From Thuidium tamariscinum (taxonomy: Eukaryota; Streptophyta; Bryopsida; Hypnales; Thuidiaceae), in contig OX344758.2 in NCBI GenBank assembly GCA_947034885.2, forward strand, positions 16,643,067 through 16,707,066: a DNA stretch of 64,000 nt, in the 5' to 3' direction. Position numbers and translations under genes: made by a program. Below, one piece after another: positions 1 to 64,000 of this stretch. The notes beneath the pieces are model-generated. The model saw only the letters and a program-made list of their open reading frames with translations. It did not search any database and had not been told where the DNA came from. How positions within the stretch are numbered: position 1 is the first letter of the stretch; every line of letters starts with the position of its first letter.

Positions 1-1642
1 TTCTTGTGGGCACATATCCTCTCATGAAGCGTTGGACATTCTGGGTAAGCAGCACGTATCAAACCTAGTAAACCTGGAGCTGGACACTTTTCTGGTTATT
101 GCGTATTTTCTATACTTGGAAGTTTTGATCATGTGCTTTAGTGGTATTTTATGAACCTTTTTTTTTTGGCAGTATTTTATGAACTTAATAACAGCCCAGG
201 GATGCCTTTCCGGTTACACAATAGTGGTATTCTCAAATTGTCTTCGAGAGTGTTTGAGTCTTTCAAGCAGTGAGAATTACACTATGGATTATGCTGAGGA
301 CTGTGCTGAAAGTGAGGATTGTATAGGAGATTATACTGAGAGTTTCTTGAGGGTTGTATTGATAATTATACAGAAGGAGACGTAATAATAATATACATTT
401 TTATTGGGTTTGAGTCTTGCAAGTAGCCGTTTTGTTGTAAATTGAAATAGGCAGCACTACAAGAGCCTGAGTAACAATTTCACATTGGGTGCAGCCACAA
501 GCGTTCTTGGGATTGACATTCAACTGGGGCGCGTTGCTTGGGTGGGCAGCAGTCAGAGGAGGCCTTGACCCATCAGTAGTGCTTCCTCTGTATCTCTCGG
601 GTGTCTGTTGGACCCTTGTTTATGACACTATCTATGCTCACCAAGATAAGGAGGACGATACCAAGGTTGGCGTCAAGTCCACGGCGTTGCGGTTTGGCAA
701 TGATACGCGGCTGTGGCTCACAGGTTTCAGCACTGCCTCTGTCATTGGCATGAGCCTTGCTGGCTACAATGCGGGATTAGGTAACTTGAATCTGATCTTC
801 ACTTGATGTGATAAGTCAAAAATTTAGCTGCAAAGCTTGCAAGTTTAATGGCCCTTGCTTACATTTCTGTTGACTTATCTGATTTAATAGTCATTAATTT
901 CTTATCAACAAATACTTAACATTTATTGACCCCGGATCAGAGGGGAAGACCGGAAGAGAACTTTCTTTGACAAATACTTCATCTGTAGTGAACGTGACGA
1001 AGTAGATTGCGACTTGAAAAAGCAAGCCAGTGCTATAGGGATAGAGACTCTCATAGTGTAGCTGCTGTAGCTGCTTGTTGATGTTTAATGAGTTGGAGAA
1101 GTGCTATTATATGTAATTAGAAGTTCATTTTCAGTCTATGTAACTATTACATGGGATGTTCCACAATAAGATACGATTTGCAAACAAGACTTGAAAACTC
1201 TTTTTGAGGGCTACTGGTACTGTCGAGAATTCTGGGCTCAAAATGGAAAGAAACAGAAGCATCTTTAATTTGAAACCATGCACTCTGACACCCCTTAAGT
1301 TGCCATTGGACGTCCTAATACGTTGTGATTACAGGCTGGCCATTCTACCTCGGTGTGGGAGCTACTGCTGGACATTTGGCATGGCAAGTTTATACTGTTG
1401 ACACTCATAGTCGAACTGATTGCAACGATAAGTAAGTTTCTTCGAATTGTAAGTTTCTTGTTTTAAAAAACAATTTACTCTCATTCAGCAGTTCTGAATT
1501 AAGGTGGGTCACTTAATACCATAACTCTCGGCTAGTATATTCTAAAGCTGATATTGCGTTGTTTTCTGGCAGGTTTGTTTCAAATAAATGGCTTGGTGCT
1601 CTATTGTTTAGTGGAATTTTTTTCGGAAAGATTGCCATGTAA
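1..1642 (+). CDS. COQ2: 4-hydroxybenzoate polyprenyltransferase, mitochondrial (3' part)
   Basis: UbiA-family membrane prenyltransferase that attaches the solanesyl/polyprenyl chain to 4-hydroxybenzoate in ubiquinone synthesis at the mitochondrial inner membrane. The gene is cut by the window edge. Visible exons are 1-44 (ends [11 protein letters not shown]), 495-780, 1335-1431 and 1573-1642, all with GT-AG borders and frame continuity. The 495-780 exon begins [17 protein letters not shown] and carries the second Asp-rich motif of the family, [13 protein letters not shown], followed by [12 protein letters not shown]; both are hallmark COQ2/UbiA segments. The last exon reads [19 protein letters not shown] and stops with TAA at 1640-1642, close to where plant COQ2 proteins end. 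The N-terminal transit peptide and first Asp-rich motif lie upstream of base 1. The family call is very secure from residue-level similarity to plant PPT1/COQ2. Nothing suggests the gene is broken. Confidence 0.95.
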
Positions 1643-3240
1643 GGCAGCGGCACCTAAAAGCGACAATGTAAGAGTTTCAGTGTCTTAGGTGTGGACACAT
1701 GATAAAGATTTTGTTCAAACAGATTAGCAAATTGTACTGAAAGATGTTGCGAGTGTGAATTTTCTGCTATGGGGAGAATATGTTATAGTTTTTTAAGAGT
1801 AGTAGTCAAAAGCAACACTCTTTAGGTTCTTACAAGTAGGAAACAACACATTTGGACCCTTGAAGCAACAAGAAATGTTTTTGTTCAAACAAATTAGCAA
1901 ATTGTATTGAAAGGTGTTAGTGAGTTTGAATTTTCTGCTACTCAAAGAATATGTTATAAATTTCAAAAGTAGCAATCAAAAGCAACACTCTTTAGGTCAA
2001 TGCAAGTAGGCAATGGCATAGTTGGTCCATTGTAGCAACAAGTAGTGATGCATGAATAGAGGCACTTATGAATAGCCACCTTGACAATCTAGTCATGTTC
2101 ATATTGGAGACTTGGTGGTTTCCCACTCAAATTTGGTTGGTTGTGAGGCACAAAATAGGTGGTTGTTTTAGGTATTTATCAAATTAAGGTGCCTATGTAT
2201 GGCTTATAGATTTCATGTAATTTTTTAACCACATCGGAATATTTTTGGGCACGCAACAATACTTGTATAATCCCTTGTGCATGTAGTGAATTACAAAAAC
2301 TTTAGTATATAAAATTTGATTATGGTGAATGAAGTTGTTTTTTAACTAAAGATAATATTGCTCACAATGCACTTACATCCATTGGTATCTTCATTTGACC
2401 TAATTACTTTAAAACCTAGAACAATTTGATTTATAATCTATTTTTTATACCTAAAAATATAATAAAATCTACTTTAAATCTTCATTTGGACTTTTTGTCA
2501 ATGTTATATGTCTTGTATACTTCATTAGTATTCATATGCATATAGGGGTGTCTCAAGGATAGAGTGAATATTCAATAATGTATATAATCTTCTATAAGGT
2601 GGATACACCTAAAAGTGCCACTTATTCTTATTGTGTTTAGTTCCTGTTATCATGTTGTTCATATTTTTATGTAGTCTTGTTGGCAAGTGAAAGCACGTTC
2701 CAACGCACCAAAGAACAAAGGATTTTGGATATTGTATGCAAAAGTTATTAATGGTCAAAGGCAGTTTCTGAAAATGCTATCTACAGTCTGGGTACATGAC
2801 TGATTTTGAAAATGTATGCACATTGTCGATGGCGCTTTAAGGTCAGGTGCCATTTTGGGTGTACCTACCAAACTAGTGATATGCAAAATTAGTTTCTAAA
2901 GCATTGTACACAATTTAAGAATGAAGAAATAATCATCCTAATGTGAGTTAGGGAAATTAGGTTTTTGAATCCTTGAAGAGAACATTCTTTCATAATTTCT
3001 TATTTTTCCTTTTTGAATTAAAAAGACTTTTTTTCTACATAGCTATGTTAATTTGCCCTAATAAAAAGAGAGAAATTAGTACTACCAAGAAAATTAGTGT
3101 ATGAGCAAAATTGTTGAAAATGATACACTAGAATTACATTTCATATTGCACTAATTCAAAATAGTGTGACTTTGGTAAATTAGTGACCCACACACTACGA
3201 TTATTAGGACTAAAAAGTCAGCGTAGTCAATAATGTCAAT
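1643..3240. other. Spacer between COQ2 and PHS1-like gene
   Basis: AT-rich DNA after the COQ2 stop. It should hold the COQ2 3'UTR, then a local tandem duplication (1703-2046). No reading frame here resembles a known protein. Confidence 0.6.
1703..2046. repeat. Two-copy tandem duplication, ~172-bp unit
   Basis: Two adjacent units begin with TTTTGTTCAAAC-AATTAGCAAATTGTA and both contain a shared tract ending AGTCAAAAGCAACACTCTTT (second unit: CAATCAAAAGCAACACTC). Unit 1 runs about 1703-1874 and unit 2 about 1875-2046. They differ by scattered substitutions, so the duplication is not recent. Confidence 0.8.
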
Positions 3241-3261
3241 TGAGGCAGTACCACGGGAGGC

Positions 3262-3302
3262 CACGTGGACCAAGAACTATTCAAATGACAAGGCGCCACG
3301 TG
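3262..3302 (+). promoter_or_regulatory. Two G-boxes (CACGTG) upstream of the PHS1-like gene
   Basis: CACGTG occurs at 3262-3267 and 3297-3302, 35 bp apart, just before a GC-richer, pyrimidine-rich stretch (about 3310-3420) that looks like the start of the transcribed leader. G-boxes bind bZIP and bHLH factors in plants. The pairing and position suggest a promoter; binding itself is inferred. Confidence 0.5.
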
Positions 3303-3349
3303 GTGCCACTCATTCTTCCCGGCCCCCGTTTTGAACTTCTCATCTCGCC

Positions 3350-4547
3350 AGTCTCTCTCCCTTTACATAAATTTGCAATCTCTCCGCAGCTCGTCGATTC
3401 CTAATGCGCTGCCCGGCCGGCCAGTTCGCACTCCAAGCTTCAACCTCGTGTGAAAATTCTGTGCGCTAGCTTCCAAATTCGAAGCTCGGATAAGTTGCAT
3501 TAGATCTGTAGGTTTGTCAATCCGTGATGCTTGAGCGTTTCTATCAATGTTGCCGCCTGCTTTGAGTCAAGTTCCAGCGACGTTCCAAATTTCTGTGAAT
3601 TTGGACTTCTCTGCTCCATCAGCTCGCGCTTCGGTACGAGGACTTCTTTCTAGGACGAGCGTGCTAGAACTCTGAATTATTGAGTACAACGCCATTGCTT
3701 ACGAAAATTCATTTCCATCTGCTTTCAAGGACTAGAGTTGAGCGAATCGCGTGAGAGGAATGTTTGTTTATTATGTGAAAAAGATTCGTTTAGACAATTA
3801 AGGTTCGACATCGTTTGATGTTTTTGGTTTTGTACTCAGTGCTTGTATTCTCTTCACAGCCGTAGATGTTCTTGCTTCAAAGTTTTGAATTTTCCTTATT
3901 TTGACAATTAATTCCGATATTTGAGCTTTGAGCATAGTTATTAGAATAAGAATGTATCCTGGACAATTAGAAGTTTATATATATTCTTCTCAGCAAATGA
4001 AAGGGAATTCCTACGGCGCAGGGAGTGCATTTTTTGGATATCACGTGCAAAGGTTATGTAAGGATTCAAAGTTTTGTTGGTAGATGACCTAGTCGATCAC
4101 TATGAGTTTTGATGCTAAGGTGGGGAACATTCTCAAAGTCAATGTGCAAGATTTTGAGTGTTGCATTTCCGAATGCGATTAGGTTTCCTACCTTGGTTTA
4201 GATCTGTATATTAGTAATAAGCTTATTCAATCACAAGTTCATATGGAAAGAGTGCTTCTCCAATCATATTTTGAAATTATTCAACAAGAAATCATTGTAT
4301 TCTTTTTGTGGCCATATTTGATTTAGCTGTAGGTTTTGATTGTATCTAAATATGGTTGCTAGAAGTTACCATCGCTGGAAGATATCATTGCTAGAAGTTG
4401 CTGAATTCTTGTTGAAGTTTTGAAGTGATTTGCCATTTTCGGTTTGTACAGTTCTCCAATCGCGGTTTGGATATATCCAGGACAGCAATGCAGAGCAAGT
4501 GATTAATATGAAACTTTTTGTATCTCTATTGTAGCAGAGGAGTAGCA
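3350..4547 (+). other. Probable promoter-proximal leader of the PHS1-like gene
   Basis: A C/T-rich tract with GC content above the surroundings (about 3330-3660) follows the two G-boxes and has no extended open frame. It fits a 5'UTR, possibly with its own intron, before the tentative ATG at 4548. No TATA box can be assigned with confidence. Confidence 0.4.
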
Positions 4548-7500
4548 ATGGCGACCATGCTTTACCGTCAGGTACTGAACTTCGGCTTGTTCTTGTTCGG
4601 GCATTTTAATTTTCTGGTACGGACTAGATAATCTTCAAGAGCCAGGAGGCTTGAGAAGGTTATAGGAACTAATGTTTAGTTGTACTCTTCAATCAAGAAT
4701 GTACTTTTAGGGCTTCACTAGAGGTCTCACAATGACAGTAATGTTATATAGGATTTTGGGTTATAACCTTCTCCCTCTCAGCCAAATACTAAATGAATAA
4801 ATTATTGCAATCTCCCTCTGGTGTGATGTGTACTATTTTTAGGCCAACACCTGCGAACGTAAAGACGTAAAGATTTGTATTTGCACTGAACACATTTGAG
4901 GTGATCCAACTTGTTAAGATAAGTTTGGATCAGGAAAGGATTTGAGCAACACAATTTCTGTACAAAGATGTAGAGTACTGCTTGGCTCTTTGGTATTAGT
5001 ACAGTAGACTCGCTGTACAGAACATGGCGTTCTAAAGAATTTTGGAAATGACAAAGTCCTACCCTAAGTATAGAGGAACCTAATGTTTTTATAAAATTCA
5101 ACGTTCAAGAAAATCAACTCCTAGGAGACCCTTTGCGGTAAAATTTGAGTGGATCCTTAACGGGAGTTATCACAGACCCTATTTTGCCCCGCCTGGAAGG
5201 GTTTGTGATTAAGGCGGATCTTCAAAGAGCACCCTTATAGACAGGATCTAGGGTCTTCAATGCAGGGAACAGAACATGCTGGGTTTCCTCCTGTGGGTTT
5301 TCTATAATGCAAACTAACTGGGTCTTTAAGGATGGTCAAGCGATCTTTGTGTAGAAATATTTTTCACTTGTGACATTCCTTCGTTGAAGAATATTCCGCC
5401 GCACTGCAAGCAGTGCGGCATTGTTGAATCTGCTATTTTAAGTCCCTTTTGTTCTAACGTACAGTGGAAAGCGTGATGCTGCTGTGATTAGGACGGTCAT
5501 AGTAGAAGCGTATTGAATGCCTTGCCAACTTTGTTTCTGGGACAGGCGAGCGAGGTTGCGAATGAGCTGCAACTGGCTTTGGAGGAGGCATGCTTGGAAC
5601 TTGGAGTTTCACTGTCATCGGCTTTTTCACCCTCTGTTAGTCTCTCCCTCTTACGCTCAAACGAGACCTTTTACTCTGTACAATGCATTTTGCAGTTTGT
5701 GCTTGAGCAATGAAGTCTGCAGCTGTTCGTGAGCTTTAGAGAACTTACAGAAGTCTGGAAAATCCGTTCAAGTGACGCTTTCTAGTCAAATCTCACTCAG
5801 AAGAGTGGCAAGTCGTAATATTGAGCGTATGCCACAACATTTAGGTGAAACTGAAGGAAGCCAAGCCAAGGTTTAAGATGGAGTGGCTTATCGTCCACTT
5901 ATGGCCTCACTAATGTAAAGCTACAAAGAATCAGACACATTTATAGAGCCACTCAATGGAGTAGTTTATCGTCCATTTAGTTCAGATGATTTTTGGTGAG
6001 GTTTCTTGCCTCATAACACCACGTAACAGTATTTTCACCTTGGGACTGTGTTACTATGGAATCTATTCAATCCCTCAAGAACCTAGGATTCATGATTTTA
6101 CAATGAACAATTCAATCGATCATATTGTCGAGAGTGAAACTCAGATGGGGTCAATTATATATCACTAGAATCAACGAAGAAAATTGCATGTGGGTCAATA
6201 ATAATATAAAATTGAACAAAAGTGCTGAAAGAGTTCACATACTACCCATTCGAAAGTGCTGAAAGACACTGCTCGATTTGAGCTTCTCGGTCCTTCAGAG
6301 GCTACGATTGAAGAGTTCTCTGAGGATGGGTATGTTACTACTGGTCATAATTTTATCTTTAAATGGCCAAAAAGGGACTCTTGTCGTCACGTGGTTAGAG
6401 ATGACTTCTTGAAATGTGATATGGAAATTGAGCTTTGACAACGATGGGGCAGGCATTGTGGCTGCTGGATGCTTCGCAAGAAGAGCCATCATTGGCAGAC
6501 TTGGCAGGTTGGCTCTCAATAACTCGGCGTCGCAGTTATCGGCCTTCTCCATTGAACAAGTATCGCAAATATTCAATTGACGAAGGGGGCAGTTCACAAG
6601 TTCAGGAGGGACTTGAAGAAGATGGGAACGTTGAAGTTATCTCGTTAGGCGATGGGAGTGAAGCCGAAGCACCACAGGAACTGAGGTTGAAGGAAAGACT
6701 CAGCAACGCTGTGGAGCTTGATGTGTTGGCTAAAGACTTCGACTGGAGCAATCTCTTGTCTGTGCACAGAACAGAGCATGTACAATCCGAGGAAGATGAA
6801 AGTTCCGACGCTCGAGACTCTATAGGCTCTATTGAGGTGTGCTACTCTTTCGAGTCAGTCCTTAAATAATGCGAGTTGTCATGGATAGGAGCATCAAAAG
6901 TGCGATATCCCTCTGCGTATGTGGATGCTAGATAATTGGTCTGTAACTTCTTGAGTTCAAAATAGCGTATGATGTACTAAATAAATGAAGATTGAAATCA
7001 GTTTTTTACTGATTGTTTTGGGACACTTCTATTGAATGTTAAGAAAATGAGTTAAATTAGAGTGTTTCAGAATTTTTAGACTACACTATCATCAGGATCT
7101 TTATCATGATTCATGGAGAGGTCCCTCTTTTTGAATCAGACGGAGGCCTCTCCATGATTCATAAGACCTTCATATGATCACTGTTACCATAGGAAGACCA
7201 CTCCATAAATCATGGATCAGATGTTCCTTGATACGATGGTGGAATTCGTTAAATGGGTGTGATTCGAAGTCGAGTGCTCAAAACACGGAGAGCAGGACTC
7301 GTGTAGATCTGAGGTCCGAGACGAGCGCCTGAAAAGTGACAATCTTTTGAAGTTTTTCCATTTTAACCAATTTGACGTCAGTGCAGTCTAAAAGTTCCTG
7401 AAACAATGTAATATCATTGAAAACCTTGTTTGAGGATCATGTCTCTTATATGATGAATCATTAATTGAAAGTGACATTCAATGGTGATTTTTGTTTCTCT

Positions 7501-10500
7501 TAGAGAGCTGGTATTGGTTGGTGTAACAATACTCTTCATGTATTTAGACTTTGTTTGCATTGTATTGCAAAACTATTATTATCCGAGTGTACGTTTAATG
7601 GAGATTTGTCGAACCCTAGTAGAGGCGTATCTTTGGCAGATTCGAGTATCTTGTATGTCGTCAGAGCATGTTATATGGTCCTTAATGAAGAATTGATTTG
7701 GTGTTTCTCCTTTCCAGGTGACAGTGAATTCTGGAGGAGTGGTCTATTTTGCGATGTTTCGAAACGGTCATGTAGAATCTGAAAAGCGTGGATCTCAGGA
7801 GAGTGAAACCAAGAGTGAAGCTGCAGCAGTTTTCAAGTTTGGATCCTCTAGACTGGCCACCCAGTCTGAGCGCTTGGGCATTGAAATAGCCCGTCATTTA
7901 GGCGTTGCAACACCACAGGTGCTGAAATCGATCAGATTTTGAGCACAGACAAGCTTATGTAGTGCCAGCTCCTTGTTTCTTTGCATTTCTTAATGCTTCT
8001 CATATTGTTCAAATAGGAAGAAAGTGAATGGGAAATTCGTGCTTTATTTTTAGAGGAGAAAATCTCAGATCGACCTGTCACTAGAAGATAACAAATTTCT
8101 AAGGAAAAATGACAGAGTAGACGTATTGGGTTTACTATTAGATAGCCAATAGAAATTTTAAATGAACATGATTGGTCTTTATAGAGAACATAGTTAACAA
8201 AAGGTTCCAGTAATTTATTAGACCCCAATTCTTGATTGTCATTTCTTTTAATGAACTATAAACTGTTACTATGATAACAATTCAGATAACAATTTACTGG
8301 AGGTAGCGTCGTGAAGCTCCGCGTTAGCTGACTTGCATGGGATAGGAGTTGCTTAAATCTTTGAAGTAATTATTGAAGATTTGATGGATAACAACAGCAT
8401 GTGCTACTTAAAGAAGGTGCCGTTTTGTTATTTTATTTATTTGAGTATTTGCTTCTGCAACTTGTAGTTGTCAATCATGATTAATGCTCTTATTATTACT
8501 GCATTCATTCTACAGGCTAGAGCGATCCACAGCAACTCATCAGAATGGATACAGATTCGAGATTCCGTGCAATCTATCCAAGAAACTGCTGAAGCAGAGG
8601 ATAATGAGATTGGCCTGCAGACTTGTGAGGAGCTGCTCGAAGCTTTGCGCCTCAGCCGCTGCATGATCATCATGGGGTGTGTTATTTTCAGCTCCTCTTC
8701 AGTGCAGTGTGCTACGTGTGTTTTTGAAAGTGCCTCGTAGGGTCGTTCCACGTGTGGCTGAAATTGATCTTTTGTCTATCTTGAGATGCCTCAAGATGCT
8801 TTCAATGTATGGCAGTCTAATCTCACTACGGCATGTATTCTATTTAGTTTATGACACACTATTTCATAGGTTTAATGTTAATTCAAGCACCATGTCTTAG
8901 CATATTTCTGGATGGATAAGCTTGAAACATCTCCTAGTAATAGCTCATGTACTGTGTTGACTGACCGCTTGTTGATCGACAAAATGTTCACTCAAAAGCT
9001 TATCTTTTATCTCTTTCAATGGTCGATGGTAGTCTTAAGCTTCAAGCAAGCACAGTATACAACAGAATTAGTTCATTTATTGTATGGCATGCTATTTTTT
9101 TGACCATTAAATCATGGATGACACAAAATTAAATGAACGCCGTAGTTGATAGCAATTAGAGGATACATGCAGACTATCCTGACATGGACGTATGCAGGTT
9201 CATTCGTGGCAAACCACTTGCAGAGAGCAAGCAAGCCTTCTCTCCTGAGAAAGTGGCCGTGAAAACCGCTAATGCGCTTGGCCGGACGCTTGTCTTAGAT
9301 ATGGTTCTCAGGAACGAAGATCGCCTGGTTTGCCATTCTCTAGGTCTGTACCTCAACAGATTTTCTTACATGTCTCTCACAGATTACATATCCTATGATA
9401 TCTTTGTCTTTTAAATATTGATTTTCTATATTATAGGTCTTCAAATTTGAGTTTTTTATTTTTTGTTTTTTATGTGGTTCAAATCTTTGGCCTTTCATTT
9501 GAGACTTTTGATGTGAAATTTGTTTGTGGTAAATCGCTTCTGCTCCAGGTTGGCGAGGGAATCCTGGTAACCTGCTCGTCACTGAAGACGTCCCTCATGG
9601 AGTAGACAAACTGGGTCCACCTTTGAATCTGCCAGTGAGTCTTAGACAGAAGCGAACGCAGTCTTTCACAGCATTATCCACTTCTGCGGATTCCGAATTG
9701 TTGTCTAAGGTGCATCGAGCACCTTCACCTAAGCTCAGCCACGTAGGAACCGCGGATCCCCGTTCATTACAAGTGAGTTTTTCTCCTTCATACGACTTTA
9801 ATGTAAACCATGCATCATCTCGGAAGACCGTCATCACTGATTATCAGTTGTTTTAGATTTGCTTCAAAAGATGAAACATAATATTCGTTAATTTGAGACT
9901 TATACATGAATTTGGGACTTCGAAAACTTAAAAATATTACCTTAAATCACCTTTCATAGCCTAAATTTTATCTCAGTGTAGCTTACATAGTGCTTTGATG
10001 GGTGAACATTAAAGTGACATCGTTTTATTGCAATTTCAATGGTCTTTTTGTGTCGTTCTAGCATTTAAAAAAGTTTTGATCGTTAAAGCACACTAAAATA
10101 GCACATAAAAGAATACCAGAATAGCGCTAAAGTAGTGCCATTTCAGTACTAACCCGTCAATCAATTGAAGTGGTTGGTAATGAGCGTCAAGGGGCTTTTG
10201 TGATGTTATGTCCTTTGGTTCCTCTTTACACTCAACCGTCTCTAATTGCACACTCGATGATTGCACGTTTTTAGTGCAACGTGAGTATTGGTAACGGGGA
10301 TTAGGATTTCTAACTTAAAGAGACTTTTATGTGTCCAATGTTTATATATTTCAACTAGTACATGAGATGTTCATCAGGGATTCTGGTGATATCGACCTCA
10401 CTAACAAAAGACATCCTCGCAGAACCTGTTAATTCAGGAAGACTCTGAGACTGTGTTGAAGGAAGAAGATGGAGTGGAGGAGATTAGTTGCTTGCTAGTA

Positions 10501-13500
10501 GCCATTGACTCAGGGGTAGCACGTCGCCCCCCCAAAATGAAGGTGGAACATGACCGCCGAATGTATTCGAAGACGATTGAGCTCCTGCTTCATGATGAGG
10601 AGACAGCTGCCAATTTTTTGAGAGAGATCAGCTTTGGCTTCATGGGACCACCATTTGAAAATGAACCAACAGAAAAAACTGACATTGACCATCAGAAAGT
10701 CACAAGAGCGTTTCAGAGAGGACTGATAGGGGCCATTCGTGATATGCAAATTTTGAGGATGTTTTTGGTCAAACTCTTCCGCACTCTGGACCATAATTTA
10801 CGGGAGTTAATGGGCTATGTGTCCAGCCAATCAGACTCGTCGAAGAAACAAGAATCCAGTCCAGTCAGAGATTCTGTTCTCACAGTTAGCATTTCTGAGG
10901 TAAGACTTCCATGATCGTGACTTTCTGCTGATGAACATTTTTTTGGTTTATTACATTGGCAGTTTTTTTGGTGAATCTTGTCCCATTTCCAGTAAGAAAT
11001 GTATTATTAGGATACCACATGAATCATTTTTAAAGTTTTTGGTCTTTGGGTGAGTAATATTGTTCTAGGCTTTGTCGACTTCTCAGATGCTTTACATTGT
11101 CGTAGTCATTAAATGCTATATATGTACTTGTGAGCTCAAGAGTTGTCCTACACACTAACCGAAAAACTTCATGATTGAGTTTTGAAGTTTTGTTCACTGG
11201 ATGATTAAACCATGGGTAGGTTTTTATTGTTCAGTTGCTATTCTTTGTCATAACCATTTGATGTCGTGTATGTACTTGGGAGTTTCATTTCCTCACCTTC
11301 AAGCCTCTTATAGACAGTGGGGAACCCATATTAGTACTCTAACTGAGCTTGTGAATTCTTCTGTGGTGGTCAGCCTTGTGCTGTTAAAGACACACAGGAT
11401 AGTCAACTAACTGACTCTACTTCGGTTAACTCTGGGACTCTACCAAGTGGTTCTGAATCGACCCCAAACCGAGTTAAATCCCCTCGATTTCCAAAATTAA
11501 AAGTTAGCCCTGGTTCTCTGCGAAAATCACCTGGCTCGTCTCCAAGGTTGAACTCGCCGAATAAAGTTTCACCATTAAGGGAGAGTTGGCATGGCAAGGG
11601 AAGCCCTGGGCGTATGACTATCAAACTAAAAGACGTTAATAAAACTGCTAAGGTTTGTCTTTCTTTTTGCTTCCTGTAGGGGATGAATGACCTTCTAAAT
11701 GCACTCACGTGTGTTCAGAACATGACATGTGGAAGTTATCTAATCAGATTTGCATACAGTATGATACATTCTTAAGATTTATAGGAAATGTGCAATTTCA
11801 ATATGTCTGTAGAGGGGGTTGAGTTCACTAGCTTTGAGGAAAATAAAACAAACTAAAATTGTGTCGCTGTAGTGGCAGTGCAAATCTATGTGACTAACTG
11901 TATTTATTTAACAGAATGTTTTTTGTTATGATTCATTCATTCCTGGTGCAATTTCACTCATTTTCTTCTGTGTTTTTTTTCAGATTGATGGTGAGTTGAG
12001 CAAAAAGTTGGAGTGGTGGGACGAGAAACTGCGAAGTGAAGGACAGAAGCTTTGCAAAGAGCACAGTTTTACAACAGGCTTCTTGGAAGGGGGTGGGTCT
12101 CATAGTCTGGTTGATAGCTACGAGCTGAAGGTGAGTTGTACATGCATTTTGGGTTCTTATTGGATTTCAGTAAGATTAGCTTTCAATTATAGGAATATAT
12201 GCGATGACTGTATGGCTATAACTAGGTCGATCATAGGAAAACCTCCCTATTTGTTTCATTGAAATCATAGGAAGGTTGTAAGCTAATCTTCTAAGAAGGC
12301 TTAGAAGGACCTTGTAAGTTGGTACAAGTGATCATAGGGAAGGGTCTCCATGAACTGAATCGTGCCTTCCTTCGATCAAATTCTTCATGATGTATAAAAT
12401 TTCTCGAGACAATCTACTATGACTAAACTTGCTCCGCTAGCAAATGCTAACACGTGGGTAAGTTCCTTGAATTTTTTTAGAGCTAGAGGCTGAAAGAGGT
12501 CTGATCAGCATTCCTAATGTGTTAGGTTTTGAATCCTTCACTCTGCTTGATGCTTTTAATCTATAGGATAAAAGATGTAACCGTGACTTTTATGACGACA
12601 TTTTCAGGTGAGGTTGGAGCATATCTTGGAGCGAATGACAATGATTTCAAACGGAGCAGATACAGAGAAGCCGTCTTGTGTGATCTCTCCCAACTTGTAC
12701 ATAGGCAGCGCCTTAGCAGCCAGGTCTGACCCTTACCAGACTTTCAAACTTGCTTGCATTTGGAAGCTCTATTTGCTCTTCATGACTATCTCGAAAGATC
12801 TCTATTAGATCCACAATGTTATTAATGGTACACTAATGTTAATTTAATAATTCATGAATGTTTAATAGATCAATATTGATAAATATTAGTAGAATATTAA
12901 TTATACATTAATATGAATAGAGCATTAATACATAACATCATATAAAAGGGTAACATGGTCCCTAAATCACTATTGAAAACCCAATAACATAGGCTTTAAG
13001 AAAAGGTTTCACCCTTTGTTTGAGCCAGTTTGGCCACTTCATCCTTTGAGAGAGCATTCTTTCTTGGATACTTGGGATCTCTTCAAGTTAAAAATGAACT
13101 CTTCTATAACAAGTGACTAATTTTATGCATTAAATTTACATCAGATTAACATTAATAGAACACTAAGCTAGTATTAAGATTATGTCAATAATTTCAAGTT
13201 ATTGTCGATTTATTAGTTTCTAGTATTTTATCAGGTTCATGCCAAGGACATTAACATCGCACTAACAGTAACGTCACTTATGTCGCACTAAATTAGTTGA
13301 ACGTGAAGGCCATTCAAATGTAATGCCTGTTAACTAAACATCAGAAAATATCTCAATCTAATGGGGTCTTTGTAATGTAGGTCATATATTCTCTGATGTA
13401 TGAGTTACCGCACCAAGTTGACCTTGTTGTTACTTGAAAATACAACATGATTGTTAATTTCTTGCCAGACGTATGAGTTTTACATCTTATTTGTGGAATT

Positions 13501-15117
13501 GATATGGCTTTGGTCCCTGGTAACTAATTCGCAAGATGAGGTTCAACTCTTGAAGTGCATGCAGTTGTGACCAATTTTGCCTTAATATGATATTTAAGAG
13601 TACATGATATTATTGCAGGTCAATACACACGCTCCAACACTTGGGTATTACTCACATCTTGTGTCTTTGCCCCTCGGACCTTCTGGATGCAAATGTGGGG
13701 GACTTTCCGGATTTGTTCACCTACAAGAATCTTGCGGTACAATTTACTTTTGTTATTTATTTCCTTTCAAGTTAATGTTGGTTCTCCTTTGGTTCAGTTC
13801 TTCTTAATTGTAAATTTTTTAAAGATTAATCTAGACAATTTCACGAGCTTTTAGACAACATTATAGAGAGCACGTTCCCCATGGTTCACAGAAGGTTCTC
13901 CCGATGATCACAATGATCATACGGAAGCCCCCCAATGTATTGTGGAGAGTCTTGTATCGTTACGTTGACTATGAGGAGACCTCACGAATCATGAATCATT
14001 TTGCATTTATAAATTCAAAGATCGTAGTCGGAGTGTAGTCGGAGTTTGGACACGCAGGCAATATTTTTGCAAGATTTGACGACTTATTGATGGGATTGAT
14101 GAGGTGCAGGTGAGGGATGTGGAGGATGAAAACATAGCAGCCCATTTTGAGGATGCGTGTTCTTTCATAGAACAGGCTGAGAAAGAGGGGAAGACCATTT
14201 TGGTGCACTGTTTTGAAGGCAAGAGCCGAAGTGCTGCTGTCGTTCTGGCCTACCTCATGCTTCGCAAGTAAGGCCCAGTTAGATGGTTGAATTCAGCCAA
14301 TGGAAAAACGTGTGCTGAATTCTAAAGCTGTGAAAAGCTTCTTCAAATGGTTAGAGGCAGAATTTTTTTTCAAGTATGAAACCAACAAGCTAGGCTTAGC
14401 TTAGCTGTATTATTCACCAAAGCTATAGCATTTGCTATGTTGTTATAGACTTCTAAGAGAGTAAGACGATACAGAAGAAAATTTTAACATTACTGACTTA
14501 TTTTGGTGGGTTATGAATTTGGTGCATCAAGGAATTTTAGTCTTGCACAAGCATGGTCATTATTGAAAACAGCTCATCGACGTACCCAGCCAAACGATGG
14601 CTTCATGAAGGTATGTCTTCTCCACCGCACTTTTACTTCTCATGCAAAACCCTGTAGCGCCAAGAAAGTCCACTACGAAGCTAATAGGCGATTATAGTAA
14701 CCTTCGAAAAAAATATCTGTGTTCTTTCAAACAACATTTACGTAGGTTACGGTTTCTTCATTCTTATGGGTGCACTCTGTTACCGTTGTTGAAGATTTGT
14801 AAATGATTTATCTCAACTCCAACAGATATGAAAGCAAGCCGTTTTTGACTATTTGGGTATTTAGCGGTTAATTGTGCTATCATTAGTGACAGTGGAGAAA
14901 TTTGATGATTTTCTGTGGGTGGCAGACGCTGGTGGAGCTGGATAGAAAGTTGCATGGAAAAGCATCAATGAGTTTCCTAAAGCGCAGGCCTGTTGGCCAG
15001 AACTGTCCCATATGTCATAAGCTGGCTGGCTTAAGCCTGGTTGCTGTTAACCAGCATATAAGGAGGGTACATCCTGGAGTTTCCCTTCCTTTGTCCCCTC
15101 CACCAAATATCATGTAG
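4548..15117 (+). CDS. PHS1: PHS1-like dual protein: tubulin-kinase domain plus dual-specificity phosphatase
   Basis: Ortholog of Arabidopsis PROPYZAMIDE-HYPERSENSITIVE 1. That protein has an actin-fragmin-kinase-like domain that phosphorylates alpha-tubulin under osmotic stress and a phosphatase domain that restrains it. Supported exons: 6453-6836, 7718-7918, 8516-8676, 9198-9343, 9549-9772, 10423-10899, 11374-11652, 11984-12130, 12608-12723, 13619-13736, 14110-14267, 14532-14610 and 14926-15117. All phases agree and give 893 residues. Two tentative in-phase 5' exons (4548-4571, starting MATMLYRQ, and 5546-5677) would give about 945, against 929 in Arabidopsis. Landmarks: basic docking-like stretch TRRRSYRPSP; VTVNSGGVVYFAMF and FKFGSSRLATQSERLG; LVLDMVLRNEDRL then GWRGNPGNLLVTED; phosphatase loop HCFEGKSRS with its Cys codon at 14209-14211; and a terminal C2H2-like module CPIC(x13)HxxxxH. 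It stops soon after that module, so it lacks the long C-terminal tail that carries the nuclear export signal in Arabidopsis. Acceptors at 10423 (or 10438) and 11374 (or 11398) are ambiguous but in frame. Confidence 0.93.
7106..7162. repeat. Short hairpin inside a PHS1 intron
   Basis: Left arm 7106-7124 (ATGATTCATGGAGAGGTCC) pairs with right arm 7142-7162 apart from two or three mismatches, around a 17-nt loop. It lies in the 881-bp intron 6837-7717. It may be a MITE remnant; a small-RNA precursor is possible but unsupported. Confidence 0.5.
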
Positions 15118-17324
15118 TCCCCCTCCTTGCCCAACCGTGTCAACTTCTGTCAAACTGGTCTGTTGAAGGGAGTTGGTATTCTTTGACCTTGATATGGATA
15201 TGAAACTTACTGTCGGAGAAGAGATTCTGTGTTGTGTACATTACATTATTCAGGCCATGGGAAAGGGAAAGAAAAGTATGCGGCAAGGACCTCCAAGGGA
15301 GGCCACTCTTGTAAATACTAAAATCAGGTGATATACTTCTACAGTTTGCAATGATGCAAAGTTTATGATGCCACCTTAAATTAGCATTAGGTGGTGGAGG
15401 TAGAACAGATCTAGAATAGTCCATATTTGCACAGAATATTCTTGAGATACTTTGAGTATTGTGTTTTAATTCATACGGTACTCAGAATTACTCTTTTATC
15501 TCATGTGAGATCGAAATTGATAAGGGATGACCAAGAATTGAGCCTTCAGTGTTATGGCATGAATTTTAAGTTTGAATAAAGGTGATCGGGGTTAAGGTGA
15601 CGACCATTATTACTGCCACTTCGTCTTCTTCCGAGAGTGACTCTCTACGTTACGTTTTCGCTTATTAGTTTTAGGAGTGCTAAGATAGCGTGGTCAGAAC
15701 AGATGGCCATCTTCTGACTTGTGCGTCACTGAATTTAGTTTTTCTTCCATGGTCATTTTGAGGACATACTAGAGAACTACAGTAAATTGCAGGAGTTGGA
15801 TTGTGCAGGATTTGTTCTATGAATGCTGTGACACTAGTTTAGCATCATTATTTTTGTTACATCAAACCTTTTTTGAACTTCTTGGAGTTTTCTCTAAATT
15901 GATTGAAAAGTTCAAAATTTGGGAAGTTTTATCAATTTAAAACAGAAAAATTAATTTGAAACCAGGTGTGTTATGAAACACTTAGGAAGAAACAAATACA
16001 ACAATATCATGTATGGATTGAAAGATCACAATGTTTGATCACAAATTATAGGGGATAAATTTGCAAGTGAATTCAAGTCTTTAATCAAAATATTTAATTA
16101 TTTCTAAAAGGTCTGGATTAGCTTCATTCATTTTTTTGGTTTGCTTGGCCTTAGACACGTAGTTTATCGCTCACAACTTTTTAAATGTATGTTTATGCCT
16201 TGTAGAACTTGAAATGAAGGTAAATGCCTACACACTTCCTCATGTTGTAATTTTTTCCAATTTTTAATATTGATAAACTATATTTAAACTATCTTCAATT
16301 GAATATTTACCTAAGCTATTTTGAATAGTATTTTTTGCTACCCAAAAATGCAAAATTGAAGATTAAAATTACAACATAAATATTTTTACTGAAATTATAC
16401 AAGTCTATTAAAAGGTTCTTGAAAACTAGCACCATATTCAGTTACCTTATGTATTCAAAGGATTATAGCTTTAATAATGTGTAGAAGAATGCAAATATTT
16501 TTTACCTCTCAAATGCAAATGAAACATCTTCAAATTAGGAAAAATTAATTTTTTTTCTTCATTATTTTCAATTATTTACCTTTTTCTAAAAGTCAAATTT
16601 GAAAATTGTCTATTTTCTTGCAATTTAACCATTTTTTTTTTCAAAACAAATTTGTGGGCTATAATTTTCACATGAAAAAGTACTTTAAATGCATTATAAA
16701 TTATTCATGTTTTATTTCCTTTTTTTTTTTAATTTCCATATTTACACCAAATTTACATTCACGAATTTCTTATCGACAGGAACCTCATATTCAATTGTTT
16801 GTGTATGAAATGTACACCAAGGATGGATAGTCTCACACCAATCGTTGGACTATGTATCTAATTTGTACATTTTGCAACATCTCTAACTCCTACACTGAGT
16901 AGTTCCATTCTAATTATACAGTCCTATTATATAATTTTCTACCAACCTCGTAATGCTCTGACAAATGCTTCATTCACATCGAAAAAAGCCCAAAATTCTC
17001 AAAACAGCAATAACCATCCAAACGCGTGGCTAAACCGAAGTAATAGTCATATTGTCCTCAACTTTATTACAACTCAGTCGGAGATAGACTTGGTCAAATA
17101 TTGTACAGATTGAAGACGGTGATAAAAGAACAACAATAAAAGATCAAACATCACTACTGTAGCTCATCCCCATCTTCCTCACGCACGGTCAGATGGAGAT
17201 TGATCATATACAATTAATCCCGAAATGAAATCACACCACTCGCTATCATACACCGAACAAATGAATCGCTCCAACTATTGTCCCTGAATTTGTAAAAATC
17301 CACTAAGACCAACAAATGATTGAT
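15118..17324. other. Convergent intergenic spacer (PHS1 3' side / rubredoxin 3' side)
   Basis: This spacer holds the 3'UTRs of two convergent genes. From about 15850 base composition becomes strongly A/T rich, with long T and A runs. No conserved reading frame, RNA gene or clear repeat was recognised. Confidence 0.6.
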
Positions 17325-19074
17325 CTAATTCTGAGGATCCTCCTTGGTGGTGTCCAACACCTCGCCCACAGAGGCGTTCGCCAGCATGAAGCGCGCCTTG
17401 GGAGCCGAACATTCTGCCAAAGCCAAAACCAAATCCAAATTTCTCTTCCCATCAGAAAAATTCATTTCATTCATGCATCACCCCAACAGTCAAATTCACA
17501 GAAACTCTGTCTGTAGCCTGAAATTAAATTACAGAGATAGGAAAGGAATGTACAATTACATCTAACAACCTTAAGTTTTCAATAGTAGAATTTGAAAAAT
17601 TTAGCATCCTTATTTAGTTATATCGATCTTTCCGGTACACATGTTCGAAAACTTTTGACATCAGGAATAGTTTAGCGGTAGAAAAATTTCCAGAAAGATT
17701 CAAAAGTTCTTTCAAATTTTCCTCACAAGGACATACAGACATATGACATATGACATCTTGTGATTCTCCTTAGCAATTGAAAAGTGATAACTTATGCACC
17801 ATTTTCTTCCTCACAACATATATGAAAGGGTACGTGAAACTTCATTATTCGATTAACTCATCATCCCGTACTCAAATGATGCAATTCTTTCGTGCGCGCG
17901 TTGCAATTCGAACTTGAAAATCCGGTCGAGGGTCAACAAATAATTAATTAGCAACTTTCAAAGGTGGAAAAAGGCTTACGGGGGCAGTTGTAATCCTCTC
18001 CAACATCCTCGAAGGGCTTCTGGTCGTCGTACACGTATCCACAGTCCTGGCAGATGTACGCCATGCGCTCGGTCACGGGAACCTCCGAGCCCTGCTCCAG
18101 AGGCGCGCTCTTCGTCACCACGCCAAGAGGAGCTTCCGAGCCGCTCATGCCCGCTGGAGTCGTGGGGGCGCTCGAGGTGTTACCTCGGCCTCCGGGGCCA
18201 GGCTCGACTTTGCTGCTCTCAGCTCGCACCACCATCAGGGATGCCCTCTTGAAAGCCACGGCGCCTGAACAAAATAATCACCAAGTGTTAGCACAGGTCC
18301 AGTCAATTCTATCAAACCGAAGCTCACAACATTCAAGAAACCCTGCATGATTAATTAATCACGATCTTTTCGTGCGTACAGGAAACGCGCGCACAATATT
18401 GAGAAATCTGGGATACAGTAAGTAGGGTTGATTCAGCTAACCTTCACCGTCAACAACAACACACCCGTGGTAGCATCCCACTGATCCCAGACAGACATGC
18501 AGAAACTACCACCTCACAAACCTGTAACCTCGTTGTGAAACCCAGAAATCGATTGATATTTCATCATTTCGGTATACTAAAGATTACTGTATAGTAATTG
18601 GAAAAAACACATTCAACACCCAAAAACACACCCAAGAAATCACCGATCCCAGCTATTAGGTCAAAAAGAACGACGACATTCACCGATCGCTGAGACCGAC
18701 CGTGTTACAAATCCTTCGTCCACAGAAACTAGGGATGGAACGGCCCACGAAAGCCCGTGGTTAACAAATTCATGCAATTCCAGATCCGATCATTAAATCA
18801 TTAATTTCGCGAACTACAGACATCCTGTACACCACATACAATTAATTACTGCATGCAATCATCCCCAACATTTCACAAACACTTGATTAGCTCCAAACCC
18901 AAGTCGGTCCCAGACGCCAATTGACATGCCCCAACCAACTCTCCTTGGCCTGATCAGAAACATACCATTGCTGAACCTGACGCTGGTCCCGGAGCTGGCC
19001 TGCCTCAAGCTCGGGACGCTCGCAACAACCGGCGCCGCCACCACCTGGGCACGCACATTCATCGCCAACGCCAT
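17325..19074 (-). CDS. Plastid-targeted rubredoxin-family protein
   Basis: Small iron-binding electron carrier of the rubredoxin fold. Plant members act in chloroplasts, several in photosystem assembly or redox protection. Exons on the minus strand are 18966-19074, 17980-18264 and 17325-17413. They have clean GT-AG borders and join as 483 nt (160 residues). The N-terminus (MALAMNVRAQVVAAPVVASV...) is rich in Ala, Val, Ser and Arg with no acidic residues, as in a chloroplast transit peptide, followed by a Pro/Gly/Ser linker. The rubredoxin domain is at the C-terminal end: YICQDCGYVYD, then PFEDVGEDYNCPQCSAPKAR. It carries both Cys-x2-Cys iron ligand pairs, the second assembled across the 17980/17413 junction. 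No C-terminal membrane helix follows, unlike the thylakoid-anchored RBD1/ENH1 types, so a soluble stromal form is inferred. The frame stays open upstream of the chosen ATG to about 19641; that ATG was chosen because it gives a normal transit peptide. Confidence 0.92.
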
Positions 19075-19644
19075 TGTAATCGAATTGCACTTCAAGAAAG
19101 CACTTAAGGTAAGCAGAGAGATCGAAACGCGGGAGTAGAAGGAGCTGTAGGTCAGGTTGGAGAGCTTGATGAGCAAGGCTGGAGTGCAGAATGTTGGGGA
19201 TGGATCGACAGAGGGAGCGGGTGGTGATGATATAGGCTTCCCATGCGCGTGACGGCAGCCGTGGATGGGAGCCCAAGGCGGATGGCCGCACCACGTGGCT
19301 GGAGAAGCAAGGGAGACGCTGCGCCAAGTGGCGAGGGCCGTGCGCGCTGGGGCGCTGGGAGCATGCCAGACACGTTCGCTCTGGGAATGGACCGCATCGC
19401 AACAGAGATTGAAGCCGTAGCTTAGCTTCGTCTGGGTCTGATCTGCTGCCCTGCTGCTGCCGTGAGAAGAAACGGGAGTTCGCCGCGGGAAGACCGACTG
19501 CTGGGGGCCGCTCGATGCAGAGGGCGCACATGGCTCCCGCTCCAGGGGATGGCGCTGCATGCGCTTCATGGCCACACAGGGATCGGAACTCAATCCATCC
19601 GGAAGGGAAGGCCGCAGGCCACGTGAAATCCTACCGCACATAGC
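19075..19644 (-). promoter_or_regulatory. GC-rich 5' leader/promoter of the rubredoxin gene with a G-box
   Basis: GC-rich stretch directly upstream of the rubredoxin ATG. A G-box CACGTG lies at 19292-19297, about 220 bp before the start codon; G-boxes are common in light-regulated plastid genes. The region ends at a MITE cluster starting at 19645. Long open frames here reflect GC content and match no known protein. Confidence 0.55.
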
Positions 19645-20605
19645 TAAGGTAAGAGGTCCTATAATGGACCATCTAAGGGCTGAAACAGAATTTCAGGGAG
19701 GTAAAACTTCTAGAAATATTTTCCAGTAAATTTTCCTTGAAAGACAAGCAGAATTGACATTTAACCCAAGTCGTTTCATATTTTTTTGAGCTTTTTCAAA
19801 TTAGTTATCAAATTTTGAAGTTGAAAGGACATAGGGCTCTAAAATGGTGCCCTAGCTACAATATACACTGTCTGCTGAAGGCTATGAAAAAGCAACATGT
19901 ACAAGTACTGTACATTTAAGATAGGGCACCATTTTAGAACCCGCTCCATTTAAGAGCCTTCTACCTTACTATAAGGTAGAATGGAGCGGGTTCTAAAATG
20001 GTGCCCTATCTTAAATGTATAGTACTTGTACATGTTGCTTTTTCATAGCCTTCAGCAATGTACTGACAGTGTACATTTTAGCTAGGGCACCGTTTTAGAG
20101 CCCTATGTCCTTTCAACTTCAAAATTTGATAACTATTTCGAAAAAGCTCAGAAAAATATGAAACGGCTTGGGTTAAATGTCAGTTCTACTTGTCTATCAA
20201 GGAAAATTTAATGAAAAACATTTCTAGAAGTTTCACCTCCCTGAAATTCTATTTCAGCCCTTAGTTGGTCCATTATAGGACCTCTTACCTTAATGGATAA
20301 TCTAAGGGCTGAAACTGAATTTTGGGGAGGTGAAACATCTTCAAATAATTTTGAGTATATTTACTTAGAAAGACAAGTGGAATTGACATCTAACCCAAGT
20401 CGTTTCATATATTTTGGAGCTTTTTTGAATTAGTTATCAAATTTTGAAGTTGAAAACACATAGGGCTCTAAAATGGTGCCCTAGCTAAAATGTACACTAT
20501 CAGTACACTGCTGAAGGCTATAAAAAAGGCAACAAGTACAAACATTTTACATTTTAGATAGGACACCATTTTAATGCCCACTCCATTTTAGGACCTCTTA
20601 CCTTA
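19645..20605. mobile_element. Triple fold-back MITE cluster with TA-type ends
   Basis: Three ~320-bp copies of one element lie side by side: unit 1 at 19645-19968 (forward), unit 2 at about 19970-20292 (inverted, forming a near-perfect palindrome with unit 1) and unit 3 at about 20293-20605 (forward, left end shortened). Outer ends are TA-AGGTAAGAGGTCC and its complement GGACCTCTTACCT-TA. Inside each unit a second inverted pair is built on CTAAAATGGTGCCCTA. Shared internal landmarks include ACCCAAGTCGTTTCATAT. A fourth copy is at 62768-63097. The ends and TA target suggest a Tc1/mariner-type (Stowaway-like) non-autonomous element; no transposase is present. Confidence 0.85.
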
Positions 20606-20889
20606 CTGTTGAGAACATTTGGAACATGTCCAAAATTGTAAACATGGTAAAACTATATTTTTTGAGAACCTAAAAAATTTTGAATATTCAAAAATTACTC
20701 TTGAGAAAATTTCAAAATAGTATTGCATTTAAACATGAATAGAAAAAATTAAGCCAAAATTAGGAGTGTTGAAAAAGTAGGAAAAGAAGTGCCAAAATTT
20801 AAGAAAAGGAAAGGAAGTTGCAGAATTGTTGGAATTTTAAAATTCAAGAGTATTTTGGCAACAAGTTGCCAAATCTAACCTATGTATAC

Positions 20890-21118
20890 AGTACCATTGA
20901 AGGTAAATCCAGCAAGGTGAATTTTAGATTCTCTAGATAAAAGTGAAAAAAAGTCTCTTGTTTTGTGTCGTGTCACTAGGATATGCTTTAGATGTCTCCT
21001 AGCTAATTTGGGGTCTCTAATTGCAAATATGAATTAAAAATTTAAAAAAAATTTAAAAATTCTTGCATTCTTTTCCAAGGGAAATTCACCTTACTGGACC
21101 CACCTTCAACAGTAGGAT
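20890..21118. mobile_element. Diverged MITE with GAAGGT-containing inverted ends
   Basis: Left end CCATTGAAGGTAAATCC then AAGGTGAATTTT; right end AAATTCACCTTACTGGACCC then ACCTTCAACAG, complementary over about 30 bp. The outer tract resembles the termini of the element at 46264-46514 (ACCATCGAAGGTGGGCCC), so both may belong to one old family. Confidence 0.5.
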
Positions 21119-21732
21119 TTAATATGCTTTGGGAATTCCCAAAAGCAAGAGTGAATTGGTACCCCTAGCCAAAGTACACGGCACACTAAATAGTGAAATT
21201 AGATTAGGCACCCCTCACTAATTTCTCAACATTCTACTCTATGGTAGAGGTAAACCATTAGTTACAAGTGCCCCATAAACAATCAATAGTGTACCCTATT
21301 TCCAACCAAGATTGAAAATGATTTTAGTTTTCTCCTTAAAATGCATGTCTTTGTATTTTTCTACAATTTGAACCAATTCAATGATACATAAATGAACAAG
21401 GAAGTAGGAAGCAATGAATGGAAAAGTAGTTTTTGAATGATCAAAACTAGACAACTCTAAATGTTGGTCATGGGTCAAGTCCAACTTTTGCCTTTCTAAA
21501 TTCATAGTAATTTCAATTCAAGAGATAAATTTACCAAAATTTTTGCAATCCCCATCATTTCTATCAATGCACAAATATTTGCTTCGCTTTGTAACACCCT
21601 AGATCATATCCAAGTATGTTTATTTATCGGTTATGAGAATATCATATATTAATAATTTGTATATCATTCCTATAGTTGAAGGATGCAGTGATAAATGCAA
21701 GAACTATACATGTTGCATGAGTTCACTTGGTA

Positions 21733-21790
21733 GATGATTGCAAGAAACACCTATCATATTTTTTGTCACACATTCCTTGCAAAAAAAAAT
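21733..21790. mobile_element. Solo left end of the GATTGCAAGAAACAC family
   Basis: GATGATTGCAAGAAACACCT followed by a TTTTGTCACA tract matches the left ends at 22428 and 32619. No matching right end was found for this copy, so it is a fragment. Confidence 0.5.
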
Positions 21791-22242
21791 TTGTGCAATA
21801 AGTACGGCAAAATTAATTGAATGAATATAAAATTCAATAGCAAACTTCCTATAGCAAAAGAAAATGTACTACAACTTTTTCAATTTTTTCAAATTGAATT
21901 CAAATGTATGTCATACATACAAATTTGGTGATTTTTAGTACTATGAGGTAATTTTTTGATGAATAACATCATCAAATTTGATATCCTAGCTCTTCAAATG
22001 GAATTACACCCTTTTAATAGAAGGATTTCAAAAAACATGTTTTAGTGTGTTTTGCATTGGCCTAAAGTGTGTTGCATTCAAGTTGAATTTATATTGAATT
22101 CAAAAATATTTTTTTAGTTCTAGCTTTGTAAACATGCTAACAATTGTAGTCAAAGGTAATCAAAACCCCAATGTGACCAAACATGTAACTCTTCCAACCA
22201 ATTGTTCATCTTTGTCCTTCACACTAGTAATATAAATAGTGT

Positions 22243-22244
<2 letters not shown>

Positions 22245-22312
<68 letters not shown>
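22245..22312. repeat. (AT)n microsatellite, 68 bp
   Basis: Uninterrupted AT dinucleotide run of about 34 units in repeat-rich intergenic DNA. Confidence 0.97.
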
Positions 22313-22315
<3 letters not shown>

Positions 22316-22427
22316 CACATGGTTTAGAATTCATGGTAATGTAAGGTATTTTAAGAAACAATAGTCCTATAATCCTATTCTCCATCACAATTGAAGTGAT
22401 ATTATCATCTACAATAACTTTTGGAAT

Positions 22428-23184
22428 GGATCATTGCAAGAAACACTCCACATTTTTGTCTCAAAAATGTAGTTTTTTGGCATAAGACTAGAAGTCCTGC
22501 ACAATCCTGCCAATACAGCATGTGTGCATTACGCCTATCAATGTTAGTTGTTGATTTTGGGCGCCCGTAAATTTGGGTTGTCGATTTAGTACTATGTAGT
22601 ACTATGCAGTACTATAGAGTGCTATGAAGTACTACTCAAGCCACTAGGAGCAGAAAATAGCAGAAAAAAGATCTATGGACTTCTTCATTTTTAGTAATTC
22701 AAAAAAAATTCAAAAAACCATTTTCTTAAAATCCATTTTTCTAAACAAAATTGTACTCACATTGCAATATAAAATTCCCCTATGAAATTTTTTCCCTCTT
22801 TATAGCCTTTGTGCAAAGGAAGGGCACTTTGACCCCATGTGCACAATAGATATATTATTATTTTCATAAAACTCGTCTTCAATCCTTGAAACTTTAGTAG
22901 ACCTCCAACTTGTACAATTTGTGGCTTCAAATTCCAATTTTTGAGTCAAGAATAAGACTAAAAATCACCAAAATGGCCAAGGTAGACATCCAACTGGGGG
23001 CAATTTAAAAATAGTAAAATAATTCTAATAATTTTGAAAAAATTATGGAACGTGTAAAAAAATTTTGTTCACCTTCTTCCAAATTTCAAGTCAAAAAAAC
23101 AAAAGGTGAAAAATTTATGAGCAAAAAACTACTTGTTGGAGGTCAAGGGGACAAAAAAAAGGACAAGTGTTTCTTGCAATCACC
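22428..23184. mobile_element. Non-autonomous TIR element, GATTGCAAGAAACAC family, copy B
   Basis: Left end GGATCATTGCAAGAAACACT and right end ACAAGTGTTTCTTGCAATCA form inverted termini around about 757 bp. The interior shares landmarks with copy A (32619-33338), such as the ATCCAACTGGGGGCAA / CCCAATTGGATGT segment read in opposite orientation. No open frame looks like a transposase. Confidence 0.65.
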
Positions 23185-24106
23185 TAAATACAAGTCCAAT
23201 GAATGTGAAATTTCTATTGGAGATGTCTAATTTGATGGCAATTAGATCTCTTATTTTTTTAAATTAAAAAAAATTATATTTAAAAGCCAATTTTGTTAAT
23301 TTGTCACACTTTGAAATTTAGTAGTTTTTACTATGTTTGGAGTACCAAAATTGATAGATCTTGAATTGAAATTTTGGTGGTCTATTCACATTCAAGGTGG
23401 GAATATGCCTACCAAGGGGCATCTAAAAATATATCATTTTATATTCTCTAGGTTTATGTAAATAGGGTTTCCTTCTAAGAATACTTTTGAACATTGAACG
23501 GATGGTATCATCTTCATTTTTTTGGTGAAATTTGATCACTATCAAGTCCTTAAAAATGGAATATTTTTAATTTTTTTTATGTCCATGAATTTCTATTTAT
23601 TATTAATTTATTCCTCATTAATTTTGTTTTCGACAACAATCTATTTTTTTTCTATTTCAATATTATTTCATTGCTTACAATTTATTTAGAGTAATTGCAA
23701 CTGTACATTTAGCCCTTGATTTTGGCAATCAATGACTAAGATTGTTGTGCTACTTAAAAGTCATAGTACTCTAAGGTTGAATTTCAGGATTTTACCAAAA
23801 TGCTATAGAAAATGGATGGTAATTCTTACAATGACCTTGTAAAAAAGATTGGTTTGCCGCAATTGAGATATGCCTCTTTACATAAGTGTCCATGGAAACA
23901 CACTTACAATGTGCCATTGTAGTGCTCTTTTATCAAGCTAGGCAAAGGTTGCTCTAATATAATTTAGACTACAATGGGCTTGCTTCCATTTGTTTTGGAA
24001 TGAAGTAGTTTACTTTATATTGAGGATTACTCTTATGCATTTTTGGTCATCCATTTTCATGTTGAAAGGATGTTCATTGTTAGTTTCTTTGAAACCTCAA
24101 GTGCCT

Positions 24107-26872
24107 TTAAACCCTAAAGAACCAAGGCCATTTTTTTGCAAAAACCTCTCAAAACTGCCATTTCTGCTACATTCACTTAAAAAAATAAATAAAAATTTAT
24201 AAAGAATCTAATCTTAGTATCTTGTACTTAACTTGATTGAGATTATGTAGTAGAATTTTCATGAAGTTTGACCATATAGATTGGAAGATATGAGAATTCA
24301 AAATTCAAAAAACAAGTTTCTTTGAACTATAGTCTCTAATTTCAAATGACTTTGAATGCCATTTGTAAAAATAATTTGCATTGTAATACCTTGAATTTGT
24401 AAATTTTTGTGTTATAAAACTGAGTTGAGGGTCTACGAAAAAAATTTCATATAGAAAATACTTGATTCCCATTCTTTAAAAAATTGTTAAGTAGAAGTAG
24501 GTTTAGGATTGAAAGAAAAACTAATGGTTAATAACTTTAAGATGGGATTAATATACAATAATCCTAACAATAAGATTGTTATAGGAAGTAAACATAACCT
24601 TGTTCATCAATTTCTTTTGAAAGATTGAGAAAATTGCATTCAAAAATGAATCCTATAAGTTATTTTTTCAAAAAGATGTTTTGATTGCTTCAAAAATAAG
24701 ATTGTCCATAACTTTCTCAATATAAGTCCAAATATAATTAATCAAACCTTCACATGTGGGCATAAATATATTATTTTAAAACTAGAAAATTCAATTTGAT
24801 TTTGGCTTTTTGCAAAAGAAATTGTTTCCCGCCAAATGAAAATTTGGACTTTTGTTGTATAACTTTTGCTCCCGGTCACCAATTGAAATATCTTCACAAA
24901 GCTAATTAGTTTTTTTATCATATGAGAAAGTTTCAAAAGATTTCACCAAAAATTGAAGTCATAGGAATGTGCTTGACATTCATTTTGTCCTCTAGGGAGA
25001 CAATGGTCCTTTACGGGTTAAGGCACAAAAAGTTTCATAACTTTAGAAGATGGTTTAACCCCTAAAGGACCAACATGCCTTTTTTGGCAATATAACTATT
25101 TTGGGTAGGTACGTGTGACTAGAGATTTTCATATTTTGGGACCAAATTTTAATAGAAGGTGTAGACAAGGAATATCTTTAAAGCTCAACAATTTTCATGA
25201 CTTTTGACTGCATGGTTAAAAAGTTATCACATGATATATTGTTTATTTCTCAACTCGGGCAGTTTGGACAGATCAGGAAAAATCACTTTTTTAGAAAATA
25301 AAAATTTGAAATTGGTTTAATAGATTTATATATATGTGGAAAGCTTTGAATCATTCCATTTGGACTAATGAGTCAAAAGTTATGAAGAGTTTTAGTTTGC
25401 GGGTTGTTATAGATTCCCTACTCTAAAATAAACTTTGAAGTCCTTTATTTTTACTCAATTTTCAATATTTTTGGAAAAAAATTAAAACATTGGGTGTACG
25501 TTGTTTATTACAACATTTGAACCATTGGGATTGGCAAGTTTCAATTTCACAAATAAATTTTTAACAATTTAGTATTTTAAATCATTCTCTACTTCTTTTT
25601 ACTTACTATTTTTTTCTATATGTTGTCCAATTCCAAATGATTTGAAATTTTTTGAGCATGTAGCCAACTTGCCTTGGAGAATGAATCCAATGAAGCACTA
25701 CCATTTTGGACTCTTTTTTATGCAAATGTGAGCTTGTAAAGTGCAGCTGCCCGGATTTTCGCAACGATAAAAAAAGGATTTTTGAAACTTCAAACACTAA
25801 TATCTTGTAATCCATATGGTAAAAATTTCTGAAATTTTTTCCTTGTCTTCTCAAACATGAATACTACAAGATCCTACAGTTATATGTGTCCAAAAACAAT
25901 ATTTTCCAAATATTTGGTTCTTGTGTTAGAAATGGCAATTTTAAAGGGGTTTTTTTTTGCAAACATAGTCAAAGAACTTTAGGGGTTAATCCCTAAAGGA
26001 ATGTTATCTCCTCAAGGCGTAAAATAGATTTTAGGTAGGTTCCTATGACCTACATTTTTTATTGAAACTTTTTGAAGTTCTTCCATAAGATCAAGAAACT
26101 TATTAGCTTTGTAGGAATATAATTTTTATTTCAATTGGTGTCCAAGAGCAAAAGTTATGTCATCTTAAACATCACTTCATATCATTGAGTAGAAAATGAA
26201 AACCACAAAAACTTGAAAATAAATTAAATTTTTTAGTGGATCATATTTTTGTCTATATGTGAAGCTTTGATTCATTCCATCTAAGATAGTGATACATGTG
26301 AAAGTTATGAACAATGTTGTTTTCTATTCAATCTAAACATCTTTTTGAGAAATGACTTATAGGATTCAATTATTTGTGCAATTTTCACAATATTTCAAAA
26401 ATAATTTTTTTGACAAGGCTTATGCATTTGTTAGAACAATTTCACCATTGAAATTATGGTGTTTCAATCACATCTTAAAATATATCAATGATATATTTTT
26501 TTCTTCAATCTTGAACCTACATTTATAATGAACAAAAAACAAATGTCTATTTGATGAATCTCTTTTCCTATACTTTCAACTCCAATCTTCAACAAAAAAC
26601 TTAAATGTACAGCCCATAATACAAATTTCTTTTGCAAAAGTCATCATAAGATGTTGACCAATGTTCCAAAAAAACTTTCTTTTGACTTTAAATGCTAATA
26701 TCCAACAATTTATACAATCATGGAATTTTTTATCACATGATCTCAAACAAGTACAAGATCCTATTATTAGATTCTAAAATAATAAATCCTTTCAACTCTC
26801 TAGTATGGATTCAACAAGAGCAGTTTTAAATGTTTTTTTGACATAAAACAGGCCTTGGTCCTTCAGGATTAA
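24107..26872. mobile_element. Cluster of three ~0.9 kb TTAA-flanked elements
   Basis: Three elements, each flanked by TTAA: 24107-25021 (starts ACCCTAAAGAACCAAGG, ends CCTTTACGGG), 25055-25988 (starts CCCCTAAAGGACC, ends CTTTAGGGG) and 25985-26872 (starts TCCCTAAAGGAATG, ends GGTCCTTCAGGA). The second and third share one TTAA. Right-end interiors of the second and third match the left interior of the first on the opposite strand (for example TGCCATTTCT and GATCTTGTA landmarks), so they are copies of one family in different orientations. TTAA target sites are typical of piggyBac-like transposons. No transposase is visible, so they are non-autonomous. Confidence 0.7.
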
Positions 26873-27511
26873 AGATATTAGCTTAATGTTCATATTGTAG
26901 TTTCTCTCTCAACTTATAGACAGCCCATGCAACTTACAAAAAATTACTTACAAGAAAATGAACAAGTAATTGGTTCTTTAGATTTGGGAAAAGCTTTGAA
27001 ACTAGTATAGGTACTACACCGAAAAGCACACAAGTAAGCTCTGTAGCATATCTAATGTACTATAGAAAATAAACATCAATTTTAACACATTAGTGAAGGT
27101 CTATTAATCACAAAGCAACTTGGTTCCATAATTTCTGGCCACATTGTAAATTAGTTAAAAAATTTCAGAGAGGCAAAACATATGATGCTAAAAGTGTCAT
27201 GTAGGTGATGCCAAAAAGCATTTGATGCACATGAAGAAATGACACCGGTAGTATCAAAACATGCCACATAGAAGAAGTTAAATCCGCACAAAGTTAACCC
27301 AAAATTGACCACTTGTTCTTCAATCGAAATAGGACGATTCATGCAATCGGTAATCAACAAACCATCCAGAGGTTTAAAAAAACTCAAAATACTCGTTACT
27401 CAACTTTGAGATGGATAACTTAGGCCAGTTAGAAACCTTAAAATCCACATATAAGGAAGACCATCACGTCTGTGTACTGCAGCCCCTATCGCCCTGACAG
27501 AAAGAGCTATC

Positions 27512-28194
27512 TCACTGCCTTGCCGGAGTTCTGGCCTTCGATTTCTTCTTGGTGGCACCAGCCTTTGACACACGCAAGCTCTTGTGAACAGCAGCCAACC
27601 GGGCCAAAGAGGCAGCCTTCAAATCAGCCCTGTAGCCATTGGTGGCAACCTACATCAATGAACAACACGTAGGTTAATACTCAAAAACGAAGATGCCCAT
27701 CAACATCGAAGGTTCAATGGAAATAATGTTGTAGAACAAAGAACAATCGAAAAGGAAGGCAAGTGCATTCAACATTTCCACAATGATAGAAGTACCTGGT
27801 TCACAACGGTCTTAGCCATCTTGCGGAAATCTTTCTTCAAGAGAGAGTTGTGACGCGACTTTGCAGGCTGGTTCCTCTGCTTGGTCTTCGTGGTGGTCAA
27901 GTTCACAGACAGACCTCCAGCGGGTGCGATTGCCACAGTCTTCTTGTTCGCCAACCCTAAAAAATCCATCGAGCGAGTAAGTACAGCATTTCTAATAACT
28001 TCAGTAGCGATTCAAGTGAACCTCACACAGACGACATAGGCAGTACCTGAGTACTTGAAAGTGTTCAAGTTGTACAAGTTGTTTGGCTCTGAGCTAAATG
28101 TGATGGAGGAAGTGTTGTTTCCATTTCTCTTCACCAAGAACCTGTTGTTGTTCTTGACCAACAACCAGATCAAGTCGTCCGATACAGCCGCCAT
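27512..28194 (-). CDS. RPL28: 60S ribosomal protein eL28
   Basis: Component of the large cytosolic ribosomal subunit. Minus-strand exons 28047-28194, 27796-27956 and 27512-27649 join as 447 nt (148 residues), close to the ~143 of plant eL28. The protein starts MAAVSDDLIWLLVKNNNRFL, continues with SSEPNNLYNLNTFKYSGLANKKTV, then the basic core KQRNQPAKSRHNSLLKKDFR, and ends with Lys/Arg-rich KKKSKARTPARQ; all are eL28 landmarks. An upstream ATG at 28203 (MFRMAAV) is excluded because a splice acceptor (TGTTCAG) falls one base before the ATG at 28194. The upstream partner is a 5'UTR exon whose donor is at 28786, giving a ~590-bp leader intron as is common in plant ribosomal protein genes. Confidence 0.95.
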
Positions 28195-28935
28195 CCTGAA
28201 CATACAGTCGAATTCACAAAATCAGCGCAAAATTTACAAGCACAAAAACTAAAATTCGACCACACCGACATTATAAACGAACCCCGAATCGTGCTTCTGG
28301 ATTCCAAAATTTCTTCGCAACTACAGTGCCGTCCCGAAAAGACGACAACCTGTTTTTCCCATTCTAGGGAAAAATAGGTTAGGAGGTAGCTCTCTTCCGG
28401 GAAGGGCACTGTACAATGCCATTGCCCTAAATGAGTATAGCCTCAGGTCGAGAAAGACATAGTTCTTCAGAATAGGACATGACCAGTATCACATATTATG
28501 ACCTAAAAACAAAAAAAATGTCACGAACCCTAAAGTATACACTCGTTCAGACCTCTGCCCCGACCTCTGCTCCGACCTTGCCAATCATCCCGCTAGTATC
28601 ACTCACATTTTCAATACAGTCCCAAGAGTAAGGCACAAAAAAAATCGAAAACCCTAGAGCATCGTAAAACCCTCAACGCGAGGGCCAAAACCTCGATCAT
28701 CCGCAAAACCAAAGCACGGAAATCAATTCAGAAACCGTTTCGAAGTGTAGTAAAAGAGGAATCTGGGTAGTGAGAAGGCGACGCACCTGAAAACGCGATG
28801 GATAACGTGAGACCTGCGGCGGGCAAGAGATGGAGCGAGTCCTGCAGCGATTGCACAGACGCAAAGAGGAAGGGCTCGAACTGGGCGGCTGCCCTAAGAA
28901 CCTCCGAAATGGATGATATTATATTTCATCCATAT
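28195..28935 (-). promoter_or_regulatory. eL28 leader: 5'UTR intron, noncoding exon and promoter
   Basis: On the minus strand a donor CAG|GTGCGT lies at about 28787/28786 and the matching acceptor directly before the ATG. The intron contains a telo-box-like AAACCCTAG (28649-28657 as read on the plus strand) and a related ACCCTAAAG at about 28527; telo-boxes are frequent near plant ribosomal protein genes. Upstream of the noncoding exon, an A/T-rich ATATAATA on the minus strand near 28915-28926 could be the TATA element. Intron borders are well supported; promoter elements are inferred. Confidence 0.6.
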
Positions 28936-29116
28936 ACTGGATGTTTCATCCATCCTCGCAGAAGGGATGCAGTCAGTGATATTCAGGGTTTTTAGCCAAA
29001 TGTTCATTTTTGGAAGATTTTTAAAAATTTATACAAAGGGCATGAAAAAATTAAGTAGAAAATGAGCAAAATTTAGCCAGTTTTGGGATCACTGGATGCA
29101 GTATAACCCCCATTAG

Positions 29117-29345
29117 TAACCCCTTAGTATTGTTGCAATATTGTCTCAATGTTTACGCACTATAGTACTTTGTATTAAAAGTGTACTTTTGCGAAACAAA
29201 AACAATGCTACAACAAATCTTTTTCAATGGAAATATAGTGTTTTTTTTGAAATGGTATTGTTGCAATACTACTTTTGTATTGCAATAGTATTATTTTAGT
29301 ACTATTCTATGTAAACATTGAAGTAATATTGTTTCAATTGGGAAT
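29117..29345. mobile_element. Small fold-back MITE
   Basis: Left TTGTTGCAATATTGTCTCAA-TGTTTAC pairs with right GTAAACATTGAAGTAATATT-GTTTCAA, with an inner pair around ACTATAGTACT. No flanking duplication could be fixed. The arms differ at several positions. Confidence 0.6.
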
Positions 29346-31020
29346 TACTTTTATGATGGTCAAGCACCTTCAAATAAAGTATTCACCCTACCTTTGTGCA
29401 TCCATTGCCTTACTTGTTTGGGTATCTCAATTGAGTTACTAAGGTAGAAGCACCCAAAACCGTTAGTCTTTCTCCCCCAATCAATAAGTGGCACTAGGGG
29501 AGATTTGAGCCTTTGGAAGAATATGAATTCTCCAATATGAGGAAAGCTCTAAGAACATTGAAAATGTTGCCACAACAACAATCAAAACTTGACCAAGTGA
29601 TTCCCCCATCAAATGATATTAATTTATTAGTTATTTTAAGTAATTATTAAATATTTCAAAAATAATTTTTTAATAATTTTTTAATAATTTTTTCACATTT
29701 TTGACACATTCTGAAATTTTTGAAAAAAAAATTTATAAATTTTTTGGTAGATTCAAAAATTCAACTTGGTCTACAATATTGGAAACAGTTTCAGAGACGG
29801 ACCCTAAAACAATCTCTTGAATGCTAGAAACTCCTCTAATAATGGTTCAAATAATGTTAGCTTCTAAGCTTACAAGTGAAATCCAACCAAAGTTGCTTCA
29901 TAATTTATTTAACCTCTATACAATATTTCATGACTATTTTTTATTTTTTAATTATGAATTTATAAATACCTATTTTTATGACTGGACTCACATCCAACAA
30001 CTGTAGTAGATATATAAAATGCTCCAAATCCTATTGGTTGCTCATGAGAGCTTGTGGTAGTCTTTGGTGGAAGAAGGTGAATTAATGTTTTCTTAGGAAT
30101 ACAACAATTCAGAGCATTTCACTAAAAATAAAAAATACTAACAATATTTTTTGAATTATTTTCAATAAATTCTAAAAATATTACACCCATATTCCAAATT
30201 GGCTTCTAAAGGGCCAATCAATGTTTTTTTAGGAATAAAACAATCAAATAATTTCATTGAAAATAAAAAGTATTAACAATACTTTTTGAATTATTTTCAA
30301 ATGTGGGGATGAAAAGTAGCTTGCTACACCACCAAAACAATTTAAAATTTGATTTGTCTATACAGAATTATGGTGAAAAATATCATTTGTGATGGACAAG
30401 TAGAAATTCAAGTAGGGTAGTTTATACTAGAACAAAACATTCATCACAATGTCCGAAGGAACAAGGGCAAAGCTTGGTACATTAGATGAAATTCGATCAA
30501 CTCCAATAAAAGAAGACTGTAAGTTCCCAGACTATGGGAATAAGGGAACTACATAGTAGCAGCAATGTGAAATGGCCAAGCTTTGGCCACATCTTTTTTT
30601 TGCATTTCAAGATCTAATTTTTTTTAGAATTATTGACTTGACAAGAGTCAGACATTTTTTTCCTATTTTGGGAACAACAAGGTGAACACGCCTGAAACAT
30701 TTTGAGGGGATTGATAAATTCATGATAAAGGATAAGGAGGGGGATTTAGGGGACAATTGCTTCAAAAAATATAACTAAAGAAAATTTGGCACAAAACTCA
30801 AAGAAACCAAAATATTTTGCAACTATCTCATATAGCTTTAAAAGTCACATATTTTATATGTAACACTATGTAGATTGTAGGACAATCTTTGTATATAAGA
30901 GGGGTGGTAAAAAATAAAACAACCTAAGTTGGATATGTAAATTAGAAATAGTTGGAGTACAACCATTTCTAGTTTAGTCAAATACAGAAATTGTGTTAAA
31001 TATAGAATTCCATACCTCAT
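29346..31020. other. AT-rich intergenic DNA with a diverged duplication
   Basis: No gene is visible. A diverged direct duplication of about 100 bp is present at about 30080-30180 and 30205-30300, with shared TTAGGAATA-AACAAT and ACAATA-TTTTTGAATTATTTTCAA tracts. A fragment resembling the left end of the CATTAG family (GAAGACTGTAAGTTCCCAGA) is at about 30511-30545. Confidence 0.6.
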
Positions 31021-31935
31021 TTAACCCCTCAAGGCTAGACGACTTTTTGACAATGAATTTTTTTAATGGATTGTGCCACTTTGATACTTCTTTGCACACA
31101 AATGTGCTTGAAATTCTTAATTTCAACTATACAAAAGTGAATACTACTTTGTCTAATATACATAGAATTAATTGTAGAAAATTTTGACTAATGGATTTAT
31201 AGATTATAACAATTGTGAATGATCAACTTCATAGGCAAAAAAAAACATTTTGAAGAAAAAGCTTTTTGAGAAGATGAATAATGCTTTTTCATCCCCCCTA
31301 AGAAAATTGTTTTGAAATCTAAGGCAAATGTAATATTCTTTTATTTGAAAAATTGAAAAAAAAACAAAAAAAAACCCCTCAAATTTGTACATATTTTTGA
31401 AAAGAAGGAATACAAAGTCAAAATTGACCAAATTGGGTCCTAAGATTTAAAAAAGAATAGATATGTATAAAATGTTGAATTTAAATAATTTTTGGAACAT
31501 TTTCAAAAGAATTTGGATTCATTCTAATTATTTTCTATTCTTAATCATTGCACATTGAACCTTTTATTTTCTTTAAAGATGAAAATAAAAATTTGAAATT
31601 CTTTTCTTCAAATCTTATTCTTTCTTCAAATCTTATTTCTTAGAGAATAAAGACTCAAAATCTCAAAGAAAATATTTTTTCCATCTCTACTACTCTTTTC
31701 ATTGAAAAAACATTATATTTGCTCCCTTTTTCTACTAAACTACATTTCCTAAATAAAATTTTAAATACTTCTCATATTTAAATTATGAAAATTAAACAAT
31801 GCAAAAAGTACAAAAACTTTTTACTCTATAAGATCCTAGTTTACAAAATATTGAGATTTGTTTCACCTTGTTGAGAATTTGTCATTGAAAATTTGAAGAA
31901 GACACATTATGTCCTCTTAGTCCTTGAAGGGTTAA
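31021..31935. mobile_element. 915-bp TTAA-flanked element
   Basis: Flanked by TTAA at 31021-31024 and 31932-31935. Termini CCCCTCAAGG and CCTTGAAGGG are inverted copies. Its length matches the 24107-25021 element exactly, and the right flank TTAA-AGATATTAG is the same as that after the 26872 end. Likely an older member of the same family; the interior is diverged. Confidence 0.6.
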
Positions 31936-32053
31936 AGATATTAGATTAAATTTTTCAAATTGTTTTAACTAAAGTAATGTAAAAATTTAACCTAACTTTT
32001 GTCTCTAAATATTATTTCAGATTTCAAGTCTCAAAAAAAATTAATTAACGAAG

Positions 32054-32338
32054 CATTAGAGGATTTTTAAGGGCATTGGAAGACTGCGGGTTCCCGGACT
32101 GCGGGAACACAGTTTCTGCCGCGTGAATAGAAATCCTACGTAGTCAAGAGAGTGCCACGTCATAAATTTATTATTTTTTGAATAAAAAATTGGGCTTTTT
32201 TTTTAATATTTTAGGACCACCCAATTTTTTTTTCTTCTTTTTGGTAAATGCTAGCTTGACAACAACCAACAGTTACGGGAACAATTTCGGGGAACAATCC
32301 CGAAATGGCCCTTTGGAGGCCTCAAATCCTCTTTAATG
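32054..32338. mobile_element. CATTAG-ended MITE, copy 2
   Basis: Begins CATTAGAGGAT, then GGGCATTGGAAGACTGCGGG and a palindromic GGGTTCCCGGACTGCGGGAA. Ends with GGAACAATCCCGAAATGGCC and CTCTTTAATG. It is 285 bp and matches the 307-bp copy at 55792-56098 at both ends, including the ATCCTACGTRGTC motif. Termini are imperfect inverted repeats of about 30 bp. Confidence 0.75.
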
Positions 32339-32618
32339 TTTCAAACTAAAGATGTTTGAAAATGTCAAATAAAATGTTTCTTCTAAACCCTCTTTGAAAT
32401 TTGACCATAGCTTTTCATAGGAGATTAGAAGTCTAAAACAAATTTTTGATGACAAAATTTAGCTTCATTTCCCACATTAATTTAGTTCAAAATTTTAAAT
32501 AAAAGTTCTTTAACTATGTCTATATTACAATTGACAATTGACAATTCTATTTTTAAGACAATTTCTTTGTTCAATTTGACTCAACTATGAATAGTTGAGT
32601 TTCTATAAATCTTGATTT

Positions 32619-33338
32619 GGGTGATTGCAAGAAACACTTGTCCTATTTTGTGTCACATTGTATACTGATGTGTTTTTTGGCCATAACTTTTGTGTTCTAG
32701 CTCTGATTGACTCAAGATTTATAGGGAAGGTATTCATAACTATCATAAACCTTAAATAATTTTTTCATAATTTTCAAAAATATTTTACTATCCAAAAATA
32801 GACCCCAATTGGATGTCACACTTGGCAGTTTAGGGGTTTTTAGTGCAGGGGAATACTTTTTTTTAATGATTTTAACATGAAATTTGGATGAGATGGTCTT
32901 CTAGTAGACTTCTATCTCTCCCGGGAAGGATTTTTAAAAATAGTTAATTTTATGTGGTGTGGAGGTCTACAAAGTGAGCTCCCTTCTACTTGTATTTTGA
33001 AACATATAAAATATTATTTTGGTGGGCTTTTTGGTGAATGAACATCTCCATGAAGTTGTTGCAAATTTCCACCTTTTATTTCTTGAAAATATCTATTTTT
33101 ACTATTTTTTCCTAAGTAAAATATGAAGATATATATTTTCTGGAGGTTTGGCACTTTTCTAGTTCTCCTACTTAGAGAATTTTTCTATCCATTTCCTTTG
33201 GTGAAAACCTTCATCTTAGAGGTATACACATTATTCATATTTTTCAAATTTTTTTCAAATTAATTTTCTAATTTTAAAATACTCCCAAAAAAATCAGACG
33301 AACACAACAAATAGAACAAGTGTTTCTTGCAATCACCC
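32619..33338. mobile_element. Non-autonomous TIR element, GATTGCAAGAAACAC family, copy A
   Basis: Inverted termini GGGTGATTGCAAGAAACACT ... AGTGTTTCTTGCAATCACCC are exact over 20 bp and extend to about 35 bp with changes. The 720-bp body is flanked on both sides by ATTT (32615-32618 and 33339-33342), a possible 4-bp target duplication. No transposase frame is present. The superfamily is not recognised. Confidence 0.75.
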
Positions 33339-33342
33339 ATTT

Positions 33343-35150
33343 ATATATTTCACATAGGTTGTTTTATTTTTTTCAATCCTTCCACCACATGAAGTGCTTG
33401 TCTTCTCAATTCTAGACATACAAAATAAGTAGCTTTTGAAGCTATGTTAGAAAGGTACCCAATATTTTAATTTTTGTGAATGTACGTAATTCCAAATTTT
33501 CTAAAATTATATTTCATGATAAAGAGGAATGTAGGTGTTCAAAGTGCATGGCATTTGGTAAACTTATCTAATGTAGTTAGGTGTAGCTATTTCTAAGCTA
33601 ACGTCCTTTCATTGACTATGCCCAATTCCCTTGAATTTTGCTTGGGTGTTTGAGGCCACAAATTGATTATAATTGCCAAAGCTACAAAATTTGGGCAATT
33701 TTTTCTACACCCCTCTTCCCCCTTCCTTCACTTCTAGGGCTAGCTGAAATCTAAAACTCAATTGTTAACATTTTGAAGAGATTACTACTTGTACAAAACA
33801 AAAATTGTTGAAAAAAAAACTTTGTATGAAGATTTCTATAAAGGTAATTCTATATTAGAATTTTTTAGTATATGTTTCTTAATTTGAAATATTATAAAAA
33901 AATTTGATTATGTAGTCAACTCTATCACAAAATGAAAGCAAAGGGAATTGAAGTAGAAATGTGATATTTACTTTTACAATAGCCTTCCTAAGTTATAGCT
34001 ACTTGAAATTTGGATTTCCCTCCCCAAAAAACATTTTTTCCAAATTCAAACACTATAATTTTGCAATATATACAATTAAAAGTTCCTTATTTTTTTAATG
34101 CAATGTAATGAAATAGTCTAATATTAGATCATATAGCTAGATGTAACACGGTTTCATTTGTCTTTTGGGTGGTCCCTTACCATCTAAACAATCTATTTTG
34201 AATTATGTTTTTACTAAATTATAGTCAAAGAACTTTAGTGTTTTCAATGCTTTGCATTTTGAAAGTTGTTTGATTAAAAATAAATTTGATATAATACATA
34301 AATTATCATCTATTTCAATTAATAGTTGTAATACCTTACATTTTCATTTTTGAAACACATCTTATGTGATTTGGAAGAGTCAAATATTAAAATGCATTTA
34401 AATATGATCAAATGTCAAAAGATATTTAGAAATAGATTATTGTTATAAATCATATTTTGCAAAGTACTTATCTTGGAAGAATTAGAATATCTATTGACAC
34501 TGTATTTTTAGTTTTGATTGAATGGATGAAAATATTGGATATTGAATGGATAAAGCTTACTCATGTAAAAAACATTAGATACTTCAATATGAATGTACCC
34601 CCAAATTTGCATAATTTCAAAATTAGTAGAAGTTGAAAGCTTTTATTGCAAGGTGCACAACTTGAATGTATTTGAAAACTTCTAAAGAAATCAATATTCC
34701 AAAACAAGAGCATGCCCATATTGTCTTATTCAAATTTTATAGAAATAAATATAAAAAATTTATCTTTTAGTTTGTATTGGTTAATTTTGTGCTTCTAGAT
34801 GACTTTTAGGAAAAACTAGGGACTATAATTTGAAATGTGAATTCTAATTTTTCAAATTTTATCATTGGTGATAACTAATAAATTCTAGTGTAATTATTAG
34901 AAAGATTAATTTTCTTCACATACATAAATAGTTTTTTTAATCACATTTTCCAGCTATAATTTAATATTCAAAAAATTCATTACATATTTAATAATTTAAA
35001 TTTTAAATTAAAAGAATATAATTTCTTTTTTATAAATCACAAATTTTCAACTATGTTTAATTATTGAGCACTAAAAGCCAACAATGATCACCTTCTCAAG
35101 TCAAATAATAATAAGGATGCTAAAACCCTTATTTGGACAATTTCAGGTCC
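33343..35150. other. AT-rich intergenic DNA
   Basis: Very A/T-rich with no conserved reading frame, no clear tandem repeat and no assignable element. GC content rises from about 35150, towards the HD2 promoter. Confidence 0.6.
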
Positions 35151-35426
35151 TATCAGAACCAAGGGAATTCCAACCGATTGGGTTACCCCGCCCTTATTCA
35201 AAAAACGAATTTGAATGCGATGCTTTGACCGGATATAGCCGGTGGTAGACCTAATCACGACCGGCTAAGCTATGGCGGGCGGCCCCTAGAAGACCCTCCA
35301 GCACCAACGTTGTTACCTTACACACTACGCTGTTGCTGCACCCGTCGTTTCCGTTGCCGCGAGCTTCTCCGCTCGTAGCTCCTGCTCAGCATTATCTACG
35401 CTTCTTGTTTTCAGACATTCGTCGAA

Positions 35427-38400
35427 ATGGAGTTTTTTGGTATGTGCCGATCATCTTAAACCCTTTCCCTCGTTTCACCAAATGGTGTTGTTAAGTCAGT
35501 TAATGGTCAGTTGAAGGTGTTGTTAAGTCTTCGTGGTCTCAATTTGTGTAACAAATTTTCGTAGAACGGAGTATGCAGAGCAAGCAGAGGATCGTGACAG
35601 CAACCGCATGAGATCATGTTCTTTAGGGTTTTAGCTTGACTGGAGAATTCGTTTTTTGTAAGTTCGTTGCTGAATGGGAGGTTCAAGGAATCGTCTGGAC
35701 GCTAGTGTGCAAATAAATGTGAGATGAAGTGCTGAGTGTGTTGTGCTGAAATTGCGGGAGAGTGATGGGGAATGGGACTTGCAGTGTAGCTTTGTAAAGA
35801 GAATGTACCGGAGGTGTGCATTTTAGGGGTGTGTGCGTCCTGAGCAGCACTCGTCTCAAATTGCGATTATATATACTTGTCTGTCCTTTAGTTTGGGGTG
35901 GGGATATAGTTTTCTTGTTAATGAATTGCTGTTGGTTTCGGTACTTGGAAATGAAAGCAGATTAGGGTTTCGAGAGCATTCCGCTTCTGCTCAATTGGTC
36001 ACTGTGTTCATGGAAAACTGACTTTTCCTACCATTTTTAAATCGGTAGGTGGAGCTGGGGTATAGCTCTTGGTGTCTGTTTCGTTCTTTGGGTTAAACCC
36101 TTGAATGTTTGGTAGAGTATACTATTTTAGTCAGTGAAGGGTTACACATTGAGTGTGTTTTTTAAGAGATTATTACTGGTTACTGTACCCAAAGTGATGT
36201 AGAGACCAGTGACTATAGACAATTGGTCAAGTTTTGTGTTTGCCACTTGGTAATAAGTTGCAAGAAAGGATGAGTTGCTGTTGTTACCAGGGATCAGTAT
36301 AGAGGTGGGTCAGGTCTCTTACGGGTTTGGTATCCTCTACCTTACCGCTGCTGAGAGTTTTTCGGCATTGCTTACGGAATGCTTAACATATTTGTTGCTT
36401 TGCGTTGCGGCAGGTGTTGAAGTGCCAGCTGGCTACCCAACCACGTGTTCTCCTGGCTATGGAATGTACCTTCATGTCTCTCAGGTTTTGCATCTGAACA
36501 TCAAATGCGATGTGCGGCCTTTCAGTTCACACTTTAATGAAATATTTGTTGCACCTGATGTTGAATTTTGGAAGTATTTCGGAAGAGGATTCTTGGTCAG
36601 GACTAGTCAATCGTTGGTCATCCGTCCATTCCGGTGAAAGTGGAATGAATTGAGATTAGCGTACTGCTAAAGTAGATTCAGTTGCTTATCCTGCGTGTGT
36701 TCTAGGCTGCTCTCGGTGATAGCAAGACGAAAAACGGCAAGGGACCGGAAAGGGTTGTTGTGAAGGTGAGCGTTGAACCTACGAATGAGATCGTTTTGGG
36801 AACCTTGTCAGAGGGCAAGTGCGACCAGATGCATCTTGATCTTGTATTTGACAGAGACTTCACGATTTCTCACAACAGCAAATCCTCCAGTGTTTACATA
36901 TGTGGATACCGAACAGAGGCTCCAGAAGGTATCCATTTTAAAATCAGTTGCTCACCAGATGGTTTTTTGAATATGCTGCGAACGATTTTGCAAACGAAAT
37001 TGTCCCATAGAATGCTGTCTACATTTTTGTATAGTTTTCATCCGTTTGATCTATCAGAGTCGTAGAGTTGAATTGATTTGGTGGCCAGAGGAGGTGGATG
37101 ACGATGATGAATCCGAGGACGAGGAAGAGGAAGGCAAAGATGCTCCTATCCCAGTAGCAGTTCCGATTGAAATTAATGGGGCCACAGCAGGTACAGCTAC
37201 TGGATGTTCTTCAGTGTCTTAGTGATCTCTGGGTAATGATGATCGCTCATAAGATGTTAACTTTTTCACCGATTTATTGCGAACGATTATTATTTGATTG
37301 AGATCAAGCACTCTTGCACTTAAAAGATTGAATTGGAAATTTTGTATTTGATGACTCACATCGGTTTGATTTTGTATACTTGCGTTGTTAATGAAACGGT
37401 ACAATTTTTTGTCTGACACAGGAAAACCCTCTAAAGCTGCGAAGGCCGAGGACGCAGCTAAGACTCTAGCGAAGGTGACAGACAAGGCTGCTAATACTGT
37501 TGCTAATGCCATTGCTGAAGCTATCGAGAAGACAAATGCAAAGAAGCAAGTTGATGATTCTGACGAGGAAGATGAATCAGATGAGGTAAATTTCTCTCTC
37601 TACTTGGCATGTGTTGGAAACGAAAGTTAACGGTGATTTTTCGGCTGCGTTATTTTGTGGGTTCTGGGCATATTTTTTTACTTTTCTAGACTCGGTGATC
37701 TAGGTTTTGGTTTTATCCAACAAGTGCCGAAGCGTTTGAGTATCAAGTTCTTAGTACAACTGATGAGCTTTGGTGGATTGGTAAATAAGGATGAGGTTCT
37801 GGGACCGTTTGTGAGCGCATTAGACTCCGAATCTGATGATGACGAATTTGATGCGGACGATTTTGGTGAGGTGTGTATAAGGAGGCCACTGGGTTTATTG
37901 TGGTTCACTGTAGCGTGTAAAGCTATGACGGATCTCTGACTTGGCGTAGGTTTTTTTATTTTTATTTTTCTCTCTCTAACCTGACATTGGTGTTCTTCCA
38001 GTGTGGTGCAATAAGGTGATATCCTTCTACCATACTAGGAAGTTTAAGCACGGCACGCACAATCATTCTAGGGTTCTCTGTTTTACTCTATAGGTGATAA
38101 TGTTTCGCAGGACGAGGATGAAGACGATGATGAGGATGACGAGGATGATGAGGATGAGTCAGATGAATCTGAATCTGAAGAAGAATTGAAGATTCCAGAA
38201 TTGAAGGTGAAGCTTCAAGGATATCTGACATGTTCGTGGCTTGTTAGTTTACATAGTATTACATAGGTTACAATGTTTCTGCAAGCGTAGTGGAATATCT
38301 TGCATTTCTTCAAGGAGATGTTCTTGATTGGCATTTTAAACATCAAAGAATTTTTCCCTCAGGCTGGCAAGAAAAGAGCTGCAGCAGAGTCAGTGAAACC

Positions 38401-39715
38401 CGCTGAGAAGAAGTCCAAGATAGATGCCTCACCAAAGCCAGGTCATTGCTCTTTTCATTACCCTTTTCAGAGAACTATTAGTGACGTGTTGATCATGCTC
38501 AGACAGATTTGGGGGGCAGTACAGATCAGTTTTGTCTTTTCCTAATTAGAGAAAGAGCAGGCCTTGAAGTTGCTGCAGAATGTTGGCAAGGTCTGGCCGG
38601 CAGTCACTTTCGCTGACTATTTGATTGAGGGTTCAGAAAAATTTGTCTCTGGAGCCCTTCGTCTTTGTTAGAAAATTGAAGTACTTTCGCTGATGCTGAA
38701 GGAACTTCTTGCATTATCCCTGTACAGGACAAGTATCTATAAATGGAAAGAAGGGCAAAAAGATCGCACAAGTCACGCCAGTGGGCAAGGAACCAGATCC
38801 CAAGACCCCCACCGACAAGGGACTAAAGCCAGCTAAGGTGAGAATCACTAGGTTGAGTACTTGTGAGATCTTCAAACATGTTTTGTCCAGGTCGGGTTCT
38901 GATTCTTTAGTTTTGGGGGGCTGAACATGATATCTTTTTTTGCCTGCCGGAGAGCAAGAAATTCAGTTGTTTTTGCTGAAAAAATTAAGTTGCTCTAGCT
39001 ATACTAGTATTTGGCACGATTCGGAAGTATCACTTCACGCTGTGAATCTGAGCCTTTAAGCTCTACAGTCTTCTACTGTCTTTTGTATTTCGAAAAAGGT
39101 TGTACTGCCTTCTCAGCGGAAGTAAGTGTGTTAGTTTTACTGGAATAGCTGACTTGTGAACATCTTTGAATGGTAGGCACCAAAGGGAACTCCTGCTGCG
39201 CCGCCCTCAACACCTGTTTCTGTGAAAAAGATTGGAGATCACAAGTGCGCCAGCTGTGATAGGTAAATTCTTTGCAACGATGTATCACTTCCTAGGTTAC
39301 ACCAATGCAATAATTAAGACACTAGCAGGTCCGATTTGTGTCTGAATTTATTTTTCAGGGTTGTGCATGTCCGTCTTCTTCTTTAGCCCTCTAATCTTGT
39401 CAGTCTGCGCCGTACATGCCTGAGGAGTGAGGAGTCGCATTATTCAAATTTCCTGAGAATCATATTTCTTTTTCGTTTTGAGTTATGATTTGGAAGGATA
39501 GCCCTAGGAGCACTTTATCTCGTTGATCTGAGGCTTAATGAGATTTTTTTCTAATCCCCTGTTCTGAGCATTCAATTTTCAGTTCTGTTGATTGTACTCT
39601 TGGCTGAATTTCACATTTGTCCTGTTTTTCACCATGCTACTTGCCATCATAAAAATGCAGGGCATTTACGACGGAGTCCGCTCTCATCCAGCACACCGCT
39701 GCCAAGCACAAATAG
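35427..39715 (+). CDS. HDT1: HD2-type (plant-specific) histone deacetylase, nucleoplasmin-like
   Basis: HD2 proteins are plant nuclear/nucleolar chromatin regulators related to FKBP/nucleoplasmin folds. Exons: 35427-35439, 36414-36484, 36706-36928, 37089-37190, 37422-37585, 37790-37870, 38111-38206, 38363-38441, 38728-38837, 39177-39262 and 39661-39715. Phases agree and give 359 residues. The N-terminus MEFFGVEV leads to YGMYLHVSQAALGD, with the invariant His at residue 25 as in maize HD2, then MHLDLVFDRDFTISH carrying the conserved Asp. Next come acidic blocks (residues ~105-120 and ~185-245), a basic Lys/Ala/Pro-rich tail with a likely nuclear signal (KKRAAAE, KKGKK), and a terminal C2H2 finger CASCDRAF...HTAAKH split over the last two exons. 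The acceptor at 37790 is the least certain border. It is longer than Arabidopsis HDT1-4 because of the extended acidic part. The family call is secure; the paralog number is not. Confidence 0.93.
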
Positions 39716-41333
39716 GGTGGACACAAATTACACTAGAGGTTTGCTATTGTTGTGGATGATTTGGAGGTGTGAGTCTTGTGCATCCTCTTCTGAAGATGGG
39801 GGGTGTTATCTGAATCGACGCTGAGGATTTTGTTTTAGAGAATTAATCTTAGCATGACATTGAGATCTGATAGAAATAGTGTTTTGGGTGAAAGGATCTG
39901 TGACCAATGTCTTGTTTTAGGATATAGTGTGGAGGTCATTACAGGTAAAGCGGACGTGGCTACCAGTAGAATGTTCCACTCCAATTTTGATATGATTTGG
40001 CTGCTGCTGAAGAACATGGGAATGCTGGTGTTGAGCATGGTAGGATAATGGCTGCTGAGGCGTTGCTCTTCACGGAGGACTGAACCTTTTCTTGCGGAGA
40101 AAAAACAAGCGCCTAGTAATACGCCTCACATATGCCATTGCAAGTAATTGGGGCACAGATATGGAAAATCTATTAGCTGAACTTCACCCACATGCTTTTC
40201 CAATGCTATGCTTATGCTTATCTGCAATTTCTCTATGTGACAATGAAATTCAGACTCACTTGCATATAATGACTACAATGCTTGAGAATAGCTCATCCTG
40301 CTTGTGTGGCCCATCTTTGTCTCCTAGGTGACGAGAATGTTATGAGAATCTGTTGTGTATTTGTGGTTTTCATAGACTTGATGGCCATGAATTATTATAG
40401 AAATACAAAGAGACGGTTGGTACACTGGTGTATCAAATCTCCACTGCAAAAATGGAATCAAAATTTGAAGTACGTCGAATTTTTCTCAAAGGCAGTTGTA
40501 GCTGTGGATGTTAGGTGAGATCAGTTGGATACATTGAAGCTCATCTTTGGAAACTCCACCGTCCCTTAACTTAGTTCGTCTGATACTGGTTTCCCGAAGT
40601 TGATCTATTTTAAGCCTAGAGCTGTTTGAAATATCATTATCGAGCTGATTTCCTTGAAGAATATTCATGTAGACTCTAATTTTGCAGCTGAAGTGACAGG
40701 ATAAATCAGTGTAACTGCTGAATATGAACAAGTTATTCCAAAGCATGCCAAATTACACTTGGTAAGCATCGACACATCCAATCCACATTGTCCGTTGAAT
40801 TCCATTTTTCATAAGGGCAAGTCACCTGTACTCCAATGTATTCTCTATTGGTCAGTAAAGACTCGAGAACAGAAAAATTCCCAAATGAATAACCCTCTGG
40901 ACCTTCGGTCATAACTCTTACATCATATAAAAATCACTTACTTCTTGGTGCATTCGAATGCTCTTCAACAATCGAAATCAGAGAACAGAAAACGAAATAT
41001 TAAAGATGATTTCTTTTATTCCAATGATCGGCAGCCAGAGAACTTGCTCAACAGTACTAAAAGAGGCAATAATTTAGGGTGTCCGTGCCATGCGTCGATC
41101 TGCTTGCTTCTGCTCTCAGCTAGTTCACTGCTCGATGCACCAATGCAAACCATCCCGGCCATGATCTTACTCCCCACTGAGCTCTATATATTTAAATTTT
41201 TTCCACCAGCTAGCTCGCTCACAAATTTATTCCAAATACTAACCGACTTCAATCGATGTAAATAAGTTAATTGATTCATCTCCAGTAATGCAAACATGTC
41301 GATCATCGATCTCCACGCCCAACAGTAGCTTGA
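39716..41333. other. Intergenic region downstream of HD2
   Basis: The first few hundred bases should be HD2 3'UTR. Several open frames of 60-106 codons occur, but none shows recognisable domains, and they overlap on both strands. No RNA gene was seen. Confidence 0.5.
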
Positions 41334-41741
41334 TTACGAGAGCAGGAATTTGTCGAATTGCGTTCCCGCAGGACCCGCAGTCGAGCACGCCCCGATGTCA
41401 CTCAGGTTGAAAGAAATCTGGATTGCTCCCGTGGCGTTACACGCCAGCCCAGCTTGACAGGCGACCAGCGAGAGCACATCGCCCGTGACGTTCGTCAAGA
41501 TGGCCGACTCGAAGGTCTGGGACTGGTTAAACGGATTCGCAAGAAAAGTGACGTTCGGAACCTGGTTGGAATCGACGTACGAGTGGGAATAGCCGGGGAT
41601 CCCAGGTCCTTCCGTGCAGTTCTTGTCCACGAACATGTCGACTTGGACGAAACGCTCGCTGGACACCAGCTGCAGCGCTGCTGGGAGGAGCAGCAGCAAG
41701 AGGCCCACAACTACAGATGAGGTCTTCACGAGGGAGCCCAT
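41334..41741 (-). CDS. Small secreted, potentially N-glycosylated protein of unknown family
   Basis: Single uninterrupted frame of 135 residues. It opens MGSLVKTSSVVVGLLLLLLP and continues AALQLVSSERF, a textbook signal peptide with a likely cut near VSS/ER. The mature ~107 residues hold four cysteines (KNC, VAC, LAC, GAC), enough for two disulfides, and six N-glycosylation sequons (NCT, NVT, NQS, NVT, NAT, NLS), a high density for its size. No transmembrane helix or GPI-like hydrophobic tail follows, so secretion to the cell wall is inferred. A TATA box lies about 150 bp upstream, and base composition is much richer in GC than the surroundings, as in a real gene. I do not recognise the family. 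Confidence 0.8.
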   Translation of the reverse strand: MGSLVKTSSVVVGLLLLLLPAALQLVSSERFVQVDMFVDKNCTEGPGIPGYSHSYVDSNQVPNVTFLANPFNQSQTFESAILTNVTGDVLSLVACQAGLACNATGAIQISFNLSDIGACSTAGPAGTQFDKFLLS

Positions 41742-41888
41742 GGTGGGTGGATCGGAGAATGCGAATCGATATCGAAACAGTCGAGAATTAGATCAATTCG
41801 TTCGATCACGCACTGATCGACGAGCTAGCTAGCTAGAATCGAAGGTGATCGATATCGATGATTTGAATCCTTCGGGTTGGCAGACTCC

Positions 41889-41894
41889 TTTATA
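41889..41894 (-). promoter_or_regulatory. TATA box of the secreted-protein gene
   Basis: TATAAA on the minus strand inside ATGTATAAAGGAGT, about 148 bp upstream of the ATG at 41741. That fits a short leader of about 115-120 nt. Confidence 0.65.
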
Positions 41895-42420
41895 CATAAT
41901 TAGCTTCATTTGGAAAGATTGGAGACTCTCTAAAAACTTGCTCAATCGTACTGGCGCGGCCAATTCAATATTAAATTTGCCAATGGAAAATGTGGCGAGC
42001 TACGTAGCTGGGCCGGGCTAGCTGATGGTTCAACTAAAGACAGTACGTACGGGGCTTCCGCGAAATCCCCCACGTTGCTTAATTTGAAGTAAAGCTGAAC
42101 TGCCTGCAATTCAACGATCGAAAGTTCGATCTGCACGGCGAATTGAAGTCGATCACAAATTAGAGATTGGAGAGTGATCGATCGATGGCCGGCCAGCGCT
42201 TCAATTCCGAGTGCCAACATGTCGATCGATACGCGAAGTCGGGATTCACGAGCTAGATCGAGGCCGGTACTGCAGAATTTCTAGTAGTATTTCGCACAGT
42301 GTACGTTTCTAGATACTTAGTAGTCTCGGACTGTTTCTAGAAGCTAGACCCGTGCAAGCTCGTCAGACCGGAGCGAGGTTCCCGGCTAGCTCTCGAATTG
42401 AAGGGTTGGTAGGCCTCAAA
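41895..42420 (-). promoter_or_regulatory. Upstream region rich in GATCGAT palindromes
   Basis: ATCGAT/GATCGATC-type palindromes recur around the secreted-protein gene (about 41290-42235), with GCTAGC/CTAGCTAG and a TTCTAGAA (42335-42342) that could serve as a minimal heat-shock element. Composition is distinct from the AT-rich DNA starting at about 42640. No function is proven. Confidence 0.35.
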
Positions 42421-44890
42421 TCTTTCTTTGCAATTGGAGAGAATTGGGTTCCCTGTCTCTCACTCCATCGATCTTCGTTGTAGCTTCCCCCATGAATGGA
42501 TGACCTACGGCATGGCATCGTAAGGAAACCGCAACCCTTGCTAGCGTCAGGAAAAGCAATCCATGGGTGATTCCACGAAACACTTCGTTTCCAGGGTCCA
42601 CCATTTCACTCTAGAAGCATTGACTCCTAGCTGAGTCGATGGATTTGAAGTTTGCCAACACCTTCTTGCGCTATTGTATGATTTGCTATTTTTTGGAATA
42701 ATCTTATATGAATTGACTTGTATGCATTTTTCTGCATTGTCCCATTTTTTCACTGCGTTTTTTGCATTTGTTTCAACATAACTCACTTGACGCATTATGT
42801 TGAAACAAACGCAGATTTTGAGGCTTTTCTTCTAGTGCAACCACCCCACTTGTGTAAAAAGGTTGTCTTTTCCCCTTTCTCAACATCAAGTTATGGGGAA
42901 CTCAAAGTTCAAATGTCAAGTGTGTAGAAATGCTTCAAACATAAAAGCAAAGTTTTTTAAATGAGATTTTAATGAGATTTTTAAATTGAATTTTTCATTC
43001 CTATCAATGTGGTGGGTTTGCCTAATGTGGCATCCCTACTTGTATAGTGTCTTTGCTCATACAAATGAAATTCAAGGGCAAGAAGAGATTGCAAGTTCTT
43101 GGAATGAAGGAACTTTAGGAAAAGTACTACATCAGCAGTTTGGCATGGTCAAGATTGTGCCACATTGGATATTAATTTAATTAATTAATTAATTAATTTT
43201 AAATATATATATTTTTCATTCAGTTTTCAATTTTTAATTCTTGAAATTTTTGAAAAAAAGAATTCCAAAAATTCCAAAAATCAAGGTGTAAGGGCTCATT
43301 CACAGTTTCTAGACAACATAGGAAACTGCTAGGGAAACAACCCGAAAACAATCTCTTTTTGCCCTCAAATTTCATCCAATGGCTCTATAAATTTGGATTT
43401 GGGAATAATAAATTTTGATGAAATTTTGAAATATAATCAATACAATTGTGTCAATTATTTGTTGGAATGAAAATGTTCCAACCAACAAAAATTATCAATA
43501 TACATCAATTTATTTTCATACTATTTGAGACACTATTTTTTCTTATAGTCTTCCTTTGCAATTTCTAATTGCAATTTTTTCAATTTGGATGTGTGTAATA
43601 TATTGTTGGAAAGGCCTTGAAAACATCTTTTCAATAGTATATTACATGCTCCAATTTCTAAAAAAATTTAGTTGGAGATTGCAAAAAGAGCTAATTGCAA
43701 TTATAGGCGGCTTGCACAAAACTATAGTTAAAAGATCCACACTTGATTTTGAGTTGGATTTTTTTCACATGTTTTCTTATAGTGTAAGTTGAATTCATTT
43801 GCAACTATGTATAAATAGTATTGGAAATCCATTTATTATAGTATCTTTGACTTTCCCATATGTTTTGTCCATAAATCACCTTATAGTACATTTTTGTTTC
43901 ATCTCATAAACCCCTTGCTCTTAATTTGAATTTTCTTAATGTTTGACCACAAAAACTATCCTTTTAGAATTCGATTATGAGAGAAGCAATGATGATTACA
44001 TATTTTAGTTTCTACCCTCTAAAAATAAAGCATATGACCATAGATTCAAATTTTACAATTTTTTTTTCCTTTGCTATGGTTTTGAAACTATATTTAAATG
44101 AAAGTTTGTATATTTGTGTAGATGGAATAAGATGCTTTATGAAGTTGTTATCCTATTTAAGGGGGTTGGATTTGGTGTAACTAGAGGCCATATTTTTCTA
44201 AAATTACAAATATAGAAGTATGCCAAGTAAATGATCAAGCCAAAATTGCTTTGACTTTAGTTTAAATATGGAATTGCAAAAATGGGGTCATAGATTTAAA
44301 AACACAAAAATTTCAAAATCATCATCACATGAAGAGAACCTCATTTCAAATCCATTCCAACAAAATTTACCTAAAAAATACAATATTTTGCTTGTAACCC
44401 AATTTAGAAAGAATTTTGAATATTTCCTTTCAAAATTTATAGAAAAATATTGGTGTTAGTATAGGTGAATCTAAATGTACAGATAGAATCTAAAACTCAA
44501 ACTCTACAACTTTACTCTATATTTCAATTCCAAAAGTTTCTTCCATATAGTCCTTTTTGATGATTTTTTGGATATCGTCAATTCTAAAGATGAATCTAGA
44601 CACTTAGAGATTAAGGTTTAACTCTAGAAGAACGTACGAGGTCCTAGGAAATTCACGATTTCTATAACCCTGGGAATCATTGGTAATAAAATATTCAAAA
44701 AAACTCATTTGAAGTCAAAGAACTGTAGGAAATCTCTACTTCCTACTCTTAAAACCAAGGACAAATGATTGCATTTCTATCCTACATACAAGAATTCCTT
44801 GTCATCCATCGAACCTCTCTTTGCTGTGGCATTCCATGGTTAAGCTCAAAAAACTAATGACATTTGAAGAAAATTCAATTTCACATGATA
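42421..44890. other. AT-rich intergenic DNA with a partial CATTAG-family end
   Basis: No recognisable gene. A (TTAA)-type run lies at 43171-43200. At about 43330-43381 the sequence CCCGAAAACAATCTC...GCCCTCAAATTTCATCCAAT matches the right end of the CATTAG-family MITE at 55792-56098, so it is a truncated copy. The remainder gives no signal I can assign. Confidence 0.55.
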
Positions 44891-45878
44891 TTAACCCTTA
44901 ACTGCCCAATCGACCATATATGATCGATCTGAAATTTTAGGCCCATTTCTAAATGGGTAGTTAAATTCTTGTGACCGTTTTTTTATAAAAATTGGGCAAT
45001 TTTAAAGATTAGCTATTAAAAACTTTCATTTTTCAATGAAAAAAAGTACATATTTGATTATTGAGAGGTCTTCAAAGGCATACTTGTACTATAAGTGAAG
45101 TGTAAAGCTTGCCAATTTCACTTCATTTCCTAACTTTATGCAATTTCACTTAATTTGAGGTCTAAAAAATTGTACATATCCATTTGCTTTTGAAAATGGT
45201 CCCAATGGAAAGAGGAAAGTGTTTTCATGACATTCACCATTGAAAATTTAAACATACAACTATTGATTTGGAGTTATTTTCAATTTCTACTCATAAAAAT
45301 AATTGCATTTCAACAATTGCAAGGTGGATTGTGTAATGAATTTAATAGCTTTTCATGTGAACTTAAGTTTTTTAGAAGTGCATTTTCGTGTGCTAACACT
45401 TTTTGTAGTTGTCCATATTACCTCAAATCCCCCCCAAAATTTATATGCAAATTTGAGAAACATTGTGGGAAAAGGCAACATACTAAATATAGAAAATGTA
45501 CTCTTCTCTCGTCATAATCTCACAACTCCAATGCAGTTTTGTGCTCAAATTTTGTGTACTTACTAATAAACAAGCTTTTTAACCCCTAAAGCCATGAATA
45601 GCGTTTTTTAAGATTATAAATTTTTTGGGCAGTTCACTACGGATGGAGTTTTTATTTTATTTTTTCGAAATTTCAAAGAAAAAAAAAAATCCATCCGTAG
45701 TGAGCTGCCCAAAAAATTTATAATCTCAAAAAAAAATGTTCAGGGCTTTAAGGGTTAAACATCTATGCGATTAGATTTTGGAAAAAAATCAATTTGCTTC
45801 ACTGGGGATGACAAGTCCATGCACTCAGTTATTCGTAGTCAAAACACACTTGAAAAGGCTTGGGCATTTAGGGGTTGA
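44891..45878. mobile_element. TTAA-flanked element (family of 56199-57008), interrupted by a second MITE
   Basis: Left TTAA-CCCTTAACTGCCC; right GGGCATTTAGGGG-TTGA (one base away from TTAA). Over almost its whole length it is the reverse complement of the 56199-57008 element, including the same eroded open frame (45303-45566, containing MHFNNCKVDCVMNLIAFH). A 180-bp MITE sits inside at 45579-45758. No recognisable transposase; probably non-autonomous. Confidence 0.85.
45579..45758. mobile_element. 180-bp fold-back MITE nested in a TTAA element
   Basis: TTAA-CCCCTAAAGCC ... GGGCTTTAAGGG-TTAA with long arms (CACTACGGATGGA against TCCATCCGTAGTG) that make the whole unit a hairpin. The sister element at 56199-57008 lacks it and keeps one uninterrupted TTAA at the equivalent place, so TTAA is the duplicated target. 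Confidence 0.9.
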
Positions 45879-46149
45879 ATACTTGAATGAAAATACCCTG
45901 AAAATACTTTTTTGTGCATAGGGCCCTACCGAATCTGACCCTAGGGTACAGTACAGTACCCCATGATCCTGTCTTCAATTCTTCTATTTTGTGCAGACCC
46001 TTTTTTTGGCCTCCTTTAAAGCCACGAATTCAAGAGCCTGACTCAATTGCTTTGCAGCACCTGAACCTGAACCTGACCTGTGACCTCTACAGAGGGGATC
46101 TTAACTTAACTCGGGGTCACGCGTTTTCAGTTCGAGCATCCCCACAGCC

Positions 46150-46249
46150 ACACGGCCAAGCAAGACTGTAAACATTCTGGGCTATTGGATCTTCATTGTT
46201 AGAAAAAAATCAGTGGTCTAGAACATATTACAGTGTTGCTTGGCCATGT
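46150..46249. repeat. Hairpin with 22-bp arms
   Basis: Left arm 46150-46171 and right arm 46228-46249 (core GGCCAAGCAA / TTGCTTGGCC) pair with two mismatches around a 56-nt loop. The size is compatible with a plant microRNA-like foldback or a tiny MITE; nothing else supports either. Confidence 0.45.
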
Positions 46250-46263
46250 AGCCAGCGCAGTGT

Positions 46264-46514
46264 TAAATCATACCATCGAAGGTGGGCCCCGCAGGCTGGA
46301 TTTATCCAAGGAAAAATGCTGAAATTTTTTATTTTTTTTATTTTTTATTTTTTCCAAATTTAGAATTCAGATTGAGAATCAGAGACCCCAAATTACGTAG
46401 AGGTACTCTAAATATACCCCAAAAAACCCAACACAATTATAAACCCCAAACCCTTGTCAACCCCTAGTAAAATGAGATTTATCCCGTTGGGCCCACCTTC
46501 GATGGTATGATTTA
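46264..46514. mobile_element. MITE with ATCATACCATCGAAGGTGGGCCC-type ends
   Basis: Ends TAAATCATACCATCGAAGG, then TGGGCCC, and the complementary GGGCCCA and CCTTCGATGGTATGATTTA are nearly perfect over about 28 bp, and TTAA occurs at both borders (46263-46266 and 46512-46515). It is about 251 bp with a T-rich interior. Either a TTAA or a TA target would fit. Confidence 0.8.
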
Positions 46515-47616
46515 ACATTTTGCATGCAGCCATGGGTTGCTCTTAGCCCCCATGAAAAAGCTGATGAGACCTACTCAATGTACACTCAGTACCAGCCCTT
46601 CTTTTTTGGTTTTGGGGAGAAAGTCAAATTGGCTACACTTGTCATTCTTTATGTTGCCAACATGGCAAGGGCTAGATTTTTTCCAATTAATTATGCTAGC
46701 GATAGTCAATTTCAAGGATCATGTAAGTGGCACAATTTGCTTAGAGAAGGTGACCAATGTTGGCTCTTTGTGGAATTGTCAAAATGCAAAAAATGTGAAT
46801 TTTCTTAAATGTTGCAATGCTTTTTAGCACCACAAAGATTCATTATAAGGAAAGCCATTATGCAAGTTCATTGCAAGGCTTTTTTTTGGACCAGTGTCCC
46901 CCCTGCTGACTTCATTGCAGAGGCCAGATTTTGGAGGGACGAACTAGCAGAGGTCAGAATTCTGACAAACTAGCGAAATTTCGCTAGAAAAACCCCCCTG
47001 GTTCATTGTGTGCTTTGAATGGACTTGGGCACCATCTCCCATAGTACATAGTGAAAAATTAGCAATGTATAAACTAATACATATATATGAAGAAAGAAAA
47101 TCAAAATTCATTCATAGATGTTCATGGAAACCCTAAACCCTTGCAAACAACAAAAACACAAAGTGTTGATCAATCCAAGACTACAAGTACATCAACATCA
47201 TTCTATAGTTAAGTGATGCATCACATTAATTTTAGAATCCTAAAATAAGAATTGAAGTCAATGCCAATAATACAAGAGTACTTAAGAATACTCTAAAGCA
47301 TCAAAGACTTGGTGCTTAAGTGACTATAAAGAATTGCAAGCTTAGTAAGCAATGAAGGTAGAAAGTCAACTATGATGGAGGATTATATTGATTTCTATAA
47401 TTTTGACAGAGATTTTGCCCCAACAACTCTAATGCAACTAAATTAAAACTTTGTAACTTGCCACAATTATAGATGTAGAAGGTATTCATAATGACAGTCC
47501 AAATCATCTAGATCAAAGAAAAAAGAGCAATGTTGTATGACCAAAAAAATAATCAAACCTTGTGATTATTGAAACTCCTTTAATAAAGAGACCTTAACCC
47601 TAAAAGAATCATAACT

Positions 47617-47885
47617 CACTATAAGAAACCCCTATCTTTGGTGAGAAGCCCTAATTTTTATGACGGATTTTAGGTGATGTCAATGTTGACAACCTAAAAA
47701 TTTTATGTCAACAAAAATAACCAATGTAACATCAGTGTTAACATAAAAACATTGGACTATCAAAAATGATGTCACATTGGACGTTTTTAATGACATAAAA
47801 TTTTCGGGTTGTCAACATTAACATCACCTAAAATCCATCATAAAAAATTAAGGCTTGTCATCCAAAACAAGGGTTTCTTATAGTG
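47617..47885. mobile_element. CACTA-type MITE, 269 bp, 3-bp target duplication
   Basis: Begins CACTATAAGAAACCC and ends GGGTTTCTTATAGTG, inverted and flanked by ACT on each side (47614-47616, 47886-47888). CACTA ends with a 3-bp duplication define the EnSpm/CMC group. The arms continue through TTTTAGGTGATGT / ACATCACCTAAAA, so the element folds back along most of its length. No transposase, hence a MITE. Confidence 0.9.
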
Positions 47886-50800
47886 ACTTAATCTTCAATA
47901 GAATTCAATGAGTGGCCTTTGTATTCCTTACTGGTAGAATTCTATAAATGAGACCAACTTTCAATGTTTTGATTGTAACAACCATGGTATGAATTCTCTA
48001 AAGACCTCATCCTTTGGCCTCTTCTTTCTAAATTTAACATACACATTTTGCCAAAAGCAAACAACACATATAATTACTCTCTGAAGAATAAAAATTAATA
48101 TGTAAGTGCATCAATTTTTGGAAAGTGTGCTTTTGTTCCATGGTTCTCTACTCTGCATTGAGTTTATGTCAATGTTACATGTTGTGAGTTTCCAAGTTTG
48201 CTAAGTGTTGGCTTCTAAGTTTTAACCTACAATGAATTTAATAATTTAAGAGCTAACTATCTCACAACACTTGTTGAACCACATTGCTTTCATTTTCATT
48301 CATCTTTGTACTCCCTGATTCTAGATATATTTAGGTGTTTGATTTGAAACTCTTTGTGCAATGAAGTATATATACTTTGAAACTTAGGAGAAGAAAAGAA
48401 AGAAATGAAGGGCAAAATGCAACAAAATAAAAGACAAAAATTTATGTGCTAAAATAACAAGATTTAGAGCACTTATGGAAGCCTTCTAATAAATTAGTAG
48501 GAAAAAAATAGCTATGGTAAAAAACCAAAGTAATAGAAGAGATGGTCTTGTGCTATGACAACATCAATGAACTCTTTGTGCAATTGGGCACTAACTTTCT
48601 ATATAAACACTTTATCTATCACTCTTCAACAACATTAGACAAGTCATTGTTGTCCTACATCTATAGAGAAACAAAATCCTCTTCCACCACTAGAATTAGG
48701 TCTTAGCTCTAGCAAACAAACAATGGATAAAAATGACAAGGTCAATGATTAAAGATCAACGACGCTAGGATGTGAGCGTGTGAGCGTGAGCCTAATAGCG
48801 GTGAGCGGGGATTTTGTGAGCCTAGAGCCCAAAATTTTAATATTTGATATATTTTTTTAAATTCTAGTTAAAAGATCAAAAGATTGATTTTTTTTTCATC
48901 AAAATGTATTATATTTTGAAAATATGACCTTTTACCGTGGGACCTATGACCGTGAATTTTAGATTCAAAAGCTTGACAAGTTGATGTTACTGCAGGTTTA
49001 AAATTTATATTACATTTTGAGAGGCCGTCTCAAAGTAGGTTAAGTATAAATAATTCAGAGGCACTTCTAAATATGAGAAGAAGATAAATGTGATGATGAT
49101 ATTATAGGGAGTAGAACATTTTATAAATAATAAAAAATTCTTTCATTGCAACAAAGAATTTATATTGAAATTTGAATAGAATATATTGCTACTAGATTTT
49201 GAGAATTTCAAAAATAATATATCATGGTTATTATGTATGTACTTTATATGTGCTAATATCTTTCAAATAATTCTTGTTCATTCACATGTCCTAATAATTA
49301 CAACAATAGCAAGCACTTGTTTTCACTTCATCTAAATTGAGGGTGAAAATACAAATGAACATGTCTATCTTACAATCTAATTACAAAATGCACAATCAAC
49401 AAAAAATATAATAAAGGTGTTTGTAGCTTAAAAATGTGCTACACTTTCAAATGGAAGTCCCATTTATTCTTCTAAAATGGGGACAAGTATAAGTTGAAAA
49501 ATTGCAAAATATGATGTTAAAAACCTTCAAATTAGGGTTTGTCCCAAACAAAGCATATTAAGTTAACTAGATCTATGCAAGGAACAAAATTCACTTGAAT
49601 AACATTATGTTTGCAATAATATTTCTTGCACTTTCCCATTGATTGCATTGATTTTTGGTGGATGCCTTACTACTCCTATGAATTTGCTTGCCATTCAAAA
49701 TGAAAGGGATTTCTTCAACATGTATTGGTTAAAGATGAATCCACTATATATAGTCAAAAAGCCTAAACAAGGTGTATAGACATCGAAGTGACATTGGCCT
49801 GATGAACTGTAAGTTGAATCCAACTTTTTTAAACTTAATGATTTTGGTATATGTAAGATTTGTATTAATAAAAACATGCTAGACCTTAAGGATCTTGGGT
49901 TGATACCTAAGAACATGGAAATGCTTAGATTCCATGTCCCATTTTGCAATTTGGTTTGAACAAAAGTAAAAATCTTGAGTTTGAAATGTCATGCTCTTAT
50001 ACTCACACTTCTGCCTTTTTTAAATAGGGGGGAGTAGAAGGTGTACTAGGCTTAACAAACAATAATAATCTTGTATATGACCTATATGTACTTTTGAATG
50101 GCTTGACATTGTTACCTTGGTTTGTGTGAAATTTTTTCTATATCTATGCAATTTTGATGTATTATAATCTTTTTATAAATCCACTATGAAGCATAATCAT
50201 ATTGAACTTTATAATTACAGTCCCGAGTTGCACTCTAGCAATGGCCAACCTAATTTGAACCCGAGGATGAGAGAAGTTAACTTTATTGAGGTGATGAGAA
50301 TCACTTTTAGAATTGATCAGGAGATCCAATTTCCTTATGTCAGACCAAAATACTTCTTCTCCTTTCAAGTGCGGAATTTAAGTACAAATGTGCTCCATTT
50401 GAAGCATCTCATTGAGTGCATTTGCAATTTTTTCAGTCTCCAAATGTCATTATAATTTAGAAATTTTCATATCCTATTTAATTAGAGAGGCATTTTCTAA
50501 GAATTTCTTTGCAAATTTAAGCCTTATAGTTGCTTATGTACATGAAGGCTTAAACTTAGTCATCACACATGGCAATTAATAAAGCCAACCCAAGTTTTTA
50601 AGAAGCTTACATTCATCTATTGTGGATTGTTTTTTCTAAGTTATATATTGGAATGTAGACCAGCTAGTTCTTTTATTATCAATTTTTGCAAAGATGATCA
50701 TGAATGAAGTCATTATTCAAATAGATTGCAACTTAAGGTGTTAAGAAAGGAACAAAAAAATATGACAATAAAGGTAATATTGTTTTCATAAATCTATCTT

Positions 50801-52089
50801 ATTGACAATATCAAAAGTCTTAAAATGCAATCAAATCATTTAGCTTATAAAATTGTTGATTATAATGCAACTCTATAGGAATACCACTAAGTTTTGATTT
50901 CAAACTATATACATCCTATCTTCTTTAGATATCAATATTGCATCCTTCTATTACCTACAAAGTTAAATATGTTGATTCTACAATTCTTTGGTAATCAGTA
51001 GCTTTTCTACATCCTTATCCATTTTTGTTATTTAATAAAACAAACAAGCTCTTTTACAATCTACCATTGGAACAGATAGATCCTTTGACTTATACACAAT
51101 GTAAATTGCAATAAAGTTGGCTTGAGCATTATTACAAATGAGTTCTTTATAAATTGAATTTGACACCTCACTTTCTACATGACCTTATTTAAACTATAGC
51201 AAAAATGAGTTGGCATTTAATAACCTCACTCTACTTTTATCATAGATGGCAATTGTTATGATTTTGCAATAGGTAGAGTTATAGATGTCTCACGTGATAA
51301 TTGTCCATGATTTTACTCTCTTCACATGATTAAATATAACACTTAAATTTATAAAATTGTCACCTTGTTGCATCCGTTATACAAGATTGATTCTACTCCA
51401 AAGTTCATTCATGAGCATTTTAAATAAATTGTAGACCTTCTCTTGCCCTTGTCTTGAGAATACACTATTATAGATATATTTCATTTGAGCATGTGCATCT
51501 TTTCATGTTAGCAATTTAATCAATCTCACCACCATCGTTGTTATTGCTCTAAAAAGAAGATATAATGTTGTATACACTGGACAAGCTAATGAGTTAGAAT
51601 CACTAATGCATGATTGTAGATCATCTCTTTTAATTTGAATTCATTGTGAATAAACAACAACACAAGGAACTTTGCTTACTTTCCACCATACGAATACCAT
51701 ACTCAAATATCAATTTCAACTTAAATTAAGTCTAAAAAAAAGTACTAATTTAAAAAAAATTCTAGGATCAAGTAGACAAATCTACAAATAAGTTTATTGA
51801 GGGTTTACCATAATTTAAAAAAATCTAATAACACTTTGTTGAATCAATTATCAACTATAATTTAACCACCTACCATCAAGAATATTTTGATGGCAAAATG
51901 AAGAAAATTACTTCATTAACATTTGAGAAAATTTGAAGATGAGAACTTGACTCTACTCATTGTCAAAACATAGGAATTGTGTTTAGTGTAGAACTTTGTA
52001 GTCACCCCTTTTCTTTTGAAATTTTACCAATTGTCTTTTTCTGTAGAAAAACTACTAGTAAACATATAGTTTTGCCTAGTTGAAGTGAT

Positions 52090-52980
52090 AGGATAAACTA
52101 ATAGTTGTAGTTTTGTGGAAATTCAGTAAAGTCACATTAACTAGTAGTTACAGCTTTTACAAATCGTCTGTAACCGTTTGGAAGCTGATCGGCCGGCAGT
52201 TCGGTCGGTTCCAGCGTCTTCCATATAGTCTGACAATTCATTTTCTTCCGCCCCCACTCTCTCGGTCTTCTAGGTGTACAATTCGATTTTCAGTCGATTT
52301 TGTCTTGTTGTAATGAACTCCTTCAAGTATTAATACATATATATATTTTACAAATTGTGTTTGTGTAATTGTGTCCAGTGATTGGACTTGTTGTTATTTT
52401 GAGGTGGAGGCGTATTCTAATTGTTTCTTGTGTATCCAGTGATTGGATTTTGAAGGAGATTTTGTGTGTGGTTGTGAAGACTTGAGTAATAAATTGTATT
52501 GTTGTATTTGATTAATTAACAAGTTGTGAATTACTTGCGTATGTTTGATTTAGTACTTGATTCTGGTTGTTGATGTGATTGGAACAAGTTGTTCAAATTA
52601 TTTAGTTGTGTGAAGTGAGAACCAGTGATTGGAATTGGGAGTGATTTGGTGTGCTTAAGTGGAACAAATTGTGTCTGCGTTATGTCTAATTGACTGCATT
52701 GTTATTGATCTGAGATTCATAACAAATTGGTTAAGTAATTATTCTTTTGAGAGTTTTGCTCGTTTGGGAATACTTGATTGCTGGATCCGAGGTTTGGAGA
52801 CAATTTGCACGACTATGGAATTATTTTGGGACTAAAGATGGATGTGTTAGAGATCAACAATTTGTCAGAGCGAATGGAGCAATGCTGGGCTAAACAAGGA
52901 CCAGATGGATCGAATGGAAACTAAAACAACTAGTTGAACCTCTGCGGGAGAGAAGTTGTGAATAATCAGGTAAGATAATC
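52090..52980 (+). other. Unassigned leader-like segment, possibly a retroelement fossil
   Basis: A patch of higher GC content (52190-52280) is followed by a T/G-rich leader with a repeated CCAGTGATTGGA and, at 52838, a short frame MDVLEINNLSERMEQ reminiscent of the start of plant retroelement gag genes. If it is an LTR element it is a broken fragment with no visible second LTR. The family call is weak. Confidence 0.25.
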
Positions 52981-54700
52981 CCTTCCTTTTAAAATTAAAC
53001 TAATCGTATGGGGATTGTTGATCAAGCATTAAACTTTGCACCTGGATATTCAAATTAATAAGAAATCTTTTGCTCTCAAATAGTCAAAATAAAATGCTAT
53101 GATAGTTTAAGTTGAAATTAGACTTGATCAACCAGTTGTTGTATTAAGGAATCGATTTGAGTAATTTGAACAAATTGAAATCATTCCATATTGAGTCAAT
53201 GTTGTTTTGGAATCACGTTTAAAACCATTTTTGGCAAAGACATTCAACAAATTGTTTAACTAAATGGAAATGTTTTGAATGATTGTAAAGTTTGCATCAG
53301 AACCAATTGTTATTTATCGTATTAATTTGAAACCATGTGTTCTGATAATTACAAGTTAACATTCTAAATGAAATTGCACATACAGTGATTATGCTACTAG
53401 TTGTTTTACGATCATAATTAATTGTTTTGGTGAAATAGACGTTGATAAATTTAATTACCAGAACAAGTTGTGTAGGAATCTGTTAATCTAATACTAATTG
53501 TAATAGTTACTGTTCAGTACTATGTTAAACCATTTGTATGGCGATGTGTTGATGTCAATTGGATATTTGTGTGCCACTGACCAATTGTTTTTGTTTCTGA
53601 ATTATGCGCGAGCCTGTTTGGAGTAATCTGCATCAACAACTGGTTGGGATAATTAATTGGTGTTGTTTGGTTGATTTCTGGTTTTACTTTATGAATTACA
53701 ATTAGTCATGTTGTGCAGAAATTGTGAATCTACTGATTAATTATAAGAATTGTAATTTTATAGTTGCCAACAAGTTGTAAACGACTGGTCCTGTTATTTG
53801 AATTTATGCTAACCAGTTGTGTTGGAATTTGCTTATATAATTAATTGTTGTCTATTAGTTGCATAGAGAAGTTGTCAATAAATATTATCTTACCAAACCA
53901 TTAGTCCAAACAGACTGATTTGGTCTCTCTAGGTCATTTGGGACTTGAACAAATGGTTGAAATCTAAATTCATTGATTAATTGATATAGATTTGTTATAC
54001 AAACTAATAGTTTTGAAAGTGATACTTGATAAATCATTTGTAATTAGAAAGGAAATTTATAAAGAAGTAATTAATAGTTGGAGTTGTGTGAACAAGTTGT
54101 CTTATTAGGTTCGTTAGATATGGTTGTTGGGAAGGAAGATTTGGTTTAGAGATGGAATTTTAGTTTAGGACAAGTTGTCTTTTCCTTGGGTTTTTGGTTT
54201 TCAGTCTTATCAAGGCTTAATTCCAACCACTTGTTCGAAATTGGGTATTAGCCAATTAGTAAACTAATTGTAGGATGCTTTAACTAATGGTTGTGAAGTG
54301 CAGATAAAATAAGGAGCTTGCATTACACACACTCATGCCCTGCATTTAGATAGAAACAAATTGTTTTTAGATAGGACTGGGACTATTTCCTTGTGCATCC
54401 TAATTTAGTAATTTGGATAGCTAAGTAGTGACAGCAACAATTTGTTTGGTAAAAACAATTACCAGTAATTAATGAACCATGTGATACTCAATTGTTGTTA
54501 TATATATAATATTATATTTAAATTGCATTTAAGTCTAGATCATGCATGACAAATTGTGGGTCTACACAACTAATTGTTTATTAGGAATTGAGCCACACAC
54601 TAGTCCAGGACCGTGACTGCATTCATGCGTCCATAGCATTATTAAGGATTGGCCAACAAATTTGTGTACTTGGGAATAAGAGTGGATACGAATTGTTAGA
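52350..54700. repeat. Dispersed array of about forty ACAA-N-TTGT-type motifs
   Basis: Degenerate copies of AACAANTTGT / ACCANTTGT / ACTAATTGT recur roughly every 40-70 bp with unrelated DNA between them. Examples: 52350 (ACAAATTGT), 52519 and 52582 (ACAAGTTGT), 52664, 53247, 53302, 53462, 53579, 53769, 54171, 54355, 54434 and 54550. The core is a near-palindrome. The block stops before the fold-back at 54828. The nature is unknown: a decayed minisatellite or clustered protein sites are both possible. Confidence 0.6.
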
Positions 54701-54827
54701 AATTGAAGTGTTGTTATTGTGTATTTCCTATTCCATTTCTAATTACAAGTGACTTTAGCCACGATACGTTAGACTATTTGATCATTCCCCTCGATTTGAA
54801 CCCCTATACTATAGTCTTGGGTTTTGT

Positions 54828-55211
54828 GGGAATTAGACAAAACTTGGACTACAAACTTTAAACCTCATTTTGGCATAGTAGAATAACTTTCTTCTTAAAA
54901 CTTAAAACTAGTAAAAGTTGGTAATTCAAGTTAAATTTCATTTCCAAAAATCCATTTTAGATTTTAAGAATCCAATCAAAAGTTATAGACAAAATTCAGA
55001 GAGGGGTTGGAAATGCCAAGGAAATTTGGCATGTCCAACCCCTCTCTGAATTTTGTCCATAACTTTTGATTGGAGCCTTAAAATCTAAAACGGATTTTTG
55101 GAAATGAAATTCAACTTGAATTAGAAACTTTTATTAGTACTAAGTTTTCTAAGAAAAGTTATTCTACTATGCCAAAATGAGGTCTAAAGTTCTATACTAA
55201 ACACAATTCCT
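54828..55211. mobile_element. Long fold-back element, ~190-bp arms
   Basis: Arms 54828-55018 and about 55025-55211 pair almost continuously (for example CATTTTGGCATAGTAGAATA against TATTCTACTATGCCAAAATG, and CAGAGAGGGGTTGG against CCAACCCCTCTCTG), closing on ATGCCAAGG/AAATTTGGCAT. The longest near-perfect blocks are toward the centre. No target duplication could be identified, so superfamily is open. Confidence 0.85.
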
Positions 55212-55791
55212 GCATTTAAATTAACTAAATATGAGAGGTTGAGCTTTTAGTAATCTTGATTTACATATCCCATATCAGTTGTTGTACCTCCTACCACCCC
55301 TTTTCTATAAAGAGCTTGTCTTCTCAATCAAATTCACCCACAACAAATGGCTTGGAAACCATGTGAGGTAGTGGCTCAACACTATTACTCCACTATAAAA
55401 ATGCTAAGATTTTTTACAATGCATTTAATTTCTTTGCCTTCTTAATGGACAGTCGTTGACGGCCACACTATTTTGGATCCAAATTTGTTTTCAATAAATG
55501 TTAAAAATTGATTAACTTCTACATTTTTTTTGCCCTTTCAATGGGCAGCCGTTAACGACAGTGCTTTTTGAACCTAAGTTTGCTTTCAATACAAGTTAGG
55601 AATTGATTAGATGTTGTAATTTTTTTACATTCTCAATGGGTAGCTGTTAACAGCTACAGTTTTTGGATTCAAATTTGTTTTCAAGGAATTCTAGAAATTA
55701 ATCAACTACTACAATTTTTCTACCCTTTCAATGGGCAGCCGTTAACGACAATGCTTTTTGAACCTAAGTTTGCTTTCAATACAAGTTAGGA

Positions 55792-56098
55792 CATTAGAAG
55801 AAATTTGAGGGCATTAGGAGACTGCGGGTTCCCAGACTGCGGGAATGCAGTTTCTGCCCTGTGAACCTGAATCCTACGTGGTCGGGACACTACCACGTAA
55901 TATTTTATTTTATTTTTTCAAAATTTTATTTTTGTACTTATTTTCATATTTCAGGACCCAAATTTTATTTTATTTTATTTTATTTTATTTTATTTTATTT
56001 TTCCATAAAAGTCGGCCTGACGAGGATCTGCGGCATTGGGAGCCGTTTCGGGAACAGATCGAAAACGGTCTCCTAATGCCCTCAGATTTCATCTAATG
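55792..56098. mobile_element. CATTAG-ended MITE, copy 1, inserted in the tandem array
   Basis: 307 bp with 31-bp inverted ends (CATTAGA-GAAAT-TGAGGG, then CATTAGGAGAC). The left side carries the palindromic GACTGCGGG repeat, the middle a (TTTTA)n run at 55962-56002. Sister array units read GTTAGGAATTGATCAAAT with nothing between GGA and ATTG, so the insertion left no target duplication. Confidence 0.9.
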
Positions 56099-56198
56099 AT
56101 TGATCAAATACTGTAATTTTTTTACCTTCTGAATGGGCAGCCGTTAACGGCTACGGTTTTTGGATCCAAATTTGTTTTCAATAAATGTTAAAAATTGC

Positions 56199-57008
56199 TT
56201 AACCCCTAAATGCCCAAGCCTTTTCAAGTGTGTTTTGACTATGAATAAAGTGCATGGACTTGTAGTCATCCCTAGTGAAGCAAATTGATTTTTTTTCAAA
56301 ATCTAACCTCATAGATGTTTAAAAAGCTTGTTTATTAGTAAGTACACAAATTTTGAGTACAAAATTGCATTGGAGTTGTGAGATTATAACGAGAGAAGAA
56401 TACATTTTCTATATTTAGTATGTTGCCTTTTCCCACAATGTTTCTCAAATTTGCATATAAATTTTTTGGGGGATTTGAGGTGACATGAACAACTACAAAA
56501 AGTGTTAGCACACTAAAATGCACTTCTAAAAAACTTAATTTCATATGAAAAGCTATTAAATTCATTACACAATCCACCTTGCAATTGTTGAAATGCAATT
56601 ATTTTTATAAGTAGAAATTGCAAATAACTCCAAATCAATAGTTGTATGTTTAAATTTTCAATGGTGAATATCATGAAAACACTTTCCTCTTTCCATTGGG
56701 ACCATTTTCAAAGCAAATGGATATGTAAAATTTTTTAGATCTCAAATTAAGTGAAATTGCATAAAGCTAGGAAATGAAGTAAAATTGGCAAGCTTTACAC
56801 TTCACTTTTGGTACATGTATGCCTTTGAAGACCTTTCAATAATCAAATATGTACTTTTTTCAGTAAAAAATGAAAGTTTTCAATAGTTAACCTTTAAAAC
56901 TGCCCGAAATTTTTTTTTAAATGGGCACACGAATTTAACTGCCCATCCAGAAATGAGCCTGAAATTTCAGGTCAACCATATATGGTCGCTGGGGCAATTA
57001 GGGGTTAA
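56199..57008. mobile_element. 810-bp TTAA element inserted in the tandem array
   Basis: TTAA-CCCCTAAATGCCC ... GGGGCAATTAGGGG-TTAA. The flanks, AAAAATTGC before and CTTCTACAATTT after, are continuous in the sister unit at about 57190 (AAAAATTGCTTAACTTCTAC), which is the unoccupied site with one TTAA. Its interior is the reverse complement of 44891-45878 without that copy's nested MITE. A TTAA duplication restored at excision is typical of piggyBac-like elements. No transposase is seen. Confidence 0.92.
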
Positions 57009-58271
57009 CTTCTACAATTTTTCTACCCTTCCAATGGATAGCTATTAACGGCAATGTTTTTTGAACCTAAGTTTGCTTTCAATACAAGTTAGGAATTGAT
57101 CAAATATTGTAATTTTTTTACCTTCTCAATGGGCAGCCATTAACGGCTACGATTTTTGGATCCAAATTTGTTTTCAATAAATGTTAAAAATTGCTTAACT
57201 TCTACAATTTTTCTACCCTTTCAATGGATAGCCGTTAACGGCAATGCTTTTTGAACCTAAGTTTGCTTTTAATGCAATTTAGGAATTGATCAAATACTGT
57301 AATTATTCTACTTTCTCAAGAAGCAACCATTAATAGCTATGGTTTTTGGTTTTAGGTTTGTTTTCAATACATGATAGGAATTGATCAAATGTTGTAATTT
57401 TTCTACCTTCTCAATGGGTAGCCATTAATGGCCATGGTTTTTGAACTCAAGTTTGCTTTTAATATATGCTAGGAATTGATCAAATGTTACTATTTTTTGC
57501 ATTCTTAGTACATAGCCATGTTTAGGATTGCTTCCAATCATTTGGCCAATCCCTCGCACAAGCAAAGATGTTTGAATATTGGGTGTGATTTACATTTCAT
57601 TTTTGGATTACATTAGTCATTTTTATAGTGCATGACAACTAATTACATTTGAACATCATTTCAAAGATTTTTATCAAGCAAATCTACAAACACAAAGATC
57701 AAATGTTACACTTTAGCCTCTTTATTTTAATGAACTATAGTTATAATTGTATGACTTTTTGAAGAAGGAAACCATGAAGACTCTTTTATCCTGAGTAGTT
57801 GAAATATCAATTGAGGGCAATTTCAAAATCAATATTCGTTTATGTTATATGAAATCTTTCCAAGTTGTAAGGTGTTTTTTTTTTAAGAATGATGTTGTGA
57901 ATCTAATTACACACTTTGTTACTTATTGTTATATAGAAATGAGTATATTTTTCTATGTGGCTTTGGAGAATTATGGGGGGAAGATAATAGATGTTATGAA
58001 TGTTATTATTAAATCAAGGAGTACCAATTGGATGCAAGCAAAAGTTACAATTCATATAAAATTGAAAAAGGATGAAAGTCTCAAAGTTTTTTTAGCAAGA
58101 CATTTATGAGATGGGATGGAAACTACTATCTGCAAAGACAATTTACTATTATCAATTGAGATCATGCAGACTATTTCACGTGGCATTGTATTGTTGAAAG
58201 TATTGTTTTGGAAGTCATGGCGGACATTGCAACTATGTGAGTAGCATTTCATAAAGTCAATTGGTAATTTC

Positions 58272-58298
58272 TTTATTTTATTTTATTTTATTTTATTA
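58272..58298. repeat. (TTTTA)n microsatellite
   Basis: About five TTTTA units in a row. Confidence 0.85.
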
Positions 58299-60191
58299 AT
58301 TTTCATTTCATTTGACTTCTTAGTCTCTAAAACTTGTTTAGTTTGAAGCATTGCCTTAGAAGCTTATAATTACTATAAATCCTTTAATTCTTGAAGTTGA
58401 TTTAGGGACACACAATATCTTCTTTAGCTCTATTTCTATGACAACTTAGTTATATAGAAAGATAGATGGCAAGCTATAAAGGGGTATTCATGAAAAGTTT
58501 GAGATTTTCATGAAGCTTTTTTTTTCATTCCTTGAACATTGTAAGGTGTTGTTGTAGCAAGCATGACTTCCTCTACATGTATTATAATTTATAATATTGA
58601 AAAAATGTGTTTTCTATTTTTTAATTTGATTTTCTTAATCAACACTTCAATTTTGATGTTTTCAAAATTTTAATATTGTACTTCATTTAAATTCTTTTAT
58701 TAGAGCGGCCTTTTCATCTAATTGCTATAACTCAGTATGAGGGTGTAAAGCCAAACTCTTTGATGAGGTACTAAAGCCTTTACAAGGAATACAAGCGTCT
58801 ACAATTGTTTTCAAAACTCTTGATTTTACAACCACACATGATGATATAGAGATTGATAATGGCTCTCTAGTTGAAGACATCACACTATTTGACTTATATG
58901 AGTAAGGTTTATCTATGTTTTGTTTTTCAACAATTTGATTGTAAGTCTATACTTTGTAGTTTAAATTGTTATCACTTACTCTAATATATAGTTTGTTGTT
59001 TGTGCACTTGGATAAATCCATTGCTAAAGCAATCCCTATCTTTTTATTGTCATTGTGGATTTTTTAGAAGTCCATCTTTCAATTTTTGCAGCTTCTTTAT
59101 TTATATTGAAGATCTAGCATCAACTTATGCTAATGTTTCTTCTTATTCATCTTTAATTTCTCTATCACCTCATAGATCTTAGAAATTTTTAAGTATATTT
59201 TTTTAATTTTGAACTTAGTAATATGAGTTAAACAATATTTTAATTTATTTTCATGATTTGATATTTGATTTCTATTGCCTTTGCATATGTATAATGTGGC
59301 AACCATTCCATGCCATGGCTTAAAATTTTTACCTATGCCCAAATTAAACAATAAATCATGTATGAACCTTGAATTGCACTACACCATTAAAATTCAAAAA
59401 CTTTCTCAAAGCAAAGTTCAACTTGGAATTCAATGAATTACTACCATTGGACTCATTATATAATCTATTTTTAGAATTGATAAACCTGAAAAAGGATAAT
59501 TCAATAAGGAGGGGCATTGACTTGAAAACTTGTTGTTTAGGTCATAGGGATTAATACATTTATTTGGTATATAGTATATGACTACTATATTTCAAATAAT
59601 TAGTGTTCAAGATATTTTGTTTTTATTTAAAATCATATTTATAAAAATAAACAAAATAGATGGACCACTTCATCATTCAAATTTACATGAAGGCCAATGA
59701 TGAAGACTACATTGATTACTTAATTATTCAAAAGCATTGTTCATGATTTAATGCTTGTAATATTTAAACCTTTTACTTTTCAATAGATTTAGGTTTGGCC
59801 GCCTCATAGCCTACTCTTGTTTTTCTTTATATTTCAAACTTCATAAATGTCACCCCTACCATGGTATTACAATATATTCTAGTTTTACGTTTATGTGCTT
59901 TACAGTGAGACATTCTAAACAACTTCACCTATTTTCATTGTATAGTAGCTTATATACACTATCTATATTGACTATATCTCAATTTTAGGAAATATATTGG
60001 TTCAATTTTTTGGTACAAAATTGTATAGTGGCATATTCATTTATTGTTCATTTGGATTATAGATCCTCACATTTAATTCCACGGTCATAGGAACCCAATA
60101 AGTTTACAAATTTTAAATGGAAAAAATGGAGGCTCACAGGCTCATAGGCTCATGCTCACACGCTCACATACTAGCATCCCCGATTAAAGAT

Positions 60192-62040
60192 GACCTTAGA
60201 TTGCAAGCACCATTAGAAATCCCCTCTCAAATCTTAAATCCTACAAAACAAGAACAACATTGATGAGCATTGTTGGCAAGCCTTTGTCAAACCATGTAAA
60301 CGTCAAGAATTTCCAAAACCAAAAGTGCAACTTACAAACTAAGCAAAGCACCCAACAAATGCATTACAATTGGAGATTCATCACAAGCAACAAAAGAGAG
60401 AATAATACCATATTGAAATTGTCCACATACCCAACTTTATTCCAACACCACTTGTAGCCTCTCACTTGCCAAAAATGATAGTTGTAGTACATGTCGTAGT
60501 AAAATAAAAACATCACAAAGTGGACATAAATTATTACACACTCCATCATGACAAAGCGGCATCAAAGTACAACGACCAAGCTTGGTGGCATCAATACAAC
60601 ATCTCTATTCAACAAAACAGCAAGGGTTGTGACAACAAAATGAGGAGTGGGGTGAAGTGCAATAAATAGAGGAAGAGTGAAAATGAAAGAAGCAAAGTGG
60701 TAGAAGGCCTTGTATAGAATTTAGCAATTGCAAATTCAATGCTCTAGGTCCTTTGGCGATGAATGGGATTTCTAATAGCAAACTTGAGGCTTGGCAACAA
60801 ATACATAGTGCTCAATGAAAGCACCTAGGGTAATGAAAAAAGTGGGACGAGCTTTTGAATTTGAAGTGCTACGCTATAGAGATTTTTGGTGTTCGAAACA
60901 AGTAGGGCTATAGCTTTTTGGCAACACCCCAAAAACCTTAGGCGGATCTTTGGTGATTTAAAAAAAACTACTTTATTTGCTCAAGGCTTTTTCGCCCTAC
61001 TTTTTAAAATGGTGTCTTTTGGTTGCGTGGTGCTTGCAAAAAAAAAGGTTGCTCAATATCAGTGACTGACCAAGTACTAGTAAGTTACTGAGTACCAAAG
61101 TAGAAATACCTATAGTCAATTACTTAAGCAATTTTCAAACAGATTGTAAGTAGTTTGATAGAAGTAAAAATTTTGCAGTATAGGAAGATAGGGAATACGG
61201 AGACTATAAATTTTTCAAAATTTTTATTTTCAAAATTATAATTATTGTGATTTTTGGGAACCTAAAAGTTGCCTTGACTAAAAGCCAATGTTTATTAGAC
61301 TCTTTCATACACTGGGTACTTTCCCACTCACTACTTTGGGACATGTGTTATGATCTTATTGGACCCAATCTTGAAAAACAGAAAAATTGACAATTTAAAC
61401 TTGGATTGGAAATATGTTCTAGTCTTTGTTGGAAACAGTTGCACCCTATACATTGGACATGGACCCTACGTCAAGAATAGGTTCTTCTACCTTACTAAGT
61501 TACTGAAAACACTAAAGCATAACCTTGAAGCGCTCCGATGTCCATATTCTGAACGATGAACAGAGGGCTTCAAGGCACTATTTCATCCAATTAACTTCTC
61601 ATTTATCAAATGTAACACTTGAATCTAGAAAAGACAACCTTCCTTAATGACCAAATTCATTAAATTCTGGTAAATGATATATCTATACAAAACTATAAGC
61701 GAAAATGTGCAAAAATTCTAAAAAGAATTGAGACACTTTAGGGATAAACACTAAAGCAATACTATTTTGATGAGCAATACTTTCGTGATGAGGCCCCTGC
61801 CAAGCACGCATTTATCCATTCATCCATCCAAGCCAGACTGTCGGTGTATGCATACATTCATCCATCCCATCCACATTCATCCCACATGCCACAGCCCGGC
61901 AGGCTTCTCTTTCCTCTCCTTTTCCTTTCCTGGGCCATCACGTGAAGCCCTACAGTTCTGGCCACGGTGAATTGACCCCCTTATTGCCCCGCCCGGGTAA
62001 ACCCTGGAAATTTTTTATTTTTTGCAAATTCGGAATTCAT
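60192..62040. other. Intergenic DNA right of the large element
   Basis: No gene, RNA gene or assignable element was recognised. It is mostly AT-rich, with a GC-richer patch around 61790-61990 containing CATCCATC-type short repeats. Confidence 0.5.
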
Positions 62041-62048
62041 AAGGTGGG

Positions 62049-62173
62049 AACACCCATTCCCGTCCATGTATCCAAAACCGTCCAAATGTAGTAGGGGTGT
62101 ACATTTTTCAAAGAAAAATGTGCACCCCTGCTACATTTGGACGGTTTTGGATACATGGACGGGAATGGGTGTT
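62049..62173. repeat. Near-perfect hairpin with ~60-bp arms
   Basis: The left arm contains CGTCCATGTATCCAAAACCG and TCCAAATGTAG; the right arm repeats them in reverse complement with very few differences, around a tiny AAAG-type loop. GC content is higher than the flanks. Recent fold-back MITE or small-RNA hairpin locus. Confidence 0.85.
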
Positions 62174-62767
62174 TTGTCCTTATATGGAATTAGAGGCCCT
62201 CAATTAGCTAGGAGCGGCCCTTTTTTTTACTTTTTTAGAAAGTGCAAAGATGGTGATCACTTCAAATTTGGTGAAGTATTTTAATTTTACATTCATCTAT
62301 CTTTTGGATTTTAAAACACTTTTTCATCATATTCATACACTTTTTCATCCAAATTTGGCAACTTCATCCATATTTTAAAGAGAAACAGAAAATTTTTGGC
62401 GAAAAAAGATTACTTTTATCTGGCGAAATAAAGACATTTGTTTTGAAATGGTGCAATCTGGCCCTATGGTGCCGGAAAAAAAAGGGCTGGCTAGGAGGCG
62501 TGAAGAAAATCCTAAATATACGGCACAAAATACGGTAATTTAGTCAACCTGCTGTTGACTGGGGCAATAGGGGTCAGTTCTGCAACACAAGTCAGTAACT
62601 ATTATTACACGGCAACCTTGTAACCCCACCGAAACCGAACCTGAAACCGAACCGAAGGCAACCAGTACGGTTGTGACCGAATCACCCAATTACGAGGACT
62701 GTCAAGACCAGTCACCGGTAGACCTTGCGGGAGCCACAGTCCGGGAAGTAATTCTAGCTTAACCGGC

Positions 62768-63097
62768 TAGGGGAGGAGGTCCATAAACCGACCATCTAAG
62801 GGCTGGAACAGAATTTTGGGCAGGTCAAACATCTTGAAGTATTTTCCAGTGAATTTTTCTTGAAAGACAGCTTGAATAGGCATCTAACCCAAGTCGTTTC
62901 ATATTTTTTGGAGCTCTGTAGAGTTAGTTATGAATTTCTGAAGTCAATATGGCATAGGGCTCCAAAACCGCCCACCCCCTCAAATGTTCACTGATTGTAC
63001 ATTACTCTGAAGATCAAAAAGCATCATGTACCAGAAATATACATTTCAGAAGGTGAGCGGTTTTGGAGCCTGAGCAGTTTTCAAGCCTCCTCCCCTA
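62768..63097. mobile_element. Fourth copy of the TA-type MITE
   Basis: 330 bp, ends TA-GGGGAGGAGG and CCTCCTCCCC-TA. The interior shares ACCATCTAAGGGCTG, ACCCAAGTCGTTTCATAT and the CATAGGGCTC tract with the 19645-20605 cluster. Its termini differ from AGGTAAGAGG of that cluster but keep the TA border, which supports TA as the target. Confidence 0.8.
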
Positions 63098-64000
63098 AAA
63101 TCCTACATTTTCTTGCACTAACCGGTTGCTTGGAGAATACTCTTGGCTAGGCCTTAAGAAAATAAAGAATATTCTTTTTTTTACCTCTTAAATGATCGGT
63201 TTTTTTCCTAAAATTTTGAACTTCATTCAAAAATTCTGGATTTCAATTTGCTGACTTGTAACTAAATGTCGGTACTTCCCGTTCATTGGCCGGAGCTACA
63301 ATGTCAAGTGAACCTAATTCCGTTTGCAACCCATTTCCATCACCCTATTCTTGGCCCCATTTCCACCCATTCCATCATTCAAATTTGTCTATAAGTGAAT
63401 CAATTTTGTACAAATATTTGACAAAATCAGTGCATTTATGTCATTTAGGGTATCAAGGCAATAGTTGATTGGTGAATATCTAGATGCTTATAGGGACATA
63501 AGAAGATGGTTATGGGTTGTTATTAGGGTGTTTATGACCTTTGTCATGGCCTCATGGGTGCTTTTGAAATTTAGGGCTGAACACTTCAAAAACTCACAAA
63601 AATTACAATTTTTATCAAAAAATTATAATTCTACTTGGGTTTGATTCGTGGAACATACACACACCTCTAAAAATATGTGCCCCTCTTGGAATTGCCCCTA
63701 AGATAGTCAGATTGCAAATGAGGGGGGAGATAATCCATTTTCAATCATCCTTCAATGGATTGGGGTGAATTGGCCCCTAGCTAGGCCACACCAAGTCATT
63801 TCACGGATTTAAGTAAAAATAAAAGACCCCTATTTTGAACCTGAGCAATTAATTTAAGTTAAAAGCACAAAAAAATCGTCAATATAAGCAATTCAATGTA
63901 GTTGGAGGCATTTTTTCCTAAAAATTATATTTTTGTAGTAGTAGCAAGTGAAAATCATGAATAGATATAAATTTTTTAAATTAAATTTTTTCTATGATTT
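63098..64000. other. AT-rich intergenic DNA at the window end
   Basis: No coding signal, repeat or RNA gene that I can support. Confidence 0.5.

Follow-up and report, generated by a model that had tools for sequence, protein, structure and literature searches.

A putative Mutator-like transposon of Thuidium tamariscinum with nested insertions, one of which carries a dense array of a palindromic motif

The window analysed here, a stretch of 64,000 nucleotides from Thuidium tamariscinum (contig OX344758.2 of assembly GCA_947034885.2), contains a unit of 11,426 bp (48757-60182, no strand assigned), which is bounded by inverted ends (left, 48757-48806, plus strand, with GTGAGC repeats; right, 60132-60182, minus strand) and flanked by two copies of the 9-bp target site duplication ATTAAAGAT (48748-48756 and 60183-60191, both plus strand; identical in 9 of 9 bases). 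Further inside, the 12-bp sequence CCTATGACCGTG occurs exactly twice, at 48943-48954 on the plus strand and at 60080-60091 on the minus strand; beyond about 47 bp, this pair is all that the two ends share. An 11.4-kb unit with inverted ends, flanking direct repeats and a further sequence pair inside the termini had been described in an earlier note on this DNA, and is confirmed. The ends are 85% identical over 47 alignment columns with a gap (blastn) and 87% identical over 39 nt in another alignment; paired ungapped from the extreme ends, 32 of 40 and 35 of 47 (74%) positions match, the latter score being low because of a 1-base gap. The sequence GTGTGAGC was confined to the two ends, and its two copies are within chance (17 of 100 shuffles).

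The earlier note had given the direct repeat as 10 bp. The sequence GATTAAAGAT is indeed present at both borders (48747-48756 and 60182-60191; 0.39 copies expected in the window), but the duplication itself is 9 bp plus a shared G: only a 9-bp duplication allows the ends to be paired ungapped, with 48757 (C) matching 60182 (G), and the element was therefore delimited as 48757-60182 and the duplication as ATTAAAGAT; the tenth base, a G, belongs to the right end as its final base, and the identical base on the left is a chance match. A link of the third GATTAAAGAT copy (26867) to the outer unit was rejected; this copy is found where an inverted element of the TTAA type, located at about 24.1-26.9 kb, ends (845-column inverted similarity, 67%; ends read by eye).

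A scan covered every exact 9-bp repeat that flanks inverted ends at a spacing of 120 bp to 20 kb, with 50 paired end positions scored, gaps disallowed, and 40 dinucleotide shuffles of the window as control. The ATTAAAGAT pair of the outer element obtained the top score (35 of 50; shuffle maximum, 29). Two further pairs exceeded 29, one at 33 (45546-56355), which represents two copies of one TTAA element, and one at 30 (24132-25961) within an inverted element. Three pairs outscored the outer pair when the word length was 8 bp (49, 44 and 41), each of them a copy or foldback of another repeat; at a word length of 10 bp, every pair scored below 28, the outer element's pair included, which favours the 9-bp duplication. 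That the 11.4 kb are not one transposon, and comprise an inverted repeat pair together with a chance direct repeat, appears very improbable: the single copy in the window and the lack of a detected transposase speak for such doubt, whereas the scan score above the shuffle maximum and the exact subterminal CCTATGACCGTG pair, in the orientation expected for ends, speak against a chance pairing. No second copy of the outer ends was found within the window by blastn, and their pattern had 0 matches in a viral and a prokaryotic sequence collection (viral_contigs and genome_contigs). No Pfam family reached its cutoff in any of the six frames of the outer element, which bears out the earlier description of the unit as lacking a recognisable transposase; Rfam gave 0 matches at the gathering score, and ARAGORN found none.

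Most likely, the 11.4-kb unit is a transposase-less transposon of the Mutator type that later insertions have enlarged, and a non-autonomous Mutator-like element is the best fit because of the 9-bp duplication, the inverted ends and the TA-rich target. The duplication of hAT elements is 8 bp. Of the two affiliations raised in the earlier note, hAT or Mutator-like, the former therefore fits less well, since the exact repeat spans nine bases and ungapped pairing of the ends is obtained at 9. Mutator elements are characterized by a target duplication of 8-11 bp that immediately adjoins the ends and by inverted ends more than 75% identical, and both are present here, the identity being exceeded in the 40 ungapped positions as well as in the 47 gapped columns. 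Elements of the TIR type are described with ends of 100-500 bp (PMC3903597), whereas the strong similarity of the ends stops near 47 bp. A MURA-type transposase, as in autonomous members, did not appear in the six-frame Pfam search, as expected because this copy would be non-autonomous. According to the literature (PMC3903597, PMC9168764, PMC6446971), non-autonomous TIR-type MULEs resemble the outer unit in the 9-bp target duplication, the inverted ends, the TA-rich target and the nested insertions; the outer unit differs in its short stretch of strong end similarity, in that a transposase was not found, and in its single copy in the window.

Within the outer element lie a 307-bp element, an 802-bp element, a 2,855-bp unit, a foldback and a 95-bp tandem array. 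The 307-bp element (55792-56098, no strand assigned) has inverted ends CATTAG...CTAATG without a target duplication and a diverged second copy in the window from 32054; the TTAA-flanked 802-bp element (56203-57004, no strand assigned) has a second, inverted copy at about 44895-45872. Both interrupt the 95-bp tandem array of about ten units (55426-57500, plus strand; limits approximate). The nested units, the foldback and the array add up to about 5.4 of the 11.4 kb, and a cargo that is mostly repetitive, as the earlier note had it, is thus found for about this part of the unit. Its alternative suggestion, a family that captured tandem arrays, is partly right, as the 95-bp array lies inside; about 4.0 of the 11.4 kb derive from three later insertions, and the size therefore does not represent a single large new family. 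What looks like a large 'new' transposon can thus partly be a stack of small ones. The 95-bp array was also considered as a second array of palindromic sites (GCCGTTAACGGC), and this was rejected, as compensatory changes were not significant (55 of 70 pairs versus 51.8 in shuffles, P 0.12, ten units); a first run over 18 positions had given P 0.012, which was discounted because 8 of the 18 positions are not units.

The 2,855-bp unit (51998-54852, plus strand) interrupts one arm of the foldback. The outer part of the left arm (51918-51997, plus strand) ends in GAACTTT (51991-51997) and its inner part (54853-55022, plus strand) starts with AAACTTT, i.e. the duplicated target (G/A)AACTTT, 7 bp with one mismatch; the right arm (55023-55280, minus strand) has an approximate outer limit. 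Removal of the 2,855-bp unit leaves a left arm that matches the right one through the junction, save for the additional target copy, and the pairing score is then 297, versus 270 and 87 for the separate pieces. Positions 51972-51997 are 96% complementary to 55186-55211, and the stretch before 51972 aligns weakly; these two stretches were rejected as the ends of a nested 3.24-kb element, as they represent the foldback arm split by the 2,855-bp unit. Between the two arms of the foldback, 7.3% of positions are different, about 3.6% per arm. The ends of the 2,855-bp unit, GTAGTC and GACTAC, share just 6 matching bases and were identified by eye (a local alignment chose another, weak pairing), and together with the 7-bp duplication they match no nameable superfamily. 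No Pfam domain above cutoff and no stop-to-stop frame of 100 amino acids is present in the unit (the longest among those listed has 73), which resembles a small, gene-less mobile element.

The 2,855-bp unit contains all 38 perfect ACNANTNGT sites of the outer element (52026-54696, plus strand; first start 52026, last start 54688), compared with 0 in the remaining outer element and 14 in the remaining window. Dinucleotide shuffling of 52000-54800 (500 replicates) gave a mean of 1.17 and a maximum of 5 sites, and among 180 orders of the six letters of ACNANTNGT the runner-up had 8 sites. The motif was the top word in an unbiased gapped-word scan, and ranked first among 480 palindromic patterns at 215 window positions (log10 P -46.7; next places -19.6, an AT repeat, then -8.2). 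The sites are evenly distributed along the unit (KS p 0.85; six bins of 6, 5, 5, 10, 8 and 4) at irregular spacings of 11-193 bp, and their flanks are unrelated (mean identity 29.4%, versus 28.8% at random positions); TRF listed no array in this region. The counts with 0, 1 and 2 mismatches were 38, 30 and 112, versus 1.0, 17.0 and 125 in shuffles, and fit a decay of 4.3% per position; this is in line with an array that landed in nearly perfect form and has since decayed at the pace of the surrounding DNA, by about 4% per position, and no sign of selection on the sites since landing is seen in the sequence. Confinement is weaker for looser forms of the motif: the unit holds 36 of the 106 ACAANTTGT sites with one mismatch, and 59 of 222 matches to a motif matrix at the middle threshold. 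This matrix was fitted by EM with a site number close to the upper limit, and the argument is therefore based on exact counts. Each site has six fixed positions. The palindromic array was not mentioned in the earlier note, and a literature search for six exact spellings of the motif, by which exact strings alone are findable, returned 0 papers.

For VANDAL elements of Arabidopsis, anti-silencing has been described that acts through motifs densely arrayed in the non-coding DNA of the transposon, where the VANC motifs lie inside tandem repeats in a single orientation (PMC5735166). VANDAL21 and VANDAL6 with their VANC proteins are comparable to the 2,855-bp unit in that a dense motif of 8-9 bp is set in non-coding transposon DNA and is rare elsewhere (PMC5735166); unlike these, the motif of the unit is palindromic, has another sequence, and is not set in tandem. 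The published VANC21 and VANC6 motifs (YAGTATTAY and AGTTGTCC/AGTTGTAC) have 0 and 0 matches on both strands of the unit, and the shorter AGTTGT occurs 14 times on the plus and 3 times on the minus strand. A VANC or VANA gene was not detected in the unit, neither as a Pfam family at cutoff nor as a 100-aa frame. VANDAL target duplications are 9 bp, whereas that of the unit is about 7 bp. In CACTA elements (En/Spm, Tgmt*), the subterminal repeats bound by TNPA-type proteins also provide many copies of a short motif within a transposon (PMC2613891); unlike these, the sites here are palindromic and extend over the whole unit, and there are neither CACTA ends nor a 3-bp duplication (GTAGTC ends and about 7 bp instead).

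Taken together, the locus is probably best explained by an outer Mutator-like transposon and, in its nested 2,855-bp unit, an array of predicted protein-binding sites; the readings weighed below overlap with this one, and their probabilities do not sum to one. An old non-autonomous Mutator-like transposon would have inserted by cut-and-paste, generating the 9-bp duplication, with a transposase supplied in trans that bound to both the GTGAGC-rich termini and, further in, the CCTATGACCGTG pair. Later elements would then have landed in it, among them the 2,855-bp unit at 51998-54852, whose body we read as dense ACNANTNGT sites for a putative dimeric DNA-binding protein made elsewhere; no gene for a transposase or binding protein is visible in the sequence, and the outer and the 2,855-bp unit are each represented by one copy in the window. 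Selection may have kept or added sites while the source element was active, and after landing they would have decayed at the pace of the surroundings. Many dimers along the unit would most likely have kept it open to the transposition machinery or unsilenced, by analogy with the VANC arrays of VANDAL, and the candidate binder would be a transposition factor or a VANC-like anti-silencing factor.

The sites might alternatively serve a transposase or TNPA-like accessory protein in the transposition of the 2,855-bp unit, CACTA-like and with no anti-silencing role, which we regard as possible yet doubtful. CACTA elements bear repeated motifs at high density, e.g. 24 within 732 bp at one end of Tgmt* (PMC2613891), and the unit shows inverted ends, if short ones, together with a target duplication, but neither its ends nor its duplication are those of CACTA, and its sites are even over the whole unit rather than subterminal. 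Transposition and anti-silencing roles are also compatible, as Spm TnpA, like MURA of MuDR, is among the other transposon proteins tied to demethylation (PMC10398659). Another unlikely explanation is that the unit is a captured regulatory or intron region of the host, with the motif bound by a host transcription factor; this would be consistent with its strand-asymmetric composition (GC skew 0.231 at 52001-54000) and with a stretch around 52160-52970 that, by eye, resembles promoter and splice sequences, but ACNANTNGT is 59-fold rarer per kb in the remaining window, genes included, and the unit has neither a domain above cutoff nor a 100-aa frame. Less likely still is the remnant of a decayed old tandem repeat. 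The 95-bp tandem array is close by, CCAGTGATTGGA occurs three times at 52375-52633 (by eye), and flank identity reaches 62.5% in one pair of sites (at most 52.5% in the random set); against this, flank identity in general is at the random level although six positions per site are near perfect, spacing is irregular, and TRF listed no array at the sites.

We consider it rather unlikely, if marginally less so than a captured host region, that the 2,855-bp unit is a member of a transposon family outside the Brassicaceae VANDALs with a self-made ACNANTNGT array for a dedicated dimeric desilencing or mobilising protein. If true, sequence-specific anti-silencing by motif arrays would have had an independent origin, with arrays that accumulated one site at a time instead of through the growth of tandem repeats. 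A motif-saturated non-coding unit whose word differs from the VANC motifs and is palindromic, with randomised flanks, provides a concrete case for asking whether such arrays arose more than once.

A viral counterpart of the array was also sought, and rejected, among all stretches with three close ACAANTTGT sites in viral_contigs (n=41, all scored), whose P values are inflated because all 41 were picked for holding three sites. The best of these reached a log10 P of -18.2, versus -46.7 for the 2,855-bp unit, and was one of 7 among the best 14 of the 41 that have flanks 65-89% alike and thus represent repeats. The other 7 of these 14 are without alike flanks, the strongest (L005) having 13 sites, with 0.92 expected, and a flank identity of 0.43.

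The ends of the outer unit, probably a Mutator-like element (48757-60182; 11,426 bp), form an inverted repeat, and the 11.4-kb unit with inverted ends claimed in an earlier note, which a model made from the sequence alone, is real. The 10-bp direct repeat named there, GATTAAAGAT, is present at 48747 and 60182, but gap-free pairing makes 48757 and 60182 the terminal positions of the element, and the duplicated target is therefore the 9-bp ATTAAAGAT. The further inner pair was also recovered: the 12-bp subterminal word CCTATGACCGTG occurs exactly twice, once inside each end and in opposite orientation. In a scan for exact 9-bp repeats outside inverted ends, the outer-unit ends were the top-scoring pair (35 of 50 positions; best score in 40 shuffled control windows, 29), and two more pairs (scores 33 and 30) derived from other repeats of the window. 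Criteria in use for Mutator-like elements (PMC3903597) include a target duplication of 8-11 bp, ends >75% alike, and long ends of 100-500 bp; the outer unit shows the first two, with a duplication of 9 bp, but not the long ends.

The outer unit had been described as lacking a recognisable transposase, and no Pfam family reached the cutoff in six frames of 48757-51972, 57480-60181, 51900-55300 and 55300-57500 (stops translated as X); two weak listings fell below the cutoff (E 0.31 and 0.023). The unit is non-autonomous or dead. Its end pattern had no matches in the viral and prokaryotic collections (viral_contigs and genome_contigs), and the window contains one copy of it and one of a 2,855-bp unit nested within it.

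This nested unit interrupts a foldback (arms 54854-55019 and 55026-55191), for which no duplicated target of its own was found. The left arm is split: its pieces score 270 and 87 separately against the right arm, and 51850-51997 joined to 54849-55022 pairs with it again (score 297), the only break being a doubled AACTTT; the inserted unit is therefore 51998-54852. By eye, it ends in GTAGTC on one side and GACTAC on the other, and both flanks carry (G/A)AACTTT. No frame of 100 aa and no Pfam domain at cutoff were found in it.

The 2,855-bp unit is filled with a palindromic word, the narrower spelling of which, ACAANTTGT, ranked first in an unbiased gapped-word count in sliding windows (13 copies, 0.1 expected). 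Of the wider spelling, ACNANTNGT, the window has 52 copies, 38 of them in the 2,855-bp unit, none in the remaining outer element and 14 elsewhere; 500 dinucleotide shuffles of 52000-54800 gave a mean of 1.17 and a maximum of 5. When its six letters were permuted into 180 arrangements, the palindrome alone was strongly enriched (38; runner-up 8). In a comparison of 480 palindromic patterns over 215 positions of the window, its log10 P was -46.7, against -19.6 at the next place (an AT repeat) and then -8.2. Looser spellings are less confined (36 of 106 ACAANTTGT sites at ≤1 mismatch lie within 52100-54800). The array is slightly oriented, as 28 of the 38 sites have a central purine on the + strand (p 0.005). 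Separately, a viral_contigs locus (L005, 1554-4408), chosen for three clustered sites, holds 13 ACNANTNGT sites (0.92 expected; flank identity 0.43).

Recent tandem duplication is excluded as the source of the array, since the sites are spread evenly (KS p 0.85) at spacings of 11 to 193 bp, and mean flank identity is close to that of random places (29.4% vs 28.8%); the most similar flank pair reached 62.5% among array sites vs 52.5% among random places. Counted by mismatches, the sites form a sharp spectrum: 38 are perfect, 30 differ from the motif at one position and 112 at two, where 17 and 125, respectively, are expected. This fits about 50 near-perfect sites at landing, followed by decay of ~4.3% per position. 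The arms of the surrounding foldback differ at 7.3%, i.e. ~3.6% per arm if alike at the start; the sites have therefore decayed at roughly the rate of their surroundings, and nothing points to selection after landing. We infer that the array has a function and that its site, which would be read by a putative symmetric dimeric DNA-binding protein, was under selection earlier, in the source element.

According to PMC5735166, the Arabidopsis VANC21 target YAGTATTAY is densely packed in the non-coding DNA of VANDAL21 and rare outside it, and VANC6 targets contain AGTTGTCC or AGTTGTAC; neither motif is present in the 2,855-bp unit, and the VANC arrays described there sit in tandem repeats, whereas the present array does not. 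AGTTGT (14 times on +, three on - in this unit) was given no weight. CACTA arrays, the second kind known, are subterminal (24 repeats in 732 bp in Tgmt*; PMC2613891), unlike the present one. Demethylation is also linked to Spm TnpA and MuDR MURA (PMC10398659). A literature search by exact motif spellings, which proves little, returned no paper.

Also nested in the outer unit is a 95-bp tandem array (~55426-57500, about ten units), broken by two elements. The 307-bp element (55792-56098; ends CATTAG...CTAATG) has no target duplication, the 95-bp array sequence continuing straight across the insertion; a diverged second copy starts at 32054 (75% over 191 columns, blastn). The 802-bp element (56203-57004) lies between two TTAA, and its inverted second copy near 44895-45872 (91-92% identity in two blastn pieces; 44891-45876 in the list below) has TTGA in place of TTAA at the right flank. 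Elements with CCCYTAA-like ends between TTAA flanks, a piggyBac- or Kolobok-like duplication, recur at 25055-25989, 31021-31935, 44891-45876, 45579-45758 and 56199-57008. The window also contains the empty site of the element at 45583-45754: this element is absent from the 56203-57004 copy, where the corresponding strand has AGCTTTTTAAACATC. At 30881-32618 lies another foldback of the type seen at 54.8-55.3 kb, more diverged and itself split by one TTAA and one CATTAG element.

Other features of the window comprise a CACTA-type miniature element (47617-47885; ends CACTATAAGAAAC, ACT on both sides by eye, inverted pair also detected), a short 10-bp tandem TAGTACTATG (22587-22634, 4.8 copies), and TTGCAA in 48736-51590 (10 seen, 0.96 expected; log10 P -7.1, weak when multiple testing over patterns and windows is allowed for). 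The content of the window is eukaryotic and plant-like: a ribosomal protein L28e (eL28) gene exon (27769-28011, - strand) matches ribosome chains of 8 distinct sequences in the PDB, the best of which we take to be from plant ribosomes; UbiA and nucleoplasmin-like domains are also present.
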